Assembly (NCBI RefSeq): GCF_040834005.1
Contig: NZ_CP162129.1
Span: forward strand, 4,537,501-4,601,500
Reading direction: 5' to 3'
From: Paenibacillus sp. PL2-23
GTDB lineage: Bacteria; Bacillota; Bacilli; Paenibacillales; Paenibacillaceae
DNA length: 64,000 bases
How positions within the stretch are numbered: the stretch's first letter is position 1; every line of letters begins with the position of its first letter. Made by a program: the position numbers and the translations under genes. A model generated the notes under the pieces. It did no database searches, had not been told where the DNA came from, and worked only from the letters and a program-made list of their open reading frames with translations. Shown here in pieces: positions 1 through 64,000 of the stretch.

Positions 1-68
1 CCTTAAGGAGCGACCCGCTTCTTCTTGCTGTCTGTCATCTATCATTGCGCTTAGCCAGCTTAACCAGC

Positions 69-938
69 TTAGCCATTCACAACTTCTCCGCCGTTAATAT
101 GGAGCATCTGCCCCGTCATATAGCTGGAATCGTCGCACGCCAGATAGACATATGCCGCCGCCAGCTCATGCGGCTGTCCAGCGCGGCCCATCGGCGTGTC
201 GGAGCCGAAGGTCGACACCGACTCCGGATCGAACGACGCCGGGATAAGCGGTGTCCAGATCGGTCCTGGCGCTACGCCGTTCACACGAATGCCGTCAGCC
301 GCCAGATTGGTCGCTAGCGCGCGCGTGAACGACACGATTGCCCCTTTGGTGGAGGAGTAGTCGATCAGTGTTGGGTTGCCTCTATACGCCGTAATCGACG
401 CTGTATTAATAATGGAGCTGCCCTTCTTCAGATGAGGCATAGCGGCGATGGTGAGATAGAAGACGCCGAATACGTTCGTACGGAACGTCTGCTCCAGCTG
501 CTGCGGCGTGATGTCCTCCACCTTCTGCCGAACATGCTGCTCCGCCGCATTATTGACGACAATGTCGATACGCCCGAATTGCTCAATGGCGGCGCTGACT
601 ACCGCTTGGGCGAACGTATTCGTGCCGATATCTCCATTCATGAGGCTGCATTGGACGCCATACCTCTCGCAAGCCTCCTTCGTCTCCTTCGCATCGCTGT
701 GCTCGTCCTTGTACACGATGAGCAGAGACGCGCCCTCCTTCGCGTACGCCACAGCTACCGCGCGGCCGATACCGCTGTCGCCGCCGGTAATAATGGCCGT
801 CTTGCCGGCAAGCTTGCCGGCTGCTTTGTACTGCTCCGTCTCGAAGACGGGCAGCGGATTCATCTCCGATTCGATCCCGGGCTGCCTGCCCTGATTTTGC
901 GGCGGGAACACTTTTTGCTTCTGTTGTGTTGCAGACAT
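69..938 (-). CDS. SDR family oxidoreductase (general-stress type)
   Basis: Classical short-chain dehydrogenase/reductase of the long N-terminal-extension subgroup (YdaD/YhdF of Bacillus, YghA of E. coli); probably an NAD(P)H-dependent reductase of small carbonyls or alcohols in the cytosol. Visible motifs are the cofactor loop TGGDSGIGRA near residue 55, NNAA near 135, the catalytic Ser with YSSTKGA (Tyr-x3-Lys) near 195-200, and the PGPIWTPL segment. The ATG at 938 is preferred over the GTG at 950 because GAGGGAG lies 11 nt upstream of the ATG, while it abuts the GTG. The gene starts 21 bp after the speD stop codon and is probably cotranscribed with it. Family assignment is firm; the substrate is unknown. 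Confidence 0.9.
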   Translation of the reverse strand: MSATQQKQKVFPPQNQGRQPGIESEMNPLPVFETEQYKAAGKLAGKTAIITGGDSGIGRAVAVAYAKEGASLLIVYKDEHSDAKETKEACERYGVQCSLMNGDIGTNTFAQAVVSAAIEQFGRIDIVVNNAAEQHVRQKVEDITPQQLEQTFRTNVFGVFYLTIAAMPHLKKGSSIINTASITAYRGNPTLIDYSSTKGAIVSFTRALATNLAADGIRVNGVAPGPIWTPLIPASFDPESVSTFGSDTPMGRAGQPHELAAAYVYLACDDSSYMTGQMLHINGGEVVNG

Positions 939-959
939 AGAATCATCCACTCCCTCGTT

Positions 960-1760
960 CTACGTAATGTGATAAAAGATCTCGTCCATCTCCTGCTTCA
1001 GCCGGTTCGTGATCCTCCTCTGCTCCTCCACGCTCAGCGTATCCTTCGTATAGCCGAACAAATAATTGTTCAGATCGAATTGCTTCAGCCGGCACTTCGT
1101 ATGGAACAGATTCTCCTGATAGATGTTGACGTCAATCATGTCATACAGCTCAGCTTGCTCATCCGGTATGTAATTCTGGATGGAGTTGATCTCGTGGTCG
1201 ATAAACAACTTATACCCGTTAATGTCGCGCGTGAATCCTCTCACCTTGTAATCAATCATCATAATATCCGTATTAAACGAATGGATCAGATAATTGAGCG
1301 CCTTCAGCGGCGATATTTCACCGCAGGTTGAGACGTCAATATCAGCGCGGAACGTGCTGATTCCCTCGTCGGGATGATATTCCGGATAGGTGTGCACCGT
1401 AATATGGCTTTTGTCCAGCGCAAGAACCACATTGGCGGGCAGGGGACCCGGCGACTCCTCGAACGATTCCAGCGGCACCTCCACAACCGGCCCCTCGGAT
1501 ACAAGCAGCGTTACGCTGGCGCCTTGCGGCACGTAATCCTGCTTGGCAACATTCAGCACATGTGCGCCGATCATCTCCGATACTTGGTTCAGAATGGACG
1601 TCAGCCGATCAGAGTTGTACTGCTCGTCGATGTACGCGATGTACGCCTCCCGCTCCTCCTTCGTCTTCGTATAACAAATATCGTACATGTTGAAGCTGAG
1701 CGACTTGGTCAGGTTGTTGAATCCGTGCAGCTGAATGCGCTGCTCATGCGTAAGCTTCAC
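960..1760 (-). CDS. speD: S-adenosylmethionine decarboxylase proenzyme, E. coli type
   Basis: Makes decarboxylated SAM, the aminopropyl donor for spermidine-type polyamines. The protein is about 266 aa, like the 264-aa E. coli SpeD and unlike the short (about 125 aa) B. subtilis enzyme. The self-cleavage motif [12 protein letters not shown] is present; Ser118 (counting from the chosen start) should become the pyruvoyl group. Other family blocks are [36 protein letters not shown] and [13 protein letters not shown] at 1769 is possible, but AGGAG sits 8 nt before the in-frame GTG at 1760, and that start also matches the E. coli N-terminus better. No spermidine synthase gene lies nearby; a glutathionylspermidine-synthase-like ligase lies 3.6 kb away in the same neighbourhood. 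Confidence 0.95.
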
Positions 1761-1824
1761 ATTCCTCACTCCTTTTCCCTAGGTACTATTTCCTGTTACC
1801 CTTATCCTGATTCCGCCAAACGGG

Positions 1825-1857
1825 GAAAAAAATAAAGGAGCGCCCGGAAGCGCTCCT
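1825..1857 (-). terminator. Rho-independent terminator after the K+ channel gene
   Basis: On the minus strand a 7-bp stem (AGGAGCG/CGCTCCT) with an 8-nt loop is followed by TTTATTTTTTT. It lies just downstream of the channel gene and upstream of speD, so speD needs its own promoter in the roughly 60 bp that follow. Confidence 0.85.
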
Positions 1858-1911
1858 CTCGTCAAAATCATCTATATGATGGTGCTAGGCCGAATCGCTT
1901 GGTCCATGCGC

Positions 1912-2925
1912 TTAGCCCACAATTTTCCTGTATGTCTCCTCATCGCATATCATATACAGACGGGCGTTGCTCGGAATGTCTTCGCTCATCCTCCGATTGA
2001 TGCCCATGTCGCTCCGATCCGCCAACAGGGTCGCGCCCTGCTCCAGCAAGCCGAAGAAGGCGTCGCCGTACGTCCGCCAGCTCGGAGACACCGGAACCTC
2101 GTAAATATCATCGCCATGCTGCCTGCTGAGCAGCTGCCTGAACACATCTGGATTGCCCACTCCCAGCGCGGAACGAACAGCTAGCCGGGAGATAGCGTCA
2201 TGCGACAGTACAAATTCATTCACCTGCACGTGCCTGAAATTGCGAATATGCTTCTCCTGCATAATTTCGACCGTCGTATGTACGTTCGGCGCGATTCTCT
2301 CGATGCTGGAGACGATCAACAGGGATTTGCCGTCGACCAGGGAGGCTTCATCGATGCGCGAGTCCCCGAAGATAATCGCCGACTTTGCCCTGCTGATCAT
2401 CGCCTTTGCCAGCACCTCGTCCTCCGAGGGATCGCCACTGATGAAGTGCACCTGGTCCAGCTGCTCCAGCGGATGACGATCGGATTCATCAATAATGACG
2501 ATAGCCGTCTCGGGATGATGGGACAGGATTTCCTCGACGGCGGTTTGCGCTTTTTTGCCCCAATTTATAATGACAATATGATTCTCGCCCTGATAGTTCA
2601 ACTTCCCCTCTCCTCTCATGCGCTTAATGATGGCGAACGTGTCAATGATCCTGCCGATAACAAGGCTCAGCAGCCCGATGCCGAAGATGTACAGAAATAT
2701 CGTAAACACCTTGCCCGCGACCGTAACGGCATAATAATCGCCATACCCTACTGTCGCCATTGTTGTCAGCACCCAATACAGCGCGTTGAACCAGCTTCCG
2801 AACGTATCCGGCTCAAGCGCATACGCTACCGTGGCGCTGAAGAACACAAACACCACAATGCTAATGGCGATCGACCTTTTGCTAATATGGTACAGCTTCG
2901 CCGACAGCAGCCTTAGCAAATGCAT
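1912..2925 (-). CDS. yugO: Two-TM potassium channel with RCK (TrkA-N) domain, YugO-like
   Basis: Membrane K+ channel subunit of the MthK/YugO class. Residues 18-37 form TM1, a pore helix leads to the selectivity filter TVGYGD at 58-63, and TM2 spans about 68-90. The cytosolic part begins with a Rossmann-type RCK domain (NHIVIINWGKKAQ near residue 112), expected to gate the pore on ligand binding. The ATG at 2925 is chosen because GAGGGGGGAG lies 5 nt upstream; an upstream ATG at 2967 has no such site. The gene is transcribed divergently from pspA with about 130 bp between them, and faces the same envelope-stress gene set. The family is clear; the ligand and the link to the neighbours are inferred. 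Confidence 0.9.
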   Translation of the reverse strand: MHLLRLLSAKLYHISKRSIAISIVVFVFFSATVAYALEPDTFGSWFNALYWVLTTMATVGYGDYYAVTVAGKVFTIFLYIFGIGLLSLVIGRIIDTFAIIKRMRGEGKLNYQGENHIVIINWGKKAQTAVEEILSHHPETAIVIIDESDRHPLEQLDQVHFISGDPSEDEVLAKAMISRAKSAIIFGDSRIDEASLVDGKSLLIVSSIERIAPNVHTTVEIMQEKHIRNFRHVQVNEFVLSHDAISRLAVRSALGVGNPDVFRQLLSRQHGDDIYEVPVSPSWRTYGDAFFGLLEQGATLLADRSDMGINRRMSEDIPSNARLYMICDEETYRKIVG

Positions 2926-3054
2926 AGTGACTCCCCCCTCTATTTGAATACATGTATGATTTGGCATTTCGGATCATACTATCGTAGATTCGTGAAACCA
3001 TGTGCCGCCGTATGCGTATAAAATTTTATCTCAATGCCATTGGAGGGAATTACC

Positions 3055-3726
3055 GTGTCCTTGTTCAAAAGACTTCGCGATTTAACCCTGTCCAACGTTT
3101 ATTCCATGATCGAAAAAGCGGAAGATCCTATCAAGCTGACCGACCAGTATATCCGCGACATGACAGAGGATCTGCAGGACGCCGAGAAGGCCGTCGCTTC
3201 CCAGATCGCTCTGGAGAAAAAATTCAAGAAGCTGTACGAGGAGCAGGAGGCGCTTCTGCAGAAGCGGACCGAGCAATCCCACATCGCCGTTCAAGAGGGC
3301 AATCTGGAGCTCGCACGCCGCGTCATCGAAGACAAGCAAGCTGTTGAAACCAAAATGATCGAATACAAAGAGGCTTATGCCGAGAACCAGCTGCTGGCGA
3401 ACAATCTGCGCGCCAAGCTGGAGGAGATGCGCAAGCAGCTCACGGACATGAAGAACAAGCGCGACACTCTTGTCGCTCGTTATCAAGCCGCCAAGACGCA
3501 GACCGAAATCAACAAAGCCATGTCCAGCTTCGGCACAAGCTCCGCCTCGGCCGGCATGAAGCGTATGGAAGAGAAGATGCTGCAAGCCGAAGCGATGGCG
3601 GAAGCAAGCAACGATCTCGCCGCCTCCAAAGGCAAATCCATCGACGATGAATTCGCCAATCTGGGCAAGAACAGAGCCGTTGAAGACGAGCTCGCCGCCC
3701 TGATGAAGCAATACGAGAAGAAGTAG
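3055..3726 (+). CDS. PspA/IM30 (ESCRT-III-like) membrane-stress protein
   Basis: Peripheral membrane protein of the PspA/Vipp1/LiaH superfamily, which polymerises on damaged or fluidised membranes. Its 223 aa are almost wholly predicted helical coiled coil: N-terminal amphipathic segment SLFKRLRDLTLSNVYSMIEK, then EDPIKLTDQYIRDM and long charged heptads up to about residue 150. The C-terminal part is Ala/Glu-rich, DDEFANLGKNRAVEDELAAL. The GTG at 3055 is chosen because GGAGGG lies 8 nt upstream; the ATG at 3034 would overlap that site. It is followed after 6 bp by a DUF4178 gene, a pairing also seen in E. coli yjfJ/yjfK-type loci. Whether it is the cell's only PspA homologue cannot be judged here. 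Confidence 0.92.
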   Translation: MSLFKRLRDLTLSNVYSMIEKAEDPIKLTDQYIRDMTEDLQDAEKAVASQIALEKKFKKLYEEQEALLQKRTEQSHIAVQEGNLELARRVIEDKQAVETKMIEYKEAYAENQLLANNLRAKLEEMRKQLTDMKNKRDTLVARYQAAKTQTEINKAMSSFGTSSASAGMKRMEEKMLQAEAMAEASNDLAASKGKSIDDEFANLGKNRAVEDELAALMKQYEKK

Positions 3727-3732
3727 GCCGCT

Positions 3733-4254
3733 ATGGGACTGTTTGGCCGCATCCGCGGCATTCTGAAACGCCCCGAGCCGCCAATCGCGGAACGCAGCGT
3801 ATTCGAAGCCGGTCCCGGCGATGTGTGCGAGGTGTCGATGGTGACTTATCAGGTCACCGGACGCACCTCGAGCCAGCGCCGGAGAAACGCTCTGCTCACG
3901 CTGCAGGACGGCTCGGATTTTCGTTATCTGCTTGTCGAAGACCGTGAAGCCATCGCCTATTCGCTGTACAAATCCATCGACGGACGTCTGGACTCCTTCA
4001 CGGAAGTGCCGATGACGCTGGAGCTCGACGGACGTGTCTTCCATATGGAGGAGCAATACGTCGATTGGATTACCACCGTCGGCAAGACGCCGTTCCCGCG
4101 TCCCGGGGAGCTGTCCGTCTGGCAGTACCAATCCGATGACCGCAAGCTCATGCGCATCGAATGGCTGGACGGACGATTTATGCTCTACGAGGGCGAGGAT
4201 GTGCTGACCGCAGATGTCGAATTTCTATTCGGCGGCGGACGCACCGTACGCTAA
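3733..4254 (+). CDS. DUF4178 domain protein downstream of pspA
   Basis: A 173-aa soluble protein with the DUF4178-like pattern: an N-terminal GPGDVCEVSMVTYQVTGR strand region, a central EDREAIAYSLYKSIDG segment, and a C-terminal beta-rich part with MRIEWLDGRFMLYEGEDV. Such proteins are predicted to be small beta folds and recur next to PspA, DUF350 and polyamine-type genes; their biochemical role is not established. It starts 6 bp after the pspA stop, so the two form an operon closed by a strong terminator. I infer it partners PspA at the membrane; nothing in the sequence shows catalysis. Confidence 0.8.
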   Translation: MGLFGRIRGILKRPEPPIAERSVFEAGPGDVCEVSMVTYQVTGRTSSQRRRNALLTLQDGSDFRYLLVEDREAIAYSLYKSIDGRLDSFTEVPMTLELDGRVFHMEEQYVDWITTVGKTPFPRPGELSVWQYQSDDRKLMRIEWLDGRFMLYEGEDVLTADVEFLFGGGRTVR

Positions 4255-4258
4255 ACGC

Positions 4259-4311
4259 AAAGACTGTCTGGCCGGGAGCCTTGAGCATCCCGCCGGACAG
4301 TCTTTTTTTTT
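4259..4311 (+). terminator. Strong Rho-independent terminator
   Basis: AAAGACTGTC pairs with GACAGTCTTT, with a further GGCGGGA-type inner stem, followed by an uninterrupted run of T on the plus strand. It ends the pspA-DUF4178 operon. The convergent minus-strand gene ends 11 bp further on and may use the same hairpin in reverse with a shorter T run. Confidence 0.9.
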
Positions 4312-4321
4312 GCTGCCAATT

Positions 4322-4723
4322 CTATATGATCAGACTGCTGATGGCAAACGAAAAGCCGAGATACACCGAGAACAGCATGATGCCGACCGCAACATTGCCC
4401 TTCAGCAGCTGCTCCGATATTCTGAAGCTTGGCGTCATCAGCTCGAACAGCCAGTAGGCCGCGATCAGGCAGACATACCCAACCGCGAACCATAACATCA
4501 TGAACCAAATGTTCGTATTCGTATACGCGGCAACGCCCAGAATAAGCGCCGTCGAGATGAATTTGCCGCCAAGCGCAAGGCCAACGGCTACATTTCCCTT
4601 CTTCAGCTCCTCCACGTCCTTGAATGGCGTCATCAGGCTGAACACGAACATTCCCAGCAATTGAAGCACAATAATCACAAGAACGCTAACGACCAAATTC
4701 AAGACAATCGTCAATTCGCCCAC
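4322..4723 (-). CDS. DUF350 four-helix membrane protein
   Basis: Integral membrane protein of 133 aa with four predicted helices arranged as an internal duplication: FSLMTPFKDVEELKKGNVAVGLALG in the first half is echoed by FELMTPSFRISEQLLKGNVAVGIML in the second (each shown in part). This tandem LKKGN-VAVG signature marks DUF350 (E. coli YjfL). No enzymatic residues are known. The chosen GTG start overlaps the 3' end of the upstream lipoprotein gene by 13 bp, so translation is probably coupled; a TTG at 4714 is an alternative. It is the last gene of the minus-strand operon that includes the ATP-grasp ligase. Confidence 0.88.
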   Translation of the reverse strand: MGELTIVLNLVVSVLVIIVLQLLGMFVFSLMTPFKDVEELKKGNVAVGLALGGKFISTALILGVAAYTNTNIWFMMLWFAVGYVCLIAAYWLFELMTPSFRISEQLLKGNVAVGIMLFSVYLGFSFAISSLII

Positions 4724-5340
4724 CCCCGAAATTTCGAATATACGGAATCATAATCCGCAAAGTCATGTACCTCTTCCATTCGAATATTGACCGTTTGCTT
4801 CTCCGACATCGTGTTGTACATCGCTTCGTCAATCGGCTGCTTAATCCGATTGCCTGTTGGAAGCTCCACGATGGCGAAGTTGCGCGTTTCACCCTTAAAC
4901 TCAGTCTTATACACGCCAACAAGGTCAACCTCGGCTGTCAAATCCACCTTCAGCTTCTCCAGGTCCGCCTGCGCGTCCGACTCCTGCTTGAAGGTTTTCA
5001 GCGTCTGCCAAGCGGACAGCCGAACCTCATTGCGCTGATCGGCATGCGTGATCATCTCTGCATCCATGAATTGGAGAATGAACACCTTGTCGCCTGTCGC
5101 ATAATTGTTATCGTTCGGCATCAGCGTATTGTCTGGCAGGATGGTCATATCGCTGCCGATCAGATCGCCGACGGTACCATCGATCACCCGATAATCCCAA
5201 GGCACCCTGACAACGTCGGGATTTGAGCTCGTGCTGGTCTCGAATACGGATTGCGTGCCATTGGAGCAGGCTGCCAGCGCAAAGGCCAGAAGCAAGCCAA
5301 GGGCTAAGGTTAGATATATTTTTGGTAGACGTGCAAGCAT
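4711..5340 (-). CDS. Predicted lipoprotein of the PspA/DUF350 cluster (possibly DUF4247)
   Basis: 209-aa secreted lipoprotein: a hydrophobic signal segment at residues 8-24 ends in the lipobox LAAC (Cys25). The mature part has no membrane helix; it includes GDLIGSDMTILPDN and a C-terminal LPTGNRIKQPIDEAMYNT block. Lipoproteins of the DUF4247 group occupy this position in comparable clusters, but I assign that only tentatively. The start ATG directly follows the stop codon of the ATP-grasp gene (TAGATG), and its end overlaps the DUF350 gene, so all three are one transcript. It would sit on the outer face of the membrane. Confidence 0.82.
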   Translation of the reverse strand: MLARLPKIYLTLALGLLLAFALAACSNGTQSVFETSTSSNPDVVRVPWDYRVIDGTVGDLIGSDMTILPDNTLMPNDNNYATGDKVFILQFMDAEMITHADQRNEVRLSAWQTLKTFKQESDAQADLEKLKVDLTAEVDLVGVYKTEFKGETRNFAIVELPTGNRIKQPIDEAMYNTMSEKQTVNIRMEEVHDFADYDSVYSKFRGWAN

Positions 5341-6534
5341 CTATCTCACTCCTATCGCGATAAAATGGCTGGCGTTCCCCGTAATAGGCCCGCCTCCTCG
5401 GCCAAGCATGCCGCAAGGCTTTCCGTTAATAACGAACATGCCGGTCAGCAGATGGAGCTCGCCCTCCGACGTGCCGATTCGGGCAAGCTCCGCCCGCTTC
5501 TGGTACATGGTCGGGAACAAGGCGCTGGTGTCGAACCCTTCCCGGTCCTCCAGCTCCAGTCCACCAGCAGCGTCGAACAGGCGAACGGAGCCGCCTTCGC
5601 GCCCGAACATCGACTTGGACACGAAGCTGCCTTCGAATACCGCTTTGTTGTAGGCAGGCAGCATATATTGGCTGATGATCGCTCTTTCGCTTTCGTCGAA
5701 CAGCTGGCCCAGCTCATACAGACCCCATACAACAGCCAGCAAGCCCTTTGATTGAAGCAGGATGCTGTGCGGGCCGTTCCAGATGGCGAGCTCCCCTGTC
5801 TCGATGGAATAAGCAAGCGCATCCCCGCCTTCATCGACGGCCATCCACTCCTTCGGATAGAGCGCGAACATGCTCCGAATGGCGCGGCCTGTGCCATCCT
5901 TCAGCACGCCTTCATCCACATACAGCTCCAAGCAATCGACACAGCTGACGTCCAGGCCGCTGTGCTTGACCAGCGCCTCAATCGTGCCGGAATCCTCCAG
6001 ATGCTCGCCGTAGTCGACGCAGGCCGCCGTATCCGGCCGTTCCATCGCCCAAGCCTCCGCTATTCTCTCTCTCATTGCGAGATTAGGAGAGTCGAGACCA
6101 AGCTGGGCGCACATCCATGGCGTTGCGATTGAAGCCTCCACATAGCCCGTTGGCGTATCCGCGTTCAGCTCCAGCAGCTTAATCGCTCCTTCGTTGCTGA
6201 TAGCAAAATCGAAGCGGGCGTATCGGCTAATGAAGCCCTCCTCTGGCATTGGCAGCTCGTCAAGCATCGTCCAGAGCACCTCAGGAATGCCAATCAGTTC
6301 GTATAACGCATGATTGCCATGCACATACCGGGCTGCGCGGTCGAGTACCTTCCACAAGCCGGCAGACGCCTGCTCCAGCTCCTTATAGGTTTCGCTGCTC
6401 ATGGTCACGGCCTGATCGATCCAATACCGCTCATCCCCGATATCCGCCCAAGTAAAGCCTATGCCGGCGAGCTCAGCTACACGGCTTGCGCGGTCGGGAG
6501 ACGGCTCCGATATAACCTCGAATACGCCGCTCAT
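5341..6534 (-). CDS. Glutathionylspermidine-synthase-like ATP-grasp ligase (YjfC type)
   Basis: ATP-grasp amide ligase of the GSP_synth family, 397 aa, corresponding to the synthetase half only; the amidase domain of E. coli Gss is absent, as in E. coli YjfC and YgiC. Visible blocks are the early RYARFDFAIS, the metal/substrate motif LLELNADTPTG near residue 125, the nucleotide-binding lysine region SFVSKSMFGREGGSV near 305, and the C-terminal GMLGRGGGPITGNASHF. The family joins a carboxylate to an amine with ATP; the true substrate of the stand-alone members is unknown. The start overlaps the Ser-rich gene by 4 bp (ATGA). A speD gene nearby suggests a polyamine-like amine, which is inference. 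Confidence 0.92.
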   Translation of the reverse strand: MSGVFEVISEPSPDRASRVAELAGIGFTWADIGDERYWIDQAVTMSSETYKELEQASAGLWKVLDRAARYVHGNHALYELIGIPEVLWTMLDELPMPEEGFISRYARFDFAISNEGAIKLLELNADTPTGYVEASIATPWMCAQLGLDSPNLAMRERIAEAWAMERPDTAACVDYGEHLEDSGTIEALVKHSGLDVSCVDCLELYVDEGVLKDGTGRAIRSMFALYPKEWMAVDEGGDALAYSIETGELAIWNGPHSILLQSKGLLAVVWGLYELGQLFDESERAIISQYMLPAYNKAVFEGSFVSKSMFGREGGSVRLFDAAGGLELEDREGFDTSALFPTMYQKRAELARIGTSEGELHLLTGMFVINGKPCGMLGRGGGPITGNASHFIAIGVR

Positions 6535-7226
6535 CCGCCGAAACCGCTGCTACTCTTGCCGCTGGAGACACTGGAGCCGCTAGAGCTGCTAGAGCTGCTG
6601 GAGCTCTTCGAGCCGGAGCTGATGCTGCTTGAGGTGCCCCCTATGCCTCCAGGACTGGAGGAGGTGGAGCGCCGTGTCACCGAGCCAGTCGTCGTCGACG
6701 TCTTGGGTCTGACTGTGGAGCCGACGACAGATTTATTTTGAAACGTATCGCTTGTGTAGGAGGTTGGTCGATAAGGCGTAGACGACTTATAATAATAGGT
6801 TGGCCTCTTCTTATAATAGCTGGAGGACGAGTAGCTGGACCCCGAATTGAACAGCAAATGATAGAGCAGCAGATCATCCCAGCCGAAGCCGGTGCCGTAA
6901 TGATGAACGACGTTGGACCCGCCCCCGGCGCCCCCTTCCTCCGAGCCCTCGCCCTCCGGCTGGTCGGTGGGCAATGGCTGAAGCATGGGAAGATTCCAAT
7001 CGATATTAGGGTCAAAATAAGTCTTCACTTCATCCGATGACCAGGATACCAGCTTAGGCTCTTCCGCCGCAGCGCCTCCACTGTTGGCGGATACGCCTGT
7101 GCTAAGCACCGCGTTCGCCAGAAGCGCCACGCCCAGAGACGTGGACAGCACGCGAAGCGGCTTGCCGTCTGCGGTCAGCCAGCGAACTGGCTGCTCCTGT
7201 GTTTGTTGGTTATCGTCTTGCGTCAA
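6531..7226 (-). CDS. Ser-rich low-complexity envelope protein, YgiB/YjfM-like layout
   Basis: 231 aa. Residues 26-46 form one hydrophobic segment after a polar N-terminus. An acidic stretch near 95 follows (EGEGSEEGGAGGG), then a Tyr/Ser-rich part near 130-150 and a C-terminal tail of almost pure Ser, Gly and Thr ending in SSGFGG. The layout (basic N-terminus, membrane segment, Ser/Thr-rich end with terminal GG) resembles E. coli YgiB and YjfM, which also sit beside the ATP-grasp gene; sequence homology is not demonstrable by eye. TTG start at 7226: GAGGAG lies 8 nt upstream. The terminal Gly-Gly could in principle be the carboxylate used by the adjacent ligase; that is speculation. Confidence 0.75.
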   Translation of the reverse strand: MTQDDNQQTQEQPVRWLTADGKPLRVLSTSLGVALLANAVLSTGVSANSGGAAAEEPKLVSWSSDEVKTYFDPNIDWNLPMLQPLPTDQPEGEGSEEGGAGGGSNVVHHYGTGFGWDDLLLYHLLFNSGSSYSSSSYYKKRPTYYYKSSTPYRPTSYTSDTFQNKSVVGSTVRPKTSTTTGSVTRRSTSSSPGGIGGTSSSISSGSKSSSSSSSSSGSSVSSGKSSSGFGG

Positions 7227-7253
7227 GTTGCATTCTCCTCTCTGAAGCGTTGA

Positions 7254-7466
7254 TTAGCCCTGCATGGGAACAAGCAGCAGCTCAAGTCTTCCATGATCAA
7301 GGTTCAGACGGCCTTCCACCGTCTCATATTCTTTATTCCCCACTACGATATAATTGACGTGCTCCAGCGCGGCCACCATATTCATCGACCATTCGCGTTC
7401 CTCGATTTGATTCAATTCGCCGGTTGGGCTTTTCACCATCAGTACCACCTTCAAGCCTTGCTCCAT
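7254..7466 (-). CDS. Small conserved-looking protein heading the ATP-grasp operon
   Basis: 70-aa acidic soluble protein without a recognised domain: begins MEQGLKVVLMVKSP, contains NYIVVGNKEYETVEGRLNLD and ends LLLVPMQG. A clear ribosome site (GGGAGGAAGG) precedes the ATG. It is the first gene of the minus-strand operon and is followed after 27 bp by the Ser-rich gene. Function unknown; its position suggests a regulatory or scaffold role in the same system. Confidence 0.7.
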   Translation of the reverse strand: MEQGLKVVLMVKSPTGELNQIEEREWSMNMVAALEHVNYIVVGNKEYETVEGRLNLDHGRLELLLVPMQG

Positions 7467-7656
7467 GATGCTTCCTTCCTCCCTGCCAGTAGACTGCTGA
7501 ACACTTTTGATTATAACGTATTACGTCGCGAATGTGGCAGACGTTGCACATGAATGGGATTCATTGCTTTTTCCTTCCTCCGGATCAAGCGGTTCAACCC
7601 AGCCCTCTGGCGGTTATTGAGAGATAACGAAAGCCAACAAATCATGAGGTGAGCCT

Positions 7657-8769
7657 ATGTCCTATAAACAAAAAAGAGGTTTCAAGTGGCTGGTCGCAGC
7701 TATCCTCGTTCTGCTGCTGCTCTATTTGCTCCGGCTTAACGGGCAATTATTATGGCCTCTGTGGAAAGCGATAAGCGCCGTATTCGTTCCGCTTGCGCTG
7801 ACGGGCGTCTTCTATTACATGCTGCGTCCGCTCGTCGAAGCGCTTGTACGTCGAAGAACACCGCGCGGCTTCGCGGTGCTGCTAGTATTCTTATTCTCCG
7901 GCGGATTGCTGGCAGGTGTAATCCTTACAGCAGGACCGTTCATTCGCAATCAATTCACAGACTTTGCGGCTCAGGTGCCCGACATGATTAACTTCGCCGC
8001 GGAAACGCTTGAATCGCTGCGCGACGAGCATGAAGAGCTGTCCCCTCCTATCCAGGAGGCCATCCCTAACGTAAGCAATGAGCTGGCTTCGGAATGGAAT
8101 CGTTATGCTGGTTTGTTTGCGAACAGCCTCATCCGACTTATTGAGTGGATCAGCAGCGCGCTGCTCATCCTCAGTCTCATTCCGTTCATCCTCTACTATG
8201 CGCTGAAGGATGGAGAGCAGCTGACTCCGAGGCTGGTTCAACTGGCGCCGAAACGTTACCAGCACGGCATGCCCGCTATGCTGGAGGAGCTGGATGACTC
8301 GCTTGCCTCCTATATTCGGGGCAAGCTGATTGTCTCGCTGCTAGTCGGCATCATGCTGCTGGCCTGCTATCTGATCATCGGCCTCGATTACGCGCTGGTG
8401 CTGGCCTTCATCGGCATGTTCGCCAATATTATCCCTTTCTTCGGCCCCGTTATCGGCGCCGTCCCAGCCATGCTCGTCGCTCTGTTCCAGGATCCGGTCA
8501 AAGCGCTGTATATTCTGGCCATTACCGTTATCGTGCAGCAGATCGAAGGCAACTTCATCTCCCCGCAGGTCATGGGCCGCACGCTGGATATTCACCCTGT
8601 AACCGTAATCGTGCTCATCCTCGCGGCGGGAAGCGTCTCCGGCTTGCTCGGCATCCTGCTGGTCGTCCCGGCTTACGCGGCGGCGAAGGTGATTTACCGC
8701 CATGTGTCGGCGATGCGGGAGGAGGAGCAAGCCGGCACGAGAACGCATAGGGCAGAAGGGGAGTGTTAG
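7657..8769 (+). CDS. AI-2E family transporter (PerM/YdiK superfamily)
   Basis: Integral membrane protein of 370 aa with about eight helices: two at the N-terminus (residues 10-60), one near 75-95, a soluble segment at 100-150, then helices from 165 onward. The family signatures are YYALKDGEQL near 190, IRGKLIVSLLVGIM near 225, ANIIPFFGPVIGAVPA near 265 and EGNFISPQVMG near 300. Family members export small molecules such as AI-2 or act as ion antiporters; the substrate here cannot be told. GAGGTGAGCCT precedes the ATG. The stop codon runs into a perfect GC-rich hairpin. Confidence 0.9.
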   Translation: MSYKQKRGFKWLVAAILVLLLLYLLRLNGQLLWPLWKAISAVFVPLALTGVFYYMLRPLVEALVRRRTPRGFAVLLVFLFSGGLLAGVILTAGPFIRNQFTDFAAQVPDMINFAAETLESLRDEHEELSPPIQEAIPNVSNELASEWNRYAGLFANSLIRLIEWISSALLILSLIPFILYYALKDGEQLTPRLVQLAPKRYQHGMPAMLEELDDSLASYIRGKLIVSLLVGIMLLACYLIIGLDYALVLAFIGMFANIIPFFGPVIGAVPAMLVALFQDPVKALYILAITVIVQQIEGNFISPQVMGRTLDIHPVTVIVLILAAGSVSGLLGILLVVPAYAAAKVIYRHVSAMREEEQAGTRTHRAEGEC

Positions 8770-8790
8770 AGGCGCGCTTAGCGCGCCTCT
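8768..8790 (+). terminator. Perfect GC-rich hairpin after the AI-2E gene
   Basis: AGAGGCGCGC and GCGCGCCTCT form a perfect 10-bp stem with a 3-nt TTA loop, starting in the stop codon. There is no T run on the plus strand after it, so it may act as a weak terminator or 3'-end stabiliser, and it directly precedes the 51-bp repeat array. Confidence 0.6.
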
Positions 8791-8796
8791 CCAAAA

Positions 8797-9051
8797 CCCC
8801 CGTCGCAGCTCGAATAGACGTTTCTGGCACTTCTATTTGCTCCGAAGCCCCCGCCTCAGGACATTTAGACGTTCCTAGCACGTCTATTTGCACCAAACTA
8901 CCCGTCCCCGCACGAATAGACGTTTCTGGCACTTCTATTCGCTCCCAAACCCCCGCCCCAGCTCGTTTAGACGTTTCTGACACGTCTATTTGCTCCCAAA
9001 CCCCCGTCACGGCTCATTTAGACGTTTCTGACACGTCTATTTGCTCCGAAC
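8797..9051. repeat. Five tandem 51-bp units with an internal palindrome
   Basis: Units begin at 8797, 8848, 8899, 8950 and 9001, with exactly 51-bp spacing. Each has a CCCCCGtC-type start, a variable block, and the core TAGACGT-ttctgac-ACGTCTA, a 7-bp inverted repeat that is perfect in units 4 and 5 and has one or two mismatches in the others. Mutations fall mainly in the spacer or as alternative arm bases. It lies in the gap between the AI-2E gene and the convergent surface-protein gene. Confidence 0.9.
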
Positions 9052-9056
9052 CCCAC

Positions 9057-9170
9057 GTTCAAAGTGGAGCAGCAACACACCGCGCGTGCCGGATTTGAAC
9101 GATAAATCGTTCAAAGTGGTGCAGCATCACACTGCGAGTGCTGGAGTTGAACGATAAATCGTTCAACACG
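9057..9170. repeat. Two 52-bp repeats plus partial third, with palindrome TTGAACGAT-AA-ATCGTTCAA
   Basis: Units start at 9057 and 9109, and a partial copy starts at 9161 (all begin GTTCAA). The boundary of each unit is a 9-bp perfect inverted repeat around AA. It directly abuts the 51-bp array but differs from it in sequence. Confidence 0.85.
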
Positions 9171-9281
9171 CCAGATTGGAGCTCTAAGTGTGTTTTATGT
9201 CCGTTACCTCTTGCGCCTCTGTACGCATCTGAACCGGAAACCCGCTTCACCCCGAAACTTTATCTACTCTATACTGTTGAA

Positions 9282-9329
9282 AAGAGGGCGCCCCGCCATT
9301 CCAACAAGCAGAATGGAGGACGCCCTCTT
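9282..9329 (-). terminator. Terminator of the giant surface-protein gene
   Basis: On the minus strand AAGAGGGCG pairs with CGCCCTCTT around an inner CCATTC/GAATGG stem, followed by TTTTC. It begins just past the stop codon of the minus-strand gene. Confidence 0.85.
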
Positions 9330-9333
9330 CTAT

Positions 9334-12300
9334 TTAGTCAATTAAGCCCGACTTCGTCAGCACGTTGCTCAGCAATTGAGCCGTCTCGGCGCGAGACACC
9401 GAGCGGTTCGGCTTCAGGCTGCCGTCTTGGTAGCCGGAAGCGATGCCTGCATGAAGCGCGGATGCGATGGCTTGCTCCGCCCAGACAGGGATCGCCGCGC
9501 GATCCGGTGCAGCCTGCAGCAGCGTTGCCGCTTCAGCCTCAGCTGCTTCCGGCATGCCTGCCAGCTTCCAGGCGCGTCCCAGGATGACCAGCGCTTCAGC
9601 GCGCGTAATCAAGCCCTGCGGACGGAAGGTTCCGTCCTGATAGCCTGTAATGAGGCCGTAGCGCGCGGCTGCGGATACAGCTGGCTCATACCAGGCGTCA
9701 ACGGACACATCCTTGAACGAAGCCGCTCCAGACAGGGATGGCAGTCCTAGCGCTCTTACAGCCATGGAAGCGAACTCCGCTCGCGTAATGCTGCCATTTG
9801 GATCAAAGCGCTGCTCGCTCTTGCCGTTAACGATCAGTCTGGATGCCATGCTCTCCACAACGCTCTTCGCCCAATGGCCATTCATATCGGAGAAGGAACG
9901 ATTATGATAGACGATCGTGTACAAGCTGTTTGTCAAGCTGTTCATGTTAGCCCAATAACTTCCGTTCCGTTCGTAGACGACAGTCGGCACATGCTGCATC
10001 GTGCCATCCGACTCGACACGAACGCCTGTCGTGATTTGGTTCGAACGCTCCTGGTCACCCACCAGGATGGATCGGCCAACGTATTCCATCAGGCGCTCCG
10101 GTTTGAAGGAACGGCCTTCATAGCTGTATTCGACCGTGAAGTCCACTGGATCCGCAAGCAGCGTCAGACCGTTCTGCTCTGCCTGAAGCTTCGCCTTGTC
10201 CGCCGCCTCTTGGGAAGCAGGCATCATCTCGATTACAACCTTAATGTCCTCCAGCTTGGCAGCTTCGCCGAATTGACGACGCACGCTTTCGATATCCATT
10301 ACAGCAGCGGATATCGTATACGCCGCACGATCCGTGCGAATGTCAAGCTTCAAGCGTTTGTTCTCCATCAGCTTGACCATGTCGCCCGTCAGCTCCTGCA
10401 CCTTCGCGTAGGACCCGTTAGGGACCGATACGGAGACGGTGTCTCCCTGTGACATGGTGCCGACCAAGCCAACCAGTTCGGTACGACGGAATGCCACATT
10501 AACATAATTTTGTCCGTTTGCCGATGCAAGCTTTCCATCCGCAATTCGGAAGTTGCCGTTCACATCCACATTCATCGTATCATTGAGCACAGGCGCAGCC
10601 CGCAAAATTTTCACCGCGTAATGGCGCGACTGCAGACGATCCTCGGATTCTACCTGAATATCGACATAATTGCTTCCATAGGACGGAAGAGTTACCTCGA
10701 AGCTGCCGCCGCCTTGCAGCGACTTGCCGTTGGCCGTGACGATCGCCGACTCATCCTCCGCATAAGCGGTAATCGTAACTTGGCTTCCCATGTAGCTCTT
10801 ATTCGTAATGGAATAGTTCAATCTCCACGGCGAGAAGGTAGTGGAGAGCTCCTGTCCCTTCACCTCAAGCTCGCTCAGGTTAGCCCCAAACTCAGGCTCT
10901 GACTGTCTAAGCACCCTGATGGCGTATGCCTTCGTATCGCCGTTCTCCGCAGTGACGGAGAGGCGAATTACATTAGTTCCCGCAGTGAGCGGAATGTTCA
11001 TGCTGCCAGTGAATGGCTGCCCTGCTACGCTAATGGCTGCAGCTGCATCCGCCGCATTAGCCAAGATCACAACAGATTGCACGCCAGCTGGAACAGCGGC
11101 CTCATAGTCCGTAATGCCGCTCTCGAACGCAGAGGTAAGCTCATAACCAGCAATGGCCAGATTGCTTAGATCGGCGTTGCTGCTTGGCTCACGCGTGATC
11201 GTCACGACGTAAGTGCGGTCTTTTTGCCCATTTGGCGAAGTCACCTTCACCTCTAAGGCGTTCTCACCCACAACAAGCGGAATCGATGCGGATGCGAGGC
11301 CGTTAGGCACCGCAGCACCATTAACCGTAATGGTCGAGGCGCTGGCGTAAGCCGTGGCTGTAACCGTCGTGTATGCCGTTTCATTCGGAACAGTCAGCTC
11401 GTATGCCGTACGAAGCACATCAAAGCTCATATTCAGCTCGCCTGCATCGACGGACAGTCCATTCAACGCCGCAATGTCTGCAACATTTCTTGTTACTTGA
11501 ATGGTATACGTCTTAAGGCTGTTGTCAGCGGCGCGGACCTGCACGCTTACGCTTGCGCCGTTCTGACCGATCTCAACGGCTCCAGAGCTGTTCTCATCCA
11601 CAGCCATGCCATTGACCGTAACAGTCGAGCCTAGTCCAGCGGCGACAGCCCATACTTGAACATGGCTGGTAGCGGGATCAAGCAGCAACGAATATTGTGT
11701 TGTCTGAGGGTCGAAGGCTGGCGTCAGCTCACCCATATCAAAAGCCAGAGCCGACAGATCGGCAGCTTGCTCGATACCGGACGGTGGCGCTCCCGCATCC
11801 TTCAGCAGGTCCAGCTTGTAAGTTGTTTCATTGCCCACCTCATCCGCTGCCGTCATGACAACAGGCAGCAGGCCGTCAGCTGCAGCAATCGGCAGGTAGG
11901 CGCGGAACTCGCCCCGCTCATCCACCGGAATGAGCATACCGTTCGCCATCAGCTTAACGCCTGGCTCCGCGGCGCCGCTGAACACCACACGTTCCCCGCC
12001 GACCACCTGTCCGCTGACAGGCTGCTCGACATACAAGTGAGGTGCCGTACGATCCACGAACAGCTTGTGGAAATGCGAATAACGATCGCCGTCCTCAGTG
12101 ACGGTCTCAATCAGAATTTCATAATCGCGTTCAGTCAGTCCCTCCAGCGAGAACGATGCGTCTGCGTCAACATCCGCGGTTTCAGTCCCATAAGACTGCC
12201 CGTTAACGAACAGCTCAGCCGAGATCGCCTGATCCGTCGAAACTCGCAGCGTCAGATCGGCTGCCGATGTCACCGTTAGAGGAAGCTGCTCGTCCGAGCC

Positions 12301-15300
12301 TGCTTCCGCATAATATGGCGTATACAGCTTATCGGATTTGGCGACATTGCCTGTATCCACCGTAACGGATACATCAGCAGGATTCGGCTCAGGAATAAAT
12401 ATCTCCACTACATCGGAAAGTCCGCTGTATGCCGCTCCCCCATCATGCTCTCGAATGGCCATAACTGCCAGTCGATAGGTCTCGCCCGCTTCCAGTGCGA
12501 AAGTGGCTTCCTGCTGATCGCCATTCAATGGCTCTATGTCGAATGCCGATCCGCTGTATAGCGGATTGTCCGCTTCATCGACCATCAGCACTCGGTAGTA
12601 AGTGACCTGCTCGGCGTTCTCATCTGTGAATTGGATGCGCGCCTCGCTGTTGCCGACTGCGACTGCCGTTAAATCCTGAACGGTTGGCAGCACCTCACTC
12701 GCCTCAACAGCTATCGGGGTGTCCGACAGACGGTACATCGGACCAAACGATTCGCTGTCTGCCAGCAGGACGAGCCAGTATTGTCCCGGCATATAACCAT
12801 CCGGCAGCGTAATCTCGCCAATGCCGCTCGGTGGAAGCTGCTGGGCGACAATCTCACCCACACGCTCCTCCTCATTCGGTACGATCATCACGCTGACGTT
12901 CGTATCCGCCTTCGGATTCTCAACCTTCCACGTCAGCTTGTACGTGTTCATCTCTTCTGTCGCTTGCGCAGTAAAGCCCGTTATTGCCGGCGCAAGCGGA
13001 GCCTTGTACAGGTCCAGCGTGTACCAGCCGGCCGACTTGACTGTCCATAAGCCAATCGTATCAATATCTACCGCCACGTACAGCATCTGATCCTCTTCAT
13101 TCCAGATCGCGTTGCGGTTCGCTGCTTCCTCAGACGCCACAATGGGGTACGCCACTCCATTCGGACGCTCGATAGACGTCCCTTCCATAGGACCAGAGAT
13201 GGCGAATACATAACGTTCCTTTTCTTCCATGCTGAGGGTGATGACTCGTTCCTCGGAGGCATACACATCGCCCAAATCCTCCGCGCCGCCGTTCACAACA
13301 TAGCCGTTAACGACGGGATAATGATTCGACTTCACCATCCACCAGCCATATTGGTCAACATCGATCAGGATCATCATGCTCTGTCGAGCTTCGTTGTAGT
13401 CGGCATTCCAGCCCGGCAGCTCCGAATTCGTCTGCAGCTCGTACAGCGTGCCATCTGGCCGGTACAGCTGAACATCCTCAGCCGTATGCTCGATTTCCAG
13501 CAAGGCTTGACCATTAAAGCTTCTATCCAGCTCGAACAGCGCTTCATGCTCCTCCGAGAGCACCCATGCCAGCGCCTCTTCCATCGTCTTGCCTGGTCTA
13601 ATCTGGTATGCGCCTGCTGTCACATCCTCACCGGCCGCTGCCAGCCACATGCCCGCCAGAGCGGCGTCTGCCAGCACGTACAACGTTCCCGTTGACTCAT
13701 CGCGGTAAGCATTCCAGCCTGGGTGTCCGTTGTCCAGCTGCAGCGTATACGGTCTGCCATCCGGCTGATAGAGAGTGGTATCCACGCCAGCGCCTTGGAG
13801 CTCCAGCATAACGAGGCTCGGTTCAGCCAGCTGAATGCCCGTGAAGCTCGTTTCCTCCGCCTGGGTCATTCCGTTCACCAGCTGCGTGAACGACAGCTCC
13901 GAATCGCGGTACAGCAAGTGCTGCTCACCGATTGCGACAGCTTCACTCGCTGTTACATGCCAAGCTCCAATCTGGTCAAACTCGACCTCCACCAACACGG
14001 TATTCTCGCTGTCAAGGTACACAGCATTGGCTTCCTTGCCATTGACGTCTGTGAAACGCACATCGTACGGAGTTCCGTCCGGCTTCCGCAGCGCAAGAGA
14101 CGTATCCGCCCCAGTGCCTGTCAATACGAGCACTGAACGACGCTTCTCGTCGATCGGGAACGTATGCAGCACGTTTTGGCCATCGCTTGTCGCAGCAACC
14201 TGAGGAAGAACGCTTCGCGACCAGCTAACCGCCTCTTCCGCCAGCACATACCCGCGCTCCGATGCTTGCAGACCCGTCAGGTCAACTAAGCGGATGCCTG
14301 TCAGATGCTCCAGATTGCCTTCTTCGCTGCTTAGCAGCGTTGTTTGCACGGCGCCCAGCGCAGCCGCCGAGCTGGTTGAGCCCAGTAAAGCTGAAGGCTC
14401 ATTGCCAAGCAGACGTTCTATCATTTCAGTCCCAATTCCGCTTGGGGCTAGAGCAAACCCGAACCATTTGCCAATTTTCTTGATTCCGCTGCTGACAGCC
14501 TTAACTGCTGTGCTGCCAACATTTTTCACCAGGTTAACTGCACCATTCACTACATTTTTCAGTGTTGCGGACAGATCCACCTTGAAATCTACATCGTTAT
14601 TACTGAATTTATAGGTCGTAGTGAAGCCTACGCCGATAACCGACAAGCCGCCCTTGGCTATGTCCTTATTAACTCCCAGCTCTGCGGAAGACAGCTTCTG
14701 TCCGCCAACAACCGGAATGCTCTTCGGAATTTGTAATCTGCCCTTGGCATGGCCCGCCAGGTCTGAAGGGTGGAAATATTTGCCCATGACCTCGCCAACC
14801 AGAATATCCAGCAGGTTCACATTAGCCGTCACCTGGAAGCCAGGCTTCGTGTAGCCCTTGATTCCCGTTGGATTCACAACAACAAACAAATCCAGATCCG
14901 AGACATTAACCGTGTAGATCGCAAGCTTCCCGCTGGCGCCAAAATGATTAGCCGAAACCTCCGCATCCAGCGGATTTACGTTCACCATATTGTTGCCATT
15001 GAAGATTGGCGTCACCATATCGGACAAGCCGCCCAGCAGACGGAAGGTCAATGGCCCCGTCGTTTGATCCGCAAGATTGGCGATGCCTCCGCCCAATCTC
15101 GTAAATTGAGCGCCTGTGCTCGCAATTGGGATTTTGGTATGGACAGCGAACGAAATGGCATCCAGCTTGGACTTCTTAATGGCCAAGTCCATCTCGAAGC
15201 CGACCTTATACTTCCGAAGACCAGCCGTGGCGCCGAAGCTGTAGCGCGGCAGGCTCGTGTTAATGCCTACCCGCAACTCCGAGCTGTCGATCGGTCCCGT

Positions 15301-17664
15301 CTTAAATTCGGCGGCAAGCTTGAAGTCCGCATCCAGCTCCACACGGGAGCCGATAAAGTCCAGACCGTTCACAACGGCTTCACCGCCAATTCGTGTGCCG
15401 CCCTTCGTAAAGCCGACCTCAATGTCGCCTTTGACGCGAATGCCTTTATCAATAAATGAGATCGAATGTACATTGACCGGAGTCGAAAGTCCCAAATAAT
15501 CGGATGATATGAAATTGTCTCGTAGAACAAATTCGAAGTCCTGGGGCGACAGCTCGAATTCGCCTTCATGCAAGGTGTAGGCTGTCAGCACAGACAGGCT
15601 TCCCTTGCCGTTCACATACAAGCGTCCATTGCCGCGAATAACATCGTATTCGCCCGTCTTGTCGACGGTCAAGGAAGAGCCCTTGAACAGCAAATTGCCG
15701 TTTAACGTCACCGCCTCGGCAGGATCACTGAGTCTGAAGATACCAGGCTCGCTGGCGTTTTCCTTGAATGGCCCGCGCAGCACAATTTGGCTAACTTGAC
15801 CTGGCTTCGCATTCATATTGTCCGCCGTTACTTCGTTGTAGCTACGCGACCGATATACAGGATCGTCGGTTACCGTAAGTACGCCCGGCATATCGCCTTC
15901 CTCGAAGAAGGAATGCCGCAGCTTCAAGCCGTATTGTCCCAGCGCCAGATCATCCGGGAGCTTCAAGGAGATATGCGTGTCGCTGGCGAATACGACATCG
16001 GCTGCTCCAATTGGAAGAGTTGCCGATTCCCCAACAAGCTCGAAGTCGATGCCGTTCATCCGCTTACGAAGCTTGTTGAAGCCCGAGCCCACCACGGACA
16101 ACGACTTCTTGTCATCGATGAATAGATGCGACGGGCCTGCAGAATTGTATTTTACATCCGTCGGGAGCATCGGCTCCTCGATAACAAAGCTGGAGCTTTG
16201 TCCATACGCCGTGCCTCTTGCATTGGTAGCGTAAGCACGCGTCTCATACGTATGGGGGTCGTAATCAACATTTTCCAAGAGATTCGGAATCGCAACCTGG
16301 AAGCTGCCGCCCTGCTCCAGAATAGACGGGCTTCCCTGCGATCTCAGCCACGTCTCAGAGCCAGTCTCCCGGTATTCGACGCCCCAATTCGTAATGGTCT
16401 CTCGTCCCGTACCGATAATCTGAACGCCTACAGTCGCTGAGAGACTGCTATAGGATGGGGTTACAGTCCCCGTGGCGACGCTTGGCGGCAAGGAGAAGAT
16501 AATGTCCTTGTACACGCCATATTCCGTCGATACCCGGAAGGATGGCTCACCGCCATTGCCCCGGAAGTAGACCCGCGCCGATCCGTCGGCACCCGTCGTG
16601 AGGGTTGGAGCGCTGGACAAATCGCTTGTGTTATCATCGGGATCCACAAACGTAATACTGGACTCCTGGCTGATCGACAGCTGAATGCCCGGAGCAGGCT
16701 GTCCGCTCATATTGGTCAGCACAAGATCGGTATAGTACCCGTAGGTATCATTCAAAAAAGTCGAATATTCCAGCTTGGCTGGCGCTTCCGCGTAGCAACC
16801 GCAGCTGGCGTCGATGGGGTCATGCCGGTTCGTGAAATACCACTTGCGAATGTCGTGATTCTGATAGGCGCTTCCCGTCGCGGAGGTGAAGCCCGCGTAT
16901 ACCTCTTCCGCGCCCAGAACCGAGGTCAGATTAACGCCTGTTTTCGTCAGAAGCGGAGTAGACGGACGGGTGCTGTTATTGCTCACATACACCTTGACCG
17001 TCTGGGCCAAGCCATCGTAGTCAACCCAGGCATGGTAAGGTCCGCCTTGCTTGAAGTTATAGGAGGTTGCGTAATCCGTGCCGGCCGTCTTGCCGGAATG
17101 ATTGACGCTGCCGTTAAAGTGAATGGCTACATGTCGGTCGTCGGGATCGCTGATAGGCGCTTCCGCGTTCCTGTAGGTATCGAATTCGATGCCTATGCTC
17201 TTGCCTATGCCCCCGTATCCGATGCCATTGCCTATGCTGCCGGCATCATTGGAGTTGGTCTGCAAGGTGAAAACCAGGCCGTCCGCTCCCGGAGGAATTT
17301 CTCCTTCGTTCAGCGTGCCTGGATCTGACAGCTGGAATTCAAAGTATGTACTGAACGACTTCTGATCCTGAAGCGATACACGCTCCCTGTTGAATACCGT
17401 CCCAAATCTGTTGCCTTGGGCTGGAGTGAGTCGCAGCGATGAGCCTTGAACTGAGGCTGAGCCGTTAAATTGAAGGCGTGAGGCCGCCTGCGTGAAATCA
17501 TCATACAGAAAAGTTATGTACTTGGTTGGTGACGGCGCAGCCGACACAACCTCTGGCCGCCAGCCTCCCACAAACGCTGCCTGCGAGATGAGCAGCAGAG
17601 CCAGCAGCAGGGCCAGCTTGGACTTCATTCCTTTCTTCACCTTTTGCAATTCCTTCAAAGCCAT
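9334..17664 (-). CDS. Giant SLH-anchored surface protein with L-type lectin and cadherin-like domains
   Basis: 2776-aa secreted cell-wall protein. Signal peptide at residues 1-42. A legume-lectin-like (L-type) beta-sandwich domain at about 47-290 includes GADGLVFTLQ and SIGIEFDTYRN. Ig/TIG-like modules follow to about 610 (SVVGSGFNKL), then a long beta-rich region at about 640-1100 of unknown type and repeated beta modules at about 1130-1600. One fibronectin-III-like module lies near 1655-1760. Four cadherin-like beta-sandwich repeats span about 1960-2320 (each with the LSNL..LTPAF...Y.A pattern), and three SLH motifs span about 2590-2776 (DMNGHWAK, DVSVDAWYE, ITRAE). Start ATG at 17664 has AGGGAGG 9 nt upstream. 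SLH motifs bind pyruvylated wall polymer, so the protein is S-layer associated; the lectin suggests glycan binding. Ligand unknown. Confidence 0.9.
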   Translation of the reverse strand: MALKELQKVKKGMKSKLALLLALLLISQAAFVGGWRPEVVSAAPSPTKYITFLYDDFTQAASRLQFNGSASVQGSSLRLTPAQGNRFGTVFNRERVSLQDQKSFSTYFEFQLSDPGTLNEGEIPPGADGLVFTLQTNSNDAGSIGNGIGYGGIGKSIGIEFDTYRNAEAPISDPDDRHVAIHFNGSVNHSGKTAGTDYATSYNFKQGGPYHAWVDYDGLAQTVKVYVSNNSTRPSTPLLTKTGVNLTSVLGAEEVYAGFTSATGSAYQNHDIRKWYFTNRHDPIDASCGCYAEAPAKLEYSTFLNDTYGYYTDLVLTNMSGQPAPGIQLSISQESSITFVDPDDNTSDLSSAPTLTTGADGSARVYFRGNGGEPSFRVSTEYGVYKDIIFSLPPSVATGTVTPSYSSLSATVGVQIIGTGRETITNWGVEYRETGSETWLRSQGSPSILEQGGSFQVAIPNLLENVDYDPHTYETRAYATNARGTAYGQSSSFVIEEPMLPTDVKYNSAGPSHLFIDDKKSLSVVGSGFNKLRKRMNGIDFELVGESATLPIGAADVVFASDTHISLKLPDDLALGQYGLKLRHSFFEEGDMPGVLTVTDDPVYRSRSYNEVTADNMNAKPGQVSQIVLRGPFKENASEPGIFRLSDPAEAVTLNGNLLFKGSSLTVDKTGEYDVIRGNGRLYVNGKGSLSVLTAYTLHEGEFELSPQDFEFVLRDNFISSDYLGLSTPVNVHSISFIDKGIRVKGDIEVGFTKGGTRIGGEAVVNGLDFIGSRVELDADFKLAAEFKTGPIDSSELRVGINTSLPRYSFGATAGLRKYKVGFEMDLAIKKSKLDAISFAVHTKIPIASTGAQFTRLGGGIANLADQTTGPLTFRLLGGLSDMVTPIFNGNNMVNVNPLDAEVSANHFGASGKLAIYTVNVSDLDLFVVVNPTGIKGYTKPGFQVTANVNLLDILVGEVMGKYFHPSDLAGHAKGRLQIPKSIPVVGGQKLSSAELGVNKDIAKGGLSVIGVGFTTTYKFSNNDVDFKVDLSATLKNVVNGAVNLVKNVGSTAVKAVSSGIKKIGKWFGFALAPSGIGTEMIERLLGNEPSALLGSTSSAAALGAVQTTLLSSEEGNLEHLTGIRLVDLTGLQASERGYVLAEEAVSWSRSVLPQVAATSDGQNVLHTFPIDEKRRSVLVLTGTGADTSLALRKPDGTPYDVRFTDVNGKEANAVYLDSENTVLVEVEFDQIGAWHVTASEAVAIGEQHLLYRDSELSFTQLVNGMTQAEETSFTGIQLAEPSLVMLELQGAGVDTTLYQPDGRPYTLQLDNGHPGWNAYRDESTGTLYVLADAALAGMWLAAAGEDVTAGAYQIRPGKTMEEALAWVLSEEHEALFELDRSFNGQALLEIEHTAEDVQLYRPDGTLYELQTNSELPGWNADYNEARQSMMILIDVDQYGWWMVKSNHYPVVNGYVVNGGAEDLGDVYASEERVITLSMEEKERYVFAISGPMEGTSIERPNGVAYPIVASEEAANRNAIWNEEDQMLYVAVDIDTIGLWTVKSAGWYTLDLYKAPLAPAITGFTAQATEEMNTYKLTWKVENPKADTNVSVMIVPNEEERVGEIVAQQLPPSGIGEITLPDGYMPGQYWLVLLADSESFGPMYRLSDTPIAVEASEVLPTVQDLTAVAVGNSEARIQFTDENAEQVTYYRVLMVDEADNPLYSGSAFDIEPLNGDQQEATFALEAGETYRLAVMAIREHDGGAAYSGLSDVVEIFIPEPNPADVSVTVDTGNVAKSDKLYTPYYAEAGSDEQLPLTVTSAADLTLRVSTDQAISAELFVNGQSYGTETADVDADASFSLEGLTERDYEILIETVTEDGDRYSHFHKLFVDRTAPHLYVEQPVSGQVVGGERVVFSGAAEPGVKLMANGMLIPVDERGEFRAYLPIAAADGLLPVVMTAADEVGNETTYKLDLLKDAGAPPSGIEQAADLSALAFDMGELTPAFDPQTTQYSLLLDPATSHVQVWAVAAGLGSTVTVNGMAVDENSSGAVEIGQNGASVSVQVRAADNSLKTYTIQVTRNVADIAALNGLSVDAGELNMSFDVLRTAYELTVPNETAYTTVTATAYASASTITVNGAAVPNGLASASIPLVVGENALEVKVTSPNGQKDRTYVVTITREPSSNADLSNLAIAGYELTSAFESGITDYEAAVPAGVQSVVILANAADAAAAISVAGQPFTGSMNIPLTAGTNVIRLSVTAENGDTKAYAIRVLRQSEPEFGANLSELEVKGQELSTTFSPWRLNYSITNKSYMGSQVTITAYAEDESAIVTANGKSLQGGGSFEVTLPSYGSNYVDIQVESEDRLQSRHYAVKILRAAPVLNDTMNVDVNGNFRIADGKLASANGQNYVNVAFRRTELVGLVGTMSQGDTVSVSVPNGSYAKVQELTGDMVKLMENKRLKLDIRTDRAAYTISAAVMDIESVRRQFGEAAKLEDIKVVIEMMPASQEAADKAKLQAEQNGLTLLADPVDFTVEYSYEGRSFKPERLMEYVGRSILVGDQERSNQITTGVRVESDGTMQHVPTVVYERNGSYWANMNSLTNSLYTIVYHNRSFSDMNGHWAKSVVESMASRLIVNGKSEQRFDPNGSITRAEFASMAVRALGLPSLSGAASFKDVSVDAWYEPAVSAAARYGLITGYQDGTFRPQGLITRAEALVILGRAWKLAGMPEAAEAEAATLLQAAPDRAAIPVWAEQAIASALHAGIASGYQDGSLKPNRSVSRAETAQLLSNVLTKSGLID

Positions 17665-17825
17665 GTCGTTAGTCCTCCCTATTTGCCGATGAAGCATGGG
17701 CATTTTCTCCTAATCGACATCATATGACAAGGACATTAGCAAAACCTGAACAAGACTAAGCTCCCCTGCTGCCTCGGGTAAACGATCTGTCGATTCCCTA
17801 GCTCCCGCTGCAAGGCAGAAGCAGA

Positions 17826-18122
17826 TTACCGCACCTGCGCCACAAATAACATCCGCAGCGTCGACTCGTCGATCAGCGCCATCGCCTCCGACATTCTGGG
17901 ATCAGCCATAACCCTGGCTTCGCACTGCTTGGCCGCTTCCCGGCTCGTCCACTCCGCTACTTCCACCCAGGTTCCGCTGTCCTCCTCGCGGAACACCTCC
18001 CGCTTCTTCAATGCGCTTTCCCCGCTCAGAAGCTCAGCCAGCAGATCAACGGCTTCCATGAACATTTCCTCGCTAACGCCTTCCTTTAACCGATACGACA
18101 CCACTTCTACACAAGACTTCAT
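17826..18122 (-). CDS. Antibiotic-biosynthesis-monooxygenase-like dimeric alpha/beta-barrel protein
   Basis: 98-aa protein with the ferredoxin-like beta-alpha-beta pattern of the ABM/dimeric alpha-beta barrel superfamily: CVEVVSYRLKEG strand, SEEMFMEAVDLLAELL helix, KKREVFREEDSGTWVEVAEW strands, then a helix with MADPRMSEAM. Members are often small monooxygenases or regulators without metal or flavin. The ATG at 18122 has GAAGGAG 9 nt upstream. It is transcribed divergently from a WYL-type regulator 107 bp away, which probably controls it. Confidence 0.75.
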   Translation of the reverse strand: MKSCVEVVSYRLKEGVSEEMFMEAVDLLAELLSGESALKKREVFREEDSGTWVEVAEWTSREAAKQCEARVMADPRMSEAMALIDESTLRMLFVAQVR

Positions 18123-18229
18123 CTGGCACAGCTCCTTCGATTGATAGTCTGACAACCTCACTATACCGCCGAATATAGTCAGAACCTGTCACCATTATGT
18201 GTTATGCTGAAAAAAAAGAGGTGGCGCAC

Positions 18230-19189
18230 ATGAACAAAACGCAGAGGCTTGTGGAGCTGCTGCTGACTATGAACTCACGGCAGAAATTGACGCTGAAGGA
18301 GCTGGCCGAGCGCTTCGGCGTGTCGAAGCGCACCGTGCTGCGCGACATGAACGAGCTAAGCGCCCTTGGCGTGCCGCTCTACGCGGAGCAAGGCGCCCAT
18401 GGAGGCTACCGAATTCTGCGTGAAAGATCGCTGCCCGCCATTACCTTCACAGAGCAGGAGGCGGTGGCTCTCTTCTTCGTCGGCCAGTCGCTTGATTATT
18501 ATCGCGCGCTCCCTATGGAGGCTGAATCGCAATCGGCGCTGGCGAAGTTCTACCATGTGCTGCCCGATGACGTCAAACAGCGAATTGAACAGCTTCAGCG
18601 CCGGCTGCTGTTCTGGGTGCCGGTCCAGCAGTGGGAAGCCCCTTTCCTCCCAGCCTTGCTGGAGGGAGCCGTCGAGCAAGCCATTCTGCGGGTGACATAC
18701 GAGTCGGAGACAGGCCTTGCCGAGCGGGACATCCAGCCGGTGGGGCTGTATGCGATGAACGGCAAGTGGTATTGTCCATCCTACGATTTTGGCAGCGGCC
18801 AATACCGTCTATTCCGAGCGGATCGCATCAAGGAGGCGGCTGTCAGCCTCGATCAGTCAAGGAAACGGGATCACGAGAAGCTGCACATTACGGATTGGTT
18901 CCGGAACGAGCAGGAGAGAGAGGAAGGGCTGGAGTCTTACGACTTGCGCGTTCGGCTTACACGCCGCGGCGTGCTGCTGTGCTCCAACGACACTTGGCTG
19001 GGAAGCGGCTTACGGTTGAACGAGGACGGTACGGGGTCGATAAGCAGAAGAATGTCGCCCTCCTACATGAGCTGGGCTGCGTCCTTCTTCATCGGCTGCC
19101 AGGGGGACGCTGTGGTTGAGGAGCCTCAGGAGCTGCGCGCTATGCTTCGGAGTCGGCTGCGGGAAGCATTGGCGGAATATGAAGCATGA
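18230..19189 (+). CDS. YafY-type HTH/WYL transcriptional regulator
   Basis: 319-aa regulator. N-terminal HTH of the HTH_11/DeoR-like kind at residues 1-60 (TLKELAERFGVSKRTVLRDM), followed by GGYRI and a WYL domain from about 135 with the sequence RDIQPVGLYAMNGKWYCPSYDF, and a C-terminal WCX-like extension. WYL domains sense small ligands or nucleic acids. The ATG at 18230 follows GAGGTGG; the earlier ATG at 18197 lacks a site. Its divergent partner, the monooxygenase-like gene, is the likely target, as is usual for this family. Confidence 0.9.
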   Translation: MNKTQRLVELLLTMNSRQKLTLKELAERFGVSKRTVLRDMNELSALGVPLYAEQGAHGGYRILRERSLPAITFTEQEAVALFFVGQSLDYYRALPMEAESQSALAKFYHVLPDDVKQRIEQLQRRLLFWVPVQQWEAPFLPALLEGAVEQAILRVTYESETGLAERDIQPVGLYAMNGKWYCPSYDFGSGQYRLFRADRIKEAAVSLDQSRKRDHEKLHITDWFRNEQEREEGLESYDLRVRLTRRGVLLCSNDTWLGSGLRLNEDGTGSISRRMSPSYMSWAASFFIGCQGDAVVEEPQELRAMLRSRLREALAEYEA

Positions 19190-19300
19190 ATACTCCGAAT
19201 ATCGCAAGGAAACATTACAGCACTGGAGGAGAGTATTCCCTTAGCTGCGCCGAGGAAGCGAGGCAGCAGCTTTGATAATGATTCAAGGCCGCAGCCCTGA

Positions 19301-19546
19301 TCATCGAGCTGGCTGATGCTTTTTCTTTTTGCCCCGCAGGTGCATTATTAAACTCAGTAACAAGTAAATAGCCGCAGCCTCAAGCAGGAACCGAATCCAG
19401 TTAAATGAATAATGAAGGATGACAAGAGCATTTGTTGCCTCATCAGTGAAAGCTGCAGGCTTCGCAATCAACGTAATTCCTAGGGCGATAAATATTCCGT
19501 AATCAGCCGCCGCTGCTGCAATCAAGGCTATAATCAGGCGCAGCAA
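19301..19546 (-). CDS. Small two-helix membrane protein overlapping the upstream gene
   Basis: From a TTG at 19546 this reads as an 81-aa protein with two hydrophobic helices (LRLIIALIAAAAADYGIFIA and about 50-68) and a basic tail HLRGKKKKHQPAR. It overlaps the 3' end of the upstream gene by 44 bp in another frame. An upstream ATG at 19624 is possible but would overlap 122 bp and add Cys/Arg-rich residues that look like frame shadow. No clear ribosome site is seen, so translation may be coupled. No recognised family; real but uncertain start. Confidence 0.5.
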   Translation of the reverse strand: MLRLIIALIAAAAADYGIFIALGITLIAKPAAFTDEATNALVILHYSFNWIRFLLEAAAIYLLLSLIMHLRGKKKKHQPAR

Positions 19547-20033
19547 TCGACACCGTGGTGAAATACAAATACCGCTTCTCCAGCTCCTGATTTTCAGGCA
19601 GCATTTCTTGAAAAACCTTAGCATTCATCATTTCCTCCGTCATGACCCCTTCGCGCCACAAAGATAATTGAGTTTCTGGGAATACGTACAAATGCCCTGA
19701 CTCTGAATCGGGATTTCTATTGTACGGAGTGACTCCATCAAGCCTTGCAACCAGATCAACCGCCTTTGTACCAAACACATCTATGCCATCATACAGAATG
19801 GGAATATGGTCTATACCCGCATACGCTGGGTTTATGACCTCCAGAAAATTTACTTGTTGATCCTTATCATACTCTAACCGCACAAATAACTCTTCCAATA
19901 TACTTTCATTGTAGGCTTGATTTGGTCTCTTCAGGTGAGCGTGCGTTTGGAACACAGCTTGCACCTCCCATTTTCTCATGCCTAGCTTGACTGGTCCGAT
20001 TCCAACGTACGGTAAAAGGATTAGCGAGTCCAT
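19503..20033 (-). CDS. Hypothetical protein with GIGPVKLGM motif
   Basis: 176-aa soluble protein of unknown function. The N-terminus DSLILLPYVGIGPVKLGM, followed by a helix beginning RKWEVQAVF, is a pattern seen in small uncharacterised Firmicute proteins. The middle includes FLEVINPAYAGIDHIPILYD and DVFGTKAVDLVARLDG, and the end is YLYFTTVSIAAPDY. The ATG at 20033 has AGGAGG 8 nt upstream, which excludes a longer frame back to 20153. Transcribed ahead of the small membrane protein gene and overlapping it. Confidence 0.8.
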   Translation of the reverse strand: MDSLILLPYVGIGPVKLGMRKWEVQAVFQTHAHLKRPNQAYNESILEELFVRLEYDKDQQVNFLEVINPAYAGIDHIPILYDGIDVFGTKAVDLVARLDGVTPYNRNPDSESGHLYVFPETQLSLWREGVMTEEMMNAKVFQEMLPENQELEKRYLYFTTVSIAAPDYSLDCSSGG

Positions 20034-20488
20034 ACGTGTTGCCTCCTGTTGTGCTTCATATGTAATCCGAGCGGTGCAGCAACAAAATTTTCCTGTAATA
20101 ATACAATATTTTTTTACATCTGAATACTCAGACGAAGGAGTTGCTGCGATCATACATCATTTTAAGCTCGATCCCCACAAATACTCCGCCAGCAGGCTAC
20201 AATCCTGTACATTTGCATCAATTAGACCTCTTTACTCCCTGACGAGCATAAATTGATGTAGATTTGCAGGATTAGCGTAAACGGATGCGCCGTCCTTTGG
20301 CGGAGCAGCATACGTTTCGCGTTGAAATATAAGCCCAGTATAGAGAAAATGCTATCTTGTATTTTAAGAAATTCTCTTTCGAGGACTGTCAGAGATGAGC
20401 GACCGCGTTTAGATGTAGGATTTATCGCCAAATAGAATCTCCATTTTATCGAATGCTCGAAAACTTATACGCTATTGTCGCAAAGAAA
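20034..20488. other. Gene-poor gap of about 455 bp
   Basis: Between the hypothetical gene and the hybrid-kinase terminator. A 69-codon open frame on the minus strand (20222-20431) has no ribosome site and no recognisable motif. The base composition is lower in G+C than either neighbour, so it may be a decayed remnant. I see no RNA gene, palindromic array or transposase motif in it. Confidence 0.5.
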
Positions 20489-20510
20489 AGCCCGACCCTA
20501 AGGCCGGGCT
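20489..20510 (-). terminator. Terminator hairpin that contains the kinase stop codon
   Basis: On the minus strand AGCCCG and CGGGCT pair around a loop, followed by TTTTCTTTG. The TAG stop codon (20498-20500) lies within the loop, so the coding region runs into its own terminator. Confidence 0.85.
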
Positions 20511-23500
20511 CCTGAGCCTCTAGGGGCTCCTGAGGCTCCTGAGGCTCCTGAGGCTCCCGAGGCTCCCGAGGCTCCCAGGCCTCCCGGATCATCCCACAAG
20601 GCAAGCCGGCCGCTTCTGGAAGGAATGGCCATCGCCATGATCGTGCCTTCCATTGGCCTGCTCTGAATATGCAGATCTGAGCCGTACAGCTGCTTTAGAC
20701 GTTTTCTAATATTGGGAATGCCGACGCCCACGCTGCCGTGAGACTGTCGGTACAGCACCTCCGCCAGCCTCTCCTCCGTCATGCCGACTCCGTCGTCCGC
20801 AACCTCGATATGCAGCGAATCCTCCACGCGCCGGGCGGCAACGCGGATCGTGCCTCCCTCTATTTTTTTGGTGACGCCATGCCTGATGGCATTCTCAATT
20901 ACGGGCTGAAGCATCAGTGGAGGCAGCAGAAACTCGTCCACGCCCTCCTCCAAATCCCATTCTACCGAAATGCGGTCCTTGAACCGGGCTTTTTCGATCT
21001 CAATATACGCCTTCGCAAGCTCCAGCTCTTCTCTGAACGGCACCAGCCGATCCGTGTTCTTGAAGCCGAAGCTGCCTCGCAGAAACTCGATAAGATGATT
21101 CAGCACCTCGCGCGCCCGCCCCACATCCTTGTAGCTGAGCAGAATAATCGTATTGAACACGTTGTACAGGAAATGGGGCTTAATCTGCGCCTGCAGAAAC
21201 GCAACCTCCATCTTCGTGATGTCGATCGAGGAGCGCTTCATCGCAAGCAAGCTTCGAATCCGGAATAACAGCTCCGTCAAGGAGAACGGCTTCCTCAGGA
21301 AATCATTGGCACCAATCGCAAACGCCGCTTGCATCTCCTCATCCTGAATCGAGTTCGTCAGCATGATGACCGGAAGCTCAACGGGCTCGTACAGCTTGCG
21401 GATTTCCCCGCAAAGCGCATAGCCTGTCATTCCCGGAAGCATAACATCGATCAGCGCGAGATCGACAGGCTGTATGCTCAGGCGCCGCAGCGCCTCCTCT
21501 CCGCTGTCGACAGCCACAACAAGATAACCCTCCGCCCTCAGCCGTTCAGCAAGCACCCTGGTGTTAATATCGGGATCGTCCACAATCAGGATAGTCGCAC
21601 CGTCTGACATCCTCGTCGACGACAAGGGCTCCGCCACGGGGATCACAAGCTCCTGCTTAAGCATGGGATGAATGTCCCGCGTTGCCATACTGCGCGCAAC
21701 CCCATCCGGTGCCGACGGCAGGCTGACGGTGAAGCAGGAACCTTCGCCAAGACTGGAGCTCACAGCAAGCTTGCCGCCCTGCAGCTCCGCAAGCTGCTTG
21801 GCTACGCTTAAACCCATGCCCGCTCCGCCGCTGGAGTCCGGAGCCGCATTGGCGGCCGCAGCCACTTGGCGGAAAGGCTCGAATATTTCCTGCAGCCGCT
21901 CCTCGGCAATCCCGGTTCCGGAATCCCGAACGGAGATATGAAGCATCGACTCGCCATAGCCATATCTCGCGTCGCAGCTAATGACTCCCTGAATCGTATA
22001 GCTGACCGCGTTGCTGATCAGATTGTACAGAATTTGCTGGAATCGATGCTCGTCAGCATAGACCAGAGGCAGATCGAACGGGACATCGTTCACAAGCTGG
22101 ATATCCTTGTCTTTTACCATGAATTGGAATACATCCAGCACGACCTGGACCGAGGAACGCACGTCAAGCGCCACCGGCTTGATTCGAAGCTGTCCCTGCT
22201 TGAGCAGCGACAGGTCCATAATATCCTGCACGAGCCCGGACAGCCGCTTGGCGGCCTGATTGACGAGCAGCAGCCCTTCCTTGGCCCGATCTCCGTTCGA
22301 GGAGGCATTGGGATGCTCCTCCAGCAGCTTCTCCGTAATCGCCATAATGCCTTGAAGCGGAGTTTTGAACTCATGCGAGGTTTTGGCCAGAAATTCGTCC
22401 TTCAGACGATCGACCCGCGCCAGCTCCCGCGACAGACTGTCCGCCCGCAGATACGCTCTTGAGAACCTCTTCGCCAGCATCATAAACTGCATGAGAAAAA
22501 ACACAAACGGAAACAAAAAGGGGATGGCGCTGATCTCCAGTCGTCCAAGCAAATTCAGATTAACGCCAATGCCGTGCAGAAGAAAGGCGATAGTCGATAC
22601 GATCAAATATAACGCTTCATCTACTTGCTTGAAGCTGGCCATGACAAAGGTATACACGACATACAGCCACACGATCATGCTGTAGCCGAAGTGCACCCAC
22701 TCCAGGTACGAGTTGACCGCCGTTGGAAGCAGGATAGACATAAGCGCTACTCCGCCGCCCGCCGCCAGGAGCGACATCACGACCCGCTTGGAGCAAGCCT
22801 CCGTTAAGGTGCGGTACACATACAACAGCAGAAAGGCGGACAGGAATGCTCCCGACACGCACTGCAAAATATTAAACAAGCGATACGACAGCTCCGGCAG
22901 CATGGAGGCAAGCACCTTCTCCCCATGCGTGGCGATAAATACCGTATTGAACATGCTGTGCAAGCCGAGGAACAGCAGAGCAAGCCCTTGGCGAGTATTC
23001 TGGGCATACACCGCAAAGCAGAACATTCCGCTGACAAAATAAATCATCACATACAGCCAATCGATCCGCAGCGCCTTCTCCCGATAAGCCGATATGGCGT
23101 CATCGGTGCCAAAATAGATGGGAAGGTAGATGCCTCCACCCTTACCCCAGCTGTAATTGGCAACTTCAACCGTAATGCGCACTTGCTCCGCCCCCGGTGC
23201 AAAATACCCCGTGTATGGCGTATTGGCAGCTACATACCCCTTGCCCTCTTGGGCTGGATTGCCGCTTTGGCCAACCAGCTTACCGTCTATATAGATCTTG
23301 TTGGACATCCGAATGTTGGACGTCTTGATGCCAAGCGCTTCATTCGCGCCGGCGGGCAGCAGAACAGTCAATTGGTATGTTCCGAGCCCAAGCGATTTCA
23401 TGGGGCTGCCTGCAGCGTCGCTGTACAAGCTCCAGCTGGACGAAGGCACCTGCACGTGAAGCATTCCTCCACTCTCAGGAGCCATGTCCCCGTCTGAGAT

Positions 23501-23707
23501 AAGCAGCTTGTCCGGCCAAAATTCCCATTCGCCAGCCAGCGGAATGACGCCTTCTCGGCTTAAGGACAGCTCCCGCAAATCCATCACGCCCTGCTGAGCC
23601 GTCACTTTCTCAGGTGGATTGAATGCCGGTAGCACGTTATACATGAGCATATACACAAGGTAAAACGTGGCAAAGCACAGGATAAATACCGTCCCCTTGC
23701 GCTTCAT
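20498..23707 (-). CDS. Hybrid sensor kinase: 7TMR-DISM, HisKA/HATPase, REC, LytS-type kinase
   Basis: 1069-aa membrane sensor. TM at 7-27; extracellular sugar-binding-like (7TMR-DISMED2) domain at about 45-205; seven helices at about 215-412; HisKA with phospho-His445 in SHEFKTPLQG; HATPase at about 545-665 (NLISNAVSYT, DSGTGI, GMGLSVAKQL). A receiver domain spans about 703-820 with Asp754 (LIDVMLPGM). A second kinase core of the HisK_5/LytS type follows with His845 in QIKPHFLYNVFNTI and its own HATPase (VIENAIRHG, DDGVGM). The protein ends in a GAS tripeptide repeat tail. It overlaps the regulator gene by 4 bp, so the pair is one operon. Signal unknown; DISM receptors commonly sense carbohydrates. 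Confidence 0.92.
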   Translation of the reverse strand: MKRKGTVFILCFATFYLVYMLMYNVLPAFNPPEKVTAQQGVMDLRELSLSREGVIPLAGEWEFWPDKLLISDGDMAPESGGMLHVQVPSSSWSLYSDAAGSPMKSLGLGTYQLTVLLPAGANEALGIKTSNIRMSNKIYIDGKLVGQSGNPAQEGKGYVAANTPYTGYFAPGAEQVRITVEVANYSWGKGGGIYLPIYFGTDDAISAYREKALRIDWLYVMIYFVSGMFCFAVYAQNTRQGLALLFLGLHSMFNTVFIATHGEKVLASMLPELSYRLFNILQCVSGAFLSAFLLLYVYRTLTEACSKRVVMSLLAAGGGVALMSILLPTAVNSYLEWVHFGYSMIVWLYVVYTFVMASFKQVDEALYLIVSTIAFLLHGIGVNLNLLGRLEISAIPFLFPFVFFLMQFMMLAKRFSRAYLRADSLSRELARVDRLKDEFLAKTSHEFKTPLQGIMAITEKLLEEHPNASSNGDRAKEGLLLVNQAAKRLSGLVQDIMDLSLLKQGQLRIKPVALDVRSSVQVVLDVFQFMVKDKDIQLVNDVPFDLPLVYADEHRFQQILYNLISNAVSYTIQGVISCDARYGYGESMLHISVRDSGTGIAEERLQEIFEPFRQVAAAANAAPDSSGGAGMGLSVAKQLAELQGGKLAVSSSLGEGSCFTVSLPSAPDGVARSMATRDIHPMLKQELVIPVAEPLSSTRMSDGATILIVDDPDINTRVLAERLRAEGYLVVAVDSGEEALRRLSIQPVDLALIDVMLPGMTGYALCGEIRKLYEPVELPVIMLTNSIQDEEMQAAFAIGANDFLRKPFSLTELLFRIRSLLAMKRSSIDITKMEVAFLQAQIKPHFLYNVFNTIILLSYKDVGRAREVLNHLIEFLRGSFGFKNTDRLVPFREELELAKAYIEIEKARFKDRISVEWDLEEGVDEFLLPPLMLQPVIENAIRHGVTKKIEGGTIRVAARRVEDSLHIEVADDGVGMTEERLAEVLYRQSHGSVGVGIPNIRKRLKQLYGSDLHIQSRPMEGTIMAMAIPSRSGRLALWDDPGGLGASGASGASGASGASGAPRGSGARP
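20525..20580. repeat. 9-bp microsatellite encoding the Gly-Ala-Ser tail
   Basis: About six consecutive copies of GGCTCCTGA or GGCTCCCGA on the plus strand, read on the minus strand as Gly-Ala-Ser triplets. The units are nearly identical, so copy number is likely to vary by slippage in multiples of three codons without changing the frame. Confidence 0.9.
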
Positions 23708-24846
23708 GACTCCATGCGGCTCGACATTTCTCCCACGAATCGGACCAGCTCCTCGCCCGGCGAAATCCCGTATTCCTGCTCCAGCCTGTCCGCGAGACGC
23801 TGATACACGCCAATAGCCTCAGCCCGCAAGCCTTGCCGCGCGTATGCGCTCATAAGCGCCAGCACATCCTGCTCTGAGTCGGGAGCGAGCTCAACGAGCT
23901 TGCAGAGACACTCCGACAGCCGATGCATGGCGCCTTCACTCTCATAATAGTCCCGCATACGCCGCAATGCGTTAATCGTCAGCCGTCGCAGCTGCTCACG
24001 CTTGGACAATATATCGATGTGGTCGAATGCAGGCAAATATTCCCCGGCATACAGCCCGTAAATGCGCTCGAACGCCCCGATATTGCCGGCATGAACGGCT
24101 TGGAGGGAATCAGCGACCAGCAGCTCCAGCTCCAGGCTGTCGCATGGCAGTCCGTCCAGGCTGAGCACGTATCCGTGATCTGTTTTCCTAAGCAGCTGGG
24201 GGTGACCTAGCTGCTTGAACATTTTGCGAACATAGGAAATGGTGGTGTACAGATGCACTTTCGCCTTCTCGGGATCCTCTCCCTGGAAAAGAAGCTCAAT
24301 CAGCTGCTCCGTTCCGACAAGCCGCGCATGCTGGTGAATCATATAAGCGCACAGCTCTCTCGCCTTGCTCGTTCTCCATTTGATCCGCACGGAATCGGGG
24401 GAGAAAATCGCAAATTCGCCCATACATTGGATGCGGGCGGCTCCTTCGGCCTTCGGCTCTGCACGGACCTGAGTCTGGCTCGACCGCAGTCGATGCAGCG
24501 TCTTCTCCAGCCGCGACTTGACGGTTGGCTTCAGAATATAATCCATGGCGTGCAGCTCGAACGCTTCTACGGCGTATTCGCTGTACGCGGTGACGAACAC
24601 CACATGAACATCCCGCTTCAGCTCTTTGACCCGCTCCGCCACGTTCATGCCGTACATGCCAGGCATATCAATATCGATAAAGACAACGTCGGGAAGCTCG
24701 TTCGCCTCTTCCCGGGCGCGCATTTCCTCCAGAAACGCAAATGGATTTGTATGGACAGAGGCAATCTCAACTCCACCAATGTCCATTAACAGCAGCTCCA
24801 GCATTTCATTAGCGCTTTCCTCATCGTCCAACAGCATCGCTCTCAA
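23704..24846 (-). CDS. Response regulator with SARP-like winged helix and BTAD domain
   Basis: 380 aa. Receiver domain at 1-120 with Asp58 in VVFIDIDMPGM and Lys106 near YILKP. An OmpR-type winged helix lies at about 140-225 (RTSKARELCAYMIHQHARLVGTEQLIELLF), followed by a bacterial transcriptional activation (BTAD, TPR-like) region at about 235-375, ending GISPGEELVRFVGEM. This REC-wHTH-BTAD layout matches regulators paired with 7TM-DISM kinases. TTG start at 24846: GGGAGG lies 9 nt upstream, and an ATG at 24837 is too far. It precedes and overlaps the kinase gene and is presumably phosphorylated by it. Targets unknown. Confidence 0.9.
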   Translation of the reverse strand: MRAMLLDDEESANEMLELLLMDIGGVEIASVHTNPFAFLEEMRAREEANELPDVVFIDIDMPGMYGMNVAERVKELKRDVHVVFVTAYSEYAVEAFELHAMDYILKPTVKSRLEKTLHRLRSSQTQVRAEPKAEGAARIQCMGEFAIFSPDSVRIKWRTSKARELCAYMIHQHARLVGTEQLIELLFQGEDPEKAKVHLYTTISYVRKMFKQLGHPQLLRKTDHGYVLSLDGLPCDSLELELLVADSLQAVHAGNIGAFERIYGLYAGEYLPAFDHIDILSKREQLRRLTINALRRMRDYYESEGAMHRLSECLCKLVELAPDSEQDVLALMSAYARQGLRAEAIGVYQRLADRLEQEYGISPGEELVRFVGEMSSRMES

Positions 24847-24988
24847 CGCACAGTTCCCTCCCCCGCAGCTCCCATGACGGCAGCACTAACCTAAGGATGA
24901 TTATAACGGCGAGTCAGATAAACGCACAACTGCTTGGCACGGGATCACTGGCAAGGGTACAATGGACAAAAAAAAGGAGTGAGGCTAG

Positions 24989-25963
24989 GTGGAATATCGG
25001 AAGCTGGGGAACAGCGGGCTCAAGGTGTCCGCGCTTGGTCTTGGAACCAACGCATTCGGAAAACGCGCGGACGCGCGAGCCTCGAAGGAAGTGATCCATT
25101 GCGCGATCGACGCAGGCATCACCTTTGTCGATACGGCGAATATCTATGCGGGTACGGAATCAGAGCGCATTATTGGGGAAGCGCTGGAGGGACGTCGCCA
25201 TGAGGTCGTGCTTACGACCAAAGCGGGCTTGCCGAGAGGAACGGGACCGTACAGCCGCGGCTCGTCACGACGCCATCTGACTGCAGAGCTGGAGGCCAGC
25301 CTGAAGCGGCTGAAGACCGACTACGTGGATCTGTATCAGATCCATACCTTTGATCCGGAGACGCCGCTGGAGGAGACGCTTCGCACGCTTAACGACATGG
25401 TTCGCTCGGGCAAGGTTCGCTACATCGGCGCGTCCAACTACTACGCGTGGGAGCTGATGAAGGCGGTTGGCATCAGCGATCGGCTCGGACTGAACCGTTA
25501 CGTGTCAATGCAGACGAGCTATTCGCTCGCCGACCGCACGCCGGAGCGGGAGCTGATCCCGATGTGCCTTGACCAAGGGCTCGGGATCATTCCTTACTTC
25601 CCGCTGGCTGGCGGCATCCTGACGGGCAAATACGCGTCGGCCCAGGCTGCGCCGTCCGGCTCGCGAGCGGATACCGATCCCGGCTTCAGGCGGTTCCTCG
25701 GCGAGGAGACGGTCGCCCTGTCCCAGGCGGTTAGCGGGCTTGCTGCCGAGCTTGGCACGACGGCCAGCGCACTGTCGCTCGCATGGCTGATGGACCAGCC
25801 AGCCGTATCGACTGTTATCGTCGGCGCAACACGCGCCGAGCAGGTGGAGGCGAACCTCGCCAGCCTTGAGCTGAAGCTGGAGGAGGAGGCGCTGGAGCGG
25901 CTGGAGAAGCTCAGCCGTCCATTCAGCCAAGGCGAGCCGTTTGCGATCTACCGGCTGGACTAG
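24989..25963 (+). CDS. Aldo/keto reductase (YghZ/Tas type)
   Basis: 324-aa NADPH-dependent reductase with the aldo/keto reductase TIM barrel. It has GTNAFGK, the catalytic Asp/Tyr region FVDTANIYAGTESE, Lys in VLTTKAG and DLYQIHTFDP with the conserved His. The cofactor-binding C-terminus has STVIVGATRAEQVEANL. GTG start at 24989 follows an AAGGAG site. The gene converges on the Gfo/Idh gene, overlapping its 3' end by 4 bp. Physiological substrate unknown; detoxification of aldehydes is typical. Confidence 0.93.
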   Translation: MEYRKLGNSGLKVSALGLGTNAFGKRADARASKEVIHCAIDAGITFVDTANIYAGTESERIIGEALEGRRHEVVLTTKAGLPRGTGPYSRGSSRRHLTAELEASLKRLKTDYVDLYQIHTFDPETPLEETLRTLNDMVRSGKVRYIGASNYYAWELMKAVGISDRLGLNRYVSMQTSYSLADRTPERELIPMCLDQGLGIIPYFPLAGGILTGKYASAQAAPSGSRADTDPGFRRFLGEETVALSQAVSGLAAELGTTASALSLAWLMDQPAVSTVIVGATRAEQVEANLASLELKLEEEALERLEKLSRPFSQGEPFAIYRLD

Positions 25964-26961
25964 CCGCCCGCTGCCTCGTCCGCGGGGAATTTCAGTCCAA
26001 TCTGTCCTCTCGCCTCGTCGATAATCTCCATCGTAATGAGAGACGCCTCATGCGAGTTCGTCGACGATTCCCGGAGGCCCTCTTTCAGCAGACCGATAAA
26101 TTCTTCGACCTCGTAATACATGTTGTCTTCGATGGTTGGGCGGGACAGGTCCTCGCTCGCCCCGCCCCGAAGACGGAGCTCGACGCTTTCAGGCTCGCTG
26201 ATCCGGTCAACGTACAGATTGCCGAGCTCCCCTTGTATTTCGTTCGGCACGAACGAATTTGTTATTTTGGAATGCATAAGCACCGCGTCCATACCCTCGT
26301 ATCCCAATAGCAGGCTGCCCTCGCCGTCGACGCCGGATTCCAGCATATAAGCCTGCGCCTTCACGGAGGCCGGACGGCCGAACAGAACAACTGCCGGATA
26401 GATGCAATAGATGCCGATATCCATCAGCGAGCCGTTGGACAGCTCTGGCTTGAACGCGTTCAGCACCTGGCCGGCCTTGTAGGCATCATAGCGGGAGGAA
26501 TACTGGCAATAGCTTGCAAAAAATCTCCGAACCGTCCCGATCCGCTCCAAATTGTCGCGAACCGCCCCGAAGCCAGGCATCAGCGTGGACTTCATCGCAT
26601 GCATAAGCAGCGTATCCGTACGCTTCGCCGTCTCTATCATTTCCTTCATCTCCCGGGCATTGGAAGCCGCCGGCTTCTCGCACAGCACATGAATGCCATG
26701 ATTCATTGCCGCAATCGCATGCGCAGCGTGATAGCTGGTAGGACTTGCAATATAGACTGCGTCGATGACTCCGCTCGCGAACATCGCGTCCAACTCCGTA
26801 TAGCGGTGTGGAATGTCGTGCTTGGCGGCGAATTCCGCCGCTTTCTCCTCCGTCCTGGAATAGACGGCGGCAAGCTCGAATTGCTTATGGTGCTTCGCTC
26901 CTGCCAGGAAGCGCTCCGTGATCCAGTTGGTGCCAATAACGCCGAATCGAATATTTCTCAT
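25960..26961 (-). CDS. Gfo/Idh/MocA family oxidoreductase
   Basis: 333-aa NAD(P)-dependent sugar-type dehydrogenase. The Rossmann fold starts FGVIGTNWITERFLAG; the EKPAASNAREMKEM lysine motif (Lys near 96) and DIGIYCIYPAVVLFG (catalytic His replaced by Tyr-Pro region) follow. The C-terminal alpha/beta domain has YYEVEEFIGLLKEG. The ATG lies at 26961. Convergent with the aldo/keto reductase. A role in sugar or inositol-like metabolism is likely, but the substrate cannot be inferred. Confidence 0.92.
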   Translation of the reverse strand: MRNIRFGVIGTNWITERFLAGAKHHKQFELAAVYSRTEEKAAEFAAKHDIPHRYTELDAMFASGVIDAVYIASPTSYHAAHAIAAMNHGIHVLCEKPAASNAREMKEMIETAKRTDTLLMHAMKSTLMPGFGAVRDNLERIGTVRRFFASYCQYSSRYDAYKAGQVLNAFKPELSNGSLMDIGIYCIYPAVVLFGRPASVKAQAYMLESGVDGEGSLLLGYEGMDAVLMHSKITNSFVPNEIQGELGNLYVDRISEPESVELRLRGGASEDLSRPTIEDNMYYEVEEFIGLLKEGLRESSTNSHEASLITMEIIDEARGQIGLKFPADEAAGG

Positions 26962-27071
26962 GATGTATAGCTCCTTATCGTCTTGAATAATGACAGCTCC
27001 CCTTGCAAATGGGAATCTTCTATATTATATTGGGCGAGAACATTAGGCGCGATAGATTTGGAGGTTGAGCT

Positions 27072-28457
27072 GTGGACACACTGATATTGCTAATGCCTGC
27101 CGGTATCATATGTATGGCGGTTCTCATTCTGTTCTGGTCGCAATCCAAGGCCAAGAAGGGCCTATGGTTCGGCGTCACTCTGCCGGAGGAAGCGCTCTCG
27201 GACGAGAGGCTTGCCGCGCTTGGCAAGGAGTACCGCAAGGCTTATGCTTGGTACGGATTCGCGTGGGTCGTCTCGCTGGTGCCTCTGCTGGCCCTAAGCG
27301 ACTATTTTTCACTGGCTTACATCTATTTCTTCATCTGGCTGGCGGCGGTTTTATACACCTCCACAGTACCATTTAAACGGATACACTACAAGGCGGCCGC
27401 GCTGAAACGGGACAATGGGTGGTTCCCGCAGGGCAAGAGGTTCGTATCCGTGGAAAAGGATATAGCGTTTATGTCTGGGCTGAAGCCTTGGTCCCCATAT
27501 TGGTATATCGTACCGGCCCTGATGTGCATCCCTCTTATTATCATATCCCTGCAGAACGGCAATTCGCTGCTGCGTCTTGCTGGCGCGGCTTCGCTGCTGA
27601 TGACGGGCGTTACACTGCTGATCTCGCTTACCTTCACCCACGGCCGACAGCGTGCTTATAGCCGGAATGCCGCTCCGAATGCTGCCATTCAGCAGGCGGC
27701 AAGGCGATATTGGTCGATGTTCTGGCTGACGCTGGCCATCTTCGAGGTCATGAATGCCACGATCGCTTATAACGTGCTGTCAGGGGGCACCATGATTGGC
27801 CTCGGCATGTGGCTGGGCGGGATCGCTATGGTATCACTGGTTCCGCTGTTTGGCATTTATTTTGTTCATCAGCTGATCAAGGATCTGGAATATCGATATG
27901 GCGACACGGATGGGCATGGCTACGAAACGGATGATGACGAGCATTGGCGGCACGGCCTGTATTACCATAATCCGGAGGATGCTTCGGCTTGGGTGCCCAA
28001 GCGGATCGGCAGCGGCATGACCTTCAATCTCGCGACAAGGGCTGGCAGGACGCTGCATTACACCGTCTACGCGTTCATTGCAGTCATCGTCATTCCGCTT
28101 ACGGTCATATTCGTGCGGGCGGACGTGTCGCCTCCGGCGCTTGTGATCGATGAAGAAGGTCTCATCACGATTGAAAGCTCCGAGTACCCCTATAGCTTCG
28201 AGGCTGAGGCCATTCAGGAGCTGACGCTCCAGGACAGCGTCCCGACCGGCTTCCGGACGAACGGGATGGCGACAGCCGCCTACGCGCGGGGCAATTTCAA
28301 GCTGAATGAGCTTGGCCCGGCCAAGCTGTATGTGTTCAAGCAGTCTCCTCCGTTCATCGTCATGAAGCTGGATGAGCTGTATGTGGTGTACAACGACGAG
28401 GACCCGGCGCGGACGCGTGAGCTGTATGAGGAGCTTGCAGACAAGACGGGACAATGA
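27072..28457 (+). CDS. Multi-helix DUF5808-type membrane protein
   Basis: 461 aa with a first helix at 5-22, helices at about 75-110, 140-165, 170-190, 210-235 and 240-265, then a soluble block including DDDEHWRHGLYYHNPEDASAWVPKR (shown in part), which is the DUF5808 signature. Another helix lies near 345-365, followed by a C-terminal PH-like domain (TGFRTNGMATAAYARGNF) of about 95 aa. GTG start at 27072 with GGAGG 7 nt upstream. No catalytic motif. It lies alone and ends in a strong hairpin. Envelope sensing is possible but not shown. Confidence 0.75.
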   Translation: MDTLILLMPAGIICMAVLILFWSQSKAKKGLWFGVTLPEEALSDERLAALGKEYRKAYAWYGFAWVVSLVPLLALSDYFSLAYIYFFIWLAAVLYTSTVPFKRIHYKAAALKRDNGWFPQGKRFVSVEKDIAFMSGLKPWSPYWYIVPALMCIPLIIISLQNGNSLLRLAGAASLLMTGVTLLISLTFTHGRQRAYSRNAAPNAAIQQAARRYWSMFWLTLAIFEVMNATIAYNVLSGGTMIGLGMWLGGIAMVSLVPLFGIYFVHQLIKDLEYRYGDTDGHGYETDDDEHWRHGLYYHNPEDASAWVPKRIGSGMTFNLATRAGRTLHYTVYAFIAVIVIPLTVIFVRADVSPPALVIDEEGLITIESSEYPYSFEAEAIQELTLQDSVPTGFRTNGMATAAYARGNFKLNELGPAKLYVFKQSPPFIVMKLDELYVVYNDEDPARTRELYEELADKTGQ

Positions 28458-28476
28458 CGAATAGGGCATTGCGAAG

Positions 28477-28528
28477 AGGGAGTTCCGACGGGCTGCAGTC
28501 GTTCAGCAGCCTGTCGGAACTCCCTTTT
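28477..28528 (+). terminator. Rho-independent terminator after the DUF5808 gene
   Basis: AGGGAGTTCCGAC pairs with GTCGGAACTCCCT in a 13-bp stem with an inner GGCTGC/GCAGCC, then TTTT on the plus strand. Confidence 0.88.
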
Positions 28529-28562
28529 GCAGGTTGTATGATGCCATGGAGTAGCCTCCAGC

Positions 28563-29312
28563 TCAGTCGCCATCCTCGGAGTCGGTCAACAGATCGTGCA
28601 GCATTCGTTCGGAATGATTGAGGAATTGCTTGGTAATCACGTAATGCTCCGTCTCCTCCCAAGTTGTTGTCCGGACCCCATCCTCCGTCAGCTCATAGAT
28701 GATAGAGTCCGGGTACGCCATCAGGATGGGGGAATGCGTAGCGATAATGAACTGGGAGTTGTCCTGGATGAGATCATGCATGCGCGCAAGCAGCGCCATC
28801 TGGCGCGACGGCGACAGCGCTGCCTCCGGCTCGTCCAGGATGTAGAGACCGTTCCCGCTGAAGCGGTGCAGGAACGCCGCCAGGAACGACTCCCCATGCG
28901 ACTGCTGGTGAAGCGACTTGCCGCCGTAGGATTGAACCGCGTCAAGCTCGTCGATATTCGTCGCCAGATTGTAGTAGCTCTCCGCGCGGAAGAAGAACCC
29001 GTCCTTTGGCCGCCTCGGGCCCCTCACCGGCTTCAAATATTGATGGAGCTCCGAATGGGTCTCCTTCGTATGAAACGTGAAGTTGATCGTCCCGCCCTCC
29101 GCGTTGAACCCCAGCGCAACCGCCAGCGCCTCCATGAGCGTTGACTTGCCGGAGCCGTTCTCTCCGATCAGGTACGTCACCTTGGGATGGAAGCTCAGCT
29201 CGTCCAGCTCCCGCACCGCCTGCAGGCTGAACGGATACTGGCGAAAGGAAGGCACGCTCTCCCTCATCAACGCCACCTTGCGCAAATAACCGCTAGTTTC
29301 GTGTATCGACAA
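28563..29312 (-). CDS. AAA/SMC-like predicted ATPase (COG3910 type)
   Basis: 249-aa stand-alone P-loop ATPase with ABC/SMC-type fold: Walker A GENGSGKSTLMEAL near residue 52, signature-like SHGESFLAAF near 140 and Walker B GLYILDEPEAALSP near 160, followed by switch His region IIATHSPILMAYP. No nuclease or membrane domain is attached. TTG start at 29312 has GAGGAGG 7 nt upstream. The 5' flank is a 102-bp repeat array. Such predicted ATPases are common and unassigned; some relatives act in DNA repair or defence, but nothing here shows either. Confidence 0.88.
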   Translation of the reverse strand: MSIHETSGYLRKVALMRESVPSFRQYPFSLQAVRELDELSFHPKVTYLIGENGSGKSTLMEALAVALGFNAEGGTINFTFHTKETHSELHQYLKPVRGPRRPKDGFFFRAESYYNLATNIDELDAVQSYGGKSLHQQSHGESFLAAFLHRFSGNGLYILDEPEAALSPSRQMALLARMHDLIQDNSQFIIATHSPILMAYPDSIIYELTEDGVRTTTWEETEHYVITKQFLNHSERMLHDLLTDSEDGD

Positions 29313-29390
29313 CGCTCGGCCTCCTCATCTCGAATAGCAGCAGCGACACGTCGTGTAGTTACTGCTCGGCGCACCCAATGTGCGCTCGTA

Positions 29391-29820
29391 GCCACACCTC
29401 GTGTCGTTATCCAACCAATTAGCTGCTCGCAAGTTACTACAACGATCCCTCGTGTCGCTGTCGCGCACCGTGACGCCTCATTGGGAGCCATAGCCACACC
29501 TCGTGTCGTTATCCAACCAATTAGCTGCTCGCAAGTTACTACAACGATCACTCGTGTCGCTGTCGCGCGCCGTGACGCCTCATTGGGAGCCATAGCCACA
29601 CCTCATGTCGTTATTCAACCAATTAGCTGCTCGCAAGTTACTACAACGATCACTCGTGTCGCTATCGCGCGCCGTGACGCCTCATTGAGAGCCATAGCCA
29701 CACCTCATGTCGTTATTCAACCAATTAGCTGCTCGCAAGTTACTACAACGATCACTCGTGTCGCTGTCGCGCACCGTGACGCCTCATTGGGAGCCATAGC
29801 CACACCTCGTGTGGCTATCG
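29391..29820. repeat. Tandem 102-bp array, four full units plus partial
   Basis: Units start at 29391, 29493, 29595, 29697 and 29799 (partial), with a constant 102-bp period. Each unit has two palindromic sub-elements about 50 bp apart, GCCACACCTCGTGTCG and CAACGATCACTCGTGTCG, separated by a conserved spacer containing ATTAGCTGCTCGCAAG. A further related palindrome (GCGACACGTCGTGTAG) lies about 48 bp upstream at 29343. The gap lies between two co-directional minus-strand genes and includes the promoter side of the ATPase gene. Confidence 0.9.
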
Positions 29821-29852
29821 CTGCCATCCGTCTGCTGCTCTCTCCGCTGCGC

Positions 29853-30362
29853 CTACTTCCCTGGCCACTTCTCCCCTTGCAGCTGCTTCCAGACCGTCTT
29901 GTTGCTATACTGCTTCTTCGAGCTGATATCCTCGCCGAACCAATCCGGGGCAACAAACGCGTTCGCTTCCTCCAGCGACCCAAACTCCACCTCCAGCACA
30001 ATTAGCTGCACTTGATCGTAGATATCAATCTCGACGGTCCGTCCATTCCATTCCGCCGTTATCCTGTTTTTGGTCAGCGGCATAAAGCCGAAAGCCGCCG
30101 CTACCTGCGAGTAGATGCCCTCGGATATCGCATACTCCACTTCTTCGCGAACAAGCCCATTGCCTCGCTTGAACGTATGCGTGTAGCTTACTTCTCCAGT
30201 CGCCAGGTCCGCAATACGGCGAATACGCAGCTCCTCGTTGTCGTCCATAGCCAGATACGTCTGCTCGATTCTCTGCTCCAATCGGAGGACGAGCTCGCCC
30301 GCCCTAATGACAGCATCCGGATACTCCGGCAGCAAAAACTTTCTTTCAATCTCCAATCCCAT
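29853..30362 (-). CDS. CYTH-domain protein (triphosphate tunnel enzyme family)
   Basis: 169-aa soluble protein with the CYTH signature EIERK at the N-terminus, followed by LRLEQRIEQTYL, an RIRR segment and paired acidic/basic strand residues that line the tunnel (ITAEWNGRTVEIDIYD, LIVLEVEFGSLEEA). Members bind metal and hydrolyse triphosphates or cAMP-type substrates. The start is uncertain: ATG at 30362, or TTG at 30368 closer to a GAGGAG site. A longer open frame upstream has no ribosome site. The gene is followed by the 102-bp repeat array and the ATPase gene. Confidence 0.9.
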   Translation of the reverse strand: MGLEIERKFLLPEYPDAVIRAGELVLRLEQRIEQTYLAMDDNEELRIRRIADLATGEVSYTHTFKRGNGLVREEVEYAISEGIYSQVAAAFGFMPLTKNRITAEWNGRTVEIDIYDQVQLIVLEVEFGSLEEANAFVAPDWFGEDISSKKQYSNKTVWKQLQGEKWPGK

Positions 30363-30527
30363 ACCCAACCACCACTCCTCATGTTTCGTCTGTTCCTCCA
30401 AGCTACCAAATTCAGATGGAGTATTCAACCTGTCCCGTGCAGAATGGACCAGTCCGGTCCCGAAGGAACCGTTAAAACCGAAACACCAACAACGACATTC
30501 CAGAGCTTTTTCCAATAGCACGCCAAG

Positions 30528-30574
30528 AAGGCTGTCCTCTGTTGGTCCTGTCGACCAGCTAGGACAGCCTTTTC
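30528..30574 (-). terminator. Hairpin between the acyltransferase and CYTH genes
   Basis: AAGGCTGTCCT pairs with AGGACAGCCTT in an 11-bp stem with a further inner TTGGTC/GACCAG stem. The T run is best on the plus strand; on the minus strand it follows the acyltransferase gene and likely ends it weakly. Confidence 0.6.
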
Positions 30575-30593
30575 TCATAACACAAGCCTGCTA

Positions 30594-31685
30594 TCACGCG
30601 CCTTGAGCGAATTCCGGCGTGCGGGGAGCCTCGCCCTTGCGCCTGCGCGTCAACAAGAGGATCGCATAGGTTAGAAGAGTGCATTGAGCCAAGGTCAGAA
30701 GGAACTGCAAGGCGTCCTCCAGCATCGTCATCTCCGTCAGCTCCCACCCGAAAACGTGCCGGTTCGCCTGCATGAACAAGATATGGCTGACATACGTCAC
30801 GATGCTGAACAAGCTGAGCGTTCGATGATGCGCCGTCGCGAATTCGCTGCGGATATGCAGCACACCGCGGAATAACAGCAGGGTCAATGGCAATATCGCA
30901 AAAACCAGCTTGTATTCCGTCGTCCACTCCGACACGCTGAGCAGCAGCACGATCTCGGCGGCTGCCAAAGCAAATGTAGGAATTATCCACCTCAGAGCCC
31001 GCATCGTCATCAATCGTTCCTCCAAACGGGCCGCAAGCGCGCCCGCACAGACGAATGTGAGACCAAACCCCACATGATTCGTCAGCGTGAGATCGATGAA
31101 ATCCCATATTTCGAGTCGAATGCCCAGGAAGCCGTCCATCGCGCCGCTGAACATGAAGCGAAGACTGCCGGAGGAGAACTGGCATAACGAATATCCAGCC
31201 AGCACAAGCCCTATCGCCAGCCTGGTTCCCCCCTTCCTCAGGAGCCAATAGGCAGCCAGCATCCCCGACAGCAATGGAGGAAGAAACCACAGATGCACAT
31301 AAGGCCCGCTTACGAATACCGCCACCAACCATATTTTGGCCTGCAGAATCATATTGCCCACCGTCAAGCCGCCCGAGATTAGACCGGGCACGATATGTTG
31401 AACCGTGAACAGCAAGCAGAAGATGCCGTAGAGCAATCCAATTCGCACAACGTATCTTCTTACATATTCGACTGGACGCTCAGCACGATTCCAGCCCTTG
31501 TATGCCAGAAAGCCAGCGATGACGTAGAAGCAGGGCACGACGACACGCAATGCGAGAGCGGCGAACGACATCAGCTGGCTCGGCGTCGTCTCGGTCATGT
31601 AGGAGAAATACATGGCATGGGCGAACAGAACAAGCAGCGCGCCGGCGAATTTAAATACCGTGATCCCTGGATAGAAGGTGCGCAC
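30594..31685 (-). CDS. Acyltransferase-3-like membrane protein
   Basis: 363 aa with about ten membrane helices, resembling the acyltransferase 3 family (O-acetyl/O-acyl transferases of cell-surface glycans): early ITVFKFAGALLVLFAHAMYF with the conserved His, RRYVVRIGLLYGIF, a long series of hydrophobic helices and SHILFMQANRHVF near the C-terminus. GTG start at 31685 shares its G with the stop codon of the AMP-ligase gene (TAGTG), so the two are translationally coupled. The combination suggests an acyl group activated by the ligase is transferred at the membrane; this is inference. Confidence 0.78.
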   Translation of the reverse strand: MRTFYPGITVFKFAGALLVLFAHAMYFSYMTETTPSQLMSFAALALRVVVPCFYVIAGFLAYKGWNRAERPVEYVRRYVVRIGLLYGIFCLLFTVQHIVPGLISGGLTVGNMILQAKIWLVAVFVSGPYVHLWFLPPLLSGMLAAYWLLRKGGTRLAIGLVLAGYSLCQFSSGSLRFMFSGAMDGFLGIRLEIWDFIDLTLTNHVGFGLTFVCAGALAARLEERLMTMRALRWIIPTFALAAAEIVLLLSVSEWTTEYKLVFAILPLTLLLFRGVLHIRSEFATAHHRTLSLFSIVTYVSHILFMQANRHVFGWELTEMTMLEDALQFLLTLAQCTLLTYAILLLTRRRKGEAPRTPEFAQGA

Positions 31686-33442
31686 TACGCATGTCTCCTT
31701 CTATCTCCAAGCTCCTGCAGCGCAAGCTCCTTCATCTCGGCCACGGATATTTTGCCTGTAGGCGAGAGCGGCAGCTGCGGCAGGAACAGGAAGGAGCGCG
31801 GCAGCTTAAAGGCTGACAACAATGGCGACAGCTCCGCCTTCAATCGTTCCGCCGTCAGCCCGCTTCCCCGCTTCGGCACGACGCAGGCGCATATTTCCTC
31901 GCCGTACATCCCGTCCGGAACGCCGATAACGAACGCCTCCTCCACTTCTCCATGCCGGAGGAGTACGGCTTCGATTTCGACGGGGGATATCTTTTCGCCG
32001 CCTCGTGAAATCATGCGATGCAACCGGCCCGCAATCGTCAGCTCGCGGTTTTCGTTCATCCAGCCAAGATCGCCCGATCGGTACCACCCGTCTTCGGTGA
32101 ACGCCGGACGCTCCGCGTTTGCATTCGTATAACGCATAACCCGATTGCCACGGATATGGATCTCCCCTTGTCCGCCTGGCGGCAGCACGGCCCCGGATAC
32201 GGGATCCACGACGCGGATCTCCACGCTGGACTCTACCTTGCCCGCAAGACTGTTGCTTTCCCTCATGAACTGTCCATATTCCATTATTCCACCCAGCAGA
32301 TTCGACCGCTCGAACAGCCGGAACAGCATAGGGATCAGCACACCTCGCAAATGCTCCTTGCGGATACACGTCCCTGTTGACACAGCTCCCGCCTCCGATG
32401 AGCCATAGCTGACTGTAAAAAATTGCAAACGAAGCTCTCCTGTCACTTGCTCCAGAATCGCCGGAGTTACCGCAGCTGAAGTAAAAGCCACCCCCAGCAA
32501 GGAGGACAGATTATAGCGCGAACGCTCTGGCGCAGCCACCATTCTTTGCATCATGTACGGCGTGCCGACCATTATTTTGCAACGCTCCGACGCAATGACC
32601 GACAACGCTTCGATGGGATGAAAGCGGCTGAGCATGACCGTCGGCAGCTTGATCGGCTTCAAATTGGACAGCAGCGTTCCGAACCCTCCCATGTGGTACA
32701 GCGGCAGCAAATTCAGCATTTTGAACGCCTGCATGATGGGCGCGCTAAGCGCATCGGCGGCTCCGCCCATCCATCGCTTTGGCTGGTTGTCGCCTCGCGC
32801 GGGGACAAAAAAAGACGTGGTCGTGCGAAGCACCGCTTTTGGAGCGCCCAGTGTGCCGGAGGTGAAGAGCAGGACAAGAGGATCGCGGGACGATACGCTC
32901 GCGAGAACCGGGTTCAGCCGTTCCCGATCCGGCCGAGACAACAGCTCGGTATAAGCGCCGAAGCCCATTCGATCCATTGCGCTCCCTCCGATGACAAACA
33001 AGGAATGCGGCAGCCAATCCGCTCCAGCCAGAGCTGCTTGCTCATCAACAAGCTCACGCAGCAGAGTCGGATAATGCTGCCCATGGCCTTCAACCCCAAT
33101 GATCAGCACCGATGCACGTGCTTCCCTCAGGCAGCCCGCAAGCTCGCTTTTCCTGGAATATGCGTTGATCGGCACGAGTACCGCGCCAAGACAAGCCGCT
33201 GCGTACATGGAAACGATGAGCTCCATGCGCCCTGTCATGAAGAAGGCAACCCTGTCGCCATGCCGAACTCCACGATTCGCCAAGCCCTGGGCGAGGCTCA
33301 GCGTTTCCCGCCAAACATCATGCCACGTGTATCTCTGATTCCATTCCGGGAACATGTAAGCCATGTGGCGGGAATAACGCCGCGCACGCTCCTGGAGCAA
33401 ATACGGAACCGAATCCTCCTGCAGTTCATTTAACCATTCCAT
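31685..33442 (-). CDS. AMP-dependent acyl-CoA synthetase/acid ligase
   Basis: 585-aa adenylate-forming enzyme. P-loop TSGTLGAPKA with TSGT at 194-197, YGSSEAGAV near 340, GDLGWMNENREL near 450, hinge and RLHRMISRGGEKISPVEIEA (A8) near 475. The catalytic Lys564 lies in LSPTGKISV. Family members make acyl-AMP and pass it to CoA or a carrier. The ATG lies at 33442. First gene of a two-gene operon with the acyltransferase. No carrier protein gene is adjacent. Substrate unknown; the family is sure. Confidence 0.93.
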   Translation of the reverse strand: MEWLNELQEDSVPYLLQERARRYSRHMAYMFPEWNQRYTWHDVWRETLSLAQGLANRGVRHGDRVAFFMTGRMELIVSMYAAACLGAVLVPINAYSRKSELAGCLREARASVLIIGVEGHGQHYPTLLRELVDEQAALAGADWLPHSLFVIGGSAMDRMGFGAYTELLSRPDRERLNPVLASVSSRDPLVLLFTSGTLGAPKAVLRTTTSFFVPARGDNQPKRWMGGAADALSAPIMQAFKMLNLLPLYHMGGFGTLLSNLKPIKLPTVMLSRFHPIEALSVIASERCKIMVGTPYMMQRMVAAPERSRYNLSSLLGVAFTSAAVTPAILEQVTGELRLQFFTVSYGSSEAGAVSTGTCIRKEHLRGVLIPMLFRLFERSNLLGGIMEYGQFMRESNSLAGKVESSVEIRVVDPVSGAVLPPGGQGEIHIRGNRVMRYTNANAERPAFTEDGWYRSGDLGWMNENRELTIAGRLHRMISRGGEKISPVEIEAVLLRHGEVEEAFVIGVPDGMYGEEICACVVPKRGSGLTAERLKAELSPLLSAFKLPRSFLFLPQLPLSPTGKISVAEMKELALQELGDRRRHA

Positions 33443-33579
33443 CCTCTAACCTCCGATAGCCTCGTTCAGGAGCCTGGACTATACTATTCATGCAGACACC
33501 TGCACCTTTGCCACTGTGATCAACCCTCTACATACCCCTTACTATATCACCATAGTTGTTCTTTATAAAGAACAATTTA

Positions 33580-33608
33580 ACAAAAAGAAAGACGCCATAG
33601 ATGGCGCC
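33580..33608 (-). terminator. Terminator after the FAD oxidoreductase
   Basis: A 7-bp imperfect stem (GGCGCCA/TGGCGTC) with a TCTA loop is followed by TCTTTCTTTTTG on the minus strand, just past the stop codon. Confidence 0.8.
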
Positions 33609-33615
33609 GCTCCTT

Positions 33616-35523
33616 CTACTCATATAGGACTCCCCCATAGTATTCCAGAATGTCGCGAATGAGCATAAACGCTTCTCCGTTCGTTATTGCCTTCTGATCT
33701 GTGACGGCTTGAAGGGTCTTCTCCTTCAGCCAACCGCGCTTCAGCAGCTCCGCCGTTGCCCTGTTCTGGTCGGTCTCCGCACCGGCCATGACGCATAATG
33801 CGCTAGCCGCCTGCTCCAGGCTGAAGCCGCTGGCGCCCCTGCTCGTGTTCACGGCTTGCGCCGGATTTCCCGCGAACAGATCCGGATGGACGAGAAACAG
33901 CCGCAGCATCAGATTTCGGTAGGACGCCGGAGTGACTTTGCGATCCAGCTCCCACCTGTTGTTGTCGTAGCCGCCGATTGTCATGTTCATGCTGACCGCT
34001 GCAAGCAGTCCCTTGTAAGCCAGGTGGCTGCTGTAAGCCGGTGCAGGAAAGTTGCGGTATTCAAGGTCTACCCCCGCCGCTTCCAGCCTGCGTCTGAGCT
34101 CCGCAATCGCTTCCTCGGAACGGGCTATCGAGCGAAAGCTCACACCGCGCTCAATAGCCAGCTTCGCCGCCGCACCCGCCGCTTGGCCTGTCGCCATGCC
34201 AAGCGGCACGACCCGCGCGCTGCCATGCGGCAAGGAGTCGAAGCTCGCCGAGCGCCCGACGACAAGCAGCCGATCTACTCCCAGGGGAACCAGCGTGCGG
34301 AACGGGACTCCGTATTGCTGCGGCGACAGCATAATCGCGCCGGTATCCTCGCGGTTCATGCGCTGAATATCTACGTCATAGGAGCCATACGCAATCGCAT
34401 CCCAGAAATCCCGATTCTCCATGACGTCGGCTAGCTTCAGCCGGTATTCGCCCTGCATATGGCGGGATTCGCGGACGTACAGCTCCGGCGCGACACCAGC
34501 GTATTCCAGCTGCGAGAGCTCCTTGAAATGACGCTTCAAATATTTGACAATGCGCGGCGCTTCCTTTCTCCCGAGCTCCATGCCTTGCTCTCGCGATTTC
34601 GGATCAAGCGGATCAACGCCGAACAGCTGCATGGCGTTGACGAGAACGGTGCCATCGTTCTGGCGTCCGATGTTCAGTCCCCTAAGCGCAACTCGGCCCG
34701 GGTCGCTCGATTCGTAGAGCTTGGCATCCGGGAACCCCCAAGCGCTCATTTTGTCCATGCCGGTATCCTTTCGCTTGCCCAGCGACCTCCAGATATCGTC
34801 TGTCATTCCGCCCAGCTTGAATACCAGCGTTACAGCCATTCTGGCCTCGGGCTCGCCCAGATCCTCACGCCCAACCGTATACGGCACGCCTGCCATAGCC
34901 GCAATATCCGCATCCTGCGTGGCGTCAATGACGGCATGCGACTTTATCCGTCGTTCCCTGCCGGTTGGATCAACAATAGCTAAGCCCATGATATCCTTTC
35001 CGTCCATAAGCGGTCTCATCGACTGCGTCCCCAACAGCACATCAATCCCTGGCTCCTCCGACACCATACGGCTCAGCGTTGCCGCTGCCTTCTCTACATC
35101 AATCGACGTTCCTTCCAGTTGATCGTACCATTCCTGAAATATGCCCTTGTTCAAGAGCTCCAGGCTCCCCGCACCCTCTCCGGCTGCTGGAGCGAAATTC
35201 AAATCGAAGGAATTCAACCATCCCAGCGTAATGAGACCGCCCAGCCTATCCCGCCCTTTGCCGTCTACCAGCAGAACGTGCAGTCCGCTCCGGGCTGCTG
35301 ACAATGCAGCGGCTACGCCTTCCGGATCAGAGCCGGCTACGATAACGTCATAATGCTTCATTGGGTTTAAGCCCGTTGATTCAACCATCGGCTGGCTGCT
35401 TGAATGGGCAATAGAAGGGAGCTCCTCCCGCCATCCCCATAAGGTTACGCTTGCCAGCATAACTCCTAGCGCCAATAGAGTGAATGACGTTTTCCATATG
35501 CGCGATGCTTTCAGACCCCGCAC
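33616..35523 (-). CDS. Membrane-anchored FAD-dependent oxidoreductase (FAD_oxidored family)
   Basis: 635 aa. N-terminal signal-anchor at 12-30 with no lipobox. FAD-binding Rossmann motif DVIVAGSDPEGVAAALSAAR near 60 (a GxxxxG variant), then LLVDGKGRDRLGGLITLGWLN. Mid-region VIDATQDADIAAMAGVPYT follows; a large C-terminal region holds the second FAD block RLLVVGRSASFDSLPHGSARVVPLG near 430-455. Family members oxidise unknown extracytoplasmic substrates. The GTG start at 35523 directly abuts a GAGGAG; an AAGGGAT 8 nt upstream could serve, so the start is not certain. Single gene, ended by its own terminator. Confidence 0.85.
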   Translation of the reverse strand: MRGLKASRIWKTSFTLLALGVMLASVTLWGWREELPSIAHSSSQPMVESTGLNPMKHYDVIVAGSDPEGVAAALSAARSGLHVLLVDGKGRDRLGGLITLGWLNSFDLNFAPAAGEGAGSLELLNKGIFQEWYDQLEGTSIDVEKAAATLSRMVSEEPGIDVLLGTQSMRPLMDGKDIMGLAIVDPTGRERRIKSHAVIDATQDADIAAMAGVPYTVGREDLGEPEARMAVTLVFKLGGMTDDIWRSLGKRKDTGMDKMSAWGFPDAKLYESSDPGRVALRGLNIGRQNDGTVLVNAMQLFGVDPLDPKSREQGMELGRKEAPRIVKYLKRHFKELSQLEYAGVAPELYVRESRHMQGEYRLKLADVMENRDFWDAIAYGSYDVDIQRMNREDTGAIMLSPQQYGVPFRTLVPLGVDRLLVVGRSASFDSLPHGSARVVPLGMATGQAAGAAAKLAIERGVSFRSIARSEEAIAELRRRLEAAGVDLEYRNFPAPAYSSHLAYKGLLAAVSMNMTIGGYDNNRWELDRKVTPASYRNLMLRLFLVHPDLFAGNPAQAVNTSRGASGFSLEQAASALCVMAGAETDQNRATAELLKRGWLKEKTLQAVTDQKAITNGEAFMLIRDILEYYGGVLYE

Positions 35524-35736
35524 CTCCTCATCCCTTTTTCCTGAGGAATAGTATCTGACAATTACCCCATATTATCTTTAATTTTTATTGGAAATATTAC
35601 ACTTTCATCGGATCGCGGACGTCCTGCGCCGATAGTTGACCAAATTTTTCTACATCACGGCGCACGGCTGGTATATAATAGGGTCGTCCCAATCGGACGT
35701 TACCATGCGATAAGAATGAACGATAGGAGAATCCAA

Positions 35737-36822
35737 ATGGACATCATTGAACTTCCTATGGCTTTAATCGACGAAGATAAGGACCAACCCCGATACCAGT
35801 TCGACGAAGAAGCGCTGCAGGAGCTGATGCGCAGCATCGAGGAGCTCGGACTGCTCTCCCCCATCAAAGTAAGAACAACGGGCGATGGACGTTACAAGAT
35901 TATATACGGCAATCGCCGGTACAAAGCGACAGAGAGGCTCGGACGCGCGACAATTCCATGCATTGTCTCGACGGCGACGGACGAGATGGAGATCTATCTG
36001 GAGCAAATTGCGGAAAATTTGACGCGTGAAGGCTTCTCTCCCATTGAGGAGGCAGAAGCGTTCGACAAGCTGATGAACGATGCCCGGTTCCGAAGCTCCA
36101 TCAAGTTTCTCTCAGCCAAGCTGGGCAAGCCGGAAGCCTATATCAAAAATAAGATGGAGCTGCTGAAATTCAGCAGCGCCGTCAAGAAGCTCATTGTCAG
36201 CGGCGTGGAGATCCGCAAGGACAGACTGACCGAGGATCAGCTGCTCCCGCTTAAGGATCTGCCTATGGAGCATCGCGACCCGCTTGCCCTCATCGCGGCC
36301 CGTGACGAGCTTCCCGTCAGCGACGTGAAGAAGATCGCCAAGCTGTTCAAGGACAAGACGATCTCGGACGGAACGAAGGAGAAGCTGCTGCTGAAGAGCG
36401 GTCCCGGTCTTATCGAGACATGGTCGATCTACGAGCAGAACCGCAAGGAGAAGGCGCGGAAGCAGGCGGAGAAGGAGGATGCTCCGGTCGTCGAGCCTGC
36501 TGCTCAGCCGTCCCCCTCCGCTAAGGCTGAGTCCGCGCAATCAGCCTCACGCGTTGCGGCTCCCGCCGCTTCATCCGACGGTTCATCCGCAGCAGAAGTA
36601 TCCTCCCCCGGAGGCCTTGCAACGACGCCGAAGGGCAACGTCGCAGAGCTGCTCAAGCAGCTCCAGACCCAGCTCGCGCGTCAAGCGGATATCACGCAGA
36701 CGATGATTCAGCTTGCCACCTCCTCCCACGATGGCGAATACACGCTGTTCCCTCACGAGATTGACGATGTCATCTCGCAGATGGAGGAGCAGCTGGCGAA
36801 GTGGAAATCACTTAAAGCATAG
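35737..36822 (+). CDS. ParB/Spo0J-like partition protein, orphan
   Basis: 361 aa. N-terminal ParB/sulfiredoxin CTP-binding fold: DKDQPRYQFDEEAL, then GNRRYKATERLG (the GERR motif of ParB replaced by GNRR) and AENLTREGFSPIEEAEAF near residue 95. A HTH-like segment follows (KFLSAKLGKPEAYIKNKMELLKF, shown in part) and an Ala/Ser/Pro-rich linker at about 235-300 leads to a coiled C-terminal region. ATG at 35737 preceded by AGGAG; an earlier ATG at 35716 lacks one. No parA partner or parS cluster is visible next to it. It could be a nucleoid-associated ParB paralogue or a relic of a mobile element. Confidence 0.88.
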   Translation: MDIIELPMALIDEDKDQPRYQFDEEALQELMRSIEELGLLSPIKVRTTGDGRYKIIYGNRRYKATERLGRATIPCIVSTATDEMEIYLEQIAENLTREGFSPIEEAEAFDKLMNDARFRSSIKFLSAKLGKPEAYIKNKMELLKFSSAVKKLIVSGVEIRKDRLTEDQLLPLKDLPMEHRDPLALIAARDELPVSDVKKIAKLFKDKTISDGTKEKLLLKSGPGLIETWSIYEQNRKEKARKQAEKEDAPVVEPAAQPSPSAKAESAQSASRVAAPAASSDGSSAAEVSSPGGLATTPKGNVAELLKQLQTQLARQADITQTMIQLATSSHDGEYTLFPHEIDDVISQMEEQLAKWKSLKA

Positions 36823-36897
36823 AGGCAAGGGCTGTAACTTTTCCCACATGCTGTGCGTTATTCATGTAGCAGTAGCGACACAAGGGGATGATAAAAA

Positions 36898-37761
36898 ATG
36901 ATTTTGGTAAGAATGAAGGGGCTTGTCGTAATAATGGTTATCCTCAGTATGCTATCCGCTTGCGCGAGCAGCACAAATGAAGCTCGAGATGCCACCGCCC
37001 ACCTGTCGGCTGTCCAGAAGAGCGCGACTGCGACACCCGATGCGACTGTCCAGCCAGTAGCTTCGCCGCCTGCCCGATGGAACAGAAACGATTCATCCCT
37101 ATCGGCTGATGGCAGCAAGCTGCTCTATAATCGTAAGGAGCGGAAGGAAGCTAACAACCAAGCTTTATGCGAATTATGGCTTATGGACCTGGACTCCGGA
37201 CAGGAGATGAGCATTGTTCATCCTAATCAAAGCGGTTCGTGCCATACATTCGGATGGCTACACAATGTCATTTATGTGCAATGGAATGAATTCCCTTCTG
37301 CCGGATTAACCGATTTTTCGCTCTTTGACGGGAAGTCCGGTCAACTATTGGAATCAGGCTGGCTGTACCAGTACCTGGAGGAAAGCGGAGTGAGGATCGT
37401 TTTATTGCACTCGTCCCATAAGGACAAGAAGCACCAGGCATTAGGTGCCGACATCAGAATCGGAGCATTAACCTTAGATGGCGTATTTCATCTGTTATTT
37501 CAGCACAATGTGTATGAGGTTCAATTTCTCGATATTCAGTTGTCGCCTGCATGGGGTGCTATGACCGTCTTGTCTCATCAATGGCCCACCAACTCATCAC
37601 GGCTTTGGATGGCACCAATTGATCTGGAGCAATGGACTACCGGAGAATGGGAGGCAGTAGATATCCAGCGTGAACCCGACAGCAGGACAATAACCTATGA
37701 TCAGGATGGCTATGTCATACTCAGCGATGGCAGACGATATGCCCTTCCTTGGCTAGAATAG
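36898..37761 (+). CDS. Lipoprotein with C-terminal beta-rich domain, unknown function
   Basis: 287-aa lipoprotein: signal segment at 7-21, lipobox LSAC, then a Thr/Ala/Pro-rich spacer. The mature part contains SADGSKLLYNRKE and repeated strand-turn units (WLMDLDSGQEM, DFSLFDGKSGQLL) like a TolB/WD-type beta propeller, though no standard repeat is firm. ATG at 36898 preceded by AAGGGGATG. A downstream ATG at 36913 is possible. No gene neighbour suggests a partner. Confidence 0.78.
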   Translation: MILVRMKGLVVIMVILSMLSACASSTNEARDATAHLSAVQKSATATPDATVQPVASPPARWNRNDSSLSADGSKLLYNRKERKEANNQALCELWLMDLDSGQEMSIVHPNQSGSCHTFGWLHNVIYVQWNEFPSAGLTDFSLFDGKSGQLLESGWLYQYLEESGVRIVLLHSSHKDKKHQALGADIRIGALTLDGVFHLLFQHNVYEVQFLDIQLSPAWGAMTVLSHQWPTNSSRLWMAPIDLEQWTTGEWEAVDIQREPDSRTITYDQDGYVILSDGRRYALPWLE

Positions 37762-37784
37762 ACTCTAAAGCCACTCAACAATAA

Positions 37785-37808
37785 GAGCCCGCATCGCTGC
37801 GGGCCCCT
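37785..37808. terminator. Bidirectional hairpin between convergent genes
   Basis: GCCCGCA and TGCGGGC form a 7-bp stem. It lies between the plus-strand lipoprotein and the minus-strand Na/Pi transporter. It has T-rich flanks on the minus strand (CTCTTATTGTTG) and a short CCCCTTC on the plus strand. Confidence 0.7.
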
Positions 37809-37823
37809 TCATGAATGATCAAG

Positions 37824-39437
37824 CTATTCGGTTTTTAGCACGTATTCCGCGATGTTCTTGCTATGGTCGCCGATCCGCTCCAGGTTGCTCAGAATATCCA
37901 GGTAGATCGCGCCGGAATTGCCTGTGCAGAGGCCTTGGTTCAGACGGTTAATATGCGCTTTGCGGAATTCCAGCTCCATACGGTCCAACTCCGCTTCGCC
38001 CTTCAGCACTTCCCCGGCAGCTTCGAGATCGCTGTGCTCCAGCGCATAAATCGCTCTCTCCACCGTGTGGTCGGCCATCTCCAGCATTTCCTTCAGATCC
38101 CGCGTCGCGTCGGCCGAATATTCGACCTTGTTCGTTACGCTGAACTCTGTCAGCTCAACGATATTTTCCGCGTGGTCGCCGATCCGTTCAATATCGTTAA
38201 TCGTATGCAGCAAACCAGAGGCTTTCTCGGATTCTCCCTCCGTCAAGCCATTCTGATGAATCTTCACCATATAATCCGTAATCCGCCGCTCCAGCTCGTT
38301 CACCAGCTGCTCCTTCTGAAGCGCCTGGCTGGCCGATTTGGTCTCCCGCTTGAAGAAGAACGCCGTAGCGTCATTCAGCGTCTCGCGCGCGATGTTGCCC
38401 ATCCGGATAATCTCGTGTTGAGCTTGTCCCAGCGCGATCGACGGTGTAGCAAGAAGACGCGAATCCAAAAATTTAGCGCCAAACTCCAGCTCCTGCTCCT
38501 TCTTCGGAACAATCTTCGTCACAATCCACGCCAGCACGCCTATGAACGGCAGGAACAGAATCGTGTTTGTTACGTTAAAAATGCCATGCGCGTAAGCGAT
38601 CTGCATCCGAATGTTGGAATCCGCGCCGATCCAAGACACAAAATCGTACACCAGACCCAGCACCAGCATAAAAATAATGGTACCCAGCACGTTAAAAATA
38701 ACGTGGACCAATGCCGCTCGTCTGGCAGCCACGCTCGCGCCGATCGAGGCCAGCACCGCTGTAATCGTTGTACCGATGTTGTCGCCGAACAAGACAGGCA
38801 ATGATGCTCTGAGGCTGATCATGCCCTCATCGGCAATCGTCTGCAGAATACCGATTGTGGCGCTGGAGCTCTGCACGATCATCGTGAAGACCGTCCCCAC
38901 AATAACGCCCAATATGGGACTATGCGATAAGTCCACGATAAAGTTCGTAAATTCAGGCAAGGTTCGCAGCGGCTTCAGCCCCCCGCCCATCGTGGACAGC
39001 CCCAGGAATAGAGTGCCGAAGCCGAAGATGACTTGTCCGATGTACTGAACTCTTTTTTTATTGATAAAAAAGAGCAGGAACGCGCCCACGCCAATGATAG
39101 GCAGCGCATATTCCTCAATCTTGATCCCTACGATAAAGGCGGTCATCGTTGTCCCGATATTCGCACCCAATATAACACCGATCCCTTGACGCAGCGTCAT
39201 AAGGCCAGCATTAATGAGACCGATCGCCATAACTGTTGTGCCTGTTGAGGTTTGAATTAGAATCGTAACCACAATGCCGACCAGCACACCCAGGAGCGGG
39301 TTTGAGGTATACCTTGCCAGCAAGTCCCTCATCTTGTCACCTGCTGTCTTCTGCAGTCCGTCCGACATGTACTTGATGCCGAACAGGAATATGCCCAGGC
39401 CCCCGACAAACTTAAATAAAATATCCTGCCAGTCCAC
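37824..39437 (-). CDS. Na+/phosphate cotransporter with PhoU-like C-terminus (NptA/YjbB family)
   Basis: 537 aa. Two inverted-repeat membrane halves with the family signatures LIQTSTGTTVMAIGLINAG near 60 and IVQSSSATIGILQ near 195 (QSSSA type), about nine helices to residue 310. A cytoplasmic PhoU-like helical domain from about 345 carries two copies of a DIERIGDHAENIVE motif near 425 and 520. GTG start at 39437 with GGGAGG 7 nt upstream. Imports phosphate coupled to Na+ in known relatives; PhoU-like tail likely regulates it. Single gene. Confidence 0.93.
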   Translation of the reverse strand: MDWQDILFKFVGGLGIFLFGIKYMSDGLQKTAGDKMRDLLARYTSNPLLGVLVGIVVTILIQTSTGTTVMAIGLINAGLMTLRQGIGVILGANIGTTMTAFIVGIKIEEYALPIIGVGAFLLFFINKKRVQYIGQVIFGFGTLFLGLSTMGGGLKPLRTLPEFTNFIVDLSHSPILGVIVGTVFTMIVQSSSATIGILQTIADEGMISLRASLPVLFGDNIGTTITAVLASIGASVAARRAALVHVIFNVLGTIIFMLVLGLVYDFVSWIGADSNIRMQIAYAHGIFNVTNTILFLPFIGVLAWIVTKIVPKKEQELEFGAKFLDSRLLATPSIALGQAQHEIIRMGNIARETLNDATAFFFKRETKSASQALQKEQLVNELERRITDYMVKIHQNGLTEGESEKASGLLHTINDIERIGDHAENIVELTEFSVTNKVEYSADATRDLKEMLEMADHTVERAIYALEHSDLEAAGEVLKGEAELDRMELEFRKAHINRLNQGLCTGNSGAIYLDILSNLERIGDHSKNIAEYVLKTE

Positions 39438-39602
39438 TCCGCAACCTCCCGTTTACTTCGCGATTTTTACAGTAACCCTTTCCATTATAGATCAGTTTGA
39501 CGATTTTACAATTTATTAATATATGAATATTTTGCGACAATCCTTGACACCATATATTGGATAGTGGTAAGACATTACAAATTTTGTCGAAGGAGCCGAT
39601 TG

Positions 39603-40319
39603 ATGTCTATCCTAAATGATACTTTGCTCGTGCTTGGCCGTATCTATACCATCTACCCGCTTCTTCTAGTCGTCACCTTGTTTATGGGAAGAAGATCGAT
39701 CGGGCAGCTTCCAATCTTCGACTTCCTGATCTTCCTCTCCCTCGGCTCGGTGATAGGCGCCGATATCGCAGATCCCAAGATTGAGCACCTGCATACCGCA
39801 ATTGCTATTGCTGCCATCGGCGTTTTGCAGAAGCTGTTTTCTGTGTTATTGATCAAATCGCGCAAATTCGGCAAGCTGGTTACGTTCGAGCCTGCCATCG
39901 TTGTACATAAAGGCCAATTGCTGCGTGGTAAATTGAAAAAGCTGCAATACAGCGTCGACGATATATTACGATTGCTGAGGGAGCAGGGTATATTCGATCC
40001 TGCGGTTGTGGAAATTGCGGTTCTGGAAGGAAACGGGGAGCTGAGTGTGCTGAAGAAGGCCGAGAACCAGCACTCGACACCTGCTATATTGGGAATCCCG
40101 AACGCTGCTCTTGGCCTCGCTTATGCCGTCATTAAGGAAGGCAAAGCTCAGCGGCATACGCTGGAAGCGATGGGGGTGAGCGAGGAATGGCTGGAGCGCG
40201 AGCTGAAGGGGGAGGGACTAACGATGGAGGAGGTTTTTTTCGCTACGTTGAATGAGAGCAAGGTGTTGACCGTCAGCACGTACAGCGAGGCTTCTCCAGC
40301 ACTGCCGGTATTTCGTTGA
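39603..40319 (+). CDS. DUF421 (YetF/YrbG) membrane protein
   Basis: 238 aa. Three N-terminal helices (about 10-30, 40-60, 65-85; MGRRSIGQLPIFDFLIFLSLGSVIG is the family signature, shown in part) followed by the soluble YetF-like domain with EPAIVVHKGQLLRGKLKKL and YSVDDILRLLREQGIFDPA. B. subtilis relatives are mostly uncharacterised; some are linked to spore or membrane physiology. ATG at 39603 with GAAGGAG 7 nt upstream; an upstream open frame from 39564 has no such site. Confidence 0.9.
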   Translation: MSILNDTLLVLGRIYTIYPLLLVVTLFMGRRSIGQLPIFDFLIFLSLGSVIGADIADPKIEHLHTAIAIAAIGVLQKLFSVLLIKSRKFGKLVTFEPAIVVHKGQLLRGKLKKLQYSVDDILRLLREQGIFDPAVVEIAVLEGNGELSVLKKAENQHSTPAILGIPNAALGLAYAVIKEGKAQRHTLEAMGVSEEWLERELKGEGLTMEEVFFATLNESKVLTVSTYSEASPALPVFR

Positions 40320-40384
40320 ATGCGGGATTGTCCATTACGCCCATAAGTGTTCAAAAGGCAGCCGCTAAGGAGACACAATGTCCG

Positions 40385-41428
40385 CTACTGCCAATCCCAA
40401 TCCTTGATCCGTCTCACCGACCCCCGAACGACAAGCGTCGGCGGGATATACATCCGCAGCATCTCCCTAGACGGCGCGCCCTTCAGCGAGAGCAGCATTT
40501 CCGCCGCCGCCTCGCACATACGCTCCTTCTCCACCCGCATCGTCGTCATGCCGAGTCCGCCGTTCTCCTCGTATTGCAGATCGTCGAAGCCGATAATTGA
40601 TACCTCCTCCGGCACCCCCAGCCCCCGCGTCCGTAGCTCATTCGCAAGCAAATAAGCGATCCGGTCGTTCCCGCAGAAGAAAGCGGTCGGGTACGCCTCT
40701 AAGCCATTCAGAAAATGGGCTATTTCCCGCTCCGTGTTATAAAAACCCGCGGAATCCGTCAGCACAGCCCGTGCATTCACCGCAAGACCATGCTGCCGCA
40801 TCGCGCTCCAATAGCCCAGCCAGCGCTCTTCATGGCTGGTTGTCAGGTTGGCGGAACCAATAAATCCGATCTCTCGATGTCCGGAACGAATAAGCGCAGC
40901 GACAGCTTCATAAGCGCCTTCAATATTGGCGGTGGCGACAACCGGACAAGGCAGCTCCCGATGGTAGGAGTCGATCATGACGAGGGGCACATCCCGCTCC
41001 CACACTATTCTTGCGTACTCTTTCTCTGCAATGCCGAACAACAAAATACCTATATAGTCGATCTCCTCGCAATGCCGGGGCAATTGAAGCCCCTTCTCCA
41101 TCTCCACGGCGATGGGCACTATAACCGCGCTAAGCCCTCGCTTCCGAATGCTCTTCTCCAGCCCCCAGATCATGTCATGATAGAAGCGGAAATGATCGTT
41201 ATCCTGATAGCCCATAATTCGCTCCGGCACAAGCACCAGCACATTACCGCCAACTGCCGCTTTCTCCGCGTAAGCCCCGTAGCCCAGTTCCCTGGCCGTC
41301 TGCAGAATCCGATACCTCATTTCTTCGCTGACGCCCCTTTTGTCCTGCAGGGCAAGCGATACGGCATTTTTCGAAATGTTCAGGCGGTCTGCGATATCCT
41401 GCATCGATACCTTTTTTTTGCGCGCCAT
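40385..41428 (-). CDS. LacI-family transcriptional regulator
   Basis: 347 aa. HTH VSMQDIADRLNISKNAVSLA at residues 7-27, hinge-like segment, then a periplasmic-binding-type sugar-sensor core with FCGNDRIAYLLANELRTRG and SIIGFDDLQYEE. ATG at 41428; the TTG at 41440 abuts an AAGGGA site and is less likely. Divergent from the ROK kinase/manA operon with about 110 bp between them, so it probably represses that operon and senses its sugar. Confidence 0.92.
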   Translation of the reverse strand: MARKKKVSMQDIADRLNISKNAVSLALQDKRGVSEEMRYRILQTARELGYGAYAEKAAVGGNVLVLVPERIMGYQDNDHFRFYHDMIWGLEKSIRKRGLSAVIVPIAVEMEKGLQLPRHCEEIDYIGILLFGIAEKEYARIVWERDVPLVMIDSYHRELPCPVVATANIEGAYEAVAALIRSGHREIGFIGSANLTTSHEERWLGYWSAMRQHGLAVNARAVLTDSAGFYNTEREIAHFLNGLEAYPTAFFCGNDRIAYLLANELRTRGLGVPEEVSIIGFDDLQYEENGGLGMTTMRVEKERMCEAAAEMLLSLKGAPSREMLRMYIPPTLVVRGSVRRIKDWDWQ

Positions 41429-41455
41429 CGTTCTTTTCAATCCCTTCGAAACATG

Positions 41456-41476
41456 GTAAACTTAACGCAACTTTAC
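41456..41476. promoter_or_regulatory. Candidate operator between the LacI and ROK genes
   Basis: A partial palindrome with GTAAA and TTTAC outer arms around AACGCAA lies in the 110-bp divergent gap, where a LacI-type operator (with central CG) is expected. The match is 7 of 10 base pairs, so this is a candidate only. Confidence 0.35.
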
Positions 41477-41538
41477 TTTACAAATAATAATTCTGTCAAG
41501 TTTGTCAAGTTGTAGATTGACCATCAGGAGGGAACCTA

Positions 41539-42456
41539 GTGAAATTTGCGTTAGGAATCGATATTGGCGGCACCAAAACCGCTATCGGTCTCGTTGACTC
41601 TGACGGGCGGATCATATCCAAAACCTCGCTTGTTACGGATCTTACGATTACACCGGAACAAATGGTAGGGCGTATGGCCGATGCCGCTATGGCGCTGCTG
41701 TCAGAGCAAGGCTTGAAGCCTGGCGACCTGCAAGGCATCGGCATCGGCGCTCCCGGTCCTCTGAACACGAAGCTGGGACAGATCGCCGAGCCTCCCAATC
41801 TTCGCAGCTGGTGGGGCTTTCCTGTCGTCGAGGCATTCCGGCAGCACTTCACGGCCCCAATCGTGCTGGAGAACGACGCTACAGCCGCAGCGCTTGCGGA
41901 GAAGTGGGTCGGCGCGGCGAAAGCTGCAGATCACTTCGTTTTCATTACGATCAGCACTGGCATTGGAGCCGGCATCTACAGCCATGGACGGCTTATGACC
42001 GGAGCAACCGGCAATGCTGGGGATATCGGGCATATGGTCGTCGACCCGGCCGGAGGCACCTGTGTCTGCGGACAACGGGGCTGCTTCGAATACATCGCTT
42101 CAGGCACGGCGATTGCTAGAGAAGCAAGCGAGCTGCTGGGTCGTCCAGTCACCTCCAAGGAAGCATTCGAGCTGGCCTTCTCGGGACAGCACCCCGACAT
42201 GGAGCAGCTGGTGAGCCGAGTATTCGAATATGTAGGAGTCGGCTGCGTGACGCTTATTAACACCTTTGACCCAGAGCTGCTCGTTATTGGAGGCGGCGTC
42301 TCCCAGATCGGAGCGCCATTATTCGAGGCCGTCAGCAGTTATATTAGCCGCAACGCGCTGAACCCATCCGGGCGGAATACGCCCGTCCTGCCTGCCGCCC
42401 TTCACCAGGATGCCGGTCTGATCGGCGCGGCGGCCCTTGTTCATATCTCATATTAG
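41539..42456 (+). CDS. ROK-family sugar kinase (glucokinase/fructokinase type)
   Basis: 305 aa. ATP-binding GIDIGGTKTAIGLV at 6-19, ENDATAAALAEKW near 110 with catalytic Asp, STGIGAGIYSHG, and the zinc-binding motif GHMVVDPAGGTCVCGQRGCFEY near 160-185 (GH plus three Cys) that marks ROK kinases. GTG start at 41539 with AGGAGGG 6 nt upstream. Followed after about 20 bp by manA in the same operon, which makes a fructokinase (making fructose-6-P) as likely as a glucokinase. Confidence 0.93.
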   Translation: MKFALGIDIGGTKTAIGLVDSDGRIISKTSLVTDLTITPEQMVGRMADAAMALLSEQGLKPGDLQGIGIGAPGPLNTKLGQIAEPPNLRSWWGFPVVEAFRQHFTAPIVLENDATAAALAEKWVGAAKAADHFVFITISTGIGAGIYSHGRLMTGATGNAGDIGHMVVDPAGGTCVCGQRGCFEYIASGTAIAREASELLGRPVTSKEAFELAFSGQHPDMEQLVSRVFEYVGVGCVTLINTFDPELLVIGGGVSQIGAPLFEAVSSYISRNALNPSGRNTPVLPAALHQDAGLIGAAALVHISY

Positions 42457-42475
42457 AAGAGGAGTGTTAGCTTTT

Positions 42476-43426
42476 ATGAATACGAATCAACCGATTTTTT
42501 TGCAGCCCGTGTTCCAGGAACGAATTTGGGGCGGAACCAAGCTTCAGGAGCTGTTCGGCTACTCCATCCCATCGGATAATACGGGAGAGTGCTGGGCAAT
42601 CTCCGCGCATCCGAACGGCCAGAGCATCGTCAAGGACGGGCCTTACGCCGGCATGCCTTTAGGCACGCTTTGGTCCTCGCACCAGGAGCTGTTCCGTTCC
42701 AATGCCAAGGTGTTCCCTCTGCTCACGAAGCTGCTGGACGCTTCCGACGATTTGTCGGTTCAAGTGCATCCCGATGACAGCTATGCGGGCGAGCATGAGA
42801 ACGGCGAGCTGGGCAAAACAGAATGCTGGTATATCGTGGACGCGGAGCCGGGCGCCGCGATCATCTATGGCCATGAAGCGGTCTCCAAGGACCAATTGCG
42901 GCAGATGATCGAGAACGGCGAGTGGGATGAGCTGCTTACGAAGGTACCGGTGAAGGCTGGCGACTTCTTCTATGTCCCGAGCGGCACAATCCATGCTCTG
43001 GGCAAGGGCATCGTTGTGCTGGAGACGCAGCAAAGCTCCGACACGACGTATCGGGTGTACGATTACGACCGCCGTGACAAGAATGGAAACCTGCGAGAGC
43101 TTCATCTCGAGAAAGCGATCGACGTCACAACGATCCCGCAGGCGTACGAGCCCGCCAAGTACTTCGCCGCAGAACGCGAAGGCATTGTCCAGACCACATT
43201 TGTCTCGAATTCGTTTTTCACCGTGGAGAAATGGGACATTTCCGGCAAAACAGAAATTCCGGCGAACAAAAAATATACGCTTGTCAGCGTCATTGAAGGC
43301 AGCGGCTACCTACGCGTGCTGGACAACGAATATAAGCTGAACAAAGGCGATCATCTGATCCTGCCGGTCGACTTCGGTCCGTACGAGCTGGACGGCCAGC
43401 TGAAGCTGATTATTTCGCGGGAGTAG
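42476..43426 (+). CDS. manA: Class I mannose-6-phosphate isomerase
   Basis: 316 aa cupin enzyme interconverting mannose-6-P and fructose-6-P. Start block FLQPVFQERIWGGTKLQELFG; metal-ligand region SVQVHPDDSYA near 90-100 and KTECWYI near 115; substrate-binding VPSGTIHALGKG near 170; C-terminal jelly-roll KGDHLILPVDFG. ATG at 42476 with GAGGAG 11 nt upstream. Follows the ROK kinase; this kinase-isomerase pair parallels gmuE-gmuF of the B. subtilis mannan operon. Strong terminator follows. Confidence 0.95.
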   Translation: MNTNQPIFLQPVFQERIWGGTKLQELFGYSIPSDNTGECWAISAHPNGQSIVKDGPYAGMPLGTLWSSHQELFRSNAKVFPLLTKLLDASDDLSVQVHPDDSYAGEHENGELGKTECWYIVDAEPGAAIIYGHEAVSKDQLRQMIENGEWDELLTKVPVKAGDFFYVPSGTIHALGKGIVVLETQQSSDTTYRVYDYDRRDKNGNLRELHLEKAIDVTTIPQAYEPAKYFAAEREGIVQTTFVSNSFFTVEKWDISGKTEIPANKKYTLVSVIEGSGYLRVLDNEYKLNKGDHLILPVDFGPYELDGQLKLIISRE

Positions 43427-43445
43427 CAAGCTGTAAGACGGAGCA

Positions 43446-43483
43446 AAAAGGCGTCCTCCAAGCCTCAGAGGACGCCTTTTTTT
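43446..43483 (+). terminator. Terminator of the ROK-manA operon
   Basis: AAAGGCGTCCTC and GAGGACGCCTTT form a 12-bp stem with a 9-nt loop and a following run of T. The minus-strand lipoprotein gene ends at its edge, so it may serve both directions. Confidence 0.92.
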
Positions 43484-44235
43484 CATCGGTTGCGGATATC
43501 GAAGTCTGCCAGCTTAATTAGCCCCTGCTTCCCTCTATTGCCCTGCTCCGTTGTTACCTTTCCCTTCTCATCCGTAGTCGTTATGATATAATCTCCGGTC
43601 AGCAGGTTCTCATCCTCTTCCCTCTGCGACCCATCACCCGTAAAAGATTCGCCCTTCGTCGCTCCGATCAAATACCAATCACCGTCTTGATACCGGAATC
43701 GGTATTTGCTGTACCATCTCCAGTTGCTTCCGCCATAATGGCTGACGACAACTGAGCCTCGATCGATAGCCAGCGACTCCAAGGGATCACCCCATACGCC
43801 CCCTTCATCGGACTTCAGAATGACTTGGTCCGCCAAGATGGAGAGCGAGAATTCGCCGACCGACGATCCGAAGGCGATGAGCAAGGCGCGCGGAGGCGCC
43901 TCCTGCCCGCCTTTATCCTGCGCCTCAATAATCATAGCCGTATCCTGGATGCCATCCTTGTTCAGATCCCCCTGGGCGATGACCGGACCATCCTTATCCA
44001 ACACTTCCCAACCTGAAGGGATGAGCGCGTAGACATCCTTAGCTTGATTCAGTGTCTCAGGTGCTTCAACCGCCTTCTCCACCTCTGCTGGCTGCGGCTC
44101 CGGGGAATGGGTCATAACTTCTTCAGCCTGCTTCGAAGGCGAGGGCGCCCCTTCGTTCGTATTGCGGCTGTCAGAGCTGGCGCCGCAGGCCGACAACAGA
44201 CATACAATCATGATGAATGTGAAGATTGTTCGCAT
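43483..44235 (-). CDS. Lipoprotein of unknown function
   Basis: 250 aa. Signal segment at 3-15 with lipobox LSAC (Cys17), then a Pro/Glu/Ala-rich spacer. The folded part starts AKDVYALIPSGWEVLDKDGP and has DLNKDGIQDTAMIIE (an EF-hand-like Ca2+ loop, DxNxDG), then YRFRYQDGDWYLIGA. The pattern resembles secreted repeat-of-strand lipoproteins in Paenibacillus. ATG at 44235. No operon partner. Confidence 0.8.
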   Translation of the reverse strand: MRTIFTFIMIVCLLSACGASSDSRNTNEGAPSPSKQAEEVMTHSPEPQPAEVEKAVEAPETLNQAKDVYALIPSGWEVLDKDGPVIAQGDLNKDGIQDTAMIIEAQDKGGQEAPPRALLIAFGSSVGEFSLSILADQVILKSDEGGVWGDPLESLAIDRGSVVVSHYGGSNWRWYSKYRFRYQDGDWYLIGATKGESFTGDGSQREEDENLLTGDYIITTTDEKGKVTTEQGNRGKQGLIKLADFDIRNR

Positions 44236-44579
44236 AGTGACTCCTGCCTTTATGTATTTTTGTCACAACAACAACTTGGAATAGCCATCCAATAATTTGT
44301 AATACAAATGAAATCTTTCATTCATCGCTCTTTAATGTAGGGAGCCTATAATAGAACTCGACCCCCTTTTTTATAATATAAACACTTTGGCCCGCTGCCC
44401 GTTGCAGCGGGTCCCTTTTTTTACCCTAACGGCGTAAGGGTATGCGGCACTTATCTGATTGGAAAAATATATTATTTGACTTGGTTCCGTTATATAGAGT
44501 TTGAAGCAGCCGCTAAGTATATTCCAATTCATAACAAAGGCTGCGAAGGAGTTAGTCCCACACAGCCTAAGCTAAGCTT
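44236..44579. other. Non-coding gap with a hairpin and candidate short RNA
   Basis: 344 bp. It holds TATAAT at 44347-44352, then a stem-loop (44393-44421) followed by seven T on the plus strand, then a second weaker inverted repeat TACCCT/AGGGTA at 44422-44442. No open frame with a ribosome site lies between the hexamer and the hairpin, and no consensus -35 is seen. The hairpin could end a short RNA, or be orphaned from a decayed gene. Confidence 0.5.
44393..44421 (+). terminator. Orphan intrinsic terminator
   Basis: CCCGCTGC pairs with GCAGCGGG with a 5-nt loop, followed by TCCCTTTTTTT on the plus strand. No gene on the plus strand ends just before it. Confidence 0.75.
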
Positions 44580-45053
44580 TCAATGTGTTCGTCTCAGTTG
44601 TTCTAACTGCTCTGTTGAAAGTCCTGTCAGTTCTGCTACGATTGCTAAGTCCATTCCTTTAGATAACATGTTCTCGGCAACTTCCAATTTTCCTTTTAGA
44701 TTACCGAAAGACTCCCCTTCTGCTCTTGCACCCTCTAGCATGGAAGCTTCATCATGCAGAGCTTTTTGTCTCATCTCGTACATGCGACGTGCTTCTGCAT
44801 CTTGACTGAGATATTCCAATGCAGTCATCGCTTTACCCAAAGTTGGTTCATTCACTTTCAACACCTCCCAGTTAGTTGTATCCTCGCTTTTCAAGAACAG
44901 CAGCCAGTTAAGCAGACCGCCTTCATTCGGTATATTTTGTGAGTTTAGCTTGGAATGCTCCACCCTTCTAATTATTCCCCGCATGTCCAGTAAGTCAAGC
45001 TTTTCCCCGTTCTGCCTCGCAGTACGCGCTGCTTCCCGAGCTTCTTGCGGCAA
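44580..45053 (-). pseudogene. 3' fragment of an Rpn-family nuclease/putative transposase gene
   Basis: The last 115 or so residues match the C-terminal part of Rpn/PD-(D/E)XK recombination-promoting nucleases: LLNWLLFLKSEDTTNWEVL, EPTLGKAMTALEYLSQD, ARRMYEMRQKALHDEAS and a coiled end AVELTGLSTEQLEQL-like. The catalytic N-terminal half is missing; upstream, a GC-rich Arg/Ala-rich frame without the nuclease motifs replaces it. Full-length relatives are near 300 aa. The A+T-rich fragment meets GC-rich DNA at about 45000, which suggests a junction by insertion or deletion. Nonfunctional as a nuclease. Confidence 0.7.
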
Positions 45054-45393
45054 ACCCGAGGTCCTCCGCGCCTTCTCTTGCGGCTCGATCTGCCGCTGAC
45101 GCCTGCTTCTGTGTTTTCGCTGCCCTGCTCGCTGCCCGAGGACTCGCCGCTCGTGACGGAATTCGTGCTCGGCGCGTATTCCTTAATATTGCCGAAAATA
45201 ATGGTGCCTTGATTTTTGACGACGACAACCTTGCAGCACCATCCGAACATCCGCTTCACTTCCTCTCCCGCTTAAGCGCTCCAATCCGATCCCATACCAT
45301 TCGTTACTATACCGTATGCTGAGGGATATGCGGACGAATTGGCGTTTCCAACGGGTACAGCCGCCTCTTTTGCCGCCTGGCGAGTGACATGGA
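45054..45393. other. Gap upstream of the Rpn fragment with a possible small-gene remnant
   Basis: A minus-strand frame from an ATG at 45250 (GAGGAA 9 nt upstream) begins MFGWCCKVVVVKNQGTIIFG and continues NIKEYAPSTNSVTSG, a plausible short protein start. It then runs into Arg-rich low complexity and ends inside the Rpn fragment. It looks like a small gene whose 3' end was lost at the junction. I recognise no family. Confidence 0.4.
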
Positions 45394-46257
45394 CTATCCA
45401 GCGGCTCGGCTCAGCTCAACCAGCACAATCTCTGGACGATTGAAGATCCGCTGCGGGAATGTGCTGTTGCCGAGTCCTCTGCTAATAATAAGCTGGGAGC
45501 TGCCAAGCTGGTGGAGGCCCTCGGAATACTCGGGCCAGAAGCCTTGCTCCGGGGCGTACACGCCGCCGACGAACGGGACGCGGAACTGGCCGCCATGTGC
45601 GTGACCCGACAGACTAAGGTCCATGCTGTAATCGGCGTATACCTGGAACAGCTCCGGCCGGTGGGACAGCAGGAGGGTAAACGCCTCCGAGTGTTCGATG
45701 CCTGCGAGGGCTTCCTCCAGATGAGCGGTTATTTTGTCAACGTCGCTGTCCTCCACCCGGTTGAAGATAGGATCGTCTACGCCGACCAGCCGAATGGCGC
45801 CTTCCCCCACAGGAAGGATGACATGCTCGTTCTGCAAAATATGAATACCCTCGATCCCCCGCAGACGCTCCTCCAGCTCAGGGTATCCCATCGTAGCAAA
45901 TTCATGATTGCCACTGACGTAATACACAGGCGCGATTTCGGCGGCTCCCTTCATCATCCCAAGGCTTGCTTCCGCATCGAAGTGGCTGCTGTCCGTCAAG
46001 TCCCCTGTGACGACGATAAGATCCGGCGCCAGCTTCTCCACCTTCCGCAGCAACGGTCTCTGGTCGCGTCCGAACTCCTTGCTATGAAGATCCGACAGCT
46101 GCACGATCCTGTATCCTTCTGCCCCATTCGGCAGCTTAGGAGACGCGATCTTATAGGTTGTTACTCCAATCCAGTTATTCTCCGCGTATAAGAATACGAG
46201 CATAACCGCCGCCACGATAATCAAATATAGCCAACCCCGTCGTTTCTTCCTCTTCAT
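45394..46257 (-). CDS. Membrane-anchored metallophosphoesterase (YkuE-like)
   Basis: 287 aa. N-terminal basic signal-anchor at 8-26, then the calcineurin-like two-metal site: SDLHSKEF (D, H), VVTGDLTDS (GD), YVSGNHEF (GNHE), LLLSHRPELF (H) and GHAHGGQF (GHxH). It resembles B. subtilis YkuE. ATG at 46257 with GGGAGGGAGAG before it. The gene follows the DUF4173 gene by about 30 bp, so they are probably cotranscribed. Substrate unknown; relatives act on phospholipids or phosphodiesters at the membrane. Confidence 0.93.
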   Translation of the reverse strand: MKRKKRRGWLYLIIVAAVMLVFLYAENNWIGVTTYKIASPKLPNGAEGYRIVQLSDLHSKEFGRDQRPLLRKVEKLAPDLIVVTGDLTDSSHFDAEASLGMMKGAAEIAPVYYVSGNHEFATMGYPELEERLRGIEGIHILQNEHVILPVGEGAIRLVGVDDPIFNRVEDSDVDKITAHLEEALAGIEHSEAFTLLLSHRPELFQVYADYSMDLSLSGHAHGGQFRVPFVGGVYAPEQGFWPEYSEGLHQLGSSQLIISRGLGNSTFPQRIFNRPEIVLVELSRAAG

Positions 46258-46287
46258 CTCTCTCCCTCCCAGCGAGAAGGCCGGATA

Positions 46288-47841
46288 TTATCCGTTTCTC
46301 AGCTTCTGAAGCGATAGGCTCCAGGACTGCCAATGCTTGCGTTCATCCGCTTGACGCCGCATTTCTTCCAGCAGGCCAGCAACGCCTTCAAGCTCCGGAT
46401 GCTCGCGTTCCAGCTTCTCCAGCGCAGGAGCCGCATCAGCGGACAACGTGGACAAATAATACAAATCGATTTGGCCCGTTGCTTCGTAACGTTCGATATT
46501 GTTAAACGCGATCCGCGCGTCCAGATTGATATAGTTCATGATAACGTAAGCCGCTACGCCTAGCGCAACATATATTTTGGCCAAATAAAACCAACGGTAC
46601 CAGATCCTCGCGATAGCCACTACCATCAATATGCCGAGGAAAATCATAAAGCCGTGCACCAGCAGTCTAAGCTGCGTATACCCGTAAGCCTCCTCGTACA
46701 GAGACATGCGGCTATAAGCGGATGCCAGCATGACAAGCGTACAGCCCATTAAGACGGTCAACAGAAGCTTGCGCAGACGCTCGAGGACCTGACTTCCTTG
46801 TTGGACAAAATGAAGCCCGACTAACAGCACGCAAATGTTGATCAGCGCAACAAACACAAGCTCAGCGAACCCTCTTCTCGCATATTCCGCATATGCGGTG
46901 CCCTCAGGCAGCAAGCCATCGGCCGCTCCGAACAGATACGTGAACTGAATAGCCGCGAACAAAACATATACAATATTGACGCTGATCAGCGCGGTTGCTG
47001 CTACGATGGGATCCAGCGCAGTGCTGGTTTGACCAGCTTGACCGGTTTGGCCGTCGCCTGCAGGTTGAGCTGGCTGAAGCGCAGACGCCGGCATACCTGC
47101 CGCTTCTTGCGTCAAGGCGCTGGCGCGACGTTCCCTTTTGAACATCAGCCCCCATACATAACAGAAGAGATAGATCGCTGTACAGGCCGCGAACAGGAAA
47201 CGAAGGAAGTTGTTCTCCACTGAACCCCCTTCGAGCCATGTCGGAAGCCGGTTAAGCCAAGACAGGAAGATGCCATCTGCCGATGCAAGCAGCACAATGA
47301 CAACAAGCAGAAGCGGCGCCGCGATCAGCAAGCCAAGACCCACTTTGCCCAGATTGCCCCGCGTTCTGCTGCCCTCATCCCCTACCCTCAGCCAGTCAGC
47401 CAATATGCCGAATGGCGCTCCCAGATGGGCCAAAGGCGTGATCAGCCATTGCTTGAGCAGCTCCCCCGCGAATTTGAGTCTGTACCATGGCTCGGAGCCT
47501 CCCCTGGTCAGCAGCATCGTCTGCCCGACGAGCAGGATGAGCAGCGCCCCGAGGTTTAGAATACGAAAGAGCTTATTGTCGAATATAGCAAATGAGAGCG
47601 CAAGGAGACCAATTGGGACAAATAACAGCCAGCCCGTCTTGGATTGACCCCGCCACCGGTCGAAGCCTCCTCGCCTTCCCTTCGTTACATAGAAGAAATA
47701 GATATACAGTAACAGCGTGAAGATCGGAACGGATATTCCAGGTACGCGGTTCACAAACAAATATTGGCCAATCGTACCAAGCAGGATCGCCATTCCCAAC
47801 ATCATGTCGTAACGCTTCTGCCAAGGCGCTGGATCTCTCAT
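46288..47841 (-). CDS. DUF4173 multi-pass membrane protein
   Basis: 517 aa with about ten helices, starting with a helix at about 15-30, then 35-55, 75-95 and so on. A loop rich in Ala/Gln/Gly at about 250-275 (GDGQTGQAGQTSTA) interrupts the helices. A conserved second half, ISVNIVYVLFAAIQFTYLFG, includes the DUF4173 core, ending in a soluble DLYYLSTLSADAAPALEKL. The ATG lies at 47841. First gene of the operon with the metallophosphoesterase. Function unknown. Confidence 0.85.
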   Translation of the reverse strand: MRDPAPWQKRYDMMLGMAILLGTIGQYLFVNRVPGISVPIFTLLLYIYFFYVTKGRRGGFDRWRGQSKTGWLLFVPIGLLALSFAIFDNKLFRILNLGALLILLVGQTMLLTRGGSEPWYRLKFAGELLKQWLITPLAHLGAPFGILADWLRVGDEGSRTRGNLGKVGLGLLIAAPLLLVVIVLLASADGIFLSWLNRLPTWLEGGSVENNFLRFLFAACTAIYLFCYVWGLMFKRERRASALTQEAAGMPASALQPAQPAGDGQTGQAGQTSTALDPIVAATALISVNIVYVLFAAIQFTYLFGAADGLLPEGTAYAEYARRGFAELVFVALINICVLLVGLHFVQQGSQVLERLRKLLLTVLMGCTLVMLASAYSRMSLYEEAYGYTQLRLLVHGFMIFLGILMVVAIARIWYRWFYLAKIYVALGVAAYVIMNYINLDARIAFNNIERYEATGQIDLYYLSTLSADAAPALEKLEREHPELEGVAGLLEEMRRQADERKHWQSWSLSLQKLRNG

Positions 47842-48039
47842 CAGCCACTACACTCCTTTGAACATTTCTCCCTTTTATTGTAACCTATAAAATGAGAACA
47901 AAAAGTGCAACTTTATTTCTCATAATTTCATATTTTGTTGATAACGTGATCGTGAACGGAGGAATTGACTCCAGCATTCGGGGAAACAAGCACTAATATC
48001 CCTCACCACATGACCGCAAGCCAAGCATAAAAGGTAAAG

Positions 48040-48268
48040 TTGGAAGAGTATAATTTTCAGTACGAAGTTCACTTCAGAACAGCGGGTCTCTGCGTATTCA
48101 AGAAATCATTCATGACCTACGTCCTCCTCTAGAGTAAAGGGCTGTACATTACAGCTCATCATCAAACCGTATGTAAGGTTTCCCCTCTCTTGCCCTTGGC
48201 TAATGGTTGGCAACAACCAGCCCCCATAGCGGCCTTCACCGCCTAGCTATGTACCATACGTGGCACAC
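48040..48268 (-). mobile_element. Probable 5' fragment of a group II intron
   Basis: Read on the minus strand, position 48268 starts GTGTGCC, the GUGYG 5' boundary of bacterial group II introns, followed by TAGCTAGGCGGTGAA, CCGCTATGGGGGC and GTTGCCAACCATTAGCCAAG, a domain-I-like order typical of these introns. It continues about 155 nt to GAGGAGGACGTAGGTC and an ATG (48113) that opens only 14 codons before a stop, where the reverse transcriptase should begin. No RT, maturase or domains V/VI are present, so it is a truncated relic. Assignment is by eye; a covariance-model scan would settle it. Confidence 0.5.
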
Positions 48269-48273
48269 ATATA

Positions 48274-48310
48274 AAAGCCTCACAGCCGAATTACTTGGCC
48301 ATGAGGCTTT
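48274..48310 (-). terminator. Terminator of the GH16 gene
   Basis: AAAGCCTCA pairs with TGAGGCTTT on both strands; on the minus strand it is followed by TATATG. It lies just past the GH16 stop codon and just outside the intron-like fragment. Confidence 0.8.
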
Positions 48311-48320
48311 CTTACTTTCA

Positions 48321-49034
48321 CTAATTACTTGTGTATCTAACCCAATCGTAGTAAGCGTATAAAGGAGTAGCACCGTTGTATGCCCCAAGCCAATCATCCA
48401 CTCCGGTCCCATTCCATAGATTCATCATGATTTTCCCAGGAGTTTTAGGTATATTAGACGTTGCTGTGTGTTTCTTAACCCCATCTACATACCATGTAAT
48501 AGACCCTGGTTGCCAGTCAAAAGCGTACGTATGGTAGCTCTGAGATGCATCAAAGCCTAATTCAATCACTTTTTCATGGCCGCCCACACCGTTGGTAAAA
48601 TAATTGAACTGCACTTTCGTCGTATCCTTACCTAAAAATTCAATATCGATCTCATCCCACTGTGTGCCATCCGACGGACCCGTATACGTAAAGAAGGAGG
48701 ATACAACTCCTGTGTTTTTGGCAGGCTTCATCCTTACCTCGTACAGTCCATAACCATACTTGTCCTTGGAGCGGTACTCCCCGCAATCAAATTTATCTTT
48801 AGAAGGACTTGTAATTGATAGTCTTAGTTTTCCATTGCTTGTAATAATTGCATTGTTGGCCCGCCAGGTACAATTAAACATGGAGCCGTTAGACCATCCA
48901 TTTGACATCTCCCACTTCTGTGAATTATGGGAAGTCAGCGGTTCCCATAACGTAGTTGCACCAAAAACCGTACCAGCCAGTGAAGCCAGTAGAACTAGTG
49001 AAGAACAAAGAGCAACCAACCATTTTTTATTCAT
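48321..49034 (-). CDS. bglS: GH16 endo-beta-1,3-1,4-glucanase (lichenase)
   Basis: 237-aa secreted glucanase. Signal peptide at 1-25 (ends VFGA). The catalytic WDEIDIEF at 126-133 has nucleophile Glu128 and acid/base Glu132, with FFTYTGPSDGTQWDEID typical of bacterial lichenases; also GEYRSKDKYGYGLYEVRMKP and MMNLWNGTGVDDWLG. Cys54 and Cys84 would form the family disulfide. ATG at 49034 with GGAG 11 nt upstream; a GTG at 49043 has too little spacing. Last gene of the minus-strand hemicellulose cluster. Cleaves mixed-linkage cereal glucans; no CBM or SLH is attached, so it is released. Confidence 0.95.
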   Translation of the reverse strand: MNKKWLVALCSSLVLLASLAGTVFGATTLWEPLTSHNSQKWEMSNGWSNGSMFNCTWRANNAIITSNGKLRLSITSPSKDKFDCGEYRSKDKYGYGLYEVRMKPAKNTGVVSSFFTYTGPSDGTQWDEIDIEFLGKDTTKVQFNYFTNGVGGHEKVIELGFDASQSYHTYAFDWQPGSITWYVDGVKKHTATSNIPKTPGKIMMNLWNGTGVDDWLGAYNGATPLYAYYDWVRYTSN

Positions 49035-49200
49035 TTTGCTCACATCTCCAATCTGTTTTAATAATTTCCTTAATGTAACTGGGATATTTAATCCGTATTA
49101 TAATTGTAACCCTGTCAATACACTGTCACTATAACAAATAAATAGCTTCTATGACGATTTTATAAGGATTGCAGCTCGGTATTCAGAAATGGTCATTCTG

Positions 49201-50817
49201 TTAAAAGCCTATCTTGGCACGATAATCCTGTGGTGTCATACCGAATTCGTCCTTGAACACTTTGATAAAATACTGTGAATTAGAATAACCGAGCTGTTCG
49301 GAAATCTCATACACCTTGGCCTCCGAGTCTTTGAGCTTCGCTAAAGCTCGCTCCATCTTGACTTTATGAATGTAATCACTAATGCTGCTCCCTGTAAGCT
49401 GTTTGAACAGTCTCGACACGTAAGAGGGATGTAGAGAGACATGATCAGCTGCGGTCTGAAGGCTGGCATCTGCATAGCTCCGATCTAAAAAGCTGCGGAT
49501 TTCCTGAATCACCTTTTGCTGGTTGGTCTGCGTATCGATTTCAAGTTGGTCCTTTATAAGATCGGCAACCTCTTCTCCCCATCGGATCAGTTGCTCCATA
49601 GAGCGAAACGAAGATTTGTGCATTCGATCATACCCTACCAGATCTGATAACAGCATTTGATTTTTATGGGCAATGTAATGAAAGGAAGAGAGCAGCAGGC
49701 TTCGGATCTCTTCAAAATATTCTTCACTGCATCCGTTCCAGCTATCGTATTCCTGCCTAATACGCTCAAGTCGTTCCTTAAAGCCATCCCACTGCCCCGT
49801 CTCCAGCAGATGAGTGAGTGTCGGAGGCTCATATAGAATTCTTAAGGGCTGTACAATAGTCTGTTTCGGACTACCTCCCACGGATAGCAGATATCCTTGC
49901 CGGTTACCGACCTGTTGTTTCAGTGCATAAACGGCATCCTCATACATCTTCCGCACATCTTGAGTGAATAATCCCGGGAAAGATATGACAACCGAAATGC
50001 CCCCCTTTAAATATTCATTGACGTTGAAATATAATTGATCCGCCTTGTTGTTAAGCTGCTTCAGAACCTGTTCTTTACTCAGATCCCTGCCTTCTTCCTT
50101 GTACTTAAGGAGAAACACCAAATATTCGTAAGGGTCCCGGCACTGCCAAAGGACAAAGCTATCTCCAAAAATTTCTTCTGCGATATTAATGATAGCGTAT
50201 TCGAATAACATCTGACTGTCAGTGCCGTAATTGGTAAAACGCTCTTCCAATCGAATCAGAATCAAATAAACGGAGTCTCGTTCCTGGATTGAAATGTTGT
50301 AGTTGATCATTTTTTTCGCCAACTCATCCACTTGAAACTTCTTCCCTTGAACCAACTCACTCAACAGCTTGTCCTTGAGCATTGGCAGGTGCTCTTTGAA
50401 GGCCAGCTTTGCACGCTCCAACGAAGCGACCATCGTCAGCTCTTCATGAATCTTTCGAACCGTAGAATCAAGTGTCATCCGCAGCTGTGTTTGATCTAAC
50501 GGCTTGACCAGATATTCCAGCACCCCATTCTTGAGTGCTTCTACAGCATATTCAAAATCGGAGAAGCCTGTAAGCAGAATGCATTTGGTCTGGGGATGAT
50601 TTTCTTTAACAAAACCAACTAATTCTAAGCCATTCATCCCCGGCATAGCGATATCGGTAATAAGGATATCAACAGGTTGCTCCTGTAGGATCTTTGTAGC
50701 TTGAAGCCCAGAATAGGCCTTATGCACCTTACCGATTCCAAACTCTGTCCACGGGAAAGCGACTTTCAAATCGTCTACTACATACTGTTCATCATCAACT
50801 AATAGAATCTGCAGCAT
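49201..50817 (-). CDS. YesN-type AraC-family response regulator
   Basis: 538 aa. Receiver domain at 1-120 with phospho-Asp near 55 (ILITDIAMPGMNGLEL), followed by a long linker and C-terminal two-HTH AraC domain at about 435-538 (SLQTAADHVSLHPSYVSRLF, QLGYSNSQYFIKVFKDEFG, shown in parts). ATG at 50817 overlaps the kinase gene by 23 bp and has AAAGG upstream; a longer frame back to 50880 is shadow. Pairs with the kinase upstream and likely activates the sugar importer genes and possibly the xylanase. Confidence 0.93.
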   Translation of the reverse strand: MLQILLVDDEQYVVDDLKVAFPWTEFGIGKVHKAYSGLQATKILQEQPVDILITDIAMPGMNGLELVGFVKENHPQTKCILLTGFSDFEYAVEALKNGVLEYLVKPLDQTQLRMTLDSTVRKIHEELTMVASLERAKLAFKEHLPMLKDKLLSELVQGKKFQVDELAKKMINYNISIQERDSVYLILIRLEERFTNYGTDSQMLFEYAIINIAEEIFGDSFVLWQCRDPYEYLVFLLKYKEEGRDLSKEQVLKQLNNKADQLYFNVNEYLKGGISVVISFPGLFTQDVRKMYEDAVYALKQQVGNRQGYLLSVGGSPKQTIVQPLRILYEPPTLTHLLETGQWDGFKERLERIRQEYDSWNGCSEEYFEEIRSLLLSSFHYIAHKNQMLLSDLVGYDRMHKSSFRSMEQLIRWGEEVADLIKDQLEIDTQTNQQKVIQEIRSFLDRSYADASLQTAADHVSLHPSYVSRLFKQLTGSSISDYIHKVKMERALAKLKDSEAKVYEISEQLGYSNSQYFIKVFKDEFGMTPQDYRAKIGF

Positions 50818-52504
50818 ACTTATCATCGCCTTTCTGAATCTGGATTCGGTAACTAGTTCCCTTTGAATGTGTTGATTCAATGATCAGACCTGAACCCTTC
50901 CCATAATATAAACGCAGGCGCTGGTGTACATTTCGGATTCCGGCACCCAAGGCTCCATCCTGTGGTATAACCTCTTCCATGTGTCGTTGAATAGCCACCT
51001 TTCTCTCTTCCGTCATGCCTTCCCCATTATCCGAAATAACAATTTGGAATCCATGCTTCATAGGTTCGGCTCTTAATGAAACAATACCTGGCTGTAATCC
51101 CGGCTCAATTCCATGCTTTACGCAGTTCTCCACCAATGGCTGGAGAATCATCCTTGGCACTCGCTCATCATATAAACTTTCTGGAATATGAATTTCAAAG
51201 GCGATTTCACGTTTACGTAGCTGAACAATGGATAGGAAATGCTTAACAAATGCAACCTCATCCAGCAAGGTAGAATCAACCAGCTCGATTTTATGTATGT
51301 AGCGGCAATAAGCTCCTAGGTGAAGCGTCATTGCAGTAACAGACTCGTAGTCCTTGACGCTGGTCTTGCTTTGAATATAATTCAAGCAATTAAACAAAAA
51401 GTGTGGATTGATCTGAGCCTGATATTGTCTTAGTTTGGCTTCTTTTACTTCAATTTCAATGAGGAGTACCTGTTCAATCAGTCTTTGGGTATTCTCAGCC
51501 ATACGATTAAATGAATTCCCAAGCATTGAAAATTCGTTAGATTCCAGGCTTACGACGCGACTTGATAGATCACCGTTATCAAAGCGATTGATCGCGGTCC
51601 GAAGCGCACGTACAGGCTGCTGAACCTGCCTTCGAAGCAGCAGGCTATAGAAGATGACCCCGATCATTACAATCATAACAGCACAGAAAAAATACTGATT
51701 GTTGCGAAAGATCTGTTTAGTATATTGACTTCTCGAATGATAATCCAGAAAATAAAGATTGAGCTTGTCGGACTTTATGTAGGTGACCACGTAATCTGTT
51801 CCCTGATTTTTCAGCACAAAAGAGCCGCTTTGACCGATAATATTGTCTCCAATCGTTTGATATGAATCATCAGGGAGACCCTTCTTCTTATGGATAAATG
51901 TGTTTTTACCAACATCGTAAACCATTGAATTTCCAGAATTATACTGATCCATTATTTTGGTTATGTTCTCCAAAGATATTCTAACTTCAATCAGGAGTGG
52001 GCTGAAATGACTGCGCATAATATAGGAATAATAGCCTGATTCATGGTCCTCTATATGAAGAGTCCACTCATGACGCTTCGAATCTGGGAGCTTATATGTA
52101 CTGAAGCTTAAGGAATTTACTGATGAGACCATCTCTTTTTCATTAGGATAATAAAGGATTACGGTATTGTTCCACGACGTTGTTGCTGAATTTAAAGCCA
52201 ACTTATCCATTATGGCTGCCTTTATTTCGTACCTCGCATATTTATCACCTGATTTTAAGATATAAGGAAAACTCCTTACCATAGAGTCGTATGAAAGCGT
52301 CATCGTGTTTACAAGTACTTGGTCAAATTGTGTTGTAAGCTGAGCAGTTATGAAGCGCATATCATTCATTTTGTTCTTGTTAACTTCAGTCTGAATGACC
52401 TTAAGATTTAGACTATTTATGTACCAGAAAGCGATAACAAAAATCGCCACCATAAACAGAAGGAAATAAAAAAGTTTCTGAAATATGGACAATTTAGTTA
52501 TCAC
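50795..52504 (-). CDS. YesM-type sensor histidine kinase
   Basis: 569 aa. TM at 10-30, extracellular ligand region at about 35-290, TM at about 290-310, HAMP (RRQVQQPVRALRTAINRFDN) at about 310-360, HisK_5 phosphoacceptor His in AQINPHFLFNCLNYI near 385 and HATPase with PLVENCVKHGIEPG and SDNGEGM at about 475-550. GTG start at 52504 with AGGGGG 9 nt upstream. Ordered before the regulator gene and after the solute-binding protein gene; in this family the sensor often detects the sugar the importer brings. Confidence 0.93.
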   Translation of the reverse strand: MITKLSIFQKLFYFLLFMVAIFVIAFWYINSLNLKVIQTEVNKNKMNDMRFITAQLTTQFDQVLVNTMTLSYDSMVRSFPYILKSGDKYARYEIKAAIMDKLALNSATTSWNNTVILYYPNEKEMVSSVNSLSFSTYKLPDSKRHEWTLHIEDHESGYYSYIMRSHFSPLLIEVRISLENITKIMDQYNSGNSMVYDVGKNTFIHKKKGLPDDSYQTIGDNIIGQSGSFVLKNQGTDYVVTYIKSDKLNLYFLDYHSRSQYTKQIFRNNQYFFCAVMIVMIGVIFYSLLLRRQVQQPVRALRTAINRFDNGDLSSRVVSLESNEFSMLGNSFNRMAENTQRLIEQVLLIEIEVKEAKLRQYQAQINPHFLFNCLNYIQSKTSVKDYESVTAMTLHLGAYCRYIHKIELVDSTLLDEVAFVKHFLSIVQLRKREIAFEIHIPESLYDERVPRMILQPLVENCVKHGIEPGLQPGIVSLRAEPMKHGFQIVISDNGEGMTEERKVAIQRHMEEVIPQDGALGAGIRNVHQRLRLYYGKGSGLIIESTHSKGTSYRIQIQKGDDKYAADSIS

Positions 52505-52545
52505 GAATAATTCCCCCTAATGTTTGTAGTTGATCATAGAGCATT

Positions 52546-52570
52546 AAGGGCAGCCATAGCGGCTGCCCTT
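52546..52570 (-). terminator. Hairpin between the solute-binding protein and kinase genes
   Basis: AAGGGCAGCC and GGCTGCCCTT form a 10-bp stem with an ATAGC loop; the T run is weak on the minus strand, so read-through into the kinase gene is likely, giving graded expression. Confidence 0.65.
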
Positions 52571-52579
52571 TCTTACCTT

Positions 52580-54280
52580 TTACTTTGGAACTTGGACCGA
52601 TTGGTACCAAGCGTTTACTTCCTCGTTAATTTTTTCACCACCGCTAGACTTCCATTTTTCCACAAAGGCGTCAAATTCGTCAATAGAGGCTTTGCCGTAT
52701 ATAATTTTGTTCAGAACTTCCTTCTCCAGCTTGCCCAGCATATCACCACGGGACAATTGAGTCTCTGTTGGTGCACCTGTAAACATTTCCTGCATAACAG
52801 CGTCTTTCTGTTCAACGACAATCTTGGCTGCTTGAATCTGCTCAGGGAGACGTTCTGATAGAACCTTCTCATACTGGTTTGTTGGCTCGGCTCCATCTGC
52901 TAGCTTCGCCAAGGTATTCATCAATAAGTCCGGAATAATTGCTCCATCAAAGGTAAGCGTATAGCGAATTGCATCCACCCAACCGCCAGGAATTTTGTCG
53001 CTCTGCTGTTCTCTGTATACTTCACCGTTTGGACCCAAATCATAATCATAGCCTTTAGCAAATCCATTGCCAAAGATCTCTCCGTTCGGATTTGCCCAGT
53101 AATCAAATAAGTAGTTTTGGTATACAAAGAAAGCATCCTTATGTTTCATATCTTTGTTAATGAATACTGCGCCGCTGCTGATTGCTGTACCATGACGTCC
53201 AATTTTTCCATCAGGTCCAGCTGGAAGAGGATACGCCTTAAACTCTGCATCAGGAACGTTAGACTTCAAATCTGGAAGCGGCCAGCCTGTCATCCAGTAT
53301 GGGCCCACAATAATACCGGATTTGCCTGCGGCGAAAGCCTCCGTAGCCTTAACTTCATCATAAAGTCCGGATTCAGCAGAAATATAACCTTTCTCCATCC
53401 ATTCCTGCATTTTTAGAAGTGCAGGCTTCATCTCTGGCTGTACAGAGCCATATGCCAGTTTATTATCTTTTGTCTTGTTCCACTGGTTTGGCATGGCTCC
53501 GAACATACCAAAGATCCATCCGGAGTCAGACATCCATGTATTCAGATTATTTTTGAAGCCTACCGATAGAGCATTTGTGTCTTTTTTCCCATTCCCATCT
53601 GGATCCTGATTTGTAAAAGCGTCCATTACCGCCTCAAGCTCAGCTAAATTGGTTGGAGCCTTTAAATTTAGTTTTTTCAGCCAGTCTTCTCTAATGTACA
53701 TGACAGGATCGTTGTTGTAGGCATTCTCCAAAATAGGGATGCCCATTCTTTTTCCATCTCTCATCAATGGATTCCACACTTCTGGGTGCTGCGCCATCGC
53801 ACTCTTGTAGGAATCCGAGGCATACTTATCAAACAATTCGCCTGCATCCGTGAATTGTCCGCTATCAATGAGGTCCGCAATGAGAGCAGAGTTCCCACGA
53901 TATACTACAATGTCAGGCATCTTTTCGCCGGCGGTCAACATGAGACGCAACTTGGTTTCATATGCATTGTTTTGTTCGGTGACGGTCCAAAGATATTTAA
54001 TATCAATACCAAAGGTATCTTTTGCCCACTTGGTGTGCACATTATTTTCAATATTTTCCCCGTTTTTAAATTTCACGTTACTCTGAATCGGAAATACAGT
54101 AGTTATCGTTACCGGCTCTGTATACTTACCATTTTCAAAAGGAGCCGAATAGAAACTTTCTTCTCCAGTACTTACATCTTCAGGTTTTTTTTCGCTGTTT
54201 CCAGAGCAACCGACCAGGGCACTGGAAAGCATAACCATTGCAAGTAATGCCATTATCGTCGTTTTCATCTTTTTTGCCAT
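52580..54280 (-). CDS. Extracellular solute-binding lipoprotein (LplA-like, family 1)
   Basis: 566-aa sugar-binding lipoprotein: signal segment at 6-20, lipobox LVGC, then a large binding domain of LplA type: FPIQSNVKFKNGENIENN, DIVVYRGNSALIADLIDSGQ, DPDGNGKKDT (Ca2+-like loop), GIIVGPYWMTGWP, DKIPGGWVDAIRYTL. ATG at 54280 with AGGGGG upstream. Follows the two permease genes; ATPase for the importer is not present, as usual where a shared MsmX-type ATPase is used. Ligand probably xylo-oligosaccharide given the xylanase upstream. Confidence 0.93.
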   Translation of the reverse strand: MAKKMKTTIMALLAMVMLSSALVGCSGNSEKKPEDVSTGEESFYSAPFENGKYTEPVTITTVFPIQSNVKFKNGENIENNVHTKWAKDTFGIDIKYLWTVTEQNNAYETKLRLMLTAGEKMPDIVVYRGNSALIADLIDSGQFTDAGELFDKYASDSYKSAMAQHPEVWNPLMRDGKRMGIPILENAYNNDPVMYIREDWLKKLNLKAPTNLAELEAVMDAFTNQDPDGNGKKDTNALSVGFKNNLNTWMSDSGWIFGMFGAMPNQWNKTKDNKLAYGSVQPEMKPALLKMQEWMEKGYISAESGLYDEVKATEAFAAGKSGIIVGPYWMTGWPLPDLKSNVPDAEFKAYPLPAGPDGKIGRHGTAISSGAVFINKDMKHKDAFFVYQNYLFDYWANPNGEIFGNGFAKGYDYDLGPNGEVYREQQSDKIPGGWVDAIRYTLTFDGAIIPDLLMNTLAKLADGAEPTNQYEKVLSERLPEQIQAAKIVVEQKDAVMQEMFTGAPTETQLSRGDMLGKLEKEVLNKIIYGKASIDEFDAFVEKWKSSGGEKINEEVNAWYQSVQVPK

Positions 54281-54414
54281 TTTGCGAACCCCCTAATTAA
54301 ACTTATACATTTAGAACGTGTAAATACAGGTGTAAAGAAATGTAGGATATCATTCAATTAATCTCATAGATCTAATGCCTCACCTCCTTTCAAAGTGCAC
54401 TTACTTAAAACACA

Positions 54415-55293
54415 TTATTCTTTTACAGCCCCGAGCACGATCCCCTTCACAAAGAACCGTTGCAGAAACGGATAAACAAGCAGGATAGGCGCCATACCAA
54501 TAAAAATTTGAGCTGCTTTCACGGTTCTTTGCGAAATGTTCTCCAAATCCTCTGGGCGGACAGATACTTTACTAAAATCCTGCTGCACTATAACTGTCTG
54601 CAAGTATGAGGCCAGTGGATATTTCTCGTAATCGGTCATGAACAACAGACCATCAAACCATGAATTCCAGTGCCCGACTAGAGTAAATAGAGATAATGTA
54701 GCCAGAGCGGGTGTGGATATGGGAAGATATACACTGATAAGTGTCCGGAGATGACCTGCGCCATCAATCAAGGAAGCCTCTTCCATTTCTTTGGGGATCC
54801 CTCGAAAAAAATTAAGGAGCAGAATCATGTTCCATACGGAAACCGCACCAGGAAGAATCAGAACCCACATCGTGTTCAACAGATTTAGATTTCGGATCAA
54901 CATATAGAAAGGAACTAAGCCTCCGCTGAACAGCATGGTGAATACAAAATACCAAATATAGATATTTCTTCGTTTAAAGCTGCTGTTTTCCTTGGACAAT
55001 GGGTATGCCGCAAAGATAACGATTAGCATACCTACCGCGGTGCCTAAAATGGTACGTTGAACGGTAATCCAAATGGACCTTATAAAATTTTCATTCGCTA
55101 TAGTCTTCACATACGCATCCCATGTGAAATCCACCGGCCACAGCTTGACCAGGTTTGCACTCGCTGCAGCCTTGCCACTGAATGATACAGCTAGAATATG
55201 GATCAACGGAATGATGCAAATCAGTGAAACTACAATTAATAAAACAACGTTAAACACTGCAAATGTCTTGTAGGATTTTGATTTATGATACAC
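54415..55293 (-). CDS. CUT1 ABC permease (YtcP/MalG type)
   Basis: 292 aa with six membrane helices and the cytoplasmic EAA loop EEASLIDGAGHLRTLISVYL near 180-200 that docks the ATPase. TM region begins TFAVFNVVLLIVVSLICIIPL. The ATG lies at 55293. The gene lies 18 bp after the LplB-type permease gene and before the solute-binding protein. Inner-membrane subunit of the oligosaccharide importer. Confidence 0.93.
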   Translation of the reverse strand: MYHKSKSYKTFAVFNVVLLIVVSLICIIPLIHILAVSFSGKAAASANLVKLWPVDFTWDAYVKTIANENFIRSIWITVQRTILGTAVGMLIVIFAAYPLSKENSSFKRRNIYIWYFVFTMLFSGGLVPFYMLIRNLNLLNTMWVLILPGAVSVWNMILLLNFFRGIPKEMEEASLIDGAGHLRTLISVYLPISTPALATLSLFTLVGHWNSWFDGLLFMTDYEKYPLASYLQTVIVQQDFSKVSVRPEDLENISQRTVKAAQIFIGMAPILLVYPFLQRFFVKGIVLGAVKE

Positions 55294-55311
55294 TCGTTTA
55301 TGGCCTCCTCT

Positions 55312-56283
55312 CTAAAAAATGCGGTAATTCGCTAGTTTATAGGCCATCCGATAAGCGATTACGATCAAGACAAAGCTGACAATAGATTTAAAAAGACCCA
55401 CAGCGGTTGAAAAACTGAATTTCCCTCCGATAATACCGTAACGGTAGACAAAGGTATCAATGATATCTCCTTTGTCATATACGAGAGCATTATACAAATT
55501 AAAGATTTGATCGAAGCCTCCATTTAGGATGTTACCAAGAGCAAGTGTTCCAACTACGATTGTGATAGGTAGCATTGAAGGAATCGTGATTGCCCAGGTC
55601 TGCTGCCATCTTCCAGCTCCGTCTACCTCTGCCGCCTCATATAGTGCAGGATTGATGCCAGCTAGTGCGGCGAGGAACACGATGGTATTGAATCCAAACT
55701 CCTTCCAAACATCACTTACTACCACGACAAAGCGAAACCAGTCTCCGTCTCCCAAAAAGAAGATTGGCTCTATACCGAAAACTCCTGCTAAGGTCTGGTT
55801 GACAAGACCTCCATTTTGAGCAAGCAAATCAATTAGGATTCCTCCGACAAGTACCCAAGACAAAAAATGAGGCATGTAAACGATGGTTTGAACTATTTTT
55901 TTGAAAAAGGCTTTCCTGATTTCATTTAAAAGGAGAGCAAATATAAATGGAACGACTAAATTTACAATCATCTTCAGTCCGGCGATAATAACCGTATTCC
56001 AAATGACCTGAACGTTCTCGGGAATGCTGAACAAAAATTCGAAATGCTCAAGACCAATCCATTCAGAACCCGTCATACCTAGTGCCGGCTTATAGTTTTG
56101 AAAAGCCATTACTAATCCGGCCATGGGGATGTACGAAAAAATGAACGTCAGAATCAACGCTGGAAAAAGCATCATATCGAGTACAATCGTCCTTCTCCAT
56201 TTCGAGCCTTTCCGAGTTGAATCAGCCTGCATCGTACTGTTAGCACTTGCTCTTTCATGATTTAATAAATCTGTCTGTTGCAT
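55312..56283 (-). CDS. CUT1 ABC permease (LplB/UgpA type)
   Basis: 323 aa with six helices; EAA loop EAAEVDGAGRWQQTWAITIP near 235-255. Start at 56283 (ATG) because AAAGGA lies 9 nt upstream, while two other ATGs (56289, 56307) are nearer or lack a site. First of the two permease genes and follows the xylanase gene by about 220 bp, so it may have its own promoter. Works with the YtcP-type permease and solute-binding lipoprotein. Confidence 0.92.
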   Translation of the reverse strand: MQQTDLLNHERASANSTMQADSTRKGSKWRRTIVLDMMLFPALILTFIFSYIPMAGLVMAFQNYKPALGMTGSEWIGLEHFEFLFSIPENVQVIWNTVIIAGLKMIVNLVVPFIFALLLNEIRKAFFKKIVQTIVYMPHFLSWVLVGGILIDLLAQNGGLVNQTLAGVFGIEPIFFLGDGDWFRFVVVVSDVWKEFGFNTIVFLAALAGINPALYEAAEVDGAGRWQQTWAITIPSMLPITIVVGTLALGNILNGGFDQIFNLYNALVYDKGDIIDTFVYRYGIIGGKFSFSTAVGLFKSIVSFVLIVIAYRMAYKLANYRIF

Positions 56284-56431
56284 AAGCATATTTCCTTTCT
56301 GAACCAACCATAGTTAACCTTTCTTATACATTAATCTTAACGTTTCTGTAATTTCAGTTACACGATAATTTGAAAGCATTCATAACAAATTGTTGATATC
56401 ACAGGTATTCAATTAAACCTTACAACGACAT

Positions 56432-56491
56432 AAAAACGCCCCCACACTGATGAACCTGTTCTATCTCAAGTCCATCTATGTAGGAGCGTTT
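56432..56491 (-). terminator. Terminator after the xylanase gene
   Basis: On the minus strand AAACGCTCC pairs with GGGGCGTTT (one G-T) across a long loop, followed by a TTTTATG stretch. It would end the xylanase transcript before the permease genes. Confidence 0.65.
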
Positions 56492-56503
56492 ACGCAGTAA
56501 GAA

Positions 56504-59500
56504 TTAGTTTAACTGCTCAAGCAGTGCTTTAATCTCCGGATCCATATTGAGGAGGTTATAAATAACCGTAAGTGCTTCTGAGCGCGAAGTGTCGGCTTTA
56601 GGAGCAAACCTGTCATCTACCTTCCCCTTTATGAGTCCGGACTCGGCAGCCTGTTTAATAACCTCTGATGCATAGGAATTCTGTAGGTCCGTAAAGACCT
56701 TAACTTCTGAAGCTCTCGGAAGATTATACAGATCTATGATTCGGGACAAGATGACCACCATTTCCTCACGGGTGATCGATTGATTAGGTCTAAAGCTGCC
56801 ATCCTTATATCCCTCAATAATTCCAGCCGCTGCGAAATCAGCAATCGGAACGTTGGCCCAATGCCTATTCGTATCGTTAAAAACCACCTGCTGTGTCCCC
56901 GATATATCCATAAGTCTAGACAATATCATCACAAATTCAGCCCTGGTCACCGCCCGGTCTGGTTTGACTGTTCCATCAATATATCCATTAATTACGTCCA
57001 ACTGGATGAATTTCTCTATCACATCCGCGGCCCAGTGATCCATAATGTGTTCAATTAGGAGAGATGTTCCTGAACCTTTGGCACGTTTAACCAGAGACTC
57101 AATCTTTGCAGCCACATTAGATACAACACCGATTTTAAAAATATTAAGTTCGGACGGTGTTGGTGTTGGTGTTGGTGTTGGTGTTGGTATTGGTGTTGGT
57201 GTTGGTGTTGGTGTTGGTGTTGGTATTGGTATTGGTATTGGTGTTGGTGCCACGAACGTCAGAATACCAAATTGAGATGTATTTTGCCACGAATCATTAG
57301 ATGGATCGTTCCACTTGCTTGAAGTACGGACGCCCCCGCCCTGATCGTCATTAATCTGAATATCAAATCCGATAGACTGGTCTGCTTTTGGCACTATTGT
57401 ACCCAACTGGATTTTCACTTCCATGTTATAGCCGTCGTCCGTATGAATCACAGCACTTTCTAGTCTGTCTGCGGAGGCTCCACCAGCAAAGGAAAGAACG
57501 TTATCGATATTTATACGGTACTGACTGTCATCTCCTTGATAATATCCGGTTCTCTGATGATTCTCATCCAAAAAAATTTCTACAGAATCCTGATACCAAG
57601 GTTCAGGCGCATCCACTTTAAGTAGGGAGTCCTTTACTTCCAAAAAGATCAACAGACTATCATCATTCCACATCGTCCACGCTTCTGCGGAAGCGCTTTT
57701 TGGCGCATTGGTTAAGTTGACCTGAATCCGCTCCACTTTCTCCCAGGTAGCTTCTTTTTTTCCGTCAATCACGAGCGCTCCATGAACAGCCTCTACGGAT
57801 TTCGGCATGCTGGCCAAACGAATCATCCCATATCTACTGGTGTCGGTATCCTGTTGAAGAGTTCGGTCGTTCCAATAAATTTGCGTGGGTTGATATCCGC
57901 TGTCATCTGTAACTCGAACATCAAACCCAATCAGGCTGCCAGCTTCAGCCTGTATGGTGGTCCAAGGAATTACTGCTTCAACAGTATAACCGGCAGCGCT
58001 TGGTCTAACCACCGTCTGTACTTCCTCTGTTCGTTCGTTTGAACGCGGTATAACAACCTTACGAACAGCCGGCTCCAATGACCCGGACATTGCATTTTGC
58101 TCGTCAATAAACAACTCAACTTTGTCATCAGGATTGATTGTGCTATCCTGAACATCCACTTTGATATAAAGATGATTTAAATCCCAAAAGATCTGATGCG
58201 AAGCACTTAAATGATCCTTTACGGCCATCTCAGATTTCACGGCCTTTTTCCATAGTGGATCCTCAGCTCCTGTCTGATTCGGCGATCCAGACAGAGCTGT
58301 AGACAGTTGCCGAATCACGGGCAACCGGGACGGGTCTGCAAGACCCCAATAGGCATCTTTTGCTTGTAGTTTCTTATCGAACAGCAAGGCATGACGATTG
58401 TAGCTTTTCTCATCTTGTAGTCCCCAGATAGTCACAGAGGAAATATTATTCCTGTATTTCTTGTAGACCTCCATGAGCTCCATGTAACGGTGACCCTGCC
58501 GCGCCTCAATGTCTGCCGGCAGCGGCATATCTACACTGACTCCGGAATCTACATCCAGCTCCGTAATTTGGATATCTAGACCGAGCTCGGAATACTGCTT
58601 GATCGTCTTTTCAACTTCTTCAATAGAAGGGGAATATAGCAAATGGTGAGACTGCAGGCCGACCCCATCAATTAGATCTTTTTCCTTCAATGTCTTTAAC
58701 AGCTTGTAGATGTGCTCTCTCTTGGACGGAACTTCAGTATAATAATCGTTATAGTACAGATTAGCATCCGGATCCGCCTTACGTGCAAATTCAAAGGCCT
58801 TTTCAATATAATCTGGTCCGATCAGTGTATACCAAGGTGTTATTCGCAGACCATTTTCATCCCCGCCATTGTCGGCTATGACTTCGTTCGCTACATCCCA
58901 AGCATCAATTTTACCCTTGTAGCGCTGCATAACCGTAGTAATATATTCTTCAAGTCTCTGCAGCAGTAGATCCCGGCTTGCAGGCTCGCCATTGGGGCCC
59001 GTAAACATCCACTCTGCTGCATCAATATGCCAAAGCAAGGCATGTCCTCTGATGTCCATTTCATTATCTTCCGCAAAATTCACATACTGATCCGCTACTT
59101 CAAAGTTATACTGCCCCTCTCCTAATGAGATAAATTTAGGCTTCATCTCATATGTGGCTGTGATACTGTTAAAGTGCTTTTTCAAAAGTTTTGCATATGA
59201 ACCCTCCAACTGCCAGGTGTATGCAGCGGCTCCAATCTTGAAATCATCCGCATATACTTCTTTCAAAGACGGAATACCCTGTTCGATGGTGAGGGGGGCA
59301 GCAGGCTCAATAACTACATCATCCACATAAAATGCTAATGTGTCTATAGGCTCTGGTGTACGGTATGGCGTTTCAACATAAAGAAATAAATCGGATGGAT
59401 AATTATTGTATCGGTAACTGCCTTCTAGCCGGTGCCACTTATCCCAGTTATCTTTAGTAATTGTTGTCTGGTCAGGCACCAGATAATTTTCTGTTTCATG

Positions 59501-59875
59501 CTTGTTATAAACCGTCAACTGGAGGGTTTGATTCTCCTGCGGTTCTTCCTTCAAACGAACATACATAGATATCTGGTAGTCTTTATTCGGTAGCAAGCGA
59601 TCTTTCAAATCCAGCTTAGGACCATAATAGGTTCTTTGACGTCCCTCTACCAACATACTTGAATGACCGTTATTGTAGACATCATTAGTTACGCTTAAGG
59701 TCTCGTCACCAATACGCTTTACCCACCCTTGGAGAGTGCCGTCCTCAAAATCCGTGCTGATCCTTTCTACAGCTGAGTTCGCTTCCGCTCGGTCTATTAA
59801 GCCTTGTGGAGCTAGCATTGTAATCAGTATCATGATCACAAGGAATGCCGCCATGTTCGTTTTGCATTTGTACAT
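56504..59875 (-). CDS. Cell-surface GH10 endo-1,4-beta-xylanase with CBM22, CBM9 x2 and SLH x3
   Basis: 1123-aa secreted, cell-anchored xylanase. Signal peptide at 1-32. CBM22-like domain at about 38-190 (DFEDGTLQGWVKR). GH10 barrel at about 200-540 with acid/base Glu331 in WDVANEVIADNG and nucleophile Glu439 in IQITELDVDSG. Two CBM9-type beta domains at about 545-905 (SGYQPTQIYWNDRTLQQ and GYYQGDDSQYRIN). A Pro-Thr/Ile linker (about 905-935) is encoded by a GGTGTT microsatellite, and three SLH motifs lie at about 965-1120 (DRAVTRAEFVMILSRL). This layout parallels Paenibacillus XynA1-type wall xylanases. ATG with GGAGG 6 nt upstream. SLH binding to wall polymer keeps the enzyme on the cell beside the importer. 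Confidence 0.95.
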   Translation of the reverse strand: MYKCKTNMAAFLVIMILITMLAPQGLIDRAEANSAVERISTDFEDGTLQGWVKRIGDETLSVTNDVYNNGHSSMLVEGRQRTYYGPKLDLKDRLLPNKDYQISMYVRLKEEPQENQTLQLTVYNKHETENYLVPDQTTITKDNWDKWHRLEGSYRYNNYPSDLFLYVETPYRTPEPIDTLAFYVDDVVIEPAAPLTIEQGIPSLKEVYADDFKIGAAAYTWQLEGSYAKLLKKHFNSITATYEMKPKFISLGEGQYNFEVADQYVNFAEDNEMDIRGHALLWHIDAAEWMFTGPNGEPASRDLLLQRLEEYITTVMQRYKGKIDAWDVANEVIADNGGDENGLRITPWYTLIGPDYIEKAFEFARKADPDANLYYNDYYTEVPSKREHIYKLLKTLKEKDLIDGVGLQSHHLLYSPSIEEVEKTIKQYSELGLDIQITELDVDSGVSVDMPLPADIEARQGHRYMELMEVYKKYRNNISSVTIWGLQDEKSYNRHALLFDKKLQAKDAYWGLADPSRLPVIRQLSTALSGSPNQTGAEDPLWKKAVKSEMAVKDHLSASHQIFWDLNHLYIKVDVQDSTINPDDKVELFIDEQNAMSGSLEPAVRKVVIPRSNERTEEVQTVVRPSAAGYTVEAVIPWTTIQAEAGSLIGFDVRVTDDSGYQPTQIYWNDRTLQQDTDTSRYGMIRLASMPKSVEAVHGALVIDGKKEATWEKVERIQVNLTNAPKSASAEAWTMWNDDSLLIFLEVKDSLLKVDAPEPWYQDSVEIFLDENHQRTGYYQGDDSQYRINIDNVLSFAGGASADRLESAVIHTDDGYNMEVKIQLGTIVPKADQSIGFDIQINDDQGGGVRTSSKWNDPSNDSWQNTSQFGILTFVAPTPIPIPIPTPTPTPTPTPIPTPTPTPTPTPSELNIFKIGVVSNVAAKIESLVKRAKGSGTSLLIEHIMDHWAADVIEKFIQLDVINGYIDGTVKPDRAVTRAEFVMILSRLMDISGTQQVVFNDTNRHWANVPIADFAAAGIIEGYKDGSFRPNQSITREEMVVILSRIIDLYNLPRASEVKVFTDLQNSYASEVIKQAAESGLIKGKVDDRFAPKADTSRSEALTVIYNLLNMDPEIKALLEQLN
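57156..57249. repeat. 6-bp microsatellite in the xylanase linker
   Basis: About fifteen copies of GGTGTT (some GGTATT) in the plus strand, read on the minus strand as Pro-Thr or Pro-Ile pairs between the CBM9 and SLH parts. Slippage would change linker length by two residues per unit without frameshift. Confidence 0.9.
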
Positions 59876-60124
59876 TTGTATCCTCCTTAGAGATGCATTT
59901 TATTGTCTCACAATCGTACACAAAGCAGTTCGCTAGGAAGCGTTTTCAAGCGCGAGACAACTTAATCTTGATTATATCTACAGCCACTTCAAACCCAAAT
60001 AACAAAAGCGTATACTGAATAACAAATTAATGTCCTTTGTCAGGCAGGCCTGTTTATTATCAAGAGCGTCATCATTCAATACCGGCCTAGGCACCTTGAA
60101 ACTGTTGCACAAGGAATCTAATTA
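59876..60124. promoter_or_regulatory. Xylanase upstream region
   Basis: About 250 bp without a gene. It holds a GGAGG site, a cre-like site (listed separately) and a minus-strand TATAAT at 59971-59976 as a likely -10 box with a poor -35 (TTTGGG at 17 nt). Beyond it to the fasciclin terminator I see no motif. Confidence 0.5.
59935..59948. promoter_or_regulatory. Candidate CcpA cre site
   Basis: AGGAAGCGTTTTCA matches the cre consensus TGWAARCGYTWWCW at 12 of 14 positions, including the central CG and both flanking arms. It lies about 60 bp upstream of the xylanase ATG and 22 bp downstream of a possible -10, a road-block position. Catabolite repression of xylanase by CcpA is a reasonable reading. 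Confidence 0.6.
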
Positions 60125-60151
60125 CAAAAAAAAACCATCCCGCAGGATGGT
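60125..60151 (-). terminator. Terminator of the fasciclin gene
   Basis: On the minus strand ACCATCC and GGATGGT form a 7-bp stem with a 4-nt loop, followed by a run of nine T. Confidence 0.9.
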
Positions 60152-60179
60152 CAATATGGAAGCCGACTGAACAGCCGGT

Positions 60180-60668
60180 TTATCTGTTTTGCGGGGGAAG
60201 CAGTACCTTATCAATGACATGAATAACGCCATTAGATGCCATAATATCCGCTTTCACCACATTTGCATCGTTCACCTTGACGGGGTTGGTGGAGATGATT
60301 ACGTCACTGCCCTGCAGCGTCTTTACCTTCATGCCGTCCTTGAGATCTGTAGACAGAACCTTGCCAGGCGCCACATGGTACAGCAAAATGTCCTTCAAAT
60401 CCTTGCGGGCAAGCAATTCCTCTGCTGTAATATTCAGTTGCTTCAGCAGGGTGGTAAACGCCTCGTCCGTTGGCGCAAACACAGTGAACGGTCCGCCCCC
60501 TTTTAAAGCGTCCACCAGGCCGGCTTGTTCCAGAGCTTTGGCGAGAATTGTGAATTGTCCGGCTGCGACGGCGGTATCAACGATGTCTTTTCGTTCTTCG
60601 GCATTCGCCATGCCCAGCGGGATCATGAGCAGGCACAGGGTCAGGAGCAGCGTCAGTGTTTTTTTCAT
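60180..60668 (-). CDS. Secreted fasciclin (FAS1) domain protein
   Basis: 162 aa. Signal peptide at 1-23 (ends ANA). A single FAS1 domain with its conserved H1/H2 boxes: [17 protein letters not shown] near 58-75, [16 protein letters not shown] near 97-112, and the end box [13 protein letters not shown] near 145-157. Bacterial members (as MPB70) are extracellular adhesion-type proteins. ATG with GGAGGAAAT upstream. Divergent from the SgrR-type regulator gene 150 bp away. Confidence 0.95.
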
Positions 60669-60691
60669 TTCATATTTCCTCCTTCAAGATA

Positions 60692-60709
60692 TAGGTACCT
60701 ATGTACCTT
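60692..60709. promoter_or_regulatory. AGGTAC repeats upstream of the fasciclin gene
   Basis: TAGGTACCTA is a perfect 10-bp palindrome, followed after a short overlap by GTACCT, so two AGGTAC half-sites lie 8 bp apart. It sits 24-41 bp upstream of the fasciclin ATG, in its leader. It might be a regulator site; no match to a known operator. Confidence 0.35.
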
Positions 60710-60817
60710 TCGTTACGTATAAATCATGACCCAAGTTAAGGAACATTATGTATTTCTTCAAAGTACCATTTTACGAAAAAATCCAATCAAGTTAGTGTAC
60801 AGGAACGGAGGGTTTGG

Positions 60818-62617
60818 ATGAAAATACGAAGGCATCTGCTCCAGCTGAGAGAAGCGTATCCGCATGCCGAGGATAGCTCGTCGATCGAGGTGACGACCGC
60901 GGAGCTGGCGGACAAGCTGGGCTGCACACACCGCAATATGGTGCTCCTGCTGAAGCGAATGACGGAGGAGGGCTGGATTAGCTGGACGTCGAAGCGCGGA
61001 CGCGGCAATCGCTCCCTGCTGACATTCCAGCTTCCGCTCGAGAAGCTGCTGCAGGAGGAGGCCGAGGAGCTGGCCATGCGCGGTGATCTGCAGGCCGCCT
61101 TCGAGCTGCTGCATACCAAGAGCGCCGGATCAGCGGCGCTAGCCCGCTTCCAGCAATGGCTCTCCGGCCAATTCGGCTTCCGGAGCATAGTGGAAGGCCA
61201 GCGTCGAACAGATACGCTGCGCTTCCCGCTTCCCGGCATCATCGGGAGCCTCGATCCGGCCCGCATTCACTATGCCGGGGAGTCGCATCTCGTGAGCCAG
61301 CTGTTCGATGGGCTTGTCCGTACCGACACTCGGGGCGGCAACGCGCTGCCTCATCTCGCGCATGCATGGGAGACGAACAGCGATCGGACAGAGTGGACCT
61401 TCTACCTGCGCAAAGGCGTCATGTTCCACCACGGCCGGGAGATGACCTCCGCAGACGTCCGATTTACGCTTCAGCGTCTCCAGCAGCTCGCACCCGGAGG
61501 GCTGTACAACTGGGTCTATCATGGCATTCAAGATATGCTGACACCGGACTCCACCACGATCCGCATCCGGCTTGCGCAGCGCAACGAGACGTTCCTCTCC
61601 TTCCTCTCCACCAACCGCGCATCCATCATACCGGAGGATATTTGCCAATCCGAAGGCGACGCCTTCGGTCAAGCACATGGCTCCGTTATCGGGACGGGGC
61701 CGTTTCGGCTCGGGAGCCGAGAGCAGGGCATATGGATGCTGGAGGCGTTTCCTTCTTATTTTCAAGAGAGAGCGTTTCTGGATCGGGTGGAGGTCTGGAC
61801 GATGCCGGCTGGCAACACGGACAAGGATGGAGGACAGGGCGTGCTTCAACAGTTCCAGGTCATGCACAATGTGAAGCTGGAGAATACGTCGAATGGACAT
61901 TTCCAGCAGGTGAGGCAATCGGGGACGACCTGCAAGTTCATAACGGTTAACGAGCTGAAGGAAGGGCCTCTGCGGAATGCCGCCATTCGCGCCGCGCTGG
62001 ATCGCGGCATTCATCGGGGAGAGCTGCTCAGGCTGCTGTCGGGCGATGTAATCGAGGGAGCTTCCAGCTTCTGGTCAAGCGGCGAGCAGGGAAGCTGTAC
62101 GGTGTCCCAATATGACAGCGCTGCGACAAGACAGGAGCTGGAGGAGGCCGGATATCAGGGAGAAACGCTGGTGCTGACTACGATCCCTCAATACGAGCGC
62201 GATGCCGCAATGATCAAGACGCTGCTGGAGCAAGCAGGTGTGACGGTATCCGTTAATTTGCTGCCTGCGGAGCAGTTCAAGGGCGCCGAGCGGATGTCCG
62301 CCGATCTGCTGCTGTTCGCCGTCATGCTGGACGAGCACCGTGAGCTGCGGCTAATCGACCTGTACAAAAGCATGATGCAGCATGCGGAGCCAGGAACACG
62401 CGCTTTAGTTGCGGAGGCGCTGGAGCGTATCCTCGCTGAGCCGGATGCAGCGGGCCGGACTCGTCTGTTCATCGGTATCGAAGGCTTGCTCGCCCCCCGC
62501 CATTCGCTTCTGTTCCTGTACCGCAAGCATTTGAAGACGGCATTCCACCCTTCCGTGCAGGGGATTTCGCTAGAGTCGCTGGGCTGGGTGCGGTTCCGGG
62601 ATTTATGGTTTCGTTGA
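60818..62617 (+). CDS. SgrR-like regulator fused to family-5 solute-binding domain
   Basis: 599 aa. N-terminal winged HTH of the SgrR kind at about 1-115 (TTAELADKLGCTHRNMVLLL, KRMTEEGWISWTSKRGRGNR), then a cytoplasmic oligopeptide-binding-type domain from about 160 to the end (LTPDSTTIRIRLAQRNETFL, IGTGPFRLGSREQG, IRAALDRGIHRGELLRLLSG). E. coli SgrR senses glucose-phosphate stress; relatives in Firmicutes control peptide or sugar transporters. ATG at 60818 preceded by GGAGGGTTTGG. No transporter gene is adjacent. Its divergent neighbour, the fasciclin gene, is a possible target. Confidence 0.9.
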   Translation: MKIRRHLLQLREAYPHAEDSSSIEVTTAELADKLGCTHRNMVLLLKRMTEEGWISWTSKRGRGNRSLLTFQLPLEKLLQEEAEELAMRGDLQAAFELLHTKSAGSAALARFQQWLSGQFGFRSIVEGQRRTDTLRFPLPGIIGSLDPARIHYAGESHLVSQLFDGLVRTDTRGGNALPHLAHAWETNSDRTEWTFYLRKGVMFHHGREMTSADVRFTLQRLQQLAPGGLYNWVYHGIQDMLTPDSTTIRIRLAQRNETFLSFLSTNRASIIPEDICQSEGDAFGQAHGSVIGTGPFRLGSREQGIWMLEAFPSYFQERAFLDRVEVWTMPAGNTDKDGGQGVLQQFQVMHNVKLENTSNGHFQQVRQSGTTCKFITVNELKEGPLRNAAIRAALDRGIHRGELLRLLSGDVIEGASSFWSSGEQGSCTVSQYDSAATRQELEEAGYQGETLVLTTIPQYERDAAMIKTLLEQAGVTVSVNLLPAEQFKGAERMSADLLLFAVMLDEHRELRLIDLYKSMMQHAEPGTRALVAEALERILAEPDAAGRTRLFIGIEGLLAPRHSLLFLYRKHLKTAFHPSVQGISLESLGWVRFRDLWFR

Positions 62618-62732
62618 ATGTTGCCTGTGAGAAAACAAATCGTTCTTGCAACACGTCGGTCGTTTTTGACGTATTAGTTATAGCTTCACCTTGCTCTACA
62701 CGAGTACATCATTACTTTAGGAGGTCATCTTT

Positions 62733-63137
62733 ATGGGATTTGGACACGATCCGTCCTTCGGACATAGTGGTTTTAACTTCATGTTCGACATCTTTCCTAT
62801 TATATTTTTCCTCGTCTTCGCGCTTATTGTTGGAGGCATTATATTCAGCATCGTTAACCATATGCGCAATGCCCGCTCGCCCGAGGAGACTGCCTACGCA
62901 ACAATTGTCGCCAAGCGCATGGACGTGCGCCATTACTCCAATCATAACAACAACGACATAGGACATTCCAGCTCCTCCTCTCGAACGTACTACTACATTA
63001 CGCTTCAGTTCGACAACGGCGTCCGCAAGGAATTTCTCGACGTAAAAAACTTGTTCGGCCTTGTCGTGGAGGGCGACCGCGGCTTCGCAGCGACCAAAGG
63101 CGAATGGATCGTCGCCTTCGAGCGGCAGGCGGGTTAA
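62733..63137 (+). CDS. DUF2500 membrane protein
   Basis: 134 aa: N-terminal polar part, one TM helix at about 20-42 (IFPIIFFLVFALIVGGIIF), then the DUF2500 beta domain: ATIVAKRMDVRHYS, a Ser/His/Asn-rich loop, TYYYITLQFDNGVRKEFLDV, VVEGDRGFAATKGEWIVAFER. AGGAGG 8 nt before the ATG. Cytosolic or extracellular OB-like domain of unknown role. Followed by a strong hairpin, then the 102-bp repeat array. Confidence 0.9.
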   Translation: MGFGHDPSFGHSGFNFMFDIFPIIFFLVFALIVGGIIFSIVNHMRNARSPEETAYATIVAKRMDVRHYSNHNNNDIGHSSSSSRTYYYITLQFDNGVRKEFLDVKNLFGLVVEGDRGFAATKGEWIVAFERQAG

Positions 63138-63139
63138 GC

Positions 63140-63181
63140 AACAAGGCGGTACAAGTCATGAACCTCGTACCGCCTTGTTAT
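63140..63181 (+). terminator. Terminator after the DUF2500 gene
   Basis: AACAAGGCGGTAC pairs with GTACCGCCTTGTT in a 13-bp stem, followed by ATATTC on the plus strand (short T run). It begins just past the stop codon. Confidence 0.8.
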
Positions 63182-63192
63182 ATTCACTTGGG

Positions 63193-64000
63193 TACAACGA
63201 CACCACGTGTCGGTATGCAACTAACTGCTCCTTCGCCGCAATAGCCACACCTCATGTCGCTGTCGAGCCCTGAAGAACCTCCTTTGCCCCTACAACGACA
63301 CCACGTGTCGCTATTGCAGCAACTAACTGCCCCTTCGACGCAATAACCACACCTCATACTCCAGCTAACTGCTCTATCGTGGCCATAACGATCTGCCGTG
63401 TCGCTGTTGAAGGCAAAAACGTCTCAGTTACTGCAACAGCGACATGTCGTGTCGTTGTAGCTCCCACTAGCAGCTCTATCGTGACCATAACGATCTGACG
63501 TGTCGTTGTTGAAGGCAAAAGCGCCTCAGTTACTGCAACAGCGACATGCCGTGTCGTTATAACGCTAACTAGCTGCTCTTTCGTGACCATAACGATCTGT
63601 CGTGTCGTTGTTGAAGGCAAAAGCGCCTCAGTTACTGCAACAGCGACATGCCGTGTCGTTATAACGCCAACTAGCTGCTCTATCGTGACCATAACGATCT
63701 GTCGTGTCGTTGTTGAAGGCTAAATCTCCTCAGTTACTGCAACAGCGACATGCCGTGTCGTTATAACGCTAACTAGCTGCTCTTTCGTGACCATAACGAT
63801 CTGTCGTGTCGTTGTTGAAGGCAAAAGCGCCTCAGTTACTGCAACAGCGACATGCCGTGTCGTTATAACGCCAACTAGCTGCTCTATCGTGACCATAACG
63901 ATCTGTCGTGTCGTTGTTGAAGGCTAAATCTCCTCAGTTACTGCAATAACCACACCTCATGTCGCTGTCGAACGCTGTAGGACCTCTTTTGCCCCTACAA
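63193..64000. repeat. Palindromic 102-bp tandem array, six units plus flanking related elements
   Basis: Units with the phrase CCATAACGATCTG recur at 63381, 63483, 63585, 63687, 63789 and 63891, exactly 102 bp apart. Each holds GCGACATGCCGTGTCGTT and AACGATCTGTCGTGTCG about 50 bp apart. Flanking copies at 63193 and 63291 (98-bp spacing) carry CGACACCACGTGTCG and CCACACCTCATGTCG, elements also seen in the array at 29.4 kb; one further CCACACCTCATGTCG is at 63950. The array continues past the window end. No gene is recognised in it. Confidence 0.92.

Follow-up and report, generated by a model that had tools for sequence, protein, structure and literature searches.

The question raised by this locus is what a ligase of the glutathionylspermidine synthetase (GSP_synth) family does among genes for PspA, a K+ channel and the SAM decarboxylase SpeD, and which of these neighbours belong with it. 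Every gene listed in the original prediction was recovered in the 64,000-nucleotide stretch analysed here (the window) by gene calls and Pfam/NCBIfam matches, the Pfam scan comprising 10 proteins between 69 and 7466. The features are as follows (window coordinates).

960–1769, minus strand: SpeD, class 1a SAM decarboxylase (TIGR03331); a neighbour, judged to lie outside the conserved system
1834–1859, minus strand: terminator-like hairpin in the gap between the channel gene and speD (stem plus T run)
1912–2967, minus strand: YugO-like K+ channel with RCK/TrkA-N domain (Pfam); optional member
2993–3018, plus strand: sigma-W/ECF-like pspA promoter, TGAAAC-N16-CGTA (motif, position and recurrence)
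3055–3726, plus strand: PspA family protein (Pfam), likely GTG start; optional member
3733–4254, plus strand: DUF4178 protein (Pfam); optional member
4322–4723, minus strand: DUF350 membrane protein, YjfL-like (Pfam); five-gene unit
4711–5340, minus strand: lipoprotein (lipobox LAAC, by eye); five-gene unit
5341–6534, minus strand: ATP-grasp ligase of the GSP_synth family (Pfam); five-gene unit
6531–7226, minus strand: exported Ser-rich protein starting at TTG, its N-terminus resembling a signal peptide by eye; predicted ligase substrate
7254–7466, minus strand: p70 (70-aa protein); first gene of the operon
7522–7548, minus strand: TGCAAC-N17-CGTA, a sigma-W/ECF-like promoter ahead of the five-gene operon that departs from TGAAAC at one position

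The two gene overlaps described earlier are also present, the 4 bp one between the Ser-rich and ligase genes and the 13 bp one between the DUF350 and lipoprotein genes, while the ligase and lipoprotein genes abut (5340/5341). The likely start of PspA is the GTG at 3055, which has GGAGGG ahead of it, rather than the ATG at 3034. The hairpin (1859–1834, minus strand) consists of an 11-pair stem followed by a T run and is the longest of 11 terminator-like sites found, as against a mean of 5.9 in shuffled sequence.

The ligase (397 aa) matches PF03738 (GSP_synth) over residues 21–393 (176.8 bits, E 9.9e-52) and its best PDB matches are Escherichia coli YjfC (E 2.1e-20) and YgiC (E 6.5e-11). As originally noted it has no amidase domain: Pfam gives GSP_synth only, and NCBIfam PRK10507 scores 33.7 bits against an equivalog cut-off of 882. 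It carries all 23 invariant residues of an alignment of eight sequences (A1), and these columns include R101, D103, E116, N118, K265, K302 and R307 (YjfC numbering), presumably with the catalytic roles assigned to them in YjfC. RefSeq calls YjfC and YgiC peptide–spermidine ligases, and both reportedly carry out this reaction. The window protein appears to be a YgiC/YjfC-type GSP_synth ligase, for which we predict peptide–spermidine activity.

The neighbourhood was read at 61 loci of the order Paenibacillales, 39 of type A and 22 of type B. The order p70/Ser-rich protein/ligase/lipoprotein/DUF350 is kept in all 39 type-A loci read, with the lipoprotein next to the ligase in each (at L047 it is split over two ORFs), and DUF350 lies downstream in 61 of 61 loci. 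PspA, DUF4178 and the K+ channel are optional members, found at 2 (inside the cluster), 10 and 16 of the 61 loci, respectively; the channel is also present at 17 of the best 80 proteobacterial loci among the matches listed. SpeD is linked at one locus only, that of the window. The gene-neighbourhood check proposed originally thus came out in favour of the ligase, Ser-rich protein, lipoprotein, DUF350 and p70 but not of SpeD, and because PspA and SpeD are so rarely present ‘PspA/SpeD neighbourhood’ is the wrong name for the conserved unit. For p70 no Pfam or NCBIfam family was found; its structure model has five strands and one helix, and the best fold matches (HisI, MrfA and glutamine synthetase) were set aside as their Z scores of 7.1 or less fall in the tool's uninformative range. 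Compared with the C-terminal half of the ~160-aa protein encoded upstream in type B it gives an hhalign probability of 14.6. The lipoprotein has no Pfam family and a structure search gave no match at E up to 0.001; an assignment to DUF4247 was rejected, having Pfam support in 0 of 30 members.

The Ser-rich protein of the window has a GFGWDDLLLYH block and a Gly/Ser tail with GGIGG and a C-terminal GFGG, and there are no acidic residues in its last 25 positions. Type-A tails end in GG in 28 of 39 cases and in SGS, FGS or FSS in nine more; type-B tails end in GG in 10 of 22, where the ORF with the most Gly and Ser in the neighbourhood was taken as the tail ORF, a choice that favours the pattern. 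None of 650 other ORFs in this type-A/type-B comparison ends in GG. Long Ser-rich low-complexity stretches are seen in type A. Among the best 80 proteobacterial ligases in the matches listed, 78 have a tail ORF directly upstream, and these 78 carry G-F/Y-G within their final 60 positions, an acid-free last 15 and a terminal G, S or A, with GG as the end in 71. At L146 and L184 the ORF directly upstream is PspA-like, and the tail protein is encoded at another place in the locus. Among 621 other ORFs from this same best-80 set the motif occurs in nine and the GG end in three, and only the L146 and L184 tails have both. The last 15 residues are free of Asp and Glu in 135 of 135 tails, as against 151 of 650 other ORFs, a count that leaves out L146, L184 and L182 (proteobacterial), L047 and L081 (type A, tails apparently disrupted) and L059 (type B, wrong ORF picked).

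These tails are attached to eight clusters of bodies between which BLAST finds no link (L146, L184 and L059 being left out of the clustering), one of which holds 73 of the 78 proteobacterial tail proteins from the best 80 listed. The type-B and proteobacterial bodies have a lipobox region in common (hhalign probability 80) and because of this may be remote relatives. For the Ser-rich protein, hhalign gave no support to homology with the DUF1190 set (probability 2.0 against the proteobacterial tail proteins); by eye, the order PK...TTT..TR..GG is alike in the two. In all 10 plasmid loci, which represent four phyla, a seemingly exported protein with a Gly/Ser tail is encoded next to the ligase, and five of these tails end in GG; in the smallest arrangement, on a Lactococcus plasmid, a 71-aa lipoprotein accompanies the ligase and its tail has two acidic residues in the last 15. 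A repeated (S/T)RGGFG tail motif recurs in gamma- and alphaproteobacteria and in one actinobacterium. In a sample taken across Bacillota, seven of 10 clear GSP_synth matches have a tail ORF no more than 1.5 kb away, the exceptions being L099, L101 and L115, and none of 12 weak matches does (L103–L114). Given these partnerless members, a tail partner is not a feature of every GSP_synth protein. The core of the locus is best read as a cytosolic ATP-grasp ligase together with a putatively exported Gly/Ser-tail protein.

The connection to envelope stress made in the original prediction is supported by the sequence upstream of the operon, which contains an exact sigma-W-like element in 29 of 39 type-A loci (0.13% in shuffles); the consensus TGAAAC-N16-17-CGT is that of Bacillus subtilis sigma-W. 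Matches with one mismatch turn up in 4% of shuffles, and the copy before the operon in the window would therefore be weak evidence if taken alone. The copy ahead of pspA is exact, and the element also precedes the other PspA (L051), but a related sigma-W pattern gives two matches in the whole window against 2.76 expected by chance and the argument for this promoter therefore rests on position and recurrence. In type B the 22 loci yielded a single sigma-W-like match, stray and far upstream.

The original prediction also made SpeD part of the system and had decarboxylated SAM, or an amine derived from it, ligated. SpeD is a class 1a enzyme (TIGR03331, 451.2 bits against a cut-off of 255.8, E 9.4e-136) and adjoins the cluster in this genome, and an AdoMet decarboxylase is noted in related operons in the accessible passages of Ravi et al. 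(2024, PMC11237479). Against decarboxylated SAM as the amine itself, which we consider very improbable, stand its linkage (1/61 loci in the order, 0/80 among the best 80 proteobacterial loci in the matches listed), the terminator-like hairpin that separates speD from the channel gene, and the location of class 1a SpeD in other members of the family, away from the ligase where positions were compared. AdoMet_dc is missing in 32 of 198 genomes of the order (20 listed by name and 12 deduced from their absence among the AdoMet_dc matches), and 31 of these 32 retain the ligase. All 32 carry NspC, which provides another route to spermidine (in G162, 78% complete, as a partial match under the cut-off), and absence of spermidine from SpeD-less genomes is therefore rejected; seven NspC-less genomes of genus g2 carry SpeD. 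As the ligase is kept without SpeD but with NspC, decarboxylated SAM is not the general amine, so that as a general mechanism it is contradicted, and neither SpeD as a member of the system nor its product as the direct amine survives from the original prediction. Spermidine is the likeliest amine for the ligase.

The remaining part of that prediction, in which an amine is ligated to the C-terminus of the Ser-rich protein, fared better: as a prediction it is supported by the tail pattern and the YjfC/YgiC relatives. The pairing, the absence of acids from the tail and its usual end in Gly, the conservation of active-site residues and the promoter are read from sequence; the substrate, the use of spermidine here, the moment of modification and its consequences for the envelope are what we infer. 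We consider it reasonably probable that the ligase amidates the C-terminal carboxylate of its partner's tail with spermidine, within an operon responding to extracytoplasmic stress. Stress would induce the five-gene operon, and the ligase would act while the C-terminus of the Ser-rich protein was still in the cytosol, using ATP to activate the carboxylate of the terminal Gly and joining it to an amine of spermidine; because the ligase is presumably cytosolic and its partner exported, modification would have to come before export. The protein would then leave the cell carrying a polycationic tail, which might steady the membrane by binding to anionic polymers or lipids of the envelope.

Other roles for the tail have to be weighed against this. 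It could be a structural Gly/Ser element for wall binding or assembly, with the ligase directed at another protein and the genes linked for the sake of regulation. Ser/Gly-rich tails are of low complexity, tend to be acid-free anyway and could be wall-binding spacers; the Ser-rich stretches of type A fit this, as does the minority of tails that end in Ser (type A, 9 of 37 intact tails; type B, 9 of 21). We nevertheless think it unlikely, given the recurrence of (S/T)RGGFG tails in gamma- and alphaproteobacteria and an actinobacterium and the absence of other candidate targets such as p70 and PspA from most loci. Graspetides present a further precedent, as ATP-grasp enzymes next to Ser-rich peptides link Ser/Thr hydroxyls or Lys to acidic side chains, but all 135 tails lack acidic side chains in their last 15 positions, and chemistry of this kind is hardly to be expected here. 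The ligase might instead make a free peptide–polyamine (glutathionylspermidine or an analogue with another thiol) which the Ser-rich neighbour binds or senses. The homology of the family to glutathionylspermidine synthetase, the more distant GSP_synth proteins that have no tail neighbour and the activity on peptides with spermidine reported for YgiC/YjfC would all agree with a free product. What this leaves unexplained is the constancy with which a tailed exported protein accompanies the ligase, even on the Lactococcus plasmid. E. coli gss (one case), whose product does use free glutathione, has no such neighbour, and YgiC is stated in one paper to lack Gss activity. We regard a free product as distinctly improbable.

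Amidation of the tail could extend well beyond this genus. It is possible, though we would put it no higher than an even matter, that C-terminal polyaminylation is widespread in bacteria (Pseudomonadota, Bacillota, Cyanobacteriota and Actinomycetota), with a ligase of the YgiC/YjfC kind capping an exported partner with spermidine before export after recognising in it a G-aromatic/I-G motif together with an end in Gly-Gly or Gly/Ser. That part of the wider GSP_synth family lacks the partner makes this slightly less probable. Two genes would be the minimum, the Paenibacillales having built them into an envelope-stress operon. The literature search found no natural substrate for YgiC/YjfC, nor the idea of the tail as substrate, although its reach excluded key papers; the tail pattern names a candidate beside ligases of this type, including YgiB and YjfM in E. 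coli. If correct, bacteria would tag exported proteins C-terminally with polyamines, a little-known way of modifying cell-surface proteins, and there would be a reason why polyamine-type ligases are repeatedly associated with PspA and envelope stress.

Among the closest known systems is the E. coli yjfIJKLMC operon, whose ligase YjfC (PDB 7uk6/7uk7) is a full-length relative of that in the window and is directly preceded by YjfM, which ends in HWGG. PspA, DUF350 and an exported tail protein are common to both loci; the E. coli operon, whose YjfI is CesT/Tir-like, has DUF2170, DUF2491 and DUF1190, none of which was matched among the 10 window proteins scanned, whereas the window adds p70, a new lipoprotein family and the sigma-W-like promoter. 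In tolC-ygiB-ygiC the tail protein YgiB (RGGFG...SMGG) likewise comes directly before the ligase but, unlike in the window, no DUF350, PspA or channel is annotated alongside. E. coli Gss belongs to the same ligase family and joins a Gly carboxylate to spermidine, with free glutathione as its substrate; it differs in being a bifunctional synthetase/amidase and in its gene lacking a tail-protein neighbour. The enzyme family and its PSP neighbourhood were already known: in the passages available, Ravi et al. (2024, PMC11237479) describe PSP operons with ATP-grasp, K+ channel, YjfL/DUF350 and DUF1190, the last as a metal-chelating lipoprotein. The window has the ligase, DUF350, channel and PspA as in those operons, and DUF4178 as in a sister group; those passages contain no tail substrate, five-gene Paenibacillales unit or sigma-W promoter. 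A chemical parallel is eukaryotic, where, according to a report on SUMO (PMC12270671), the C-terminal Gly-Gly of a protein is joined to spermidine, and tagging of bacterial tails would be its counterpart; that reaction uses E1/E2 enzymes of the ubiquitin system rather than an ATP-grasp ligase, so that the two would work alike but as different systems.

All the genes named in the original prediction were found in the window, which comes from a genome of 5.48 Mb in a single contig. The locus and its flanks are laid out as follows.

7466-7254, minus: p70, encoding a 70-aa protein
7226-6531, minus: Ser-rich gene, TTG start
6534-5341, minus: ATP-grasp ligase
5340-4711, minus: lipoprotein gene
4723-4322, minus: DUF350 gene
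about 3055-4254, plus (opposite to the five-gene block): PspA and DUF4178 genes
2967-1912, minus: K+ channel gene, head-to-head with PspA
1769-960, minus: SpeD gene, after the channel, with a terminator-like hairpin between
69-950, minus: SDR oxidoreductase, flanking gene
7657-8769, plus: transporter-like ORF, flanking gene, of AI-2E family appearance by eye

The genes from p70 to DUF350 are closely packed on the minus strand in the manner of an operon. Relatives of the flanking oxidoreductase occur in 6 of 61 loci compared and those of the transporter-like ORF in the window only; further out (9334-17703, minus) lies a surface-type protein of 2789 aa, the C-terminal part of which resembles S-layer homology repeats by eye.

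The ligase profile (GSP_synth) is present in 172 of the 198 Paenibacillales genomes, and 60 of these loci were read as 12-14 kb stretches chosen for genus coverage, giving 61 with the window. Type A (39 loci including the window) carries p70, Ser-rich, ligase, lipoprotein and DUF350 genes in constant order, whereas in the 22 loci of type B the ligase follows a short lipoprotein and precedes DUF350; ahead of all three comes a protein of about 160 aa, which a motif search found in 15 loci. The channel (16 of 61), DUF4178 (10), PspA (2) and SpeD (1) are extras, and the unit as first described is thus a local assembly built round a smaller core: the five-gene block of the predicted neighbourhood is kept throughout type A, while its SpeD and PspA members are not. 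Among the best 80 of at least 591 confirmed proteobacterial matches, DUF350 lies nearby in 30, the channel in 17, PspA in 15 and SpeD in none. One genome (G191) has two ligase clusters, of type B and type A (L032 and L033), like E. coli with YgiBC and YjfMC.

The motif TGAAAC-N15..17-CGT, the Bacillus subtilis sigma-W consensus, occurs exactly within 200 bases upstream of p70 in 29 of the 39 type-A loci (0.13% in shuffles), 27 of these at −60 to −95, and with one mismatch in five more, including the window (4% in shuffles); five loci gave no match. Searching 300 bases gained L077 and L078, with 2 of 649 background ORFs matching. Exact copies were absent upstream of the Ser-rich (0/39), ligase (0/61) and lipoprotein (0/40) genes but present upstream of 2 of 61 DUF350 genes and of both PspA genes. 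This sigma-W-like motif lends new support to the predicted role in envelope stress.

A second regularity is the C-terminal tail of the ligase's partner. YgiB ends in TGTSSRSMGG and YjfM in SARGHWGG, each with an RGG(F/Y)G motif ahead. Among the same best 80 of at least 591 proteobacterial loci, the ORF directly upstream of the ligase in 78 combines G-F/Y-G in the last 60 residues, an acid-free last 15 and G, S or A as the final residue; GFG occurs in 77 and exact RGGFG in 68, and 71 of all 80 finish in GG. At L146 and L184 a PspA-like ORF lies upstream and the tail protein elsewhere in the locus; among 621 other ORFs of the set, motif plus GG end was found only in these two tail proteins. Type-A tails end in FGG (25), SGG (3), SGS (7), FGS (1) or FSS (1), with two disrupted, and type-B tails in GG (10), SS (8), SG (3) or GS (1), one pick being the wrong ORF. 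None of 650 other ORFs of the order loci ends in GG, and none of 135 tails has an acidic residue in its last 15, a stretch that is acid-free in 151 of those 650 ORFs. With tails removed, BLAST left eight body clusters unjoined; profile comparison joins the lipobox region of type B to the proteobacterial set. At L047 and L081 the Ser-rich reading frame departs from the Gly/Ser tail ahead of its end, and at L047 the lipoprotein gene is also broken into two ORFs.

Ten plasmid loci were taken from 40 matches listed (110 records) for phylum spread, before their neighbours were seen (Rossellomorea, Brevibacillus, Virgibacillus, Lactococcus, Leptolyngbya, Trichormus, Pseudarthrobacter, Rhizobium, Loktanella and Rhodobacter). 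In all ten an exported-looking tail protein adjoins the ligase (eight upstream, two downstream), with a GG end in five, Gly/Ser ends in the others and an acid-free last 15 in nine; they are not all independent, since the Rhizobium tail resembles those of L190 and L193, which belong to the 80 proteobacterial loci. The Lactococcus tail protein position, immediately upstream of the ligase, is held by a 71-aa lipoprotein, and no DUF350 is annotated in that stretch. A sample across Bacillota, 23 of the 199 genomes matching GSP_synth, yielded 22 distinct genes (L094-L116). A tail ORF lies within 1.5 kb of seven of the ten clear matches (E < 1e-20; absent at L099, L101 and L115) and of none of the 12 weak ones, and the single control, bifunctional E. 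coli gss, whose substrate is free glutathione, is flanked by yghU and pitB. Pairing is thus a feature of YgiC/YjfC-like, type-A and type-B ligases, not of the entire GSP_synth family. At L116 (810-3768, G325) two GSP_synth matches fall in one 880-aa protein, encoded downstream of an ORF with the tail-like terminus KSGGYGAIRGGSAIS, in a further Bacillota lineage. The weak matches at L109-L113 (E 6.8e-8 to 3.3e-5) lie next to another ORF, 437-447 aa long, and lack a tail ORF; they are perhaps a different ligase family.

The amine had been predicted to derive from decarboxylated SAM. AdoMet_dc, the SpeD profile, is present in 166 of the 198 genomes; all 32 others have NspC, carboxy(nor)spermidine decarboxylase, and 31 of them (all but G113) have the ligase. 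As SpeD is missing from these ligase-bearing genomes, decarboxylated SAM is ruled out as the general substrate. SpeD and NspC form a clean exchange of spermidine routes, and spermidine can be obtained by either. The complementarity, seen among other genomes in G010, G026, G087, G005 and G039, extends to seven NspC-less genomes of one genus (g2), which have SpeD. Class 1a SpeD, the window's type, is found in 49 of 78 Paenibacillaceae genomes including the window's own (the other 48 at 77-86% identity), away from the ligase wherever positions were compared (e.g. G191, G111, G127, G171); a second SpeD (class 1b) and SpeE lie elsewhere in the window's genome. These data fit YgiC and YjfC, reportedly peptide-spermidine ligases and so named in RefSeq for E. 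coli, although the match is one of consistency and not proof, as spermidine is near-universal.

Ligases of this fold use ATP to activate a carboxylate, which they then pass to an amine; in Gss that carboxylate belongs to the Gly of glutathione. By analogy, the natural counterpart would be a protein tail that ends in Gly and has no further carboxylate close by. As the partner has a signal sequence or lipobox, ligation should occur before export ends. A spermidine cap would add positive charge to a tail destined for the outside of the membrane, where its ligands might be teichoic acids or the head groups of phospholipids. A possible task of DUF350, the lipoprotein and p70 is to keep the partner at the membrane.

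The enzyme class is already known, and the locus is assigned to the YgiC/YjfC kind as a variant. The literature searched did not name the tail as ligase substrate; papers outside that search, including Pederick 2023, Li 2019, Iyer 2009 and Sui 2012, might hold an earlier mention. The same type of neighbourhood is described in Ravi et al. 2024 (PMC11237479), which credits Li et al. 2019 for the AdoMet decarboxylase links. The joining of the SUMO C-terminus to spermidine (PMC12270671) indicates that such a product is possible on proteins.
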